From assembly GCF_004193775.1 (NCBI RefSeq), contig NC_041016.1, positions 39,416,547 to 39,480,546 of the forward strand: a stretch of DNA of 64,000 nt, read 5' to 3'. The position numbers and the translations under genes were made by a program. The notes beneath the pieces are model-generated. The model was not told the DNA's origin. It saw only the letters and a program-made list of their open reading frames with translations, and ran no database searches. This stretch comes from Glycine soja (Eukaryota; Streptophyta; Magnoliopsida; Fabales; Fabaceae). Numbering within the stretch: position 1 is the stretch's first letter; each line of letters begins with the position of its first letter. This document shows, in pieces, positions 1 through 64,000 of this stretch.

Positions 1-1407
1 ATGAAGGTCGACTAGGTTTTTTCGTGCGAGCTCAACCGAAGTTGTGTTTCGGCCATCACCGACATGTTTTCATTTACTCGGCAAAGAAAACATTAGCCCA
101 CCTCTGCAAAAAAACATGATTCACCGATACTAATCGAAAAAAATGCTAGCCGATGTCGGCCAGGAAAGTTGACCGATCGAGGTATAAAAAAATCACCAGG
201 TGACGCCGATCGAACATTTCCTAATCGACATCATCCAAATATTATGCAGGGAATGAATAGACAAAACAACAGCCAACATCGGTCACTAAATAGCCATGAC
301 TGATATTTTTCAGCCGACATTGCACAATTTTTTTTACAAACGCTGTCCGATAATATTTATTTACGGTAGAAGATGCTTTTTTGTTCGGTGTTGCCTTAAA
401 AATTTACAATGTAGGTCGGCTAGGTATTTTTGTGCGAGCTGAACCGAGATTGTGTTTCGGCCGACACCGACATGTTCTCATTTACTCGGCCAGGAAAACA
501 TTAGCCCACCTCGACAAAAAAACATGATTCACCGATAATGATCGAAAAAAATGCTAGCCGTTGTTGGCCAGGAAAGATGACCGATCGAGGTTTAAAAAAG
601 AAGCATCACCGGATGACGCCGATCGAACATTTCCTAATAGACATCATCTAAATATTATTCAGGGATTGAATAGAAAAAGCAATAGCCGACATTGGTCATT
701 GTAAAGCCTCGACTTTTACTTTTCAGCAGACATTGTGCAAGTTTTTTTAACAAACGCTGGACGATAATATTTCTTTAGGGTAGAGGAAGTTTTGTTGTTG
801 GATGTCGCCTATAAAACTTACAATGTAGGTCAGCTAGGTTTTTTTGTGTGAGCTCAACCGAAGTTGTGTTTCAGTCGACACCGGCATGTTCTCATTTACT
901 CAGCCAGGAAAACATTAGCCCACCTCAGCAAAAAAAAACATGATTCACCGATACTTATCGAAAAAAATGCTAGCCGACGTCGCCCAGGAAAAATGATCGA
1001 TCGAGGTTTAAAAAAGAAGCATCATCGGATGACGCCGATCGAACATTTCCTAATAGACATCATCCAAATAATATTCAGGGATTGAATAGAAAATACAATA
1101 GCTGACATTGGTCATTGTAAAGTCCTGACTGATATTTTTTTGCCGACATTGCTTAATTTTTTTTACAAACGCTGGCCGATAATATTTCTTTACGGTAAAG
1201 GAAATTTTGTTGTTGGGTGTCACCTATAAAATTTTAAATGTAGGTCGACTAGGTTTTTTCGTGCGAGCTCAACCGAAGTTGTGTTTCGGCCAACACCAGC
1301 ATGTTTTCATTTACTCGGCAAGGAAAACATTAGCCCACCTTGGAAAAAAACATGATTCACCGATACTGGTCGAAAAAAATGCTAGCTGACGTCGGCCAGG
1401 AAAGTTG
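1..1407 (+). repeat. Satellite array of about 414-bp monomers (sat413), forward orientation
   Basis: Tandem copies of a long AT-rich monomer. The marker GTAGGTCGGCTAGGT or close variants recurs at 411, 825 and 1240, giving periods of 414 and 415 bp; the window opens inside another copy. Other marks in each monomer are GTGCGAGCTCAACCGA, TTCCTAAT and GATGACGCCGATCG. I define this reading direction as forward; all other blocks of this satellite in the window run the other way. The right edge abuts the LTR of element D. Short open frames in it carry no recognisable protein. I cannot name the family with certainty. Confidence 0.9.
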
Positions 1408-1976
1408 TGATGTGAATCTTATGGGGCAGAACGTTTGACACAGGATTATTGACGGAGAGGGATGCCACTTCTAGAGATGGAAGATAAGTCACGGTGATGC
1501 CACAAGGAAACAACCTCGATAAGTCACAATTTGGTTCAACAGGAACCCTGAGAGAAGTTTTCTCACGTATTTGAAAAGAATGCCAAAAGTCCCTTTCATT
1601 CATTTTGACAAAAATATATATAGTTCACCAAACACTAAAAACGAAATAAATTGGTGCAGCTAAAAAGGCATAGGTTTCAGCCACAACCACCAATTTTATT
1701 TATTTAATTGCAAAAATTAAATAATAAAATAAAAATGAAAATTATGGAAACATGGGCCTTCAATCATCATCAATGGCAACTATACAAATAACCAGCCTTG
1801 TCTCTATGACATGTTGGGCCTGTTTAAGTCTGCCTCTAGTCATGGGCCCTTCAAGTGCTTCATGGTCCTTGCCCTTAGTTGTGTCCTCATCATTGTGTTG
1901 GGCCTTTTTAAGTCTGTCTCTGGTCATGTGCTCTTCAAGTGCTTCATGATCCTTGCCCTTAGTTGTGTCCTCATCA
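1408..1976 (-). repeat. 3' LTR of element D
   Basis: 569 bp, starting TGATGAGGAC on the minus strand directly after the polypurine tract and ending ATTCACATCA at the junction with sat413. The integrase C-terminus reads into the LTR, as known for CRM elements. The first part contains an 84-bp tandem duplication of the tail-coding segment, also present in the inverted LTR at 5576-6124 but single in element C, so it marks a subfamily. Confidence 0.85.
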
Positions 1977-3283
1977 CTCCCTCCTTCTTGAAAAGGATTT
2001 GTCCTCAAATCCAAGGCTCTTCCATCTGCATCAATAAGAGATAAATCAGACACATTGAAAGTGGCACTTACATTATACTCACTAGGCAAGTCAATCTTGT
2101 AGGCATTGTCGTTGATCTTCTCCAACACTTGGAATGGTCCGTCTCCTCTAGGTTGAAGGTTGGACTTCCTGTGTTCTGGAAACCTCTCCTTCCTCAGGTG
2201 TACCCAAACCCAATCACCTGGTTCAAGCACGACTTTCTTTCTGCTTTTGTTGGCTTGCCTTGCATAGCTCACATTTTTCTTTTCAATTTAAGCTTTCACT
2301 TGCTCATGCTGCTTCTTCACATACTCAGCTTTAGCCTGTGCGTCCTTATGCTTAAACATAGCAATGTTAGGCATAGGCAACAAATCAAGAGGAGTCAAAG
2401 GATTAAATCCATACACTATCTTAAATGGTGAACAATTAGTTGTGCTATGGATAGCCCGATTATAGGCAATCTCAACATGAGGCAAACATGCTTCCCAAGA
2501 TTTAAGATTTTTCTTTAAAATAGTCCTAAGCAGTGTGCCTAAATTCCTATTGACTACCTTAGTTTGACCATCAGTTTGTGGGTGACAAGTAGTAGAAAAC
2601 AACAATTTAGTACCAATCTTACCCCACAAGGTCCTCCGAAAGTGACTAAGGAATTTTGCATCCCTATCACTGACAATGTTCCTCGGTAATCCATGAAGCC
2701 GCACTATTTCTTTGAAAAACAAATCAGCCATATGACAAGCATCATCCACTTTCTTGCAAGGTATGAAGTGTGCCATCTTAGAAAACCTGTCAACAACAAC
2801 AAACACAGAATCCTTTCCATTCTTGGTTTTGGGCAGCCCCAAAACAAAGTGCATAGATATGTCAGTCCAAGGATATTCAGGAACAGGCAAAGGAGTATAC
2901 AATCCATGAGGTTTAACCTTAGATTTAGCCTTTTTACACACAATGCAATGATCACAAAACTTATGCACATCACGCCTCATATGAGGCCAAAAGAAATGTT
3001 CTTGCAGAATTTCTAGGGTCTTTTGAACCCCAAAGTGACCCATCAAACCCCCCTCATGTGATTCGCTCACAATCAACTCTCTAATGGAACACTTAGGCAC
3101 ACACAATTTATTTGCTTTAAACAAGAATCCATTATGCTTATAGTAACCATTTTCAGAAAACTTTTCACATGCAGCAAAAATTTCAGCAAAGTCCACATCA
3201 TGCTTATACATGTCTTTCAAAGACTCGAGACCAAACAGTTTAGTTTCAAGCATAGCAAGTAAAGCATGTCTCCTAGACAGCAT
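1760..3283 (-). pseudogene. Integrase fragment of element D
   Basis: Two open segments (2288-3283 and 1760-2272) encode a Ty3/gypsy integrase: the HHCC zinc-finger region ([20 protein letters not shown], then CDHCIVC), the DDE core with SDRDAKF and HPQTDGQT, and the C-terminal GPF/Y-type module ([16 protein letters not shown]) followed by the CRM-like tail. The second acidic position of the core is followed by the expected glutamate region, but the usual TEVVNRTLG reads TKVVNRNLG, so the catalytic glutamate is lost. A stop codon separates the two segments near 2280, and a 2-bp deletion near 3283 shifts the frame relative to element C. The tail repeats the [12 protein letters not shown] segment twice. 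Confidence 0.9.
1977..1989 (-). other. Polypurine tract of element D
   Basis: Minus strand AAGAAGGAGGGAG immediately before the LTR start TGATGAGG. This is the plus-strand DNA priming site of LTR retrotransposons, and it fixes the LTR boundary inside the reading frame. Confidence 0.75.
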
Positions 3284-4569
3284 CAGCCACTACATTCCCT
3301 TTCCCCTTTTTATGTTTGATGGCATATGGAAATTGCTCTAAAAACTCTACCCTCTTAGCATGCCTATTATTAAGCTTTCCTTGTCCTTTTAAGTACTTTA
3401 AGGACTATGGATGACAAACTCTTTGGGTAACAGGTAATGCTGCCAAGTTTGTAAAGCTCTAATCAAAGCATACAATTCCTTATCATAAGTTGAATAGTTA
3501 AGGGCAGCGGCTCCTAACTTTTCACTAAAATAAGCAATCGGATGTCCCTCTTGCAATAAAATAGCCCCGATACCCACATTTGACGCATCACACTCAATTT
3601 CAAATGATTTTGCAAAATTAGGCATAGCAAGAATGGGTGCATTAGTTAACCTATGCTTGAGGGCAGCAAAGGCCTCTTCTTGTTTCTTACCCCATTTGAA
3701 ACCCACATTCTTCTTAATAACTTCAGTTAGAGGTGCAACCAATGTACTAAAATCCTTAACAAATCTCTTATAGAAACTTGCTAAACCATGAAATCCCCTC
3801 ACCTCACTCACGGTCTTAGGTGTTGGCCATTCTTGGATGGCCTTAACCTTTTCCACATCCACCCGTACTCCCTCAGCACTAACAACAAAACCCAGAAACA
3901 CCATATGATCAGTACAAAAGGAGCACTTCTCTAGGTTGGCATACAATTTTTCTTTCCTAAGCACACTTAAAACAGATGGCAAATGTTCAACATGCAAATC
4001 AAGACTAGTGCGATAAGAATATCATCAAAGTACACCACCACAAATTTTCCAATAAACTCCCTTAAAACATGGTTCATCAATGTCATGAAAGTACTAGGTG
4101 CATTAGTCAAACCAAATGGCATAACCATCCACTCATACAAACTATATTTTGTTTTAAAGGAAATTTTCCATTCATCTCCCTCTCTGATCCTAATATGATT
4201 TTAGCCACTTTTCAAATCAATTTTAGAAAACACACATGCACCGTACAGTTCATCAAGAAGATCATCTAACCTAGGGATTGGATGTCTATACTTGATGGTG
4301 ATGTTGTTTATGGCTCTACAATCAGAACACATCCTCCATGAGCCGTCCTTCTTGGGTACTATAATGACAAGTACAGCGCACAGACTCATACTATCTCTCA
4401 CCCAACCCTTGCTCAGGAGTTTGGACACTTGCCTTTCGATCACCTTAGTTTCTTGTGGGTTGCTCCTATAAGCTGGCCGATTGGGCAAGGACGCTCCTGG
4501 AATGTGATCAATGTGATGCTCAATTCCCCTCAATGGTGGCAAACCATCTGGTACACTTGCTGGAAACAC
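3284..4569 (-). pseudogene. Reverse transcriptase and RNase H fragments of element D
   Basis: Open segments 4201-4569 (RT fingers: [27 protein letters not shown]) and 3398-3997 (end of [21 protein letters not shown]; then RNase H with [11 protein letters not shown] and YDKELYAL). Compared with element C there is a stop where a tyrosine codon should follow DLKSG (about 4200), a 4-bp deletion near 4015 next to the YFDD region, and a 10-bp deletion near 3407 removing the HSDHESL region of RNase H. The breaks are independent, so decay is old. Confidence 0.9.
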
Positions 4570-5575
4570 ATCATCAAAATCCTACAAAAGAAACTCAATA
4601 CCAGAAGGAAATTTAAATTCATCAAATTGGTTAGCATGCAACATCTGACGTTGGCAAAACAATAATTAGAGGGGTTGTCTCGCGCAAAGTACCCTCCTTA
4701 CCTCCCTTTTTGTTGCTAAACAAAGTTGTTTGCCCTCAAGTGTTTCACTCTTTTTGTTTTCTCTCTTTTCCCTCTCAAGTGTTTCACTCTTTTTCTTTCC
4801 CCTCTTTTCCTTCTCAAGTGTTTCACTCTTTATCCTCTCAAGTGTCTCACTCTTTTTCTTTTCTCTCATTTTTATCTGTTCCTCACAAACCTTTCTAGGA
4901 GATAACGGTTTGAGAACAATTTTATTGTCATCTTGCTTGAAAAAGATTTTGTTGGTGAAGCCATCATGCACTGCCTTGGTATCATACTGCCACGATCTTC
5001 CTAACAGCACATGGGTCGCTTCCATTGGGACCACATCACACAACACCCTATCATTATATCTCTCAATGGTGAGACACACCTCAACCTGTAGAGTCACTTT
5101 CACCTCTTCATTTTCACTAAGCCACTGAAGTTTGTATGGCCTAGGATGGGGTTTAGTTTCCAAATTCAGTTTGGTCACTAATCTGGAACTTGCAACATTG
5201 GTACAACTTCCTCCATCAACAATTAAAGAGCACAGCTTGCCATTAATGACACACCTGGTGTGGAAAATATTTTCTCTTTGGTTGTCATCCAGTGGCTGCA
5301 TCTGATTTCCCAACAGCCTTCTCACCATCAGCATATCACCCTACATAGCTTCCTCCTCATACTCTTCTTCTTCCACTTCTTCTTCACTGATTTCAGACTC
5401 ACTAGTGATTTCTCCATCAGCCTTCATGATCATGGTCCTCCTGGTTGGACATTCAGAAGCAATATGTCCTCTACCTAAGCATTTGAAGCATTTTATGTTT
5501 CTGGTTTTGCTTCCACAACCACTGGGCGTTGCTGACTTTCAATGTGGGGATGTTGCTCTTGGGCTGGACGAATTA
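4570..5575 (-). pseudogene. Protease and end of gag, element D
   Basis: The segment 4666-5334 encodes a retropepsin with the [11 protein letters not shown] active-site motif (DGG variant, as in elements C and A), then [15 protein letters not shown] and a charged linker built from repeats of KKSETLE. Upstream, a stop replaces the glutamine codon near 5344 before an acidic EEEVEEEEYEEE stretch and a CCHC zinc knuckle (CFKCLGRGHIASEC, about 5456-5503). Further stops lie near 4581 and 4666. The gag sequence ends abruptly at 5575 next to an inverted LTR. Confidence 0.85.
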
Positions 5576-6124
5576 GGACACAACTAAGGGCAACGACCAT
5601 GAAGCACTTGAACGGCCCATGACCAGAGGCAAACTTAAAAAGGCCCAACACAGTGATGAGGACACAACTAAGGGCAAGGACCATGAAGCACTTGAAGGGC
5701 CCATGACCAGAGGCAGACTTAACCAGGCCTAACACGTCATAAAGACAAGGCTAGTCATTTGTATAGCTGCCATTGATGATGATTGAAGGCCCATGTTTCC
5801 ATATTTTTATTTTTATTTTTGCAATTAAATAAATAAAATTGGTGGTTGTGGCTGAAACCTAGGCCTTTTTAGCTGCACCAATTTATCTCGTTTTTAGGTT
5901 TTGATGAACTATATATATTTTCGTCAAAATGAATGAAAGGGACTTTTGGCATTCTTTTCAAATACGTGAGAAAGCTTCTCTCAGGGTTCCTGTTGAACCA
6001 AATTCTGACTTATCAAGGTCTTTTCCTTGTGGCGTCACCGTGACTTATCTTCCATCTCCGGAAGTGGCATCCCTCTCCGTCAACAATCTTGTGTCAAATG
6101 TTCCGCCCCGTAAGATTCATGTCA
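5576..6124 (+). repeat. LTR G: D-type LTR in inverted orientation
   Basis: About 549 bp matching the D LTR (1408-1976) but on the opposite strand, including the 84-bp tail-segment duplication (copies start at 5577 and 5661). It ends GATTCATGTCA and is followed by a PBS, so it has the right flank of a 5' LTR. Its first few bases (expected TGATGA) are replaced: the gag-like sequence of D runs to ...GAATTA and the LTR is recognisable from GGACACAAC. I see no TSD, so this looks like a rearrangement joint, not a clean insertion. Confidence 0.85.
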
Positions 6125-6126
6125 TC

Positions 6127-6138
6127 TGGTATCAAAGC
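6127..6138 (+). other. Primer-binding site after LTR G
   Basis: TGGTATCAAAGC, two bases after the LTR end. It matches the complement of the 3' end of plant initiator tRNA-Met (TGGTATCAGAGC) with one mismatch. About 40 bases of leader follow (CGACTCTTGATACAGG and beyond) before sat413 takes over near 6178, so the rest of this element is missing. Confidence 0.8.
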
Positions 6139-6177
6139 ATCGACTCTTGATACAGGTTCCGTTGTCATTTTCATTGG

Positions 6178-7490
6178 TGTTAAATCTTTTAGGCAACACC
6201 AAAACAAAAAACTTCCTCTACCGTAAAAAACCATTATCAGCCAGCGTTTGTAAAAGAAATTGCACAATGTCGGCTGAAGGATATCAGTCGGGGCCATATA
6301 ACGACTGACATCGGCCATTGTTTATTCTATTCAATCCCTGAATAACAATTGGATGATGTCGATTAGGAAATGTTCAACTGTCATTTTTTTTTATCAGTAT
6401 CGGTGAATAATATTTTTTTGCCGAGGTGGGCTAATGATTTCCTGGGCGAATAAATGGGAACATGCTAGTTTTAGTCGAAACAAAACGCCGATTGAGCTCA
6501 CACGAAAAAACCTAGCCGACCTACATTGTAAATTTTTTATGCAAGACCAAAACAAGAAAACTTCCTCTGCCGTAAAAAAAACATTATCGATCAGCGAGCA
6601 TTTTTTTAAAAAAATTACGCAATCTCGGCTGAAAAATACCAGTCGGGGATATTTCATGACCGATTTCGGCTATTGTTTTTTCTATTCGATCCCCGAATGA
6701 AATTTTCATGTCAATTAGGAAATGTTCGATCGGCGTCATCCGGCGATGCTTCTTTTTTAGATGTTGATCGGTCATCTCTCCATGCTGGCATCAGCTATCA
6801 TTTTTTTCGATCAATTTCTGTGAATAATCTTTTGTTTTAGCCGGGGTGGGCTAACATTATCTTGGCCAACTAAATGAGAACATGTCAATGTCGGCCGAAA
6901 CACAACCTCGGTTGAGCTCGCACGAAAAAACCTAGCCGACCTACATTGTAAATTCTTTAGGCAACACCAAAACAAAAAACTTCCTCTACCGTAAAAAAAA
7001 CATTATCAGCCAGCGTTTGTAAGAGAAATTGCGCAATGTCGGCTGAAGGATATCAGTCGGGGCCATATAACGACCTACACCGACCAATGTTTATTCTATT
7101 CAATCCCTAAATAACAATTGGATGATGTTGATTAGGAAATGTTCGATCGGCATCATCCGGTGAAGCTTCTTTTTTAGACCTCGATCGGTCATCTTTCCTG
7201 GCCGACGTCGACTGTCATTTTTTTCGATCAGTAACGGTGAATAATATTTTTTTGCCGAGGTGGGCTAATGTTTTCCTAGGCGAATAAATGGGAACATGCC
7301 AGTTTCGGCCGAAACAAAACATCGATTGAGCTCACAGGAAAAAACCTAGCCGACCTACATTGTAAAATTTTTATGCAAGACCAAAACAAGAAAACTTCCC
7401 CTGCTGTAAAAAATACATTATCGGCCAGCGAGCGTTTTTTAAAAAAAATTACGCAATCTCGGCTGAAATATGCCAGTCGAGGATATTTCA
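6178..7490 (-). repeat. sat413 array, reverse orientation
   Basis: About three monomers of the same satellite as 1-1407 but inverted: the marker reads CTAGCCGACCTACATTGTA at about 6511, 6932 and 7347. It contains GATCGGCGTCATCCGG and CGAGGTGGGCTAA landmarks. It is bounded on the left by the leader stub of LTR G and on the right by the truncated end of element E. Copies are more diverged from one another than in the arrays after 45 kb. Confidence 0.88.
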
Positions 7491-9358
7491 CGTTCTTTCT
7501 TGTTGGAGGTTTGAAAACAAACGGTAAAAGAAACTATGGTTGAAACTAGCCAAAATAAACACTAAAAGAGGTGTGAAAGATAAGGGAAAAAACTAATTGG
7601 TAAAATGAAAGCTATCTAGGTGGTTTGGCAATGGAAGGTAAAGGAAATAAGCTATGAAAGTAAGCAAGAAAAGTAAACTAGGTGAATCCTAAGAGTGTTT
7701 GGATGACCACATTCAAGGTTCCCAACAAAACACTCACTATCGTAAGGAAAAATTGCCTAAAATTATTACACACAAATGGAAGTTTGGTAACCTATTGGAG
7801 GCTCCCAACACACTTCCAATGAAAGGCCTTTTTGTTACAAAACTTGAAAGCAATGAAGGTAAGTAAATCGCAAATTAAAAAATTACATAACGGTCCTCAA
7901 TTTTGGTGGTTGTTCTCTCTTTGGTGATTCACTCAATTTGGAGTGCTTCTTAGTCCAATAGCTCTTAAGGTGGTTGCCCCCTTTTTCTTGACTCAAATTC
8001 TTCAAGGGATGGCACCAATCCTCCTTCCAATTCCCTATATGGCAACCCACAAACAAGGAAACAAAGAGACAAGCAATAACCAAAGACAAAAAAAAATGAA
8101 ATGAAAGCTAAACCAATGGAATTTTAAAAAGACAATTTTTCAAGGATTACTCAACAATTAAAGCAATGAAAAGGACATAGAAGCAAGCTAGGACTCAAAG
8201 TAAAACTTAGAATGACTCTAGAGTAGAGTAAAAAAACTATATAAAAAAACTCAACAAACCTCTAGCTTTGGCACTTGTTTTCACAGTAATTTTCAATTGA
8301 AATTTCAGAACTAAGATTGGTATAACATAGGCACCAATTATAGAATAAATTTTGAGCCAAAACAACAAGCACACTTCCCTTTCACTTTTTTTTCCTGGAT
8401 ACTGATTTTTCTTCCAACTTGTGTGATTTTTATTATTTTTTCCTTTTATCCAAATCACTTGGTTCTTTTTTTATAACTTTTTTCCAGATGTCTAGAAAAT
8501 TCAGTAAATAGTTCAGCTCAAAATTCGAAGTAACCAATTCTCAGTAATTTTTACAAGTTTGTATGTCCAAGCTGCCAGCACCAGCGATTTTTTTAAGCAT
8601 GGTATATTGATTGCCTTGGGCTTACTTTCAACCTTCCTATGTATGTTGAACTCACTAGGATTGTTTACCACAATTTTAGGAGTTCAATATTCACTTAGGA
8701 TCAACATTTCAGCCAGCAATTCAATCACCAAAACTCAAATTCACAATAGACACAATCATAAGGAAACCTAAAAGTTCAAGAAAAGGTTCACAATCAAAGA
8801 CTCTCTAAGAATTTTGCATGAACATGTTAAGGACTAATTAACATGAAAGATTTAACTCAAATCAACTAATAGGCTAAAAGAATTTGATACACTCATGAAC
8901 AAATGAGTTAGACAAAGAAACAAGAAAAATAAAATTCAGCACAACATAAGAAATCTTATGTGACAAGTTTCATGACTAGACATGACTTCTATGACAAAAC
9001 TACAATAGGTGAACAAGTCACTCTAGATTTTTGAGGTTTTCTTCTACTTTAATATTTTTGTAAGAATTTTATGGTTTAGGTTTCAGCCACAAAAAATAAC
9101 AAGACAAAACTCAAAGGAACCTAAACTCAACACAATTCATGGTTCAAGAACAAGAACAAGAAATTTGAACCATAGAAAATCAAATCTAGCTTCTATAGCA
9201 AGTTTAATTGGTGGAAACTCTAAAGAATCATGTTAACAACATTTAGCACAAGACATGTGAGGAGATACATGGAGAAAAAATGAAGAAACAACAATGGAAG
9301 AGAAGGTAAAGCAAAAAAATTAATGGAGGTTTAAGGAGCACCTACTTGAAGCTCTTGT
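7491..9358 (-). other. Leader/internal region of element E, no coding capacity seen
   Basis: AT-rich sequence without any ORF longer than about 70 codons and without recognisable domains. It includes direct runs such as GGTGAATCCTAAGAGTG and several AAAACTC/GGAACC stretches. I read it as untranslated leader of element E because it lies directly downstream (minus strand) of the PBS. An unrelated repeat cannot be excluded. Confidence 0.5.
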
Positions 9359-9371
9359 GCTCTGATTACCA
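9359..9371 (-). other. Primer-binding site of element E
   Basis: Minus strand TGGTAATCAGAGC, which matches the initiator tRNA-Met complement TGGTATCAGAGC apart from one inserted base. It sits two bases from the LTR terminus ...CCATCA at 9374. Confidence 0.65.
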
Positions 9372-9373
9372 CT

Positions 9374-10210
9374 TGATGGAAGCTTGCTTGTGGGGCTTCT
9401 ATGGAGGATGGATCTTTGAGCTTCAATGATGTCCTTTAATGGTGATTTTCCACCATGGAGATGCAGCGGAAGACAAAGGAGAAGAGGTGAGAGGAGGTGT
9501 CATCCACCAGGGAATAAGCCATGGAAGAAGGAGCTTCACCACCAAGATGAGCCTTGGATAAGAAGCTTGGAAGGATGCTTCAATGGAGGAAAAGAAAGAG
9601 GGAGAGAAAGAGAGAGGGGGGAGCACGAAATTGAAGGACTAAAAGAGGGAGAGAAGTGGAACTTTGAAGTATGTCTCACAAGACTCTCATTCATCAAAGT
9701 TACAACAAGTGTTACACATGCTTCTATTTATAGACTAGGAAGCTTCCTTGAGAAGCTTTCTTGAGAAGCTTCTTTGAGAAAACTTCCTTGAGAAGCTAGA
9801 GCTTAGCTGCACACACCCCTCTAATAACTAAGCTCACCTCCTTGAGAAGCTTCCTTGAGAAGATTCCTAAAGAAGCTAGAGCTTAGCTACACACACCCCC
9901 TATAATAGCTAAGCTCACCCCATGCCAAAATACATGAAAATATAAAAAAAAAAGTCCCTAATACAAAGACTACTCAAAATGCCTGAAATACAAGGCTAAA
10001 ACCCTATACTACTAGAATGACCAAAATACAAGGCCTAAAAGAAGAAAAAATCTATTCTAATATTTACAAAGAAGAGAGGACTCAACCTTGGTCCACGGGC
10101 TCAGAAATCTACCCTGGGATTCATGAGAACCCCAAGGCCTTCTTTAGAAGCTCTAGCCCAATCCTCTTGGAGTCTTCTATCCAATACCCTTGCGGGGAAG
10201 GATTGCATCA
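9374..10210 (-). repeat. 5' LTR of element E
   Basis: 837 bp on the minus strand, beginning TGATGCAATCC at 10210 and ending CCATCA at 9374, with the TG...CA termini of an LTR. It contains clustered short direct repeats of CTTGAGAAGCTT type at 9740-9800 and 9838-9875, each followed by AGCTAGAGCTTAGCT and ACACACCCC, so one roughly 90-bp segment is duplicated. The right edge meets CentGm at TAACTTTTCACTCGG. No TSD can be tested because the partner end is lost. Confidence 0.7.
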
Positions 10211-13200
10211 TAACTTTTCACTCGGATGTCCGATTTTGGCACATCACATATCGAGAATCTCGAAATTGAACAACGGAAGCTCTCGAGAAATTCAAATGAT
10301 CATAACTTTTAACTCGGATGTCCGATTCAGGCGCATCCCATATCGAGACGCTCGAAATTGAACAACGGAAGCTCTCGAGAAATTCAAATGGTCACAACTT
10401 TTCACACAGAGGTCCGACTTTGGCGCATAATATATCGAGACGCTCCAAATTGAACAATGGAAGCTCACGAGAAATTCCAATGGTCATAACATTACACACG
10501 GATGCCCGATTCGGTAATATAATATATCGAGACGCTCGAAATTGAACAACGAAAGCTCTCGAGAAATTCAAATGATCATAACTTTTAACTCGCATGTCCA
10601 ATTCAAGCGCATCACATATCGAGACCCTCGACATTGAACCACGGAAGATCTCAAGAAATTCAAATGGTCATAACTTTTAACTCGGATGTCGGATTCAGGC
10701 GCATCACATATCGAGACGCTCGAAATTGAACAACGGAAGCTCTCGAGAAATTCAAATGGTCATAACTTTTCATACAGAGGTCTGATTCTGACGCATAATA
10801 TATCGAGACGCTCGAAATTGAATAATGGAAGTTCACGAGAACTTCCAATGGTCATAACATTACACACGGATGCCCGATTCGGCAACATAATATATCGAGA
10901 CGCTCAAAATTGAACAACGGAAGCTCTCTAGAAATTGAAATGGTCATAACTTTTCCCATAGAGGTTCGACTTAGGCGCATAATATATCGAGATGCTCGAA
11001 ATTGAACAACGGAAGCTCTCGAGAATTTCAAATGGTCATAAATTTTCACTTGGATGTCCGATTAAGCAACATAATATATCGACACGCTCGAAATTGAACA
11101 ACGGAAGCTCTCGAGAAATTCAAATGGTCATAACTTTTCACTCGGATGTCCAATTCAGGCGCATAATCTATCGAGATGTTCAAAATTGAACAACAGAAGC
11201 TCTCAAGAAATTAAACTGGTCATAACCATTCACACGGATGTCCAATTCGGGCGCATAAGATGTCAAAACGCATGAAATTGAACAACGAAAGTTCTCGAGC
11301 AATTCAAATGGTCATAACTTTTCACTCGGATGTCTGATTCAGGCGCATCACTTATTCAGACGCGGAAAATTGAACAACGGAAGCTCTATTAAAATTCAAA
11401 TGGTCATAACTTTCACACGGAGGTCCGATTCAGGCGCATACTATATCGAGATGCTCCACATTGAACAACGGAAGCTCTCGAGAAATTCAAATGGTCATAA
11501 CTTTTCAGTCGGATGTCCGATTCAGGCGCATCACATATCGAGACGGTCGAAATTCAACAACGGAAGCTCTCAAGAAATTCCAATGGCTCTAACTTTTAAC
11601 TCGGAAGTTCGATTTAGGCACATAATATATCGAGACGCCCGAAATTGAACAATGGAAGCTCACAGGAAATTCAAAAGGTAATAACACTACACACGGATGC
11701 CCGATTCGGTAATATAATATATAGAGACGCTCGAAATTGAACAATGAAAGCTCTCGAGAAAATCAAATGGTCATAATTTTTAACTCGCATGCCCAATTCA
11801 GGCGCATCACATATCGAGACCCTCAAAATTGAACAACGGAAGCTCTCGTGAAATTCAAATAGTCATAACTTTTCACTCGGGTGTTTGATTCTGGTGCATC
11901 ACATTTCGAGAATCTCGAAATTGAACAACGAAAGTTCTCGAGAAATTCAAATGATCATAACTTTTAACTCGGATGTCTGACTTAGGCGCATAATATATCG
12001 AGACGCTCGAAATTGAAAAACGGAAGCTCTCCAGAAATTCAAATGGTCATAACATTTTACACGGAGGTCCAATTTAGCCGCATCACATATCGAGACGCCC
12101 GAAATTGAACAACATAAGCTCTCGAGAAATTCAAATGGTCATAACTTTTCAAACGCAACTCTGATTCAGGCACATAATATATCGAGACGCTCCAAATTGA
12201 AGAATGGAAGCTCACGAGAAATTCCAATGGTCATAACTTTACACACAGATGCCCGATTCAGGCGCATAATATATCGAGACGCTCAAAATTGAACAACAGA
12301 AGCTCACGAGAAATTCCAGTGGTCATAACTTTTCACACGGATGCCTGATTCGGGAATATAATAATTCAAGACACTTGAAATTGAACAACGGAAGCTCTCA
12401 AGAAAATCAAATGGTCATAGCTTTTAACACGGAGGTCCGATTCAGGCGCATAATATACCGAGAAGCTCGAAATCCAATAACGAAAGCTCTAGAGAAATTC
12501 AAATGGTCATAACTTTTGCATCAAATGTCTGATTCAAGCGCATCACATATCGAGACGCTCGAAATTGAACAACGGAAGCTCTGAGAAATTCAAATGGTCA
12601 TATCTTTTCACACGGAGGTCCGATTCAGGCGCATAATATATCGAGACGCTCGAAATTGAACAATGGAAGTTTCCAAGATATTCAAATGGTCATAACTTTA
12701 AACTCGGATGTCCGATTCAGGCGCATCACATATCGAGACGGTCGAAATTGAACAACGGAAGCTCTCGAGAAATTCAAATAATCATAAACTTTTCACTCGG
12801 ATGTCCGATTCAAGCGCATCACATATCGAGAAGCTCGAAATTGAACAACATAAGCTCTCGTGAAATTCAAATGGTCATAACTTTTAACTCGGAGGTCTGA
12901 TTCTGTCGCATCACATATCGAGACGCTCGAAATTGAATAACGGAAACTCTCGAGAAATTCAAATGGTCATAACTTTTCCCAGGGATGTGTGATTCGGGGA
13001 CATAATATATCGAATGCTCAAAATTGAACCACAGAAGATCTTGAGAAATTCAGAAGGTCATAACTTTTCACTCGGATGTCCGATTCAGTCAGATAATATA
13101 TCAAGTCGGTCTAGATTGAACAACGGAAGCTCTCGACAAATCCAAATGTTCATAACTTTTCACTAGGATGTCCGATTCAGGCGCATAATATATCGAGATG

Positions 13201-13379
13201 CTCGAAATTGAACAAAAGAAGCTCTCATGAAATTCCAATGGTCATAACTATTCACACGGATGTCGGATTCGGGGACATAACATATCGAGACGCTCGAAAT
13301 TGAACAATGGAAGCTCTCGAGAAATTTAGCTCGTCATAACTTTTCACACGGATGTCCAATTCGGGCGCATAATATGTCG

Positions 13380-15320
13380 AAACGCTCAAAATTGATCAAC
13401 GGAAGCTCTCGAGAAATTCAAATGGTCATAACTTTTAACTCGGATGTCCGATTCAGGCACATCACATATCGAGACGATCAATATTCAACAACGGAAGCTC
13501 TCGAGAAATTCAAATGATCATAACGTTTCACACGGAGGTCCGATTCAGGCGCATAATATATTGAGACGTTCAAAATTGAACAACAGAAGCTCTCGAGAAA
13601 TTCAAATGCTAATAACTTTTCACACGGAGGTCCGATTTAGGCACATCACATATCGAGACACTAGAAATTGAACAACGGAAGCTCTCGACAAATTCCAATG
13701 GTCATAACTCTTCACTCGAATGTCCGATTCAGGCGCATCACATATCAAGAAGCTCGAAATTGAACAACAGAAGCTCTCGAGAAATTCAAATTGTCATAAC
13801 TTTTAACACGGAGGTCCGATTCGGGCGCGTAATATATCGAGACAGTCGAAATTAAACAACGGAAGCTCTCGACAAATTTAGCTCATCATAACTTTTCACA
13901 CGAATGTCCAATTCGGGCGCATATTATATCGAAACGCTCGAAATTAAACAACGGAAGCTCTTAAGCAATTCAAATGGTCATAACGTTTCACTCGCTTGTC
14001 CGATTCTGGCACATCACATATTGAGACGCTCGAAATTGAACACCGGAAGCTCTCGAGAAATTCAAATGGTCATAACTTTTCCAAGGGATGTGCGATTCGG
14101 GGACATAATATATCGAATGCTCAAAATTGAACCACAGAAGATCTTTAGAAATTCAAAAGGTCATAACTTTTCACTCGGATGTCCGATTCAGTCAGATAAT
14201 ATATCAAGTCGGTCTAGATTGAACAACGGAAGCTCTCGACAAATCCAAATGTTCATAACTTTTCACTAGGATGTCCGATTCAGGCGCATAATATATCAAG
14301 ATGCTCGAAATTGAACAACGGAAGCTCTCAAGTAATTCCAATGGTCATAACTTTTCACTCGGATTTCGGAATCAGCCACATAATATATCGAGACGCTCTA
14401 AATTGAACAACGGATGCTCTCGAGAAATTCAAATGGTCATAACTTTTCACTCGGAGGTCCGATTCAGGCGCATAACATATCAAGACGCTCGAAATTAAAC
14501 AAAAGAAGCTCTCAAGAAATTCCAATGGTCATAACTATTCACACTGATGTCGGATTCGGGGACATAACATATCGAGACGCTCGAAATTGAACGACGGAAG
14601 CTCTCGGGAAATTCCAATGGTCATAACTTTTAACTCGGATGTCCGATTCAGGCGCATCACATATAGAGACGCTTGAAATTAAATAACGGAAGCTCTCAAA
14701 AAATTCAAATGGTTATAACTTTTCAAACGAAGGTCAGATTTTGGCGCATAATATATCGAGACGCTCGAAATTGAACAATGGAAGCTCTCGAGAAATTTAG
14801 CTCGTCATAACTTTTCACACGGATGTCCAATTCGGGCGCATAATATGTCGAAACGCTCGAACTTGAACAACGGAAGCTCTCGAGAAATTCAAATGGTCAT
14901 AACTTTTAACTCGGATGTCCGATTCAGGCACATCACATATCAAGACGATAAATATTCAACAACGGAAGCTCTCGAGAAATTCAAATGATCATAACTTTTC
15001 ACACCGAGGTCCGATTCAGGCGCATAATATATTGAGACGCTCAAAATTGAACAACAGAAGCTCTCGAGAAATTCAAATGCTAATAACTTTTCACACGGAG
15101 GTCCGATTTAGGCACATCACATATCGAGACACTAGAAATTGAACAACGGAAGCTCTCGACAAATTCCAATGGTCATAACTCTTCACTCGAATGTCCGATT
15201 CAGGCGCATCACATATCAAGAAGCTCGAAATTGAACAACAGAAGCTCTCGAGAAATTCAAATTGTCATAACTTTTCACACGGAGGTCCGATTGGGGCGCA
15301 TAATATATCGAGACACTCCA
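13380..15320 (+). repeat. 1471-bp segmental duplication inside CentGm
   Basis: Two stretches starting near 13444 and 14915 carry the same unusual run of monomers (CGAGACGATCAATATTCAAC variant, then ATGCTAATAACTTTTCAC, then AGACACTAGAAATTG). The offset of 1471 bp is 16 monomers minus one base. This is a local block copy in the older part of the array. Confidence 0.75.
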
Positions 15321-16377
15321 AATTAAACAACGGAAGCTCTCGACAAATTTAGCTCATCATAACTTTTCACACGAATGGTCATAACTTTTCACTCGCTTGT
15401 CCGATTCTGGCACATCACATATCGAGACGCTCGAAATTGAACACCGGAAGCTCTCGAGAAATTCAAATGGTCATAACTTTTCACTCGGATATCCGATTCA
15501 GGCGCATCACATATCGAGATGCTCGAAATTGAACAACAGTTGTACTCGAGAAATTCCAATGGGCAAAACTTTTCACTTGAATGTCTGACTCCGGTGCATC
15601 ACATATCGAGAAGCTCGAAATTAATCAACGGAAGCTCTCAAGACATTCAAATGGTCATAACTTTTCACTCAGATGTCCAATTGTGGTGCATCACATATTG
15701 AGACGGTCGAAATTGATAAACGGAAGCTCTCGAGTAATTCAAATGGTCATAACTTTTCACTGGAAGTCCGATTTGGGCGCATGATATTATGAGACGCTCG
15801 AAATTGAACAACGAAAGCTCTCGAGAAATTCCAATGGTCATAACTTTTAACTCGGATGTCCGATTCAGTCGTATCACATATCGAGACGCTCGAAATTTCA
15901 CAACGGAAGCTCTTAAGAAATTCAAATGTTCATAACTTTTCACTCGGAGGTCAGATTCAGGCGCATCACATATCGAGACGCTCGAAATTGAACAATAGAA
16001 ACTCTCAAGAAATTCAAATGGTCATAACTTTTCACACGGATGTGCGATTCGAGGACATAATATATCGAACGCTCAAAATTGAACCACAGAAGCTCTTGAG
16101 AAATTGAGAAGGTAATAACTTTTCACTCGGATGTCCGTTTCAGTCAGATAATATATCAAGTCGGTCTAGATTGAACATCGGAAGCTCTCGACAAATTCTA
16201 ATGTGCATAACTTTTCACTAGGATGTTCGATTCAAGCGCATAATATATCGAGATGCTCGAAATTGAGAAACGGAAGCTCTCAAGTAATTCCAATGGTCAT
16301 AACTTTTCACTTAGATGTCCTATTCAGGCGCATAACATATCAAGACGCTCAAAATTGAACAAAAGAAGCTCTCGAGA

Positions 16378-19300
16378 AATTCAAATGGTCATAACTTTTC
16401 ACACGGAGGTTCGATTTAGGCGCATAATATATCGAGACACTCGAAGTTGAACAATGAAAGCTCTCGAGAAATTCAATTTCTCATTACTTTTAACTCAAAT
16501 GTCTGATTCAGTCGCATCACATATCGAGACGCTCGAAATTGAACAATGGAAGCTCACGAGAAATTCCAATAGCATAACATTACACACGGATTCCCGATTC
16601 GGTAATATAATATATCGAGACGTTCGAAATTAAACAACGGAAGCTCTCAAGAAATTCAAATGGTCATAACTTTTCACACGGAGGTACAATTTAGGCGCAT
16701 AATATATCGAGATGCTCGAAATTGAACAACGGAAGCTCTCGATAAATTCAAATGGTCATAACTTTTCACACGGAGGTACGATTTAGGCGCATAATATATC
16801 GAGACGCTCTAAATTGAACAACGGAAGCTCTCGAGAAATTCAAATGGTAATAACTTTTCCCTCGGATGTCCAATTCAGGCGTATGACATATCGAGACGCA
16901 CGAAATTGAACATCGGAAGCTCTCGACAAATTCTAATGGTCAAACCATTTCACTCGGATGTCCGATTCAGGTGCATCACACAGAGAGACGGTCGAAATTG
17001 AAAAATGAAAGTTCTCGAGAAATTCAAATGATCACAACTTTTCATATGGAGGTCCGATTCAGGTGCATAATATATTGAGACGCTCGAAATTGAACAACGG
17101 AAGCTCTCGAGAAATTTAGCTCATCATAACTTTTCACACGGATATCCAATTCGGGCGCATATTATATCAAAACGCTCGAAATTGAACAACGGAAGCTCTC
17201 AAGCAATTCTAATGGTCATAAGTTTTCACTCGCATGTCCGATTCAGGCACATCACATATCGAGACGACAAAAATTCAACAATAGAAGCTCTCTAGAGATT
17301 CAAATTATCATAAGTTTTCACACAGAGGTCCGATTCAGGCGCATAACATATTGAGACGCTCGAAATTGAACAACGGAAGCTCTCGCGAAATTCAAATGGT
17401 CATAACTTTTCACACCGAGGTCCGATTTAGGCGCATAATTTATCGAGACACTCGAAATTGAACAACGGAAGCTCTCGAGAGATTCAAATGGTCATAACTT
17501 TTAACTCAGACATCCGATTCAGTCGCATCACATATCGAGACGCTCGAATATGAACAACGAAAGCTCTCGAGAAATTCAAATGGTCATAACTTTTCACTCG
17601 GAGGTCTGATTAAGGCGCATTACATATCGAGACGCTCAAAATTGAACAACGGAAGCTCTCGAGAAATTCAAATGGTCATAATTTTTCACATGGATCTGCG
17701 ATCCGGGGACATAATATATCGAATGCTCAAAATTGAACAATAGAAGCTCTCGAGAAAGTCAAAAGGTCATAACTTTTCACTCAGATGTTTGATTCAGTCG
17801 GATTATATATCAAGACGGTCTAAATTGAAAATCGAAAGCTCTCGAGAAATTCAAATGGACATAACTTTTCACTTCGATGTCCAATTCAGGCGCATAACAT
17901 ATCAAGACGTTCGAAATTGAACAAAAGAAGCTCTCGAGTAATTCCAATGGACATAACTATTCACACGGATGTCGGATTCGGGACATAACATATCGAGACG
18001 CTCGAAATTGAACGACAGAATCTCTCGAGAAATTCCAATAGTCATAACTTTTCACTCTAATGACCGATTGAGGCACATCACATATCGAGAGGTTCAAAAT
18101 TCAACAACGGAAGCTCTCGAGAAATTCAAATGATCACAACTTTTCACACGGAGGTCCGATTCAGGCGCATAATTTATTCAGATGCTCGAAATTTAACAAC
18201 GGAAGCTCTCGAGAAATTCAAATGGTCATAACTTTTTACACGGAGGTCCGATTCAGGCGCATAATATATAGAGACGCTCGAAATTGAACAACGGCAGCTC
18301 TCAAGAATTTCAAATGGTCATAACTTTTAAGTCGGATGTCCGATTCAGGCGCATCACATATAGAGACACTTGAAATTCAACAAGGAAGCTCTCAAGAAAT
18401 TCAAATGGTCATAACTTTTCACACGAAGGTCAGATTCAGGCGCATAATAAATCGAGACGCTCGAAATTGAACAACGGAACCTCTCGAGAAATTTAGCTCG
18501 TCATAACTTTTCACACGGATGTCCAATTCGGGCGCATAATATGTCGAAACGCTCGAAATTGAACAACGGAAGCTCTCGAGAAATTCAAATGGTCATAACT
18601 TTTCACTCGGATGTTCGATTCAGGCACATCGCATATCGAGACGATCAATATTCTACAATAGAAGCTTTCGAGAAATTCAAATGATCATAACTTTTCACAC
18701 GTAGGTCTGATTCAGGCGCATAATGTATTGAGACGCTCAAAATTGAATAACGGAAGCTCTCGAGAAATTCAAAAGGTCATAAGTTTTCACACGGAGGTAC
18801 GATTTAGGCGCATAATATATAAAGACGCTCGAAATTAAACAACGGAAGCTCTCGAGAAATTCAAATGCTCATAACTTTTAACTCTTACATCCGATTCAGT
18901 CGCATCACATGTCGAGACGCTCTAAATTGAACAACGGAAGCCCTCGAGAAATTTAAATGGTCATAATTTTTCACACGGAGGTCCGATTTTGGCACAAAAT
19001 ATATCGAGACGCCGGAAATTAAGCAACGGAAGCTCTCGAGAAATTCAAATGGTCATAAATTTTCACACGGAGGTCCGATTTTGGCACATAATATATCGAG
19101 ACGCTCGAAATTAAACAACGGAAGCTCTCAAGAAATTTAGCTTGTCATAACTTTTCACACAGATGTCCAATTCGGGCGCATATTTTGTCGAAATGCTCGA
19201 AATTGAACAACGGAAGCTCTCGAGCAATTCAAATGGTCATAACTTTTCACACGGAGGTTCGATTTAGGCGCATAATATATCGAGACACTCGAAGTTGAAC

Positions 19301-19470
19301 AATGAAAGCTCTCGAGAAATTCAATTTCTCATTACTTTTAACTCAAATGTCTGATTCAGTCGCATCACATATCGAGACGCTCGAAATTGAACAATGGAAG
19401 CTCACGAGAAATTCCAATAGCATAACATTACACACGGATTCCCGATTCGGTAATATAATATATCGAGACG
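16378..19470 (+). repeat. Distant block copy in CentGm (offset 2848 bp)
   Basis: The run around 16401-16620 reappears around 19249-19470 with the same rare changes (GAAGTTGAACAATGAAAGC, CAATTTCTCATTAC, CCAATAGCATAAC with a missing base, CGGATTCCCG). The offset of 2848 bp is 31 monomers minus four bases. It shows block duplication over several kilobases. Confidence 0.75.
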
Positions 19471-20843
19471 CTCGAAATTAAACAACGGAAGCTCTCAAGA
19501 AATTTAGCTCGTCATAACTTTTCACACGGATGTCCAATTCGGGCGCATATTTTGTCGAAATGCTCGAAATTGAACAACGGAAGCTCTCGAGCAATTCAAA
19601 TGGTCATAACTTTTCCCTCGCATGTCCGATTCAGGCACATAACATGTCGAGACGCTCGAAATTGAACAACGGAAGCTCTCGAGAAATTCAAATGATCATA
19701 ATTTTTCACACAGAGGTCCGATTTTGGCACATAATATATCGAGACGCTCGAAATTAAACAACGGAAGCTCTCGAGAAATTTAGCTCGTCATAACTTTTCT
19801 GACGGATGTCCAATTCGGGCGCATATTTTGTCGAAAACCTCAAAATTGAACAACGGATGCTCTCGAGCAATTCAAATGGTCATAACTTTTCCCTCGCATG
19901 TCCGATTCAGGCACATAACATGTCAAGACGCTCGAAATTGAACAACGGAAGCTCTCGAGAAATTCAAATGGTCATTATTTTTCACACGGAGGTCCGATTT
20001 TGGCACATAATAGATCGAGGCGCTCGAAATTAAACAACGGAAGCTCTCGAGAGATTCAAATGGTCATAACTTTTAACTTAGACATCCGATTCGGCCGCAT
20101 CACATATCGAGACGCTCGAAATTGAACAACGGAAGCTCTCGAGAAATTCAAATCGTCATAACTTTTAACTTAGACATCCGATTCAGTCGCATCACATATC
20201 GAGATGCTCAAAACTGAACAACGGAAGCTCATGAGAAATTCAAATGGTCATAACTTTTCATTCGAATGTCCGATTCAGGCGCATCACATATCGAGACGCT
20301 CGAAATAGAACAACGGAAGCTCTGAGAAATTCAAATGGTCATAACTTTTCACACAGAGGTCTGATTCAGACGCATAATATATCGAGATGCTCGAAATTGA
20401 ACAACGGAAGCTCTCGAGAATTTCAAATGGTCATAACTTTTAATTCGAATGTCCGATTCAGGTGCATCACATATAGAGACGCATAATAAATTCAAATGGT
20501 CATAACTTTTGACACGAAGGTCAGATTCAGGCGAATAATAAATCGAGACGCTCGAAATTGAACAACGGATGCTCTGGAGAAATTTAGCTCGTCATAACTT
20601 TTCACACGGATGTCGAATTCCGACGCATATTAAGTCGAATGTCGAATTCAGGCGCATCAGATATAGAGACGCTTGAAATTCAACAAGGAAGCTCTCAAGA
20701 AATTCAAATAGTCATAACTTTTCACACGAAGGTCAGACTCAGGTGCATAACAAATCGAGAAGCTAGAAATTGAACAACGGAAGCTCTCGAGAAATTTAGC
20801 TCGTGCTAACTTTTCACACGGATGTCCAATTCGGGCGCATATT

Positions 20844-23800
20844 ATGTCGAAACGCTTGAAATTGAACAACGGATGCTCTCTAGCAATTCAAATGGTCATA
20901 ACTTCCCTCGCATGTCCGATTCAGGCACATAACAAGTCGAGACGCTCAAAATTGAACAACAGAAGCTCTCGAGAAATTCAAATGGTCATAAATTTTAACT
21001 CAGACATCCGATTCAGTCGCATCACATATCGAGACGCTCGAAATTGAACAACGGAAGCTCTTGAGAAATTCAAATGGTCATAACTTTTCACTCGAATGTC
21101 CGATTCAGGCGCATCTCATATCGAGACGCTCAAAATAGAACAACGGAAGCTCTGAGAAATTCAAATGGTCATAACTTTTCACACAGAGGTCCGATTCAGA
21201 CGCATAATATATCGAGATGCTCGAAATTGAACAACGGAAGCTCTCGAGAATTTCAAATGGTCATAACTTTTAAGTCGGATGTCCGATTCAGACGCATCAG
21301 ATATAGAGACGCATAATAAATTCAAATGGTCATAACTTTTCACACGAAGGTCAGATTCAAGCGAATAATAAATCGAGACGCTCGAAATTGAACAACGGAA
21401 GCTCTGGAGAAATTCAGCTCGTCATAACTTTTCACACGGATTTCCAATTCGGGCGTATATTATGTCGAAACGCTAGAAATTGAACAACGGAAGCTCTCGA
21501 GCAATTCAAATGGTCATAACTTTTCCCTCGCATGTCCGATTCAGGCACATAACAAGTCGATCCGCTCGAAATTGAACAACAGAAGCTCTCGAGAAATTCA
21601 AATGGTCATAATTTTTCACACGGAGGTCCGATTTTGGAGCATAATATATCGAGGCGCACGAAATTAAACAACGGAAGCTTTCGAGAAATTCAAATGGTCA
21701 TAACTATTAACTCAGACATCCGATTCGGTCGCATCACATATCGAGACGCTAGAAATTGAACAACGGAAGCTCTGGAGAAATTGAGCTCGTCATAACTTTT
21801 CACACGGATTTCCAATTCGGTCGTATATTATGTCGAAACGCTAGAAATTGAACAACGGAAGCTCTCGAGCAATTCAAATGGTCATAACTTTTCCCTCGCA
21901 TGTCCGATTCAGGCACATAACAAGTCGAGTCGCTCGAAATTGAACAACGGAAGCTCTCGAGAATTTCAAATGGTTATAACTTTTAAGTAGGATGTCGAAT
22001 TCAGGCGCATCACATATAGAGACGCTTGAAATTCAACAAGGAAGCTCTCAAGAAATTCAAATGGTCATAAATTTTCACACGAAGGTCAGATTCAGGCGCA
22101 TAACAAATCGAGACGCTAGAAATTGAACAACGGAAGCTCTCGAGAAATTTAGCTCGTCCTAACTTTTCACACGGATGTCCAATTCGGGCGCATATTATGT
22201 CGAAACGCTTGAAATTGAACAACGGAAGCTCTCTAGCAATTCAAATGGTCGTAACTTCCCTCGCATGTCTGATTCAGGCACATAACAAGTCGAGACGCTC
22301 GAAATTAAACAACGGAAGCTGTCGAGAAATTCAAATGGTCATAATTTTTCACACGGAGGTCCGATTTTGGCGCATAATATATCGAGACGCCCGAATATAA
22401 CAACGAAAGCTCTCGAGAAATTCAAATGGTCATAACTTTTAACTCAGACATCCGATTCGGTCGCAGCACATATCGAGACGCTCGAAATTGAACAACGGAA
22501 GCTCTCGAGAAATTCAAATAGTCATAACTTTTAACTTAGACATCCGATTCAGTCGCATCACATATCGAGATGCTCGAAATTGAACAACGGAAGCTCTTGA
22601 GCAATTCAAATGGTCATAACTTTTCACTCGAATGTCCGATTCAGGCGCATCACATATCGAGACTCTTGAAATTGAACAACGGAAGCTCTCGAGAAATTCA
22701 AATGGTCATAACTTTTCACACGGAGGTCCGATTCAGGCGCATAATATATCGATATGCTCGAAATTGAACAACGGAAGCTCTCGAGAATTTCAAATGGTCA
22801 TAACTTTTAAGTCGGATGTCGAATTCAGGCGCATCAGATATAGAGACGCTTGAAATTCAACAAGGAAGCTCTCTTGAAATTCAAATGGTCATAACTTTTC
22901 ACACGAAGGTCAGATTCAGGCGCTAAATAAATCGAGACGCTCGAAATTGAACAACGGAAGCTCTCGAGAAATTTAGCTCGTCCTAACTTTTCACACGGAT
23001 GTCCAATTCGGGCGCATATTATGTCGAAACGCTTGAAATTGAACAACGGAAGCTCTCTAGCAATTAAAATGGTCATAACTTCCCTCGCATGTCCGATTCA
23101 GGCACATAACAAGTCGAGACGCTCGAAATTGAACAACGGAAGCTCTCGAGAAATTCAAATGGTCATAATTTTTCACAAGGAGGTCCGATTTTGGCGCATA
23201 ATATATCAGACGCCCGAAATTAAACAACGGAAGCTCTCGAGAAATTCAAATGGTCATAACTTTTAACTCAGACATCCGATTCGGTCGCATCACATATCGA
23301 GACGCTCGAAATTGAACAACGGAAACTCTCGAGAAATTCAAATGGTCATAAATTTTAACTCAGACATCCGATTCAGTCGCATCACATATCGAGATGACCG
23401 AAATTGAACAACGGAAGCTCTTGAGAAATTCAAATGGTCATAACTTTTCACTCGAATGTCCGATTCAGGCGCATCACATATCGAGACCTCGAATTGAACA
23501 ATGGAAGCTCTCAAGAAATTCAAATGGTCATAACTTTTCACACGGAGGTCCGATTCAGGCGCATAATATATCGAGATGCTCGAAATTGAAAACGGAAGCT
23601 CTCGAGAATTTCAAATGGTCATAACTTTTAAGTCGGATGTCGAATTCAGGCGCATCAGATATAGAGACGCTTGAAATTTAACAAGGAAGCTCTCAAGAAA
23701 TTCAAATGGTCATAACTTTGCACACGAAGGTCAGATTCAGGCGCATAATAAATCGAGACGCTTGAAATTGAACAACGGAAGCTCTCGAGAAATTTAGCTC

Positions 23801-26800
23801 GTCCTAACTTTTCACACGGATGTCCAATTCGGGCGCATATTATGTCAAAATGCTTGAAATTGAACAACGGAAGCTCTCTAGCAATTCAAATGGTCATAAC
23901 TTCCCTCGCATGTCCGATTCAGGCACATAACAAGTCGAGACGCTCGAAATTGAACAACGGAAGCTCTCGAGAAATTCAAATGGTCATAATTTTTCACACG
24001 GAGGTCCGATTTTGGCGCATAATATATCGAGACACCCGAAATTAAACAACGAAAGCTCTCGAGAAATTCAAATGGTCATAACTTTTAACTCAGACATCCG
24101 ATTCGGTCGCATCACATATCGAGACGCTCGAAATTGAACAACGGAAGCTCTCGAGAAATTCAAATGGTCATAACTTTTAATTTAGACATCCGATTCAGTC
24201 GCATCACATATCGAGATGCTCGAAATTGAACAACGGAAGCTCTTGAGAAATTCAAATGGTCATAACTTTTCACTCGAATGTCCGATTCAGGCGCATCACA
24301 TATCGAGACGCTCGAAATTGAACAACGGAAGCTCTCGAGAAATTCAAATGGTCATAACTTTTCACACGGAGGTCCGATTCAGACGGATAATATTTCGAGA
24401 TGCTCAAAATTGAACAACGGAAGCTCTCGAGAATTTCAAATGGTCATTACTTTTAAGTCGGATGTCCGATTTAGGCGCATCACATATAGAGACGCATAAT
24501 AAATTCAAATGGTCATAACTTTTCACACGAAGGTCAGATTCAGGCGAATAATAAATCGAGATGCTCGAAATTGAACAACGGAAGCTCTGGAGAAATTTAA
24601 CTCGTCATAAATTTTCACACGGATCTCCAATTCGGGCGCATATTATGTCGAAACGCTTGAAATTGAACAACGGAAGCTCTCTAGCAATTCAAATGGTCAT
24701 AACTTCCCTCGCATGTCCGATTCAGGCACACCACAAGTCGAGACGCTCGAAATTGAACAATGGAAGCTCTCGAGAAATTCAAATGGTCATAATTTTTCAC
24801 ACGGAGGTCCGATTTTGGCGCATAATATATCGAGACGCCCGAAATTAAACAACGAAAGCTCTCGAGAAATTCAAATGGTCATAACTATTAACTCAGACAT
24901 CCGATTTCGTCGCATCACATATCGAGATGCTTGAAATTTAACAACGGAAGCTCTCGAGAAATTCAAATGGTCATAAATTTTAACTCAGACATCCGATTCA
25001 GTCGCATCACATATCGAGATGACCGAAATTGAACAACGGAAGCTCTTGAGAAATTCAAATGGTCATAACTTTTCACTCGAATGTCCGATTCAGGCGCATC
25101 ACATATCGAGACGCTCGAACTTGAACAATGGAAGCTCTCAAGAAATTCAAATGGTCATAACTTTTCACACGGAGGTCCGATTCAGGCGCATAATATATCG
25201 AGATGCTCGAAATTGAACAACGGAAGCTCTCGAGAATTTCAAATGGTCATAACTTTTAAGTCGGATGTCGAATTCAGGCGCATCAGATATAGAGACGCTT
25301 GAAATTCAACAAGGAAGCTCTCAAGAAATTCAAATGGTCATAACTTTTCACACGAAGGTCAGATTCAGGCGCATAATAAATCGAGACGCTCGAAATTGAA
25401 CAACGGAAGCTCTCGAGAAATTTAGCTCGTCCTAACTTTTCACACGGATGTCCAATTCGGGCGCATATTATGTCGAAACGCTTGAAATTGAACAACGGAA
25501 GCTCTCTAGCAATTCAAATGGTCATAACTTCCCTCGCATGTCCGATTCAGGCACATAACAGTCGAACGCTCGAAATTGAACAACGGAAGCTCTCGAGAAA
25601 TTCAAATGGTCATAATTTTTCACACGAGGTCCGATTTTGGCACATAATATATCGAGACGCCCGAAATTAAACAACGAAGCTCTCGAGAAATTCAAATGGT
25701 CATAACTTTTAACTCAGACATCCGATTCGGTCGCATCACATATCGAGACGCTCGAAATTGAACAACGGAAGCTCTCGAGAAATTCAAATGGTCATAACTT
25801 TTAACTTAGACATCCGATTCAGTCGCATCACATATCGAGATGCTCGAAATTGAACAACGGAAGCTCTTGAGAAATTCAAATGGTCATAACTTTTCACTCG
25901 AATGTCCGATTCAGGCGCATCACATATCGAGACGCTCGAAATTGAACAACGGAAGCTCTCGAGAAATTCAAATGGTCATAACTTTTCACACGGAGGTCCG
26001 ATTCAGGCGCATAATATATCGAGATGCTCGAAATTGAACAACGGAAGCTCTCGAGAATTTCAAATGGTCATAACTTTTAAGTCGGATGTCGAATTCAGGC
26101 GCATCAGATATAGAGACGCTTGAAATTCAACAAGGAAGCTCTCAAGAAATTCAAATGGTCATAACTTTTCACACGAAGGTCAGATTCAGGGCATAAAAAT
26201 CGAGAGCTCGAAATTGAACAACGGAAGCTCTCGAGAAATTTAGCTCGTCATAACTTTTCACACGGATGTCCAATTCGGCGCATATTATGTCAAACGCTGA
26301 AATTGAACAACGGAACTCTCTAGCAATTCAAATGGTCATAACTTCCTCGCATGTCCGATTCAGGCCATAACAATCGAGACGCTCAAATTGAACAACGGAA
26401 GCTCTCGAGAAATTCAAATGGTCATAAATTTTAACTCAGACATCCGATTCAGTCGCATCACATATCGAGACGCTCGAAATTGAACAACGGAAGCTCTTGA
26501 GAAATTCAAATGGTCATAACTTTTACATCGAATGTCCGATTCAGGCGCATCACATATCGAGACGCTCGAAATGAACAACGGAAGCTCTGAGAATTCAAAT
26601 GGTCATAACTTTTAACACGGAGGTCCGATTCAGGCGCATCACATATCGAGATGCTCGAAATTGAACAACGGAAGCTCTCGAGAATTTCAAATGGTCATAA
26701 CTTTTAAGGCGGATGTCCGATTCAGGCGCATCACATATAGAGACGCATAATAAATTAAAAATGGTCATAACTTTTAACACGGAGGTCCGATTCAGGCGCA

Positions 26801-26940
26801 TAATATATCGAGACGCTTGAAATTGAACAACGGAAGCTCTGGAGAAATTCAGCTCGCATAACTTTTCACACGGATTTCCAATTCGGGCGCATATTATGTC
26901 GAAACGCTTGAAATTGAACAACGGAAGCTCTCTAGCAATT
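20844..26940 (+). repeat. CentGm higher-order repeat, about 820 bp (9-mer)
   Basis: A signature monomer (TATGTCGAAACGCTTG, then CTCTCTAGCAATTC, then CATAACTTCCCTCGC) recurs at about 20844, 22197, 23021, 23842, 24645, 25470 and 26287. The regular spacings are 803-825 bp, slightly under nine monomers because several units carry small deletions. The first interval is longer (1353 bp). Some units contain a 69-bp monomer lacking 23 bp (AGACGCATAATAAATTC at about 20477, 21310, 24493 and 26747). Copies are very similar, which points to recent homogenisation. Confidence 0.85.
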
Positions 26941-27042
26941 CAACGAATGCTCTCGAGAAATTCAATGGTCATAACTTTCACATGCGGAGGTTGATTCAGG
27001 CGCATAATATATCGAGACGCTCGAAATTGAACAACGAATGCT

Positions 27043-27142
27043 NNNNNNNNNNNNNNNNNNNNNNNNNNNNNNNNNNNNNNNNNNNNNNNNNNNNNNNNNN
27101 NNNNNNNNNNNNNNNNNNNNNNNNNNNNNNNNNNNNNNNNNN
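27043..27142. other. Assembly gap (100 N)
   Basis: Exactly 100 undetermined bases within the CentGm array, the usual placeholder for a gap of unknown size. The true array may be much longer than seen here. Confidence 0.98.
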
Positions 27143-29032
27143 CTCGATAAATTCAAATGGTCATAACTTGTCACACGGAAGTCCGATTCTTATGAATCAC
27201 ATATCGAGATGCTCAAAATTTAAAATCGAAAGCTCTTGATAAATTCAAATGGTCGTAACTTATCACATGGAAGTACGATTCAGGCGCATTATATATCAGG
27301 ACGCTCGAAATTGAAGAACGAATGCTCTCGAGAAATTCAAATGATCAAAACTTGTCACACGGAAGTCTGATTCTGGTGCATAATATATCAAGACGCTCGA
27401 AATTGAACATCGAATGCTCTCGAAAAATTCAAATGGTCATAACTTGTCACACGGAAGTCCGATTCTTGTGCATAATATATCCAGACGCTCGAAATTGAAC
27501 AATGAATGCTCTCGTGAAATTCAAATGGTCAGAACCTTTCAGAGGGAAGTCCGATTCAGGCGCATAATATATCGAGACGCTAGATATTATACAACGAATG
27601 CTCTCGAGAAATTCAAATAGTCATAACTTGTCACACGAAAGTCCGATTCAAGCGCATAATATATCGAGACGCTCGAAATTGAACAACGAATGCTCTCGAG
27701 AAATTCAAATGGTCATAACTTGTCACACGGATGTCCGATGCAGGCGCATAATATATCGAGACGCTCGAAATTGAATAACGAATGCTCACGAGAAATTCAA
27801 ATGGTCATAACTTGTCACACGGAAGTCCGATTCTGATGCATAATATATCGAGACGCTCAAAATTAAACAACGAATGCTCTCGAGAAATTCAAATGGTCAT
27901 AACTTATCACACGGAGGTCTGATTGAGGCGCATAATATATCGAGACGCTCGAAATTGAACAACGAATGCTCTCGAGAAATTCAAATGGTCATAACTTGTC
28001 ACACGGATGTCCGATTCAGGCACATAATATATCGAGACGCTCGAAATTGAACAACGAATGCTCACGAGAAATTCAAATGGTCATAACTTGTCACACGGAA
28101 GTCCAATTCTGGCGCATCACATATCGAGACACTCTAAATTCAAAACCGGAAGCTCTCGAGAAATTAAAATGGTCATAACTTGTCACACGAAAGTCCGATT
28201 CAGGCGCATAATATATCGAGACGCTCAAAATTGAACAACGAATGCTCTCGAGAAATTCATATGGTCATAACTTATCACACGGAGGTCTGATTCAGGCGCA
28301 TAATATATCGAGACGCTCGAAATTGAACAACGAATGCTCTCGAGAAATTCAAATGGTCATAACTTGTCACACGGAAGTCCGATTCTTGCGAATCACATAT
28401 CGAGATGCTCAAAATTTAAAATCGAAAGCTCTTGATAAATTCAAATGGTCGTAACTTATCACACGGAAGTACGATTCAGGCGCATTATATATCAGGACGC
28501 TCGAAATTGAAGAACGAATGCTCTCGAGAAATTCAAATGATCAAAACTTGTCACACGGAAGTCTGATTCTGGTGCATAATATATCAAGACGCTCGAAATT
28601 GAACATCGAATGCTCTCGAAAAATTCAAATGGTCATAACTTGTCACACGGAAGTCCGATTCTTGTGCATAATATATTGAGACGCTTGAAATTGAAAAACG
28701 AATGCTCTCGAGAAATTCAAATGGTCATAACTTGTCACACGGATGTCCGATTCAGGCGCATAATTTATTGAGACGTTCGAAATTGAACAATGAATGCTCA
28801 CGAGAAATTCAAATGGTCATAACTTGTCACACGGAAGTCCGATTCTGGTGCATAATATATCGAGACGCTCAAAGTTGAACAACGAATGCTCTCGAGAAAT
28901 TCATATGCTCATAACATGTCACACGGAGGTCTGATTCAGGATATTGTTCAATATCGAGACGCTCGAAATTGAACAACGAATGCTCTCGAGAAATTCAAAT
29001 GGTCATAACTTGTCACACGGAAGTCCGATTCT

Positions 29033-30600
29033 TGCGAATCACATATCGAGATTCTCAAAATTTAAAATCGAAAGCTCTAGATAAATTCAAATGGTCGTAA
29101 CATATCACACGGAAGTACGATTCAGGCGCATAATATATCAGGACGCTCGAAATTGAAGAACGAATGCTCTCGAGAAATTCAAATGATCAAAACTTGTCAC
29201 ACGAAAGTCTGATTCTGGTGCATAATATATCAAGACACTCGAAATTGAACATCGAATGCTCTCGAGAAATTCAAATGGTCATAACTTGTCACACGGAAGT
29301 CCGATTTTGGTGCATAATATATCCAGACGCTAGAAATTGAACATCGAATACTCTCGAGAAATTCAAATGGTCATAACTTCTCACACGGATGTCCGATTCA
29401 GGCGCATAATATATCCAGACACTCGAAATTGAACATCGGAAGCTCTCGAGAAATTCATATGGTCATAACAATTCACACGGAAGTCCGATTCTGGCGCATC
29501 ACATATCGACACGCTCTAAATTTAAAACCAGAAGCTCTTGAGAAATTCAAATGGTCATAACTTGTCACACGGAAGTCCGATTCAGGCGCATCACATATCC
29601 AGACGCTCTAACTTGAAATCCGGAAGCTCTCAAGAAATTAAAATGATCATAACTTGTCACACGGAAGTTCGATTCTGGCGCATCACATATCGAGACGCTT
29701 TAAATTGAAAACCGGAAGCTCTCGAGAAATTCATATGGTCATAACTTATCACACGGAGGTATGATTCAGGCGCATAATATATCGAGACGCTCGAAATTGA
29801 ACAACGAATGCTCTCGAGAAATTCAAATGGTCATAACTTGTCACACGGAAGTCCGATTCTTGCGAATCACATATTGAGATTCTCAAAATTTAAAATCGAA
29901 AGCTCTAGATAAATTCAAATGGTCGTAACTTATCACACGGAAGTACGATTCAGGCGCATAATATATCAGGACGCTCGAAATTGAAGAACGAATGCTCTCG
30001 AGAAATTCAAATGATCAAAACTTGTCACACGAAAGTCTGATTCTGGTGCATAATATATCAAGACGCTCGAAATTGAACATCGAATGCTCTCGAGAAATTC
30101 AAATGGTCATAACTTGTCACACGTAAGTCCGATTCTGGTGCATAATATATCAAGACGCTAGAAATTGAACATCGAATACTCTCGAGAAATTCAAATGGTC
30201 ATACCTTCTCACACGGATGTCCGATTCAGGCGGATAATATATCCAGACACTCGAAATTGAACATCGGAAGCTCTCGAGAAATTCCCATGGTCATAACTAT
30301 TCACACGGAAGTCCGATTCTGGCGCATCACATATCGACACGCTCTAAATTTAAAACCAGAAGCTCTCGAGAAATTCAAATGGTCATAACTTGTCACACGG
30401 AAGTCCGATTCAGGCGCATCACATATCCAGACGCTCTAACTTGAAATCCGGAAGCTCTCAAGAAATTAAAATGATCATAACTTGTCACACGGAAGTTCGA
30501 TTCTGGCGCATCACATATCGAGACGCTTTAAATTGAAAACCGGAAGCTCTCGAGAAATTCAAATGGTCATAACTTGTTACACGAAAGTCCGATTCAGGCA
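29033..30600 (+). repeat. 828-bp duplicated unit in the right CentGm block
   Basis: The marker TTTAAAATCGAAAGCTC with its neighbours occurs at 27221, 28417, 29063, 29891, 31271 and 32557. Spacings are 1196, 646, 828, 1380 and 1286 bp, close to 13, 7, 9, 15 and 14 monomers. The 29063 and 29891 units are almost identical over their length. This is an irregular higher-order structure, less uniform than in the left block. Confidence 0.7.
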
Positions 30601-33600
30601 CATAATATATCGAGACGCTCGAAATTGAACAACGAATGCTCTCGAGAAATTCAAATGGTCATAACTTGTCACCCGGAACTCCGATTCAGGTGCATACTCT
30701 ATTGAGACGCTCGAAATTGAACAACGAAAGCTCTCGAGAAATTCAAATGGTCAAAACTATTCACACGGAAGTTCGATTCATGCGGATAATATATCCAGAC
30801 GCTCGAAATTGAACAATGAATGCTCTCGTGAAATTCAAATGGTCAGAACCTTTCAGAGGGAAGTCCGATTCAGGCGCATAATATATCGAGACGCTAGATA
30901 TTATACAACGAATGCTCTCGAGAAATTCAAATGGTCATAACTTGTCACACGGATGTCCGATTCAGGCGCATAATATATCGAGACGCTCGAAATTGAACAA
31001 CGAATGCTCTCGAGAAATTCAAATGGTCATAACTTGTGACACCGATGTCCGATTCTGGTGCATAATATATCGAGACGCTCAAAATTGAACAACGAATGCT
31101 CTCGAGAAATTCAAATGGTCATAACTTATCACATGAAGGTCTGATTCAGGCGCACAATATATCGAGACGCTCGAAATTGAACAACGAATGCTCTCGAGAA
31201 ATTCAAATGGTCATAACTTGTCACACCGAAGTCCGATTCTTGCGCATCACATATCGAGACGCTCAAAATTTAAAATCGAAAGCTCTAGATAAATTCAAAT
31301 GGTCGTAACTTCTCACACGGAAGTACGATTCAGGCGCATAATATATCAGGACGCTCGAAATTGAAGAACGAATGCTCTCGAGAAATTCAAATGATCAAAA
31401 CTTGTCACACGGAAGTCTGATTCTGGTGCATAATATATCAAGACGCTCGAAATTGAACATCGAATGCTCTCGAGAAATTCAAATGGTCATAACTTGTCAC
31501 ACGGAAGTCCGATTCTGGTGCATAATATATCGAGACGCTCAAAATTGAACAACGAATGCTCTCGAGAAATTCAAATGGTCATAACTTATCACATGAAGGT
31601 CTGATTCAGGCGCACAATATATCGAGACGCTCGAAATTGAACAACGAATGCTCTCGAGAAATTCAAATGGTCATAACTTGTCACACGGAAATCCTATTAT
31701 GGCGCATCACATATCGAGACGCTCTAAATTCAAAACCGGAAGCTCTCGAGAAATTCAAATGGTCATAAGATGTCACATGGAAGTCCGATTCAGGCGCATA
31801 ATATATCAAGATGCTCGAAATTGAACAACGAATGCTCTGGAGAAATGCAAATGGTCATAACTTGTCACATGGAGGTCTGATTCAGGCGCATAATATCGAG
31901 ACGCTCTAAATTGAACAATGAATGCTCTCGAGAAATTGAAATGGTCATAACTTGTCACATGGATGTCCGATTCAGGCGAATAATATATCGAGATGCTCGA
32001 AATTGAGCAACAAATGCTCTCAAGATATTCAAATGGTCATAACATGTCACATGGAAGTCCGATTCAGGCGCATAACATATCGAGACGCTCTAAATTGAAA
32101 ATTGGAAGCTCTTGCGAAATTCAAGTGGTCATAAGATGTCACATGGAAGTCCGATTCAGGCGCATAATATATCAAGATGCTCGAAATTGAACAAAGAATT
32201 CTCTCGAGAAATTCAAATGGTCGCAACTTGTCACACGGAAGTCCGATTCTGGTGCATAATATATCGAGAGACTCGAAATTGAACAACGAATGCTCTCGAG
32301 AAATTCAAATGGTCATAACTTATCACACGGAAGTCTGATTCAGGCGCATAATATATCGAGACGCTCGAAATTGAACAACGAATGCTCTCGAGAAATTCAA
32401 ATGGTCACAACTTGTCACATGGAAGTCCGATTCTGGTGCATAATATATCGAGACACTCGAAATTGAACAACGAATGCTCTCGAGAAATTCAAATGGTCAT
32501 AACTTATCACACGGAAGTCTGATTCTTGCGCATCACATATCGAGAAGCTCAAAATTTAAAATCGAAAGCTCTAGATAAATTCAAATGGTCGTAACTTATC
32601 ACACGGAAGTCCGATTCAGGCGCATCACATATCATGACGCTCTAACTTGAAATCCGGAAGCTCTCGAAATTGAACAACGAATGCTCTCGAGAAATTCGAA
32701 TGGTCATAACTTTTCACACGAATGTCCGATTCAAGCGCATAATATATCCAGATACTTGAAATTGAACATCGGATGCTCTCGAGAAATTCCCATGGTCATA
32801 ACTTTTCACATGGAAGTCCGATTCTAGCGCATCACATATCGACACGCTCTAAATTTAAAACCGGAAGCTCTCGAGAAATTCAAATGGTCATAACTTGTCA
32901 CATGGAAACCGATTCAGGCGCATCACATATCCAGACGCTCTAACTTGAAATCCGGAAGCTCTCGAGAAATTAAAATGATCAAAACTTGTCACACGGAAGT
33001 CCGATTCTGGCGCATCACATATCGAGACGCTCTAAATTGAAAACCGGAAGCTCTCGAGAAATTCAAATGGTCATAACTTGTCACACGAAAGTCCGATTCA
33101 GGCGCATAATATATCCAGACACTCGAAATTGAACATCGGAAGCTCTCGAGAAATTCCCATGGCCATAACTTTTCACAAGGAAGTATGATTCTGGCGCATC
33201 ACATATCGACAAGCTCTAAATTGAAAACCGGAAGCTCTCGAGAAATTCAAATGGTCATAACATGTCACACGGAAGTCCGATTCAGGCGCATCACATATCA
33301 TGACGCTCTAACTTGAAATCCGGAAGCTCTCGAAAAATTAAAATGATCATAACTTGTCACACGGAAGTCCGATTCTGACGCATCACATATCGAGACGCTC
33401 TAAATTGAAAACCGGAAGCTTTCGAGAAATTCAAATGGTCATAACTTTTCACACGGAAGTGCAAATCAGGCGCATAATATATCGAGACGCTCGAAATTGA
33501 ACAACGAATGCTCTCGAGAAATTCAAATGGTTATAACTTGTCACACGGATGTCCGATTCAGGCGCATAATATATCGAGACGCTCGAAATTGAACAACGAA

Positions 33601-36147
33601 TGCTCTCGAGAAATTCAAATGGTCATAACTTGTCACACGGATGTCCAATTCAGGCGCATAATATATCAAGACGCACGAAATTGAACAACGAATGCACTCG
33701 AGAAATTAAAATGGTCATAACTTGTCACCCGGAAGTCCGATTCAGGCGCATACACTATTGAGACGCTCGAAGTTGAACAACGAAAGCTCTCGAGAAATTC
33801 AAATGGTCAAAACTTGTCACACGGAAGTTCGATTCAGGCGGATAATATATCCAGGTGCTCGAAATTGAACAATGGAAGCTCTCGATAATTTCAAATGGTC
33901 AGAACCTTTCAGAGGGAAGTCCGATTCAGGCGCATAATATATCGAGACGCTCGATATTGTACAACGAATGCTCTTGAGAAATTCAAATGGTCATAACTTG
34001 TCACACGGATGTCCGATTCAGGCGCATAATAAATTGAGACGCTCGAAATTGAACAACGAATGCTCTCGAGAAATTCAAATGGTTATAACTTGTCACACGG
34101 AAGTCCGATTCTGGTGCATAATATATCGAGACGATCGAAATTGAACAACGAATGTTCTCGAGAAATTCAAATGGTCATATCTTTTCACACGGATGTCTGA
34201 TTCAAGCGCATAATATATCCAGATACTTGAAATTGAACATCGGAAGCTCTCGAGAAATTCCCATGGTCATAACTTTTCACATGGAAGTCCGATTCAGGCG
34301 CATCACATATCGACACACTCTAAATTGAAAACCGGAAGCTCTCGAGAAATTCAAATGGTCATAACATGTCACACGGAAGTCCGATTCAGGCGCATCACAT
34401 ATCATGACGCTCTAACTTGAAATCCGGAAGCTCTCGAGAAATTAAAATGATCATAAATTGTCACACGGAAGTCCGATTCTGACGCATCACATATCGAGAC
34501 GCTCTAAATTGAAAACCGGAAGCTCTCGAGAAATTCAAATGGTCAAAACTTGTCACACGGAAGTTCGATTCAGGCGGATAATATATCCAGGCGCTCGAAA
34601 TTGAACAATGGAAGCTCTCGAGAATTTCAAATGGTCAGAACCTTTCAGAGGGAAGTCCGATTCAGGCGCATAATATATCGAGATGCTCGATATTGTACAA
34701 CGAATGCTCTTGAGAAATTCAAGTGGTCATAACTTGTCACATGGATGTCCGATTCAGGCGCATAATAAATCGAGACGCTCGAAATTGAACAACGAATGCT
34801 CTCGAGAAATTCAAATGGTTATAACTTGTTACACGGAAGTTCGATTCTGGTGCATAATATATCGAGACGATCGAAATTGAACAACGAATGCTCTCGAGAA
34901 ATTCGAATGGTCATAACTTTTCACACGGATGTCCGATTCAAGCGCATAATATATCCAGATACTTGAAATTGAACATCGGATGCTCTCGAGAAATTCCCAT
35001 GGTCATAACTTTTCACATGGAAGTCCGATTCTGGCGCATCACATATCGACACGCTCTAAATTTAAAACCGGAAGCTCTCGAGAAATTCAAATGGTCATAA
35101 CTTGTCACATGGAAACCGATTCAGGCGCATCACATATGCAGACGCTCTAACTTGAAATCCGGAAGCTCTCGAGAAATTAAAATGATCAAAACTTGTCACA
35201 CGGAAGTCCGATTCTGGCGCATCACATATCGAGACGCTCTAAATTGAAAACCGGAAGCTCTCGAGAAATTCAAATGGTCATAACTTGTCACACGAAAGTC
35301 CGATTCAGGCGCATAATATATCGAGACGCTCGAAATTGAACAACGAATGCTCTCGAGAAATTCAAATGGTCATAACTTGTCACCTGAAAGTCTGATTCAG
35401 GCGCATACTCTATTGAGACGCTCGAAATTGAACAACGAAAGCTCTCGAGAAATTCAAATGTTCAAAACTTGTCACACAGAAGTTCGATTCAGGCTGATAA
35501 TATATCCAGACGCTCGAAATTGAACAATGGAAGCTCTCGAGAAATTCAAATAGTCAGAACCTTTCAGAGGGAAGTCCGATTCAGGCGCATAATATATCGA
35601 GACGCTCGATATTGTACAACGAATGCTCTCGAGAAATTCAAATGGTCATAACTTGTCACACGGATGTCCTATTCAGGCGCATAATATATCGAGACACTCG
35701 AAATTGAACAAAAAATGCTCTCGAGAAATTCAAATGGTCATAACTTGTCACACGGAAGTCCGATTCTGGGGCATAATATATCGAGACGCTCGAATTTGAA
35801 CAACGAATGCTCTCGAGAAATTCAAATGGTCATAACTTATCACACGGAGGTCTGATTCAGGCGCATAATATATCGAGTCGCTCGAAATTGAACAACGAAT
35901 GCTCTCGAGAAATTCAAAATGGTCACAACTTGTCACACGGATGTCCGATTCAGACGCATACTATATCGAGACGCTCGAAATTGAACAACGAAAGCTCTCG
36001 AGAAATTCAAATGGTCATAACTTTTAGCACGAAAGTCCGATTCAGGCGCATAATTTATCCAGACGCTCGAAATTGAACAACGAAAGCTCTCGAGAAATTC
36101 AAATGCTCATATCTTTTCAAACGGAAGTCCGATTCAGGCATATATTC

Positions 36148-36339
36148 GGCAACAATTAATAGTCTTGGTAGTGCTTCTGCCTATGGGCCTTCATCTTTCT
36201 CCACTTGGGCCTTCAATCATCATAAATGGTAGCTATACAAATGACCTGCCTTGTGACAGGTTGGGCCTGTTTAAGTCTGCCTCTGGTCATGGGCCCTTCA
36301 AGTGCTTCATGGTCCTTGCCCTTAGTTGTGTCTTCATCA
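36148..36339 (-). repeat. Truncated 3' LTR of element C
   Basis: The first 192 bp of the LTR on the minus strand, starting TGATGAAGACAC at 36339 after the polypurine tract (36340-36352, minus strand AAGAAGGAGGGAG). It matches the 5' LTR of C up to CAACAATTAATAGTC, then breaks into CentGm. About 330 bp of LTR is missing. Confidence 0.85.
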
Positions 36340-37409
36340 CTCCCTCCTTCTTGAAAAGGATTTGTCCTCAAATCCAAGGCTCCTCCATCTGCATCAAAAA
36401 GAGATAGATCATACACATTGAAAGTGGCACTTACATTATACTCACTAGGCAAGTCAATCTTGTAGGCATTGTCGTTGATCTTCTCCAACACTTGGAATGG
36501 TCCGTCTCCTCTAGTTTGAAGCTTGGACTTCCTGTGTTCTGGGAACCTCTCCTTCCTCAAGTGTACCCAAACCCAATCACCTGGTTCAAGCACGACTTTC
36601 TTTCTTCTTTTGTTGGCTTGCCTTGCATAGCTCGCATTTTTCTTTTCAATTTGAGCCTTCACTTGCTCATGCAGCTTCTTCACATACTCAACTTTAGCTT
36701 GTGCATCCTTATGCTTAAACATAGCAATGCTAGGCATAGGCAACAAATCAAGAGGAGTCAAAGGATTAAATCCATACACTATCTCAAATGGTGAACAATT
36801 AGTTGTGCTATGGACAGCCCGATTATAAGCAAACTCAACATGAGGCAAACATGCTTCCCAAGATTTAAGATTTTTCTTTAAAACAGTCCTAAGCAGTGTG
36901 CCTAAAGTCCTATTGACTACCTCAGTTTGACCATCAGTTTGTGGGTGACAAGTAGTAGAAAACAACAATTTAGTACCAATCTTACCCCACAAGGTCCTCC
37001 AAAAGTGACTAAGGAATTTTGCATCCCTATCACTGACAATGCTCCTCGGTAATCCATGAAGCCGCACTATTTCTTTGAAAAACAAATCAGCCACATGACA
37101 AGCGTCATCCACTTTCTTGCTAGGGATGAAGTGTGCCATCTTAGAAAACTTGTCAACAACAACAAACACAGAATCCTTTCCATTCTTGGTTTTGGGAAGC
37201 CCCAAAACAAAGTCCATAGATATGTCAGTCCAAGGATATTCAGGAACAGGCAAAGGAGTATACAATCCATGAGGTTTAACCTTAGATTTAGCTTGTTTAC
37301 ACACAATGCAATGACCACAAAACTTATGCACATCACGCCTCATATGAGGCCAAAAGAAATGCTCTTGCAGAATTTCCAGGGTCTTTTGAATCCCAAAGTG
37401 TCCCATCAA
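36213..37409 (-). pseudogene. Integrase part of element C pol
   Basis: 398 codons covering integrase from just after its N-terminal zinc-finger start to the tail: [21 protein letters not shown] with CGHCIVC (HHCC finger), the DDE core ([37 protein letters not shown], all three acidic residues present) and the GPF/Y module ([17 protein letters not shown]). The CRM-like tail ([16 protein letters not shown], then [14 protein letters not shown]) runs into the 3' LTR. It is separated from the upstream frame by a one-base deletion in a C-rich run near 37409, so it would not be made as part of a polyprotein. Confidence 0.92.
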
Positions 37410-39325
37410 CCCCCCTCATGGGATTCACTCACAAGCAACTCTCTAATGGAACACTTAGGCACACATAATTTATTTGCTTTAAACAAGAATCCATTATGCC
37501 TATAGTAACCATTTTCAGAAAACTTTTCACATGCAGCAAAATTTTCAGCAAAGTCCACATCATGCACATACATGTCTTTCAAAGACTCGAGACCAAACAG
37601 TTTAGTTTCAAGCATAGCAAGTAAAGCATGTCTCCTAGACAGTGCATCAGCCACTACATTCCCTTTCCCCTTTTTATGTTTGATGACGTATGGAAATTGC
37701 TCTAAAAACTCTACCCACTTAGCATGCCTCTTATTAAGCTTTCCTTGGCCTTTTAAGTATTTTAAGGACTCGTGATCACTATGGATGACAAACTCTTTGG
37801 GTAATAGGTAATGCTGCCAAGTTTGTAAAGCTCTAACCAAAGCATACAATTCCTTATCATAAGTTGAATAGTTAAGGGCAGCGGCTCCTAACTTTTCACT
37901 AAAATAAGCTATCGGATGTCCCTCTTGCAACAAAACAGCCCCAATACCCACATTTGATGCATCACACTCAATTTCAAATGATTTTGCAAAATTAGGCATA
38001 GCAAGAATGGGTGCATTAGTTAACCTATGTTTGAGGGCAGCAAAGGCATCTTCTTGTTTCTTACCCCATTGGAAACCCACATTCTTCTTAACAACTTCAG
38101 TTAGAGGTGCAGCCAATGTACTAAAATCCTTAACAAATCTCCTATAGAAACTTGCTAAACCATGAAATCCCCTCACCTCACTCACGGTCTTAGGTGTTGG
38201 CCATTCTTGGATGGCCTTAACCTTTTCCACATCCACCCGTACTCCCTCAGCACTAATAACAAAACCCAGAAACACCACATGATCAGTACAAAAGGAGCAC
38301 TTTTCTAGGTTGGCATACAATTTTTCTTTCCTAAGCACACTTAAAACAGATTGCAAATGTTCAGCATGCAAATCAAGACTAGTGCTATAGATAAGAATAT
38401 CATCAAAGTACACCACCACAAATTTCCCAATAAATTCCCTTAAAACATGGTTCATCAATCTCATGAAAGTACTAGGTGCATTAGTCAAACCAAATGGCAT
38501 AACCATCCACTCATACAAACCATATTTTGTTTTAAAGGCAGTTTTCCATTCATCTCCCTCTCTAATTCTAATATGATTATAGCCACTTTTCAGATCAATT
38601 TTGGAAAACACACATGCACCATACAGTTCATCAAGAAGATCATCTAACCTGGGGATTGGATGCCTATACTTGATGGTGATGTTGTTTATGGCTCTACAAT
38701 CAAAACACATCCTCCATGAGCCGTCCTTCTTGGGTACTAGAATTACAGGTACAGCGCACGGACTCATACTATCTCTCACCCAACCTTTGCTCAGGAGTTC
38801 GGACACTTGCCTTTCAATCTCCTTAGTTGCTTGTGGGTTGCTCCTATAAGCTGGCCGATTGGGCAAGGACGCTCCTGGAATGAGATCAATGTGATGCTCA
38901 ATTCCCTTCAATGGTGGCAAACCATCCGGTACACTTGTTGGAAACACATCATCAAAATCCCGCTGAAGAGACTGAATACCAGAAGGCAATTTAAATTCAT
39001 CAATTGGGTTAGCATGCAACATCTGACGTTGAGAAAACAATAAATAGAGGGGTTGTCTCGCACAAAGCACCCTCCTTACCTCCCTTTTTGTTGCTAAACA
39101 AAGCTGTTTGCCCTCAAGTGTTTCACTCTTTTTGTTTTCTCTCTTTTCCCTCTCAAGTGTTTCACTCTTTTTCTTTCCTCTCTGTTCCTTCTCAAGTGTC
39201 TCACTCTTTTTCTTTTCTCTCACTTTTATCTGATCCTCACAAACCTCTTTAGGAGATAACGGTTTGAGAACAATTTTCTTGTCAACTTGCTTGAAAGAGA
39301 TTTTGTTGGTGAAGCCATCATGCAC
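37406..39325 (-). pseudogene. RT-RNase H-integrase start of element C pol
   Basis: 639 open codons. In order: the end of the protease region ([10 protein letters not shown]), a [11 protein letters not shown] linker, reverse transcriptase ([38 protein letters not shown], catalytic [10 protein letters not shown]), RNase H ([33 protein letters not shown]) and the linker to integrase ([19 protein letters not shown]). It ends SESHEGG where a one-base deletion causes a stop. Motifs are intact within the segment. It is preceded by an in-frame stop at about 39347-39349 that replaces the arginine of LLGRPWQ. Confidence 0.93.
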
Positions 39326-39349
39326 TGCCTTGGTATCATACTGCCACGG

Positions 39350-39885
39350 TCATCCTAACAGCACATGGGTCGCTTCCATTGGGACCACATCACACAGCAC
39401 CCTATCATTATATCTCCCAATGGTGAGACACACCTCCACCTGTTGAGTCACTTTTACTTCTTCATCTTCACTAAGCCACTGAAGTTTGTATGGTCTAGGA
39501 TGGGGCTTAGTTTCCAAATTCAGGTTGGACACTAATCTGGAACTTGCAACATTGGTACAGCTTCCTCCATCAACAATTAAAGAGCACAGCTTACCATTAA
39601 TTATGCACCTGGTGTGGAAAATATTTTCTCTTTGATTGTCATCCAGTGGATGCATCTGATTTCCCAACAGCCTTTTCACCATCAGCATATCACCCTGCAT
39701 AGCTTCCTCCTCATACTCTTCTTCTTCCACTTCTTCTTCACTGATCTCAGACTCACTAGTGATTTCTTCATCAGCCTTCATGATCATGGTCCTCCTGGTT
39801 GGACATTCACAAGCAATATGTCCTCTGCCTAAGCACTTGAAGCATTTTATGTTTCTGGTTCCAGTATTGGATGAGGATGTGGAGG
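39350..39885 (-). pseudogene. Protease and gag zinc knuckle of element C
   Basis: On the minus strand this starts at the break made by element F and encodes a CCHC knuckle (CFKCLGRGHIACEC), an acidic EEEVEEEEYEEE stretch, then retropepsin with the [11 protein letters not shown] motif and EATHVLLG at the end, where a stop follows. It is the downstream half of the gag-protease frame; the upstream half lies at 42873-43767 beyond the insertion. Confidence 0.9.
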
Positions 39886-39890
39886 TGTTA

Positions 39891-40566
39891 TGATGAGAAT
39901 CATGAAACTGGCCAAATACAGGCTAAAGGCCCAAGTGGAGAAGGACAAAGGCCTAAGTGGAGAAGGACAAAGCCCCCGAGTGGAGAAGGATGAAGGCCCA
40001 AGTGGAGAAGGATGAAGGCTCAAGTGGAGATGGATGAAGGACCAGAGGCAGAGACACTATCAAGACAATTAATTGTTGCTGAAGGCCCAAACTAATTTGA
40101 AGGCCCAAGTTAAATATGTTTTTAGTTATAATTTTTATTTATTGTAGTTTTGGCCCAACCTATTTAGAAGACCCATGTCTATTTTTATCTTTTTGTTCAG
40201 ATACACTATAAGTATTGGTTTTTATTTTCAATAAAAAAAACTTTTGGCATTTTAATAAAATTTGGTGAGAGTTTCTCTCTGGGTTCCTTGTTGAACCAAT
40301 TATCAGACTTATCAAGGTAATCCTTGTGGCGTCTACCCAGACTTATCTTCCTTCATTGGAAGTGGCGTCTACCCAGACTTATCTTCCTTAACCGGAAGTG
40401 GCGTCTACCCAGACTTATCTTCCTTCACTGGAAGTGGCGTCTACCCAGACTTATCTTCCTTCACTGGAAGTGGCGTCTACCATGACTTATCTTCCTTCAC
40501 TGGAAGTGGCGTCATCCAAACCTTCGTAGCCTGTATCAAACGATCCGCCCCGTAAGGTTCACATCA
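39891..40566 (+). repeat. 5' LTR of element F
   Basis: 676 bp, TGATGAGAATC...TTCACATCA. It has two internal minisatellites: about five copies of a 22-bp unit with AAGTGGAGAAGGA (about 39930-40040) and five copies of a 36-bp unit with AGTGGCGTCTACCCAGAC (about 40327-40510). The 3' LTR has only three of the 36-bp units; 2 x 36 = 72 bp accounts exactly for the length difference. Confidence 0.93.
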
Positions 40567-40568
40567 TC

Positions 40569-40580
40569 TGGTATCAGAGC
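40569..40580 (+). other. Primer-binding site of element F
   Basis: TGGTATCAGAGC, a perfect 12-base match to the complement of the plant initiator tRNA-Met 3' end, two bases after the LTR. Confidence 0.9.
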
Positions 40581-41467
40581 TTCGGCTCTTGATACAGGTT
40601 CTATCTTATCCTATTATTTTTCTTTGTAATTTGTCCTGGTTCGTGTTTTTGTCCTTGTTCTGTTATATGCGTTCTTGTTTACATCTTGTTTCGTTTTTGT
40701 TTGCGTCTTGTGTTCTGTTATTTGCGTTCTTGTTCTTGTCACGTCCTTGTTCTTGTTTCTTGTGTCTTTCACACTGTGTCAAAAAAAAATTGCAAAAAAA
40801 ATTTGAAAAAAAAAGTGGGTGTTTGATCTTTGAACACGAAATTGAAGCATTTAGAGGTGTTTTTTTTGAAAGAAAATCGTGGAACAAATCCCCTTATCTA
40901 GATTCTCCTCTGAATTCTGAGCGTTTTGATATATAGTGGGCCTCAAACAGACAACCGTAGCAAAAGTTATGAGCATTTGAAGTTTAGTTGTCATATCTGT
41001 TATCTTATCTGTTATCCTATCTGTTATCTTATTTGTTATCATATCTGTTATCCAAATTAAATCTAATTTGTTATCCCAAATCTGATCTATTATCCAAATC
41101 AAATCAAATCAAATCAAAAAAATTTATCCAAATCAGATTTGTTATCCAAATCTAATCTGTTATCCAAATCAAATCCAATCTGTTATCCAAATCAAGTCCA
41201 AGTTGTTATCCCAAATCAAATCTGTTACTCTGATAATTCTATTGTCTTTCCTTTTATTTTATATTACCTTGTGTGTCTAATTCGGTCTATCCAGGAACTT
41301 AAGAGGGAGTGAGTGGTAAAAGGCAAGAGTGAAAACATCACACAAAAGCCTATATTGAGAGCATCAAACACGAGTGAACTACCATTAAAGAGAGAAACAC
41401 GTGAGTAGAGTGTGGTGAGGTCCTGATTTTTTTTTTAATTTACTGCAACATTCTTTGTTCCTTAATC
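40581..41467 (+). other. 5' leader of element F
   Basis: About 890 bp without a credible gene. It includes the CentGm-like segment (40910-40982, on the minus strand), then a degenerate tandem region of TCTGTTATCCAAATC-type units (about 40990-41230). ORFs across 40589-40936 are low-complexity (FLFASCVLLFAFLF type) and not taken as genes. Confidence 0.75.
40910..40982 (-). repeat. CentGm-like segment in the leader of element F
   Basis: On the minus strand: TTCAAATGCTCATAACTTTT, then CGGTTGTCTG, then ATATATCAAAACGCTC. The colinear, gap-free match to the satellite is as in element C. Antisense to the element RNA, as in C and B2. Confidence 0.8.
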
Positions 41468-42166
41468 ATGGCAAGAGCTGGTGACAATGGTGGTGTATAT
41501 CATCAACTGGACGAATCTCAACGCTTATTTCTGGACGCGTGGACTACACAAATGCAACGTTTGTTGAACCGTAACAAAGAAGAGCCCTACAAACGAATAG
41601 CCAAATCTTCCTCGTTTACTCTTAAACCTCTATCCCCTAGAGAAGTGTGTGATGACCAAATCAGAATGAGAGAAAAGAGAGAACAAGAGAAAGAAAATAG
41701 TGAGGCACCACAAAGGAATATGAAAAAGAAGAGTGATACACCCGAGGAAAAGAGTGATACACATAAGAGAGAGAGTGATACACATGAGAGAAAATTTAAT
41801 TATTTTGCAGAGGCGAGTGAAGTGAGGAAAGTGTTACCTGCTCATGAACCACTCAATCTACAGTATTGCAAAGACAGTAAAATTTCTACTGATAATTCTA
41901 ATGAGTTTACTATTTCTATTTCTCCTAGTGTTCAACCATTATTGCAGGAATTTAAAAATGTCTTTCCTAAGGAGATTCCTCATGGACTACCACCTTCAAG
42001 AGGCATAGAACATCAAGTTGATCTCCTCCCCGGAGCTTCATTGCCTAACAGACCAACTTACAAAAGCAATCCCCAAGAGACTCAACGTAAGGATGCACAT
42101 GCCAAAGTTGAGTATGTGAAAAGATTGTATGACCAAGTGAAGGTGCAAATTGAAAAAAAAGAATGA
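41468..42166 (+). CDS. Internally deleted gag-pol remnant of element F
   Basis: 232 codons starting MARAGDNGGVYHQLD, matching the gag start of element C. After about 41 residues it jumps to the region after protease (FTLKPLSPREVCDDQ), continues through a charged linker with repeats of SDT(P/H) type, the pre-RT segment (PHGLPPSRGIEHQVDLLPGA) and the first RT residues (YKSNPQET), then jumps to the integrase C-terminal region (DAHAKVEYVKRLYDQVKV). A run of eight A at about 42147-42154 breaks the frame shortly before the end; the rest (ENYAKQANKKRKEVVLEPGD, then LRTNVFQEGGND) continues in another frame. No catalytic motif remains. The two joints also occur in B2. Confidence 0.8.
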   Translation: MARAGDNGGVYHQLDESQRLFLDAWTTQMQRLLNRNKEEPYKRIAKSSSFTLKPLSPREVCDDQIRMREKREQEKENSEAPQRNMKKKSDTPEEKSDTHKRESDTHERKFNYFAEASEVRKVLPAHEPLNLQYCKDSKISTDNSNEFTISISPSVQPLLQEFKNVFPKEIPHGLPPSRGIEHQVDLLPGASLPNRPTYKSNPQETQRKDAHAKVEYVKRLYDQVKVQIEKKE

Positions 42167-42256
42167 AAACTATGCCAAGCAAGCCAACAAGAAAAGGAAG
42201 GAAGTGGTACTTGAACCCGGTGATGATCCTGGACATTTGAGGACAAATGTTTTCCA

Positions 42257-42268
42257 AGAAGGAGGGAA
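42257..42268 (+). other. Polypurine tract of element F
   Basis: AAGAAGGAGGGA immediately before the 3' LTR start TGATGAGAAT at 42269. Confidence 0.85.
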
Positions 42269-42872
42269 TGATGAGAATCATGAAACTGGCCAAATACAGG
42301 CTAAAGGCCCAAGTGGAGAAGGACAAAGGCCTAAGTGGAGAAGGACAAAGCCCCCGAGTGGAGAAGGATGAAGGCCCAAGTGGAGAAGGATGAAGGCTCA
42401 AGTGGAGATGGATGAAGGACCAGAGGCAGAGACACTATCAAGACAATTAATTGTTGCTGAAGGCCCAAACTAATTTGAAGGCCCAAGTTAAATATGTTTT
42501 TAGTTATAATTTTTATTTATTGTAGTTTTGGCCCAACCTATTTAGAAGACCCATGTCTATTTTTATCTTTTTGTTCAGATACACTATAAGTATTGGTTTT
42601 TATTTTCAATAAAAAAAACTTTTGGCATTTTAATAAAATTTGGTGAGAGTTTCTCTCTGGGTTCCTTGTTGAACCAATTATCAGACTTATCAAGGTAATC
42701 CTTGTGGCGTCTACCCAGACTTATCTTCCTTCATTGGAAGTGGCGTCTACCCAGACTTATCTTCCTTAACCGGAAGTGGCGTCTACCCAGACTTATCTTC
42801 CTTCACTGGAAGTGGCGTCATCCAAACCTTCGTAGCCTGTATCAAACGATCCGCCCCGTAAGGTTCACATCA
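42269..42872 (+). repeat. 3' LTR of element F
   Basis: 604 bp; the same sequence as the 5' LTR as far as I could compare by eye, with three instead of five 36-bp units. Followed by TGTTA, the target-site duplication. Confidence 0.93.
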
Positions 42873-43767
42873 TGTTATGTTTGCTTCCACCTACACTGGA
42901 CGCTGCTGACTTTCCATGCGGGGATGTGGCTGCAGGGCGGAACGAATTACCTCCCTCCTTCTTGGATCTGTTGGCCCAGTTCTGGTTGTAAGTATTGGAT
43001 GAGTTCCTCCTTGTTGCACTTTTTCTTTTAATTTTTTGTTCGACCCGGAGTGCCCTATGTAACAAGTCATCCAACGCCACATACTCCTGTAATTCAACAA
43101 CATCTCTGATTTCAGGGTTTAGACCATTCAGGAAACGAGCCACTGTGTCTTCGGAGTCCTCTTCAATGTTGGCCCTAACTAACGCCGTTTCCATCTCTTT
43201 ATAATATTCTTCCACAATTAAATTCCCTTGGGACAGCCCTTGGAGTTTCTGTCGCATGGTTCTGTTATAGCTAGTGGGCACATACCTTTTTCTCATTACC
43301 CTTTTCATCTCAGTCCATGTATCTACCTCTCGCCGCTCCTCTCTCAGCATTTCTCTCTGGTATTTATGCCACCAAACAAGAGCATAGTCGGAGAATTCAG
43401 CTGCTGCTAGCTTGACTTTCTGCTCTTCAGTGTAGTCATTACAGGCAAACACATGCTCAATCTTCATTTCCCAGTCCAGGTAGGCATCTGGATCACTTCT
43501 GCCTTTGAAGGTAGGAACATTGAGCTTTACTCCCTCAACCCGGTTCTGCCTCGGTCCGTCATTACCGCCATTGTTACCTTTGTTCCCATCTATATTTCGT
43601 CTAGCATTCTGATTGGCTTGGTTCTCCAAAAATTCTAGTCGTCCAAAGACCTCCTCATTGGTACGGTCCAGCAAACGTTGCATCTGTGCATTCATCGTGT
43701 CCAGTAACAGACGCTGAGCTCCGTCCAACTGATGATACTCGTCACCACCACCACCTGCTCCAGCCAT
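42873..43767 (-). pseudogene. gag of element C, 5' part, broken by element F
   Basis: About 298 codons from the start MAGAGGGGDEYHQLD. It contains the Ty3/gypsy gag core: [70 protein letters not shown] and LLHRALRVEQKIKRKS. The start is supported by the matching MARAGDNGG start in F and MSGTNPNDG in A. The frame is open up to the insertion; it resumes at 39885 in the same phase once F and one TGTTA copy are discounted. Gag would form the particle around the RNA. Confidence 0.92.
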
Positions 43768-44504
43768 AATTCAACAGAAAAAAAAGTTTGCAATAAAAAT
43801 TATTAGGGTTTTAGGACCTCACCACACTCGACTCACGAGTTTAACTCTTAGATGGTAGTACACTCGTGTTTGATGCTCTCAATAGGCTTTTGTGTAATGT
43901 ATTCCCTCTTGCCTTTTACCACTCGTGTTCCCTCTTAAGTTCCTGGATGGACCAAATTAGACACACAAGGTAATATAAAATAAAAGGAAAGACAATATAA
44001 TGATCACATACAGATTTAATTTGGGATAACAACTTGGACTTGATTTGGATAGCAGATTGAATTTGATTTGGATAAAAGACTAGATTTGATTTGGATAATA
44101 TATTAGATTGGATTTGGATAACAGATTACCTTTAATTTGGGTAACAGATATGATAACAAATAAGATATTAGATAGGATAACACATAAGATAATAGATATG
44201 ACAAGTAAACTTCAAATGCTCATAACTTTTGCTATGGTTGTCCGTTTGAGGCCCACTATATATCAAAACGCTCAGAATTCAGAGAAGAATCTAACTGCCT
44301 TAATTTTGTGTTCAAAGATCAAACACCCACTTTTTTTTTCAAAATTTCTGCAACTTTTTTTTTTGACACAAAGTGTGAAAGACACAAGAAACAAGAACAA
44401 GAACGCAAATAACAGAACAAGGACAAAAATACGAACCTAGACAAATTACAAAGAAAAAAAATAGGATAGGATAGGATAGGATAGAACCTGTATCAAGAGC
44501 CGAA
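43768..44504 (-). other. 5' leader of element C
   Basis: About 740 bp of untranslated leader between PBS and gag. It holds a degenerate run of GATAACAGAT-type repeats (about 44020-44200), a CentGm-like segment (44210-44282), A-rich stretches with AGAACAAGAACGCAAATAAC, and a GGATA pentanucleotide run (44463-44485). No ORF of note. Confidence 0.75.
44210..44282 (+). repeat. CentGm-like segment in the leader of element C
   Basis: Aligns without gaps to the CentGm monomer: TTCAAATG, TCATAACTTTT, TGTCCG, ATATATC, ACGCTC and AATT fall at the same spacing in both. By hand count about 56 of 72 positions agree with the satellite (counted on the F version, which differs at a few bases). It runs antisense to the element. 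Confidence 0.8.
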
Positions 44505-44516
44505 GCTTTGATACCA
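44505..44516 (-). other. Primer-binding site of element C
   Basis: Minus strand TGGTATCAAAGC, two bases from the LTR end; one mismatch to the initiator tRNA-Met complement, the same mismatch as after LTR G. Confidence 0.85.
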
Positions 44517-44518
44517 GA

Positions 44519-45037
44519 TGATGTGAACCTGATTAGGAGCGGATCGTTTGATACAGGCTACGGAGTTTTTGGATGACGCCACTTTCAGTGAAGGAAGATA
44601 AGTCAGGGTAGACGCCACAAGGATTACCTTGATAAGTCTGAGATTGGTTCAAGAAGGAACCCAGAGAGAAACTCTCACCCAATTTTATGAAAAATGCCAA
44701 AAGTTTTTTTTATTGAAAACAAAAACCACTACTTATAGTGTATCTGAACAAAAAGATAAAAATAGACATGAGCCTTCTAAACAGTTTGGGCCAAAATTAC
44801 AATAATTAAAAATTATAACTAAAAACATATTTAACTTGGGCCTTCAGCAACAATTAATAGTCTTGGTAGTGCCTCTGCCTCTGGGCCTTCATCTTTCTCC
44901 ACTTTGGCCTTCAATCATCATCAATGGTAGCTATACAAATGACCAGCCTTGTGAGGTGTTGGGCTTGTTTAAGTCTGCCTCTGGTCATGGGCCCTTCAAG
45001 TGCTTCATGGTCCTTGCCCTTAGTTGTGTCTTCATAA
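44519..45037 (-). repeat. 5' LTR of element C
   Basis: 519 bp; the minus strand ends GGTTCACATCA next to the PBS. The outer end reads TTATGAAGACAC where TGATGAAGACAC is expected, so the first bases have mutated or been lost at the junction with sat413 (AACCAATGTCGG). It carries one unit of the 36-bp LTR repeat and a segment of the polyprotein tail. Confidence 0.85.
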
Positions 45038-48000
45038 CCAATGTCGGCCGAAACAAAACCTCGGTTGAGCTCGCACGAAAAACCCTAGCCGACCTACATT
45101 GTAAATTTTTTGGCAACACCGAACAAAAAAACTTCCTCTACCGTAAACAAATATTATCGGCCAGTGTTTGTAAAAAGAATTGCGCAATGTCGGCAGAAAA
45201 ATATCAGTCGGGCCTATATAACGACCGATGCCAGGTATTATTTTTTAAATTCAATCCCTAAATAATTTTAGGATGTTGTCCATTAGGAAATGTTCGGTCG
45301 GCGTCATCAGGTGATGCTTTTTATTTTAGACGTCGATCGGTCATCTTTCCTGGCTGACATCGACTTTCATTTTTTTTTATCAATATCGATGAATAATGTT
45401 TTTTTGCCGAGCTGGGCCACTGTGCTTCTAGCCGAGTAAATGAGAACATGCCAGTGTCGGCCGAAACACAACTTCGGTTTCGCTCGCACGAAGAAACCTA
45501 GCCGACCTACATTGTAAGTTTTATAGGTAACACCAAACAACAAAACTTCCTCTACCGTAAAAAATATTATCGGCCAACGTTTGCAAATGAAATTCCACAA
45601 TGACGATAGATAAATATCAATCGGGGCTATTTAACGACCAATGTTCGCAATTGTATTTTCTATTCAATCCCCCGATAATATTTGGACGATGTCTATTAGG
45701 AAATGTTCGATCGGCGTCATCCGGTGATTCTTCTTTTTTAGACCTGGATCGGTCATCTTTCCTGGCCGACATCGACTACCATTTTTTTATGAATATCGAT
45801 GAATAATGTTTTTTTGTCGAGGTGGGCCAATGTTTTTCTAGCCGAGTAAATGAGTACATGCCAGTGTCGGCCGAAACAAAAGTTCGGTTGAGCTCGCACG
45901 AAAAAACAAAGCCGACCTACATTGTAAGTTTTATAGGCGACAGCGAACAACAAAACTTCCTATACCGTAAAAAAATATTATCGGCCAGTGTTTGGAAATG
46001 AAATTACACAATGTCGACAGATAAATATTAGTCGGGGCTATTTAACGACCAATGTCCACTATTGTTTTTTCTATTCAATCCCTCGATAATATTTGGATGA
46101 TGTCTATTAGGAAATGGTCCATCGGCGTCATCCGCTGATTCTTCTTTTTTAGACCTGGATCGGTCATCTTTCCTGACCGACGTCATCGAGTCTTTTTTTC
46201 GATCAATATCGGTGAATCATGTTTTTTTTTTCCGAGGTGGACTAATGTTTTCTTGGCCGACTAAATGAGAACATGCCAGTGTCGGCCGAAACACAACTTC
46301 GGTTCTTCTCGCACGAGGAAACCTAGCCAACCCACATTGTAATTTTTGTAGGCGACACCGAACAAAAAAACTTCCTCTATCGTATAAAAATATTATCGGG
46401 CAACGTTTGTAAAAAATACTGTGCAATGTCGGTTGAAAAATATCAGTCGGGGCTACATAACGACCGGTAACAGCTATTGTTTTTTTTTTCAATCCCTGAA
46501 TAATATTTGGATGATGTCAATTAGGAAATGTTAGATCGGCGTCATCCGGTGATTCTTTTATTTTTAGACCTCGATCGGTCATCTTTCCTGGCCGACCACA
46601 ACTAGCATTTTTTCCGATCAATATCGGTGATTAATGTTGTTTTTTCGAGGTGGGCTAATGTTTTCTTGGCCGAGTGAATGAGAACATGCCAATGTCGGCC
46701 GAAACACATCTCGGTTGAGCTCGCACGAAAAACCCTAGCCGACCTACATTGTAAATTTTTTGGCGACACCAAACAAAAAAACTTCCTCTACCGTAAAAAA
46801 ATATTATCGGCCAGTGTTTGTAAAAAGAATTGCGCAATGTCGGCAGAAAAATATCAGTCGGGCCGATATAACGACCGATGCCAGGTATTATTTTTTAAAT
46901 TCAATCCCTAAATAATTTTAGGATGTTGTCCATTAGGAAATGTTCGGTCGGCGTCATCAGGTGATGCTTTTTATTTTAGACGTCGATCGGTCATCTTTCC
47001 TGGCTGACATCGACTTTCATTTTTTTTTATCAATATCGATGAATAATGTTTTTTTGCCGAGCTGGGCCACTGTGCTTCTAGCCGAGTAAATGAGAACATG
47101 CCAGTGTCGGCCGAAACACAACTTCGGTTTCGCTCGCACGAAGAAACCTAGCCGACCTACATTGTAAGTTTTATAGGTAACACCAAACAACAAAACTTCC
47201 TCTACCGTAAAAAATATTATCGGCCAACGTTTGCAAATGAAATTCCACAATGACGATAGATAAATATCAATCGGGGCTATTTAACGACCAATGTTCGCAA
47301 TTGTATTTTCTATTCAATCCCCCGATAATATTTGGACGATGTCTATTAGGAAATGTTCGATCGGCGTCATCCGGTGATTCTTCTTTTTTAGACCTGGATC
47401 GGTCATCTTTCCTGGCCGACATCGACTACCATTTTTTTATGAATATCGATGAATAATGTTTTTTTGTCGAGGTGGGCCAATGTTTTTCTAGCCGAGTAAA
47501 TGAGTACATGCCAGTGTCGGCCGAAACAAAAGTTCGGTTGAGCTCGCACGAAAAAACAAAGCCGACCTACATTGTAAGTTTTATAGGCGACAGCGAACAA
47601 CAAAACTTCCTATACCGTAAAAAAATATTATCGGCCAGTGTTTGGAAATGAAATTACACAATGTCGACAGATAAATATTAGTCGGGGCTATTTAACGACC
47701 AATGTCCACTATTGTTTTTTCTATTCAATCCCTCGATAATATTTGGATGATGTCTATTAGGAAATGGTCCATCGGCGTCATCCGCTGATTCTTCTTTTTT
47801 AGACCTGGATCGGTCATCTTTCCTGACCGACGTCATCGAGTCTTTTTTTCGATCAATATCGGTGAATCATGTTTTTTTTTTTTCCGAGGTGGACTAATGT
47901 TTTCTTGGCCGACTAAATGAGAACATGCCAGTGTCGGCCGAAACACAACTTCGGTTCTTCTCGCACGAGGAAACCTAGCCAACCCACATTGTAATTTTTG

Positions 48001-49677
48001 TAGGCGACACCGAACAAAAAAACTTCCTCTATCGTATAAAAATATTATCGGGCAACGTTTGTAAAAAATACTGTGCAATGTCGGTTGAAAAACATCAGTC
48101 GGGGCTACATAACGACCGGTAACAGCTATTGTTTTTTTTTCAATCCCTGAATAATATTTGGATGATGTCAATTAGGAAATGTTAGATCGGCGTCATCCGG
48201 TGATTCTTTTATTTTTAGACCTCGATCGGTCATCTTTCCTGGCCGACCACAACTAGCATTTTTTCCGATCAATATCGGTGATTAATGTTGTTTTTTCGAG
48301 GTGGGCTAATGTTTTCTTGGCCGAGTGAATGAGAACATGCCAATGTCGGCCGAAACACATCTCGGTTGAGCTCGCACGAAAAACCCTAGCCGACCTACAT
48401 TGTAAATTTTTTGGCGACACCAAACAAAAAAACTTCCTCTACCGTAAAAAAATATTATCGGCCAGTGTTTGTAAAAAGAATTGCGCAATGTCGGCAGAAA
48501 AATATCAGTGGGGCCTATATAACGACTGATGCCAGGTATTATTTTTTAAATTCAATCCCTAAATAATTTTAGGATGTTGTCCATTAGGAAATGTTCGGTC
48601 GGCGTCATCAGGTGATGCTTTTTATTTTAGACGTCGATCGGTCATCTTTCCTGGCTGACATCGACTTTCATTTTTTTTTATCAATATCGATGAATAATGT
48701 TTTTTTGCCGAGCTGGGCCACTGTGCTTCTAGCCGAGTAAATGAGAACATGCCAGTGTCGGCCGAAACACAACTTCGGTTTCGCTCGCACGAAGAAACCT
48801 AGCCGACCTACATTGTAAGTTTTATAGGTAACACCGAACAACAAAACTTCCTCTACCGTAAAAAATATTATCGGCCAGCGTTTGGAAATGAAATTCCACA
48901 ATGACGATAGATAAATATCAATCGGGGCTATTTAACGACCAATGTTCGCAATTGTATTTTCTCTTCAATCCCCCGATAATATTTGGACGATGTCTATTAG
49001 GAAATGTTCGATCGGCGTCATCCGATGATTCTTCTTTTTTAGACCTGGATCGGTCATCTTTCCTGGCCGACATCGACTACCATTTTTTTTATCAATATCG
49101 GTGAATAATGTTTTTTTGTCGAGGTGGGCCAATGTTTTTCTAGCCGAGTAAATGAGTACATGCCAGTGTCGGCCGAAACACAACTTCGGTTGAGCTCTCA
49201 CGAAAAAACAAAGCCGACCTACATTGTAAGTTTTATAGGCGACAGCGAACAACAAAATTTCCTATACCGTAAAAAAATTTTATCAGCCAGTGTTTGGAAA
49301 TGAAATTCCACAATGTCGACAGATAAATATTAGTCGGGGCTACTTAACGACCAATGTCCACTATTGTTTTTTCTATTCAATCCCCTGATAATAATTGGAT
49401 GGTGTCTATTAGGAAATGGTCCATCGGCGTCATCCGCTGATTCTTCTTTTTTAGACCTGGATCGGTCATCTTTCGTGACCGACGTCATCGAGTCTTTTTT
49501 TCGATCAATATCGGTGAATCATGTTTTTTTTTTCCGAGGTGGACTAATGTGTTCTTGGCCGACTAAATGAGAACATGCGAGTGTCGGCCGAAACACAACT
49601 TCGGTTTAGCTCGCACGAAAAAGCAAAGCCGACCTACATTGTAAGTCTTATGGGCGACAGCGAACAAGAAAACTTGT
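45038..49677 (-). repeat. sat413 array with 1650-bp higher-order repeat
   Basis: About 11 monomers of 411-415 bp in reverse orientation; GACCTACATT lies at 45091, 45502, 45914, 46741 and 47154, with a variant copy near 46329. Four-monomer blocks repeat: the distinctive AACCCTAGCC copy is at 45091, 46741 and 48392, spacings 1650 and 1651 bp, and the blocks are nearly identical. The array starts at the LTR of element C and is cut by element B2. Confidence 0.92.
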
Positions 49678-50298
49678 TGATGTGAACCTGAGTAGGAGCG
49701 GATCGTTTGATACAGGCTACGGAGGTTTTGGATGACGCCACTTCCAGTGAAGGAAGATAAGTCATGGTAGACGCCACTTCCAGTGAAGGAAGATAAGTCA
49801 GGGTAGACGCCACTTCCGGTGAAGGAAGATAAGTCTGGGTTGACGCCACTTCCAGTGAAGGAAGATAAGTCAGGATAGACGCCACAAGGATTACCTTGAT
49901 AAGTATGATAATTGGTTCAACAAGGAACCCAGAGAGAAACTCTCACCAAATTTTATGAAAATGCCAAAAGTTTTTTTTATTCAAAACAAAAACCAATACT
50001 TATAGTGTAGCTGAACAAAAAGATAAAAATAGACATGGGTCTTCTAAACAGTTTGGGCCAAAATTACAATAAAAATAAATTATAACTAAAAACTTATTTA
50101 ACTTGGGCCTTCAAATTAGTTTGGGCCTTTAGCAACAATTAATAGTCTTGATAGTGTCTCTGCCTCTGGGCCTTCATCCTTCTCCAATTGGGCCTTCATC
50201 CTTCTCTACTTGGGGGCTTTGTCCATCTCCACTTGGGCCTTCATCCTTCTCCACTTGGGCCTTTAGCCTGTATTTGGCCAGTTTCATGATTCTCATCA
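49678..50298 (-). repeat. 3' LTR of element B2
   Basis: 621 bp, with the F-type LTR start TGATGAGAATCATG at 50298 and the end GTTCACATCA at 49678. It has four units of the 36-bp repeat (49735-49885) and about five of the 22-bp repeat (50165-50270). A polypurine tract precedes it (50299-50310, minus strand). Confidence 0.9.
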
Positions 50299-50391
50299 TT
50301 CCCTTCTTCTTGGAAAACATTTGTCCTCAAATGTCTAGGATCATCACCGGGTTCAAGTACCACTTCCTTCCTTTTCTTGTTGGCTTGCTTG
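50299..50391 (-). pseudogene. End of the B2 reading frame (left of element A)
   Basis: Minus strand encodes KQANKKRKEVVLEPGD fused to the terminal LRTNVFQEEGND, the third deletion joint shared with F. It is separated from the rest of the frame (57602 onward) by element A. The last five bases (50387-50391, GCTTG) are one copy of the duplication. Confidence 0.85.
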
Positions 50392-51507
50392 TGATATGAA
50401 CCCTCATGGCACAAGGGCTGACTTAGGATCGTCTAGGATTAAACCTTGATGGAAAATGCGGAAATTGATTAAGGAAAGGATGGAAAATAAGGTGGTTAAT
50501 TTCGTGGGTCTTAATAAGGTGGTTTCTGGCATAAAATGGATGAATGGGATGGTAAAACGTAGGTTAAGTGGTGGCTGGACAGAAATATAGAAATGGCAAT
50601 AACGGAAGCTACAGGGCTCCAAATGAGGTGATTCCAAAACGAGGTGAAAGGTCTCGTTTTGAAATTCAATTTAGGCTCAAGAATCACTTAATTTGAGTGT
50701 GTAAAATGGGAGTTATGGTCACGAGATAATTTTGGGCAGAGGTGGATTTTCTGGAATTGTGGTTTGAAAGAACAAGGGTGGAGATGATAGGAAGGAAAGA
50801 ATCACTCTTTCCAGCGAGGGCAACACACAAAGGTTGTGAAAGTCCTTTGATACAGCCAGGGTGTTCTTGAATCACTCAAGAATTTAGGAGAATCACTCTC
50901 ACCAAGATAAAAGAGATAAACTCTAATTTTCTGAATAAAACTCAACTTGTGTTTATTGATAAAATGGTTCAGCTTATATAGAAGCTTTACAACAGATTTT
51001 AGTAATGACCCACTAACCTAGAATTAAAATAACTTAATGCCATTAACCTAGGGAATTAAAACAAACTTAATGGCTGAGTGTAACTGAAATTGTGGCAACC
51101 AAAAGTCACCCCCAACAGCCAACAAGTCAGCCACCATTTGGTCTCCCAAAAGGCTGATGCCTAGGTTGCCAATTGGGCCCTTATTACAACTTGAACTAAA
51201 GCCCTTTTAGTTGATTAACCCAAAACATATTTTTGGTCAGCCAACTTTACAAGGATTGGGCCATTATTTAGACAAACTAAACACTCTAAAATTGAAATAA
51301 AGTGGTGTCATTTAGTCCTCCTCCATTTGGGCCATGATACAACTCACAACCTTGGACTTTTCTCCTTGAAACTTGGGCTTGTATTCAAATAGTATGGACA
51401 ACACTTGTTGAAGAGCTTCCTTGGCTTTCCTTGCTCTAGCCCTTGTCATAGGTCCTCCAAGTCCTTCAAGTGGATCCTTGCCCTTGCTCTTGGTCATGTC
51501 CTCATCA
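50392..51507 (-). repeat. 3' LTR of element A
   Basis: 1116 bp; the minus strand starts TGATGAGGACATGACC at 51507 and ends GGTTCATATCA at 50392. The last 65 codons of gag-pol and its stop (51312) lie inside it. Confidence 0.95.
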
Positions 51508-54500
51508 TTCTCTCCCTCTTGAGAAGGATTTGTCCTCAAATCGGATTCTCCATCTGCATCAAAAAGAGATAAATCAGAGACATTGAAGGTGGAACTAACA
51601 TTATACTCATCGGGCAGCTCAACTTTGTAAGCATTGTCATTGATTCTTTCTAGCACTTGAAATGGTCCATCTCCCCTTGGTTGAAGCTTTGATTTCCTTT
51701 GTTCCGGAAACCTTTCTTTTCTCATGTGCACCCAAACCCAATCTCCGGGTTCGAAGACAACCTTCTTTCTCCCTTTGTTGGCTTGTTTAGCATAGCTTTT
51801 ACTTTTCCTCTCAATTTGATCTTTGACTCTCTCATGAAGCTTCTTCACATAGTCCGCCTTTGCTTGACCTTCTTTATGCTTAAAAACAGAAACATTAGGC
51901 AAAAGATCAAGAGGAGTTAGTGGGTTAAAACCATAAACAACTTCAAAAGGAGAACAATTAGTGGTGCTATGAACAGCTCTATTGTAAGCAAATTCAACAT
52001 GGGGTAAACAAGCTTCCCAAGTTTTTAAGTTATTCCTCAAAACTGTCCTAAGCAAAGTTCCCAAAGTCCTATTAACAACTTCCGTTTGCCCATCGGTTTG
52101 TGGGTGACAAGTGGTTGAAAATAACAATTTAGTGCCCAACTTGCTCCACAAAGTCCTCCAAAAATGGCTTAGGAACTTAGAGTCCCTATCACTAACAATG
52201 CTCCTTGGCAAACCATGGAGTCTCACAATCTCCTTGAAAAACAAATCAGCCACATGGGAAGCATCATCAACTTTTTTACATGGAATAAAATGAGCCATTT
52301 TAGAAAACCTATCAACAACCACAAAAATGGAATCTCTACCATTGCTTGTTTTTGGCAGCCCCAAAACAAAATCCATGGATAAATCAATCCAAGGATACTC
52401 CGGAATTGGCAATGGAGTATACAATCCATGAGGCTTTACCTTAGACTTTGCCTTTTTACATACAATGCAATGTTCACAAAATTTCTGCACATCCTTTTTC
52501 ATACGAGGCCAATAAAAATGTTCTTGTAATGTTTCTAGAGTCTTTTGGACCCCAAAATGCCCCATTAAACCTCCTTCAAGTGCTTCACAAACAAGCAAAT
52601 TTCTAGTAGAACATTTAGGCACACACAATTTGTTTTCTTTGAAAAGAAAGCCTTCATGTCTAAAGAAACCATTTTCTGAAAATTTTTCACAATTTTTAAA
52701 AATTTCTCCAAAAGTTTCATCATTTTCATACATGCTTTTCAAACATTCAAGACCAATCAATTTTGTTTCAAGCATAGAAAGTAATGCATGACGCCGAGAA
52801 AGAGCATCGGCTACAATATTACCTTTTCCCTTTTTATGTTTGATAACATAAGGGAATTGCTCTAGGAATTCCACCCTCTTCGCATGCCTTTTGTTAAGCT
52901 TGCCTTGCCCCTTGATATATTTGAGGGACTCATGGTCACTATGAATGACAAATTCCTTGGGATAAAGGTAGTGTTGCCATGTTTTCAAAGCCCGTACTAA
53001 GGCATACAACTCCTTATCATAAGTTGAATAGTTAAGGGTAGGACCACTTAACTTTTCACTAAAATAAGCAATTGGATGGCCTTCTTGCATCAACACAGCC
53101 CCAATCCCAACATTTGAAGCATCACACTCAATTTCAAAAGATTTTTGAAAGTTTGGCAACGCAAGTATGGGGGCATTAGTTAGCTTTTGCTTAAGAACAT
53201 TGAAAGCTTCTTCTTGTTTCTCTCCCCATTTGAAACCAACATTTTTCTTGAGCACTTCATTGAGAGGTGCTGCCAATGTGCTAAAATCCTTCACAAATCG
53301 TCTATAAAAACTTGCTAAGCCATGAAAACTCCTCACCTCGGTCACAGACTTAGGTGTAGGCCATTCTTGAATAGCCCTAACCTTCTCCTCATCAACTTGC
53401 ACTCCTTTTGAACTCACAACAAAACCAAGAAACACAACATGGTTAGTACAAAAAATGCATTTTTCAAGATTGGCATACAATTGTTCTTTTCTAAGCACAG
53501 TCAAGACAGATTTTAAATGATCAATATGCAAATCAAGTGAAGTGCTATAGATAAGAATATCATCAAAGTACACCACAACAAACTTTCCTATGAACTCTCT
53601 CAAGATATGGTTCATTAATCTCATGAAAGTGCTAGGAGCGTTAGTTAGGCCAAAAGGCATAACCAACCATTCATACAAACCATATTTTGTTTTAAAAGCA
53701 GTTTTCCATTCATCCCCTTCTCTAATCCTAATTTGATTGTATCCACTTTTTAAATCAATTTTAGAGAAGTAACATGCACCATGCAATTCATCAAGCAAAT
53801 CATCAAGCCTAGGTATAGGATGCCTATATTTAATGGTGATGTTATTAAGGGCTCTACAATCGGAACACATGCGCCATGTCCCATCCTTTTTAGGGACCAA
53901 AATCACTGGGACAGCACAAGGACTCATACTATCTCTTACCCAACCTTTGCTAATGAGTTCATCCACTTGTCTTTGAATCTCTTTGGTTTCTTGTGGATTA
54001 CTTCTATAGGCTGGCCTATTGGGCAAAGAAGCTCCCGGAATGAGATCAATTTGATGCTCAATTCCCCTCAAAGGTGGTAGTCCATTTGGCACATTTGGTG
54101 GAAACATGTCTTGAAAATCCTGCAAAAGAGTTTTAACACTAGAAGGCACTTCAAAATCATCAAAAGTGTTAGTGGTCAAAATCTGATTTTTGCAACACAA
54201 GATATATAGTGACTGTTTAGCACGAAACAACCTCTTGACCTCACTTTTTGTGGCTAAATAGCTCTCCCTCACTTCAAGTGTTTCACTCTTCTTTTGTTCA
54301 CTCTTTTTCCTCTCAAGTGTTTCCCTCTTTTTCTCACTCTCAAGTGTTTTGCTCACTTTTTCTTTTTCTTTTTTCTCTTGAAGAAGTTTTTCTCTCATTT
54401 TCTTTTGATCCTCACACACTTCTTGTGGACTCAATGGCTTGAGCACAATCTTTTTGTCTTGGTGCATGAAAGAGATCTTGTTGGTGTAACCGTCATGATT

Positions 54501-55889
54501 GGCTCTTTTATCAAATTGCCATGGTCTCCCCAAAAGTAAGTGACTGGCCTCCATAGGAACAACATCACAAAGTACCTTATCATTGTATTTCCCAATGGAA
54601 ACGTCCACTTCCACTTGCTGCCTCACTTGCACCTCCCCATCCTTACTAAGCCATTGAAGTTTGTATGGCCTAGGATGTGGTTTAGTAGCTAAATTTAGCT
54701 TTGACACTAATCTAGCACTAGCCACATTGGTGCAACTACCTCCATCAATGATCACCATGCACACCTTGCCATTGATTAAACATCTAGTGTGAAAGATGTT
54801 TTCTCTTTGGCTCTCCTCCTCATGCTTCAATTGACCACCAAGTAACCGCCTAATCATCAACAAATCTCCCTCCGGAGTCTCCTCTTCCTCTACGTACTCA
54901 CTCTCCTCTTCCTCTTCAACATCAGATTCACTTATATATTCTCCATCTCTAAGAACCATGGACCTTTTGTTAGGGCACTCATAAGCATAGTGTCTTAGGC
55001 CTTGGCACTTGAAACACTTCACATCTCTACTCCTTTTAGAGGGTTCCTCTTGGGACTTTGAGCGAGTTTTTGATGGGATAGGTGTGGAACTACTAGAAGT
55101 AGCAGCCCCATCTTTCTTACCTTTGTCTTTCCAACTAGAAGAACCAAAGTTGGTAAAACTCCTCTTAGCCACTCCGTTCCTTTTTAATTGTTGCTCCACT
55201 TGGATTGCTTTGTGAAGCAAATCATCCATTTCAACAAACTCCTGCAACTCAACAATATCACGGATATCATTAGTCAAACCATTAAGAAATCGAGCCATAG
55301 TTACCTCCTCATCTTCTTCAATATTTGCTTGAATCATGAGCACATCCATTTCCTTGAAATACTCCTCAACCCCCTTGTTGCCTTGGGTTAGTTTTTGGAG
55401 CTTGAATTTCAAGTCCCTTGAGTAACTAGCCGGCACATACCGCTTCCTCATGATCTTTTTCATCTCCGTCCATGTATCAACCATTGGCTCTTCATTTCTT
55501 GCTCTCTCCTTTTGTAGCTTGTTCCACCACACAAGAGCATAGTCGGAAAACTCCGTGGCGGCAAGCTTCACCTTCTGGTCCTCCTCATAGTTGTTGCATG
55601 AGAAAACATGCTCTATTTTCATCTCCCACTCCAAGTAGGCCTCCGGATCATTCTTTCCTTTAAATGGAGGAATGTTGAGTTTAATACCATCAATTCGGTT
55701 TTGTCTAGGAACACCATCATTCCCTCTTCTCCTCCTTTCTTCTTCATTATGATCTCTATTCTCCATTTGATCCAACCTCTCATGGAGCGCATCATCTCGT
55801 TGTTTCATTAACCTCTCCAAATGTTGCATCAAAGCTTGCATTTGGAATTGCGAAAGCCCCACTCCATCATTAGGATTAGTACCTGACAT
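51312..55889 (-). CDS. gag-pol polyprotein of element A
   Basis: Uninterrupted frame of 1525 codons from MSGTNPNDG; the frame is open nine codons further upstream, but this methionine matches the gag starts of C and F. Positions below count from that upstream methionine (1534 total). Gag core about 75-240; CCHC knuckle 301-314 ([14 protein letters not shown]); retropepsin with IDGGSCTN at about 390; KKSETLE linker 500-550; RT about 640-810 with YFDD at 783-786; RNase H about 925-1035 (D932, E969, D994); integrase HHCC finger (H1120, H1133, C1150, C1153) and core D1178, D1243, E1279, with 35 residues between the last two; GPF/Y module 1415-1435; CRM-like tail to the end. It would encode particle protein and all enzymes for retrotransposition. 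No defect is visible, so it may be functional. Confidence 0.95.
51508..51521 (-). other. Polypurine tract of element A
   Basis: Minus strand AAGAGGGAGAGAA directly before the LTR start; it lies within the open reading frame (NPSQEGEN). Confidence 0.8.
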
Positions 55890-55916
55890 CTCAAACAAAC
55901 AAATCAAACGTAACAA

Positions 55917-56466
55917 GACAATTATAGTTGCTGTTTGAATACCTCACCCACTCAAGTGTATCACACAATTATGGCTTTTCTCTAATGAAACACTCTTGCC
56001 TTTTACCACTCTAATTCCCCTTGAGTTCTTAGGCAATTCAAGAGATTATGGCCACAGCAAAGAACAATTCACCAATATGTGTAAGGTAAGGCTAGACAAG
56101 GAAAAGGTTAACCAAGAAAAAGGCTAACAATGTTTTTAGGCACAAATGAAGGAAATAAAATTCAGAATTTAGGAATTCAAGTAACAATCCTTCATGCAAC
56201 CAATATATTACCTTAAAGAGTTTTTTTTTTTAAGTTCTTCAAGCATGAACCATTCAGCCCAATTTTTTTTTTTTTTTAATTTTGCTTATACGAAATTCTG
56301 CTTCTTTTTTTTTTTTTATAACAAAGAGATCAAAAGGCTTAACTTTTGCAATGGTTCAGCCTAAAAAAAATATATATGAATAAGAAGGTAATATAAATGG
56401 CAAAGAGAATAAAGAAGGATGTTACCCAATATTTCCAGCAAAGGAAGTGTTGATCCTAGAACCGGA
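55917..56466 (-). other. 5' leader of element A
   Basis: About 550 bp, AT-rich, with long T runs (56220-56230, 56265-56278, 56306-56318). It has no gene. It lacks the GATAACAGAT repeats of the C/F/B2 leaders, but TAACTTTTGCAATGGTT at 56340-56356 resembles the first part of their CentGm-like segment (TAACTTTTGCTATGGTT in C). Confidence 0.65.
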
Positions 56467-56478
56467 GCTCTGATACCA
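56467..56478 (-). other. Primer-binding site of element A
   Basis: Minus strand TGGTATCAGAGC, a perfect match to the initiator tRNA-Met complement, two bases from the LTR end at 56481. Confidence 0.9.
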
Positions 56479-56480
56479 AA

Positions 56481-57596
56481 TGATATGAACCCTCATGGCA
56501 CAAGGGCTGACTTAGGATCGTCTAGGATTAAACCTTGATGGAAAATGCGGAAATTGATTAAGGAAAGGATGGAAAATAAGGTGGTTAATTTCGTGGGTCT
56601 TAATAAGGTGGTTTCTGGCATAAAATGGATGAATGGGATGGTAAAACGTAGGTTAAGTGGTGGCTGGACAGAAATATAGAAATGACAATAACGGAAGCTA
56701 CAGGGCTCCAAATGAGGTGATTCCAAAACGAGGTGAAAGGTCTCGTTTTGAAATTCAATTTAGGCTCAAGAATCACTTAATTTGAGTGTGTAAAATGGGA
56801 GTTATGGTCACGAGATAATTTTGGGCAGAGGTGGATTTTCTGGAATTGTGGTTTGAAAGAACAAGGGTGGAGATGATAGGAAGGAAAGAATCACTCTTTC
56901 CAGCGAGGGCAACACACAAAGGTTGTGAAAGTCCTTTGATACAGCCAGGGTGTTCTTGAATCACTCAAGAATTTAGGAGAATCACTCTCACTAAGATAAA
57001 AGAGATAAACTCTAATTTTCTGAATAAAACTCAACTTGTGTTTATTGATAAAATGGTTCAGCTTATATAGAAGCTTTACAGCAGATTTTAGTAATGACCC
57101 ACTAACCTAGAATTAAAATAACTTAATGCCATTAACCTAGGGAATTAAAACAAACTTAATGGCTGAGTGTAACTGAAATTGTGGCAACCAAAAGTCACCC
57201 CCAACAGCCAACAAGTCAGCCACCATTTGGTCTCCCAAAAGGCTGATGCCTAGGTTGCCAATTGGGCCCTTATTACAACTTGAACTAAAGCCCTTTTAGT
57301 TGATTAACCCAAAACATATTTTTGGTCAGCCAACTTTACAAGGATTGGGCCATTATTTAGACAAACTAAACACTCTAAAATTGAAATAAAGTGGTGTCAT
57401 TTAGTCCTCCTCCATTTGGACCATGATACAACTCACAACCTTGGACTTTTCTCCTTGAAACTTGGGCTTGTATTCAAATAGTATGGACAACACTTGTTGA
57501 AGAGCTTCCTTGGCTTTCCTTGCTCTAGCCCTTGTCATAGGTCCTCCAAGTCCTTCAAGTGGATCCTTGCCCTTGCTCTTGGTCATGTCCTCATCA
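56481..57596 (-). repeat. 5' LTR of element A
   Basis: 1116 bp, the same length as the 3' LTR and almost identical. Starts at 57596 next to the GCTTG duplication. Being an LTR copy, it repeats the polyprotein tail coding segment (57401-57586), which is not a separate gene. Confidence 0.95.
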
Positions 57597-57601
57597 GCTT
57601 G

Positions 57602-58310
57602 GCATAGTTTTCATTCTTCTTTGCAATTTGCACCTTCACTTGGTCATACAATCTTTTCACATACTCAACTTTGGCATGTGCATCCTTACGTTGAGTCTCT
57701 TGGGGATTGCTTTTGTAAGTTGGCCTGTTAGGCAATGAAGCTCCGGGGAGGAGATCAACTTGATGTTCTATGCCTCTTGAAGGTGGTACTCCATGAGGAA
57801 TCTCCTTAGGAAAGACATTTTTAAATTCCTGCAATAATGGTTGAACACTAGGAGAAATAGAAATAGTAAACTCATTAGAATTATCAGTAGAAATTTTATT
57901 GTCTTTGCAATACTGTAGATTGAGTGGTTCATGAGCAGGTAACACTTTCCTCACTTCACTCGCCTCTACAAAATAATTAAATTTTCTCTCATGTGTATCA
58001 CTCTCTCTCTTATGTGTATCACTCTTTTCCTCGGGTGTATCACTCTTCTTTTTCATATTCCTTTGTGGTGCCTCACTATTTTCTTTCTCTTGTTCTCTCT
58101 TTTCTCCCATTCTGATTTGGTCATCACACACTTCTCTGGGGGATAGAGGTTTAAGAGTAAATGAGGAAGATTTGGCTATTCGTCTGTAGGGCTCTTCTTT
58201 GTTACGATTCAACAAACGTTGCATTTGTGTAGTCCACACGTCCAGAAATAAGCGTTGAGATTCGTCCAGTTGATGATATATACACCACCATTGTCACCAG
58301 CTCTTGCCAT
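57602..58310 (-). pseudogene. Internally deleted gag-pol remnant of element B2
   Basis: The start codon position equivalent to F lies at 58308-58310 (MARAGD...). A 2-bp insertion in a TATATA run near 58280 shifts the frame, leaving 58239-57602 open. The product matches F: gag start, jump to FTLKPLSPREVCDDQ, linker with DTHKRESDTHERK, RGIEHQVDLLPGA, YKSNPQET, jump to DAHAKVEYVKRLYDQVKV, then NENYAK at the break where element A begins. It would not encode an enzyme. It is evidence for amplification of one deleted form. Confidence 0.85.
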
Positions 58311-59039
58311 GATTAAGGAACAAAGAATTTTGTAGTAAAAAAATTTCAGGACCTCACCACACTCTACTCACGTGTTTCTCTCTTTGATGGTAGTTCACTC
58401 GTGTTCGATGCTCTCAATATAGGATTTTGTGTAATGTATTCCCTCTTGCCTTTTACCACTCGTGTTCCCTCTTAAGTTCCTGAGTAGGAGCAGATCGCTT
58501 GATACAGGCTGTAGAGTTTTTGGATAATAGATTAGATTTGGATAACAAATTAGATTTAATTTGGATAACAGATATCATAACAAATAAGATAACAGATAGG
58601 ATAACAGATAAGATAACAAATATGACAAGTAAACTTCAAATGCTCATAACTTTTGCTACGGTTGTTCGTTTAAAGCCCACTATATATCAAAACGCTCAGA
58701 ATTCAGAGGAGAATCTTGATAGGGGGATTTGTTCCTCGATTTTCTTTCAAAAAAAAACACCTCTAAATGCCTCAATTACGTGTTCAAAGATCAAACACAC
58801 ACTTTTGTTTTTCAAAATTTTTGCATCTTTTTTTTTTTGACACAAAGTGTGAAAGACACAAGAAACAAGAACAAGAACAAGATGTAAACAAGAACGCAAA
58901 TAACAGAACACAAGACGCAAACAAGAACGAAACAAGATGTAAACAAAAACGCAAATAACAAAACAAGGACAAAACACGAACCTGGACAAATTACAAAGAA
59001 AAATAATAGGATAGGATAGAACCTGTATCAAGAGCCGAA
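58311..59039 (-). other. 5' leader of element B2
   Basis: About 730 bp similar to the leaders of C and F: GATAACAGAT-type repeats (about 58530-58625), a CentGm-like segment (58634-58706), A-rich AGAACAAGAAC repeats (58860-58980). No gene. Confidence 0.75.
58634..58706 (+). repeat. CentGm-like segment in the leader of element B2
   Basis: TTCAAATGCTCATAACTTTT, CTACGGTTGTTCG, ATATATCAAAACGCTC and AGAATTC occur in the same order and spacing as in the C and F leaders and as the corresponding CentGm positions. Antisense to the element. Confidence 0.78.
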
Positions 59040-59051
59040 GCTCTGATACCA
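59040..59051 (-). other. Primer-binding site of element B2
   Basis: Minus strand TGGTATCAGAGC, perfect initiator tRNA-Met complement, two bases from the LTR end. Confidence 0.88.
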
Positions 59052-59053
59052 GA

Positions 59054-59545
59054 TGATGCGAACCTGAGTAGGAGCGGATCGTTTGATATAGGTTACGGAG
59101 GTTTTGGATGACGCTACTTCCAGTAAAGAAAGATAAGTCAGGATAGACGCCACAAGGATTACCTTGATAAGTCTAATAATTGGTTCAACAAGGAACCCAG
59201 AGAGAAACTCTCACCAAATTTTATGAAAATACCAAGAGTTTTTTTTATTCAAAACAAAAACCAATACTTATAGTGTAGCTGAACAAAAAGATAAAAAATA
59301 GACATGGGCCTTCTAAACAGTTTGGGCCAAAATTACAATAAAAATAAATTAAAACTAAAAACTTATTAAACTTGGGCCGTCAAATTAGTTTGGGCCTTCA
59401 GCAACAATTAATAGTCTTGATAGTGTCTCTCCCTCTAGGCCTTCATCCTTCTCCATTTGGGCCTTCATCCTTCTCCACTCGGGGGCTTTGTCCTTCTCCA
59501 CTTGGGCCTTTAGCCTGTATTTGGCAAGTTTCATGATTCTCATCA
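59054..59545 (-). repeat. 5' LTR of element B2
   Basis: 492 bp, starting TGATGAGAATCATG at 59545 and ending GGTTCGCATCA. It has one unit of the 36-bp repeat and four of the 22-bp repeat, so it is 129 bp shorter than the 3' LTR, mostly through repeat number. Confidence 0.9.
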
Positions 59546-60135
59546 CTTCCTATAACGTAAAAAATATTATCGGCCAGCGTTTGGAAATGAAATTCCACAA
59601 TATCGATAGATAAATATCAATCGGGGCTATTTAACGACCAATGTCTGGTATTATTTTTTCTATTCAATCCCCCGATAATATTTGGACGATGTCTATTAGG
59701 AAATGTTCGATCGGCGTCATCAGGTGATTCTTCTCTTTTAGACCTGGATCGGTCATCTTTCCTGGCCGACATCGACTACCATTTTTTTTATCAATATCGG
59801 TGAATAATGTTTTTTTGTCGAGGTGGGCCAATGTTTTTCTAGCCGAGTAAATGAGTACATGCCAGTGTCGGCCGAAACACAACTTCGGTTGAGTTCGCAC
59901 GAAAAAACAAAGCCGACCTACATTGTAAGTTTTATAGGCGACAGCGAACAACAAAACTTCCTATACCATAAAAAATATTATCGGCCAACGTTTGGAAATA
60001 AAATTCCACAATGCCGATGGATAAATATCAATCGGGGCTATTTAACGACCAATGTCCGCTATTGTTTTTTCTATTCAATCCCCCGATAATATTTGGTCGA
60101 TGCCTATTAGGAAATGTTTGATCAGCGTCATCATG
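59546..60135 (-). repeat. sat413 array between B2 and the solo LTR
   Basis: About 1.4 monomers in reverse orientation (GACCTACATT near 59917), continuing the satellite interrupted at 49677 and itself interrupted at 60135. Confidence 0.9.
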
Positions 60136-61261
60136 TGGTATGAACCCTCATGGCACAAGGGCTGACTTAGGATCGTCTAGGATTAAACCTTGATGGAAAA
60201 TGCGGAAATTGATTAAGGAAAGGATGGAAAATAAGGTGGTTAATTTCGTGGGTCTTAATAAGGTGGTTTCTGGCATAAAATGGATGAATGGGATGGTAAA
60301 ACGTAGGTTAAGTGGTGGCTGGACAGAAATATAGAAATGACAATAACGGAAGCTACAGGGCTCCAAATGAGGTGATTCAAAAACGAGGTGAAAGGTCTCG
60401 TTTTGAAATTCAATTTAGGCTCAAGAATCACTTAATTTGAGTGTATAAAATGGGAGTTATGGTCACGAGCTAATTTTGGGCAGAGGTGGATTTTCTGGAA
60501 TTGTGGTTTGAAAGAACAAGGGTGGAGATGATAGGAAGGAAAGAATCACTCTTTCCAGCGAGGGCAACACACAAAGGTTGTGAAAGTCCTTTGATATAGC
60601 CAGGGTGTTCTTGAATCACTCAAGAATTTAGGAGAATCACTCTCACTAAGATAAAAGAGATAAACTCTAATTTTCTGAATAAAACTCAACTTGTCTTTAT
60701 TGATAAAATGGTTCAGCTTATATAGAAGCTTTACAGCAGATTTTAGTAATGACCCACTAACCTAGAATTAAAATAACTTAATGCCATTAACCTAGGGAAT
60801 TAAAAAAAACTTAATGGCTGAGTGTAACTGAAATTGTGGCAACCAAAAGTCACCCCCAACAGCCAACAAGTCAGCCACCATTTGGTCTCCCAAAAGGCTG
60901 ATGCCTAGGTTGCCAATTGGGCCCTTATTACAACTTGAACTAAACCTAACTAAAGCCCTTTTAGTTGATTAACCCAAAACATATTTTTGGTCAGCCAACT
61001 TTACAAGGATTGGGCCATTATTTAGACAAACTAAACACTCTAAAATTGAAACAAAGTGGTGTCATTTAGTCCTCCTCCATTTGGGCCATGATACAACTCA
61101 CAACCTTGGACTTTTCTCCTTGAAACTTGGGCTTGTATTCAAACAGTATGGACAGCACTTGTTGAAGAGCTTCCTTGGCTTTCCTTGCTCTAGCCCTTGT
61201 CATAGGTCCTCCAAGTCCTTCAAGTGGATCCTTGCCCTTGCTCTTGGTCATGTCCTCATCA
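60136..61261 (-). mobile_element. Solo LTR of element A family
   Basis: 1126 bp matching the A LTR end to end (starts TGATGAGGACATGACC at 61261, ends GGTTCATACCA at 60136), with a 10-bp duplication (CTAAACCTAACTAAAGC, near 60950) explaining the extra length. It is flanked by TCATG at 60131-60135 and 61262-61266, so it is the product of recombination between the two LTRs of a complete insertion in sat413. Confidence 0.94.
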
Positions 61262-64000
61262 TCATGTGATTCTTCTCTTTTAGACCTGGATCGGTATTCT
61301 TTCCTGGCCGACATCGACTACCATTTTTTTTTATCAATATCGGTGAATAATGTTTTTTAGTCGAGGTGGGCCAATGTTTTTCTAGCCGAGTAAATGAGTA
61401 CATGTCAGTGTCGGCCGAAACACAACTTCAGTTGAGTTCGCACGAAAAAACAAAGCCGACCTACATTGTAAGTTTTATAGGCGACAGCGAACAACAAAAC
61501 TTCCTATACCGTAAAAAATATTATCGGCCAGTGTTTGGAAATGAAATTCCACAATGTCGATAGATAAATATCAATCGGGGCTGACCAATGTCCGCTATTG
61601 TTTTTTCTATTCAATCCCCCGATAATATTTGGACGATGTCGATTAGGAAATGTTCGATCGGCGTCATCAGGTGATTCTTCTCTTTTAGACCAGGATCGGT
61701 CATCTTTCCTGGCCGACATCGACTACCATTTTTTTTTATCAATGTAGTTGAATAATGTCTTTTTGTCGAGCTGGGCCAATGTTTTTCTAACCGAGTAAAT
61801 GAGTACATGCCAGTGTCAACCGAAACACAACTTCGGTTTAGCTCGCACAAAAAAACAAAGCCGACCTACATTGTAAGTCTTATAGGCGACAGGGAACAAC
61901 AAAACTTCCTATATTGTAAAAAATATTATCGGCCAGCGTTTGGAAATCAAATTCCACAATGGCGATAGATAAATATCAATCGGGGCTATTTAACGACCAA
62001 TGTCCGCTATTATTTTTTCTATTCAATCCCCTGATAATATTTGTACGATGTCTTTTAGGAAATGTTCGATCGGCGTCATCCGGTGATTCTTCTATTTTAG
62101 ACCTGGATCGGTCCTCTATCCTGGCAGACATCGACTACCATTTTTTTTATCAATATCGGTGAATAATTTTTTTTTGTCGAGGTGGGCCAATGTTTTTCTA
62201 GCCGAGTAAATGAGTGCATGCCAGTGTCGGCCGAAACACAACTTCGGTTGAGTTCGCACGAAAAAACAAAGCCGACCTACATTGTAAGTTTTATAGGCGA
62301 CAGCGAACAACAAAACTTCCTATACCGTCAAAAATATTATCGGCCAGTGTTTGGAAATGAAATTCCACAATGCCGATAGATAAATATCAATCGTGGCTAT
62401 TTAACGACCAATGTCCGCTATTGTTTTTTCTATTCAATCCCCCGATAATATTTGGACGATGTCAATTAGGAAATGTTGGATCGGCGTCATCAGGTGATTC
62501 TTCTCTTTCAGACCTGGATTGGTCATCTTTCCTGGCCGAAATCGACTACCATTTTTTTTTTTATCAATATCGGTGAATAATGTTTTTTTGTCGAGCTGGG
62601 CCAATGTTTTTCCAGCTGAGTAAATGAGTAAATGCCAATGTCGGCCGAAACACAACTTCGGTTTAGCTCGAACGAAAAAAAAAGCCGACCTACATTGTAA
62701 GTTTGATAGGCGACAGCGAACAACAAAACTTCCTATACCGTCAAAAATATTATCGGCAGCATTTGGAAATGAAATTCCACAATGCCGATAGATAAATATC
62801 AATCGGGGCTATTTAACGACCAATGTCCGCTATTGTTTTTTCTATTCAATCCCCCGATAATATTTGGACAATGTCTATTACGAAATGTTCGATCGGCGTC
62901 ATCAGGTGATTCTTCTCTTTTAGACCTGGATCGGTCATCTTTCCTGGCCGACATCGACTACCATTTTTTTTTATCAATGTAGTTGAATAATGTCTTTTTT
63001 TCGAGCTGGGCCAATGCTTTTCTAACCGAGTAAATGAGTACATGCCAGTGTCAGCCGAAATACAACTTCGGTTTAGCTCGCAAAAAACTAAGCCGACCTA
63101 CATTGTAAGTCTTATAGGCGACAGGGAACAACAAAACTTCATATATTGTAAAAAATATTATCAGCCAGCGTTTGGAAATCAAATTCCACAATGGCGATAG
63201 ATAAATATCAATCGGGGCTATTTAACGACCAATGTCCGCTATTATTTTTTCTATTCAATCCCCTGATAATATTTGTACGATGTCTTTTAGGAAATGTTCG
63301 ATCGGCGTCATCCGGTGATTCTTCTATTTTAGACCTGGATCGGTCCTCTATCCTGGCAGATATCGACTACCATTTTTTTTATCAATATCGGTGAATAATT
63401 TTTTTTTGTCGAGGTGGGCCAATGTTTTTCTAGCCGAGTAAATGAGTGCATGCCAGTGTCGGCCGAAACACAACTTCGGTTGAGTTCGCACGAAAAAACA
63501 AAGCCGACCTACATTGTAAGTTTTATAGGCGACAGCGAACAACAAAACTTCCTATACCGTAAAAAATATTATCGGCCAGTGTTTGGAAATGAAATTCCAC
63601 AATGCCGATAGATAAATATCAATCGTGGCTATTTAACGACCAATGTCCGCTATTGTTTTTTCTATTCAATCCCCCGATAATATTTGGACGATGTCAATTA
63701 GGAAATGTTGGATCGGCGTCATCAGGTGATTCTTCTCTTTCAGACCTGGATTGGTCATCTTTCCTGGCCGAAATCGACTACCATTTTTTTTTTATCAATA
63801 TCGGTGAATAATGTTTTTTTGTCGAGCTGGGCCAATGTTTTTCCAGCTGAGTAAATGAGTAAATGCCAGTGTCGGCCGAAACACAACTTCGGTTTAGCTC
63901 GAACGAAAAAACAAAGCCGACCTACATTGTAAGTTTGATAGGCGACAGCGAACAACAAAACTTCCTATACCGTCAAAAATATTATCGGCAGCATTTGGAA
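61262..64000 (-). repeat. sat413 array with 1232-bp higher-order repeat
   Basis: About 6.7 monomers of roughly 411 bp in reverse orientation, continuing past the window end. A three-monomer unit repeats with an offset of 1232 bp (61959 to 63191, 62182 to 63414, 62370 to 63602) at near identity. This differs from the four-monomer unit at 45-49.7 kb. Confidence 0.92.

Follow-up and report, generated by a model that had tools for sequence, protein, structure and literature searches.

CentGm-1 and CentGm-2 (SB92/SB91) are described in the available parts of PMC11447526 and PMC8496230 as 92-bp tandem centromere repeats whose subfamilies share about 80% identity, and the locus analysed here is alike in both respects. 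A link between these repeats and a retrotransposon leader is not mentioned in those parts of the two papers, and no report of a link between satellite and retrotransposon leader was found in the open-licence literature that we searched. CRM group A elements, as described in the accessible sections of Neumann et al. 2011 (PMC3059260), have the same LTR ends, target duplication and primer site as the elements of this locus, together with a CR motif whose reading frame extends into the 3' LTR, as in our element C; for the 5' UTR these sections mention an A-rich stretch and no satellite-like segment. A centromeric retrotransposon named from soybean, GmCR, appears in the available part of PMC11447526; that study reports no enrichment of GmCR with CENH3, and GmCR may therefore be a family other than C/F/B2.

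Leader segments and the 92-bp array

The following features were mapped in the window, the whole 64-kb stretch of Glycine soja DNA that was analysed.

10208..36139, plus strand: 92-bp satellite array, CentGm-1-like (282 plus-strand nhmmer matches), broken by a gap of 100 N at 27043-27142
36148..45037, minus strand: element C, interrupted by F and truncated in its 3' LTR at the junction with the satellite
about 44517-45037, minus strand: 5' LTR of C, outer end uncertain
43768-44516, minus strand: leader of C, followed by the gag ORF (42865-43770) and pol ORFs (36213-39922)
36270..36371, minus strand: CR-like motif at the integrase end of C, the frame continuing to 36213 inside the 3' LTR
44210..44282, plus strand: leader segment of C in satellite orientation (55/73; nhmmer E 5e-8), between the primer-binding site at 44516(-) and the gag ATG at 43767(-)
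39891..42872, plus strand: non-autonomous element F (5' LTR 39891-40566, 3' LTR 42269-42872)
40910..40982, minus strand: leader segment of F in satellite orientation (55/73; E 2.6e-8), between the primer-binding site at 40569(+) and the ATG at 41468(+)
49678..59545, minus strand: non-autonomous element B2 of the F family, inserted in a ~412-bp array and interrupted by B
58634..58706, plus strand: leader segment of B2 in satellite orientation (54/73; E 2.9e-7), between the primer-binding site at 59051(-) and the ATG at 58310(-)
50392..57596, minus strand: element B, related Ty3/gypsy family, leader 55944-56478
56333..56356, minus strand: core match in the leader of B, 122-145 nt downstream of the primer-binding site start

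The array repeat, which we take to be the CentGm satellite, was confirmed as a 92-bp tandem monomer by Tandem Repeats Finder and nhmmer, and the long array is probably centromeric. The CentGm name rests on the monomer length and on a table in the available part of PMC11447526.

The three leader segments lie where the first-pass annotation had placed them, in each case between the primer-binding site and the gag start. We compared them with the Tandem Repeats Finder consensus of the window array over all registers and both strands. The best ungapped alignments gave 55/73 matches for C, 55/73 for F and 54/73 for B2 (75-77% identity); an earlier hand count of about 56/72 was right about the similarity and about one match too high. 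For each segment, 2000 dinucleotide-preserving shuffles scored in the same way gave a mean of about 29 matches and maxima of 38 (C), 36 (F) and 41 (B2). Searching the 64-kb window with the single satellite consensus (nhmmer, E up to 10) returned 286 matches: the 282 on the plus strand of the array, one weak match on its minus strand (E 3.6) and the three leaders, which were the only matches outside the array. Chance likeness of AT-rich sequence is excluded by the shuffle maximum of 41 against 54-55 and by E values of 3e-8 to 3e-7; neither the shuffles nor nhmmer gave anything in its favour, and we regard its probability as negligible. These results confirm that the homology between satellite and leader is genuine.

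All three leaders carry the segment in antisense orientation to their element, as had been claimed: plus-strand F carries it on the minus strand, and minus-strand C and B2 carry it on the plus strand, the sense of each element being read from its primer-binding site and gag start. In the comparison of F with C, the segment was the best conserved 73-bp stretch, and the seven windows of 1163 that reached 71 matches all overlapped it. This conservation was significant for F-C (Fisher P = 0.011) and B2-C (P = 0.041), not for F-B2 (P = 0.39), nor for three of the four comparisons involving loci L080 and L091 (P = 0.35, 0.38, 0.16 and 0.05).

F is inserted in C between gag and pol, and its LTRs differ at 1 of 603 aligned positions; the LTR divergence of B2 is 0.043. 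Pfam matches in C comprised gag, protease (below cut-off), H2C2, rve and SH3_Tf2-1, and the ORF of F had no Pfam match. The LTR ends of F (TGATG...CATCA) are those of CRM group A, the outer ends of C being cut or uncertain. Target site duplications of 5 bp flank F (TGTTA/TGTTA) and B (GCTTG/GCTTG); those of B2 agree at only 3/5 positions, and C is truncated. The 5' LTR is followed by the primer-binding site TGGTATCAGAGC or TGGTATCAAAGC, presumably for tRNA-Met. That assignment agrees with the CRM description in the accessible sections of PMC3059260. The integrase end of C carries a CR-like motif read into the 3' LTR, and a type II chromodomain is absent. We named this tail CR-like from what we take to be the letters of the CR motif; a strict pattern found similar tails in 3/120 of the listed homologues. 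At the sequence level, the LTR ends, target duplications and integrase tail fit CRM clade group A. Leader position, homology and the CRM-type identity of the carriers all hold as first annotated. Non-autonomous F and B2 have LTR and leader in common with C; the autonomous and non-autonomous partners SNRE/SARE of soybean are a possible parallel.

Between a further primer-binding site at 6127 and the ~412-bp repeat lie only about 54 bp; this repeat did not significantly resemble element C, F, B or B2 (best E 0.19).

Distribution of the segment in the assembly

A leader-specific 35-mer matched 800 places in the assembly with at most three mismatches, and its reversed control matched none; the window array and arrays in six further loci differed from it at seven or more positions. 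C/F-type leaders that were read irrespective of the segment all contained it: the three of the window, the single one of L039 and both of L080 and L091. Other copies of the family do carry the segment and shuffled sequences score far lower, so neither of the two outcomes that the first-pass annotation gave as refuting was observed. In a genome search, 40 candidates scored out of 1020 all matched, and the 30 loci fetched were all of C or F/B2 type; these loci were selected by the segment itself and show only where matches lie. An exact primer-binding site lay upstream in the same sense in 26/30 (not in L007, L009, L015 and L027), and satellite monomers occurred within 1.5 kb of family copies in 5/30.

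These searches bear on a common third source, in which leader and satellite each drew the stretch from another dispersed sequence. The window yields only leaders and array as matches, which argues against it, as does the uniform type of the fetched loci, weakly, because the query favours leaders. Neither direction between leader and satellite is proven and the leader does not account for the whole monomer, which leaves some room for such a source; we consider it rather unlikely.

Of a further 64 places in the assembly, 20 were fetched as about 900 nt: two had the segment, five had the core of the B leader and 13 had neither, none of the 13 being shown by gag to be CRM. L072 and L075 have leaders whose 3' part is 72-77% like C/F; the segment was not seen in the 900 nt read at these loci. 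When the open frame antisense to the leader served as query against proteins (E up to 10), 35 were retrieved, all aligning to the segment frame (two only partly); one was named Glycine max, and no other legume was identified among them. Pattern searches gave two matches in IMG/VR and none in prokaryote genome contigs, and no relative of the integrase was found in viral contigs.

Relationship between leaders and monomers

Two trees were built from 116 and 120 sampled monomers with six distinct leader rows, supports being taken from splits. Among the 790 aligned rows, three had too few columns to class and three monomers fell between classes. In both trees the leaders formed one clade (100/100). 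They fell outside three supported satellite types, namely the 92-bp group (98/89 in one tree, 96/90 in the other), the 91-bp type (97/90, 98/95) and a third one (99/97, 99/89). Many forks were without resolution, and the joint of the leaders with the satellite types was weakly placed (38/0 and 85/21). The closest of 741 monomers to any leader stood at a distance of 0.219, against a largest nearest-neighbour distance of 0.155 among the monomers themselves; the upstream array reached a best identity of 0.792, and at nine positions the five larger monomer clusters agreed and the leaders differed.

The insertion of elements beside and in arrays would favour a recent capture, or gene conversion between leaders and the arrays of today. 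The distances, the nine positions and the separate clades contradict it for the sampled arrays, and we judge it very improbable; recent capture of a sampled monomer type is unlikely from the trees. The kind of tree of leaders and monomers foreseen in the first-pass annotation disfavours recent capture of any sampled monomer type and does not fix the direction between leader and satellite.

We hold with about even confidence that a piece of such a retrotransposon leader was amplified into the 92-bp satellite. The leader form would then be the older: an ancestral element would have left a leader piece with about 19 further bases, which could have become a tandem repeat through unequal exchange or break repair, and the arrays would have radiated into 92-bp and 91-bp types. 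The homology unique to leaders and array in the window, far above shuffles, speaks for amplification, as do the family-wide presence of the segment, its conservation in F-C and B2-C, the position of the leaders outside the sampled satellite types, the distances to the monomers and the core in the B leader. The B leader lacks the full segment, yet a core of 24 bp matches it in sense and order and scored 31 against the C segment (P = 0.001, 1000 shuffles), with P = 0.004 for the F segment, 0.007 for B2 and 0.033 for the satellite consensus. It was present in 28 of 30 B-family loci fetched from 69 places, the exceptions being L043 and L051. Between C and B-family loci, gag shows 41-44% identity over 97-104 residues and the leaders hardly align, so a core common to both would probably be older than the satellite; this age gap is in some doubt, because pol DNA of B and C is still 79% identical. 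Against amplification stand L072 and L075, a related leader type without the segment in the stretch read; the weakly placed joint of the leaders with the satellite types; the lack of any leader-type tandem in the assembly (no place with an exact 14-mer pair at a period of 79-109 bp); the conservation that was not significant for F-B2 and in three of four comparisons with L080 and L091; and the shortness of the B core, the antisense B leader reaching a score of 28 against 31. The 19-20 monomer bases without a counterpart and the situation in perennial Glycine, both described below, also count against it.

Old capture is a possible reading, though a doubtful one: an ancestral C/F element living in arrays would have acquired a 73-bp part of an early monomer in its leader, one possible route being a template switch to a satellite transcript, and passed it to its descendants. 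The segment is part of a monomer whose other 19-20 bases had no counterpart in the 45 bp beside the segment or in the elements, and 14 tests for these bases gave one borderline match, in the B LTR. Old capture would also suit L072 and L075, which lack the segment in the stretch read and have a related leader end, the family copies in or by arrays (the 5/30 loci above) and the situation in perennial Glycine, where, according to the available part of PMC11447526, CentGm-1-like repeats are present and the soybean family of centromeric retrotransposons was not identified, which would suit an older satellite. The leaders are nested in none of the three supported satellite types, and this, together with the B core, argues against old capture.

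RNA pairing and comparison with known systems

An exact match of 20 nt joins leader and array, and 109 array sites match a 21-mer of the leader with two mismatches or fewer, which makes RNA cross-talk testable. Base-pairing between present-day element RNA and satellite transcripts could occur, and the earlier proposal of complementarity is right at the sequence level. More speculatively, and with little probability in our view, the leader may act as a standing RNA bridge, antisense element transcripts giving small RNAs that would pair with satellite transcripts, so that the satellite would be silenced and marked by its parent element. Of three leader stretches, two did not fold better than shuffled sequence (z -0.23 and 0.48), and that of B2 folded somewhat better (z -1.90; 4/200 shuffles as good); Rfam gave no match at gathering scores.

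The source of main centromere satellites is a long-standing question, and here a CentGm-type satellite has a clear aligned relative within a defined part of a CRM-type element. If amplification from the leader is correct, the origin of a centromere repeat would become traceable, with about 800 leader-type places available for dating and comparison, and the antisense match makes the RNA link testable with existing small-RNA data.

According to the accessible sections of Sharma et al. 2013 (PMC3648361), maize CRM1TR and CRM4TR have long units that come wholly from one element, at 95-98% identity, and occupy one locus or two neighbouring loci. Unlike them, the repeat described here forms a long satellite array in antisense orientation to the element, and only 73/92 bp of its monomer match the leader, the rest being unmatched; identity of leader segment to consensus is 75-77% in place of the 95-98% to the parent. 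The Lathyrus Ogre satellites, as presented in the available part of PMC7004042, differ in belonging to another clade, in lying on the 3' UTR side and in repeats already tandem within the element; they likewise have untranslated retrotransposon sequence as a satellite source in a legume.

Arrays and elements of the window

The window resembles centromeric DNA. Its ~412-bp arrays were identified by tandem repeat detection, and its 92-bp array by tandem repeats together with a profile search of the window.

Features of the window
1-1404, ~412-bp array
1413-6180, rearranged element, pol on the minus strand, with two LTR-like ends in inverted orientation
6374-7483, ~412-bp array
10208-36139, plus strand, 92-bp tandem array, 282 matches
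27043-27142, assembly gap of 100 N inside the 92-bp array
39891-42872, element F, inside element C, target duplication TGTTA
45038-49675, ~412-bp array
60136-61261, solo B-family LTR in a ~412-bp array, target duplication TCATG
61259-64000, ~412-bp array

Because the gap lies inside the 92-bp array, the length of that array is approximate. In a table of PMC11447526, CentGm-1 measures 92 bp and CentGm-4 about 413 bp, in agreement with the unit lengths here. The 92-bp array stops abruptly within the 3' LTR of the CRM-type element C (36139-36148), of which the outer LTR part is absent, and a degenerate, older satellite array of mixed types lies immediately upstream of the window (locus L040, 4704-8979). 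In the rearranged element, a plus-strand primer-binding site at 6127 is followed after about 54 bp by ~412-bp repeat.

Element C lies on the minus strand. Pfam places gag, integrase and SH3_Tf2-1 domains in its gag and pol ORFs; its protease match was below threshold, and no Pfam match to a chromodomain was found in its ORFs. Its integrase tail runs into the 3' LTR ([10 protein letters not shown]...GPMTRGRLK), and we take it to be the CR motif known from CRM elements of group A. One integrase homologue (93% identity across 66% of the query length) and one leader frame (84% over 92%) are named Glycine max. According to PMC3059260 (section 7), CRM elements end in TGATG/CATCA, duplicate 5 bp of target and carry a tRNA-Met primer site, and in group A a CR motif reads into the 3' LTR. 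F is a young non-autonomous element inserted in C, with 1 mismatch in 603 aligned LTR positions; its LTRs hold 5.2 (40326-40513) and 3.2 (42704-42819) copies of a 36-bp tandem repeat, the rest differing by 1 mismatch. B2, whose LTR divergence is 0.043, belongs to the same family as F; B, of a related Ty3/gypsy family, is inserted inside B2 with target duplication GCTTG. LTR and leader are common to F, B2 and C, and the short ORFs of F and B2 gave no Pfam match.

The satellite-like segment in the leaders

The leaders of C, F and B2, between primer-binding site and gag, contain a 73-bp segment antisense to the element. Its ungapped alignment to the array consensus gave 55/73 (C), 55/73 (F) and 54/73 (B2) matches, compared with maxima of 38, 36 and 41 in 2000 shuffles each, which upholds the homology with the 92-bp monomer claimed in the first-pass annotation. 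Outside the array, a search of the window matched the satellite only in these three leaders. The segment lies 234 (C), 341 (F) and 345 nt (B2) past the primer-binding site start, and 227-616 nt past it in 27 leaders scored from 26 fetched loci. F and C share 71 of its 73 bases, a likeness reached by 7 of 1163 windows, all overlapping the segment. The difference in conservation from the rest of the leader was modest (P = 0.011 for F-C, 0.041 for B2-C, 0.39 for F-B2; 0.35, 0.38, 0.16 and 0.05 with the genomic copies L080 and L091).

Tandem repeats of 12 and 23 bp adjoin the segment on the gag side (40994-41223; 44012-44198), their extent varying among C, F and B2, and are a possible recombination-prone neighbour. 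The C segment (44210-44282) has a GTTATG core, in element sense, complementary to CAUAAC, the letters around the initiator tRNA-Met anticodon. The core in the B leader lacks GTTATG, and the complementarity is possibly chance.

A 121-bp query found 1020 candidates in the genome, and the best 40, which were scored, all matched. Among 30 loci fetched by segment, 26 had a primer-binding site upstream that matched exactly and ran in the same sense, and 5 had satellite monomers within 1.5 kb. A leader-specific 35-mer occurred at 374 + 426 places in the whole assembly (≤3 mismatches; reversed control 0); the 100 matches listed fall on chromosomes 1 to 14, some near chromosome ends. From this 35-mer the array of the window and those in six other loci stand at least 7 mismatches away. 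These 800 places, and three copies read without selection by segment (L039, L080, L091), confirm the segment in other copies of the family.

Leaders, satellite types and the direction of transfer

Leaders had a mean identity of 0.67-0.70 to the window monomers (maximum 0.77), compared with 0.82 on average among the monomers, and stayed distinct after arrays from five further places were added. Only 3 of 787 classed rows were intermediate, all diverged monomers (L015, L035, L037). The leaders differ at nine positions from a base shared by the consensuses of all five larger clusters; leader states are alike now with one monomer cluster, now with another. Two maximum-likelihood trees, resting on 71 columns and leaving many inner forks without resolution, grouped all leaders in a single clade (100/100). 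This clade lies outside each of three satellite types: the 92-bp group (98/89 and 96/90), a type with a spacing of about 91 bp (97/90 and 98/95) and a third one (99/97 and 99/89). The tree proposed at first pass thus separates leaders from all three types but does not settle which type they join (85/21; 38/0). The nearest monomer stood at 0.219 from a leader, whereas none of the 741 monomers was further than 0.155 from its own nearest neighbour; the leader-satellite split is accordingly about as deep as that between satellite types. The closest monomer seen (0.79 identity) is in the L040 array.

That the satellite arose from a leader is, in our judgement, an evenly balanced proposition. Two things count in its favour: the leaders lie outside every satellite type sampled, and the B leader holds a 24-bp core in the same sense and order. 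This core scored 31 against the C segment (P = 0.001, 1000 shuffles; antisense control 28), with P = 0.004 for F, 0.007 for B2 and 0.033 for the satellite consensus, and is present in 28/30 B-family loci. Because C and B-family gag proteins are 41-44% identical, pol is 79% identical in DNA, and the leaders hardly align except in their 3' part, a shared core would likely be older than the satellite. An old capture, by which the leader took the segment from the satellite, is somewhat improbable; it is favoured by the other 19 bp of the monomer, for which no source was found, by leaders lacking the segment (L072, L075), and by the report of CentGm-1-like repeats in perennial Glycine, where the soybean CR family was not found (PMC11447526). 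No exact pair of leader-type 14-mers at a 79-109 bp period occurs in the assembly.

Complementarity to the array and known systems

Leader and array share a 20-nt exact word, and a 21-nt leader word fits 109 array sites at ≤2 mismatches and 204 at ≤3, whereas 20 shuffled leaders fitted at best with 5-7. The complementarity first suggested for element and array therefore holds at the sequence level, and, given the antisense orientation of the segment, any transcripts from the plus strand of the array would base-pair with element RNA. In Arabidopsis, retrotransposon small RNAs are tied to centromere 5 function by way of elements inserted in arrays (PMC11410651), in passages that mention no shared sequence. 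The open-licence PMC literature searched, in the parts seen, states no link between CentGm and CRM leaders. Repeats of G. latifolia, 67-83% identical to CentGm (PMC8496230), diverge from it to a depth similar to that of the leader-satellite split.
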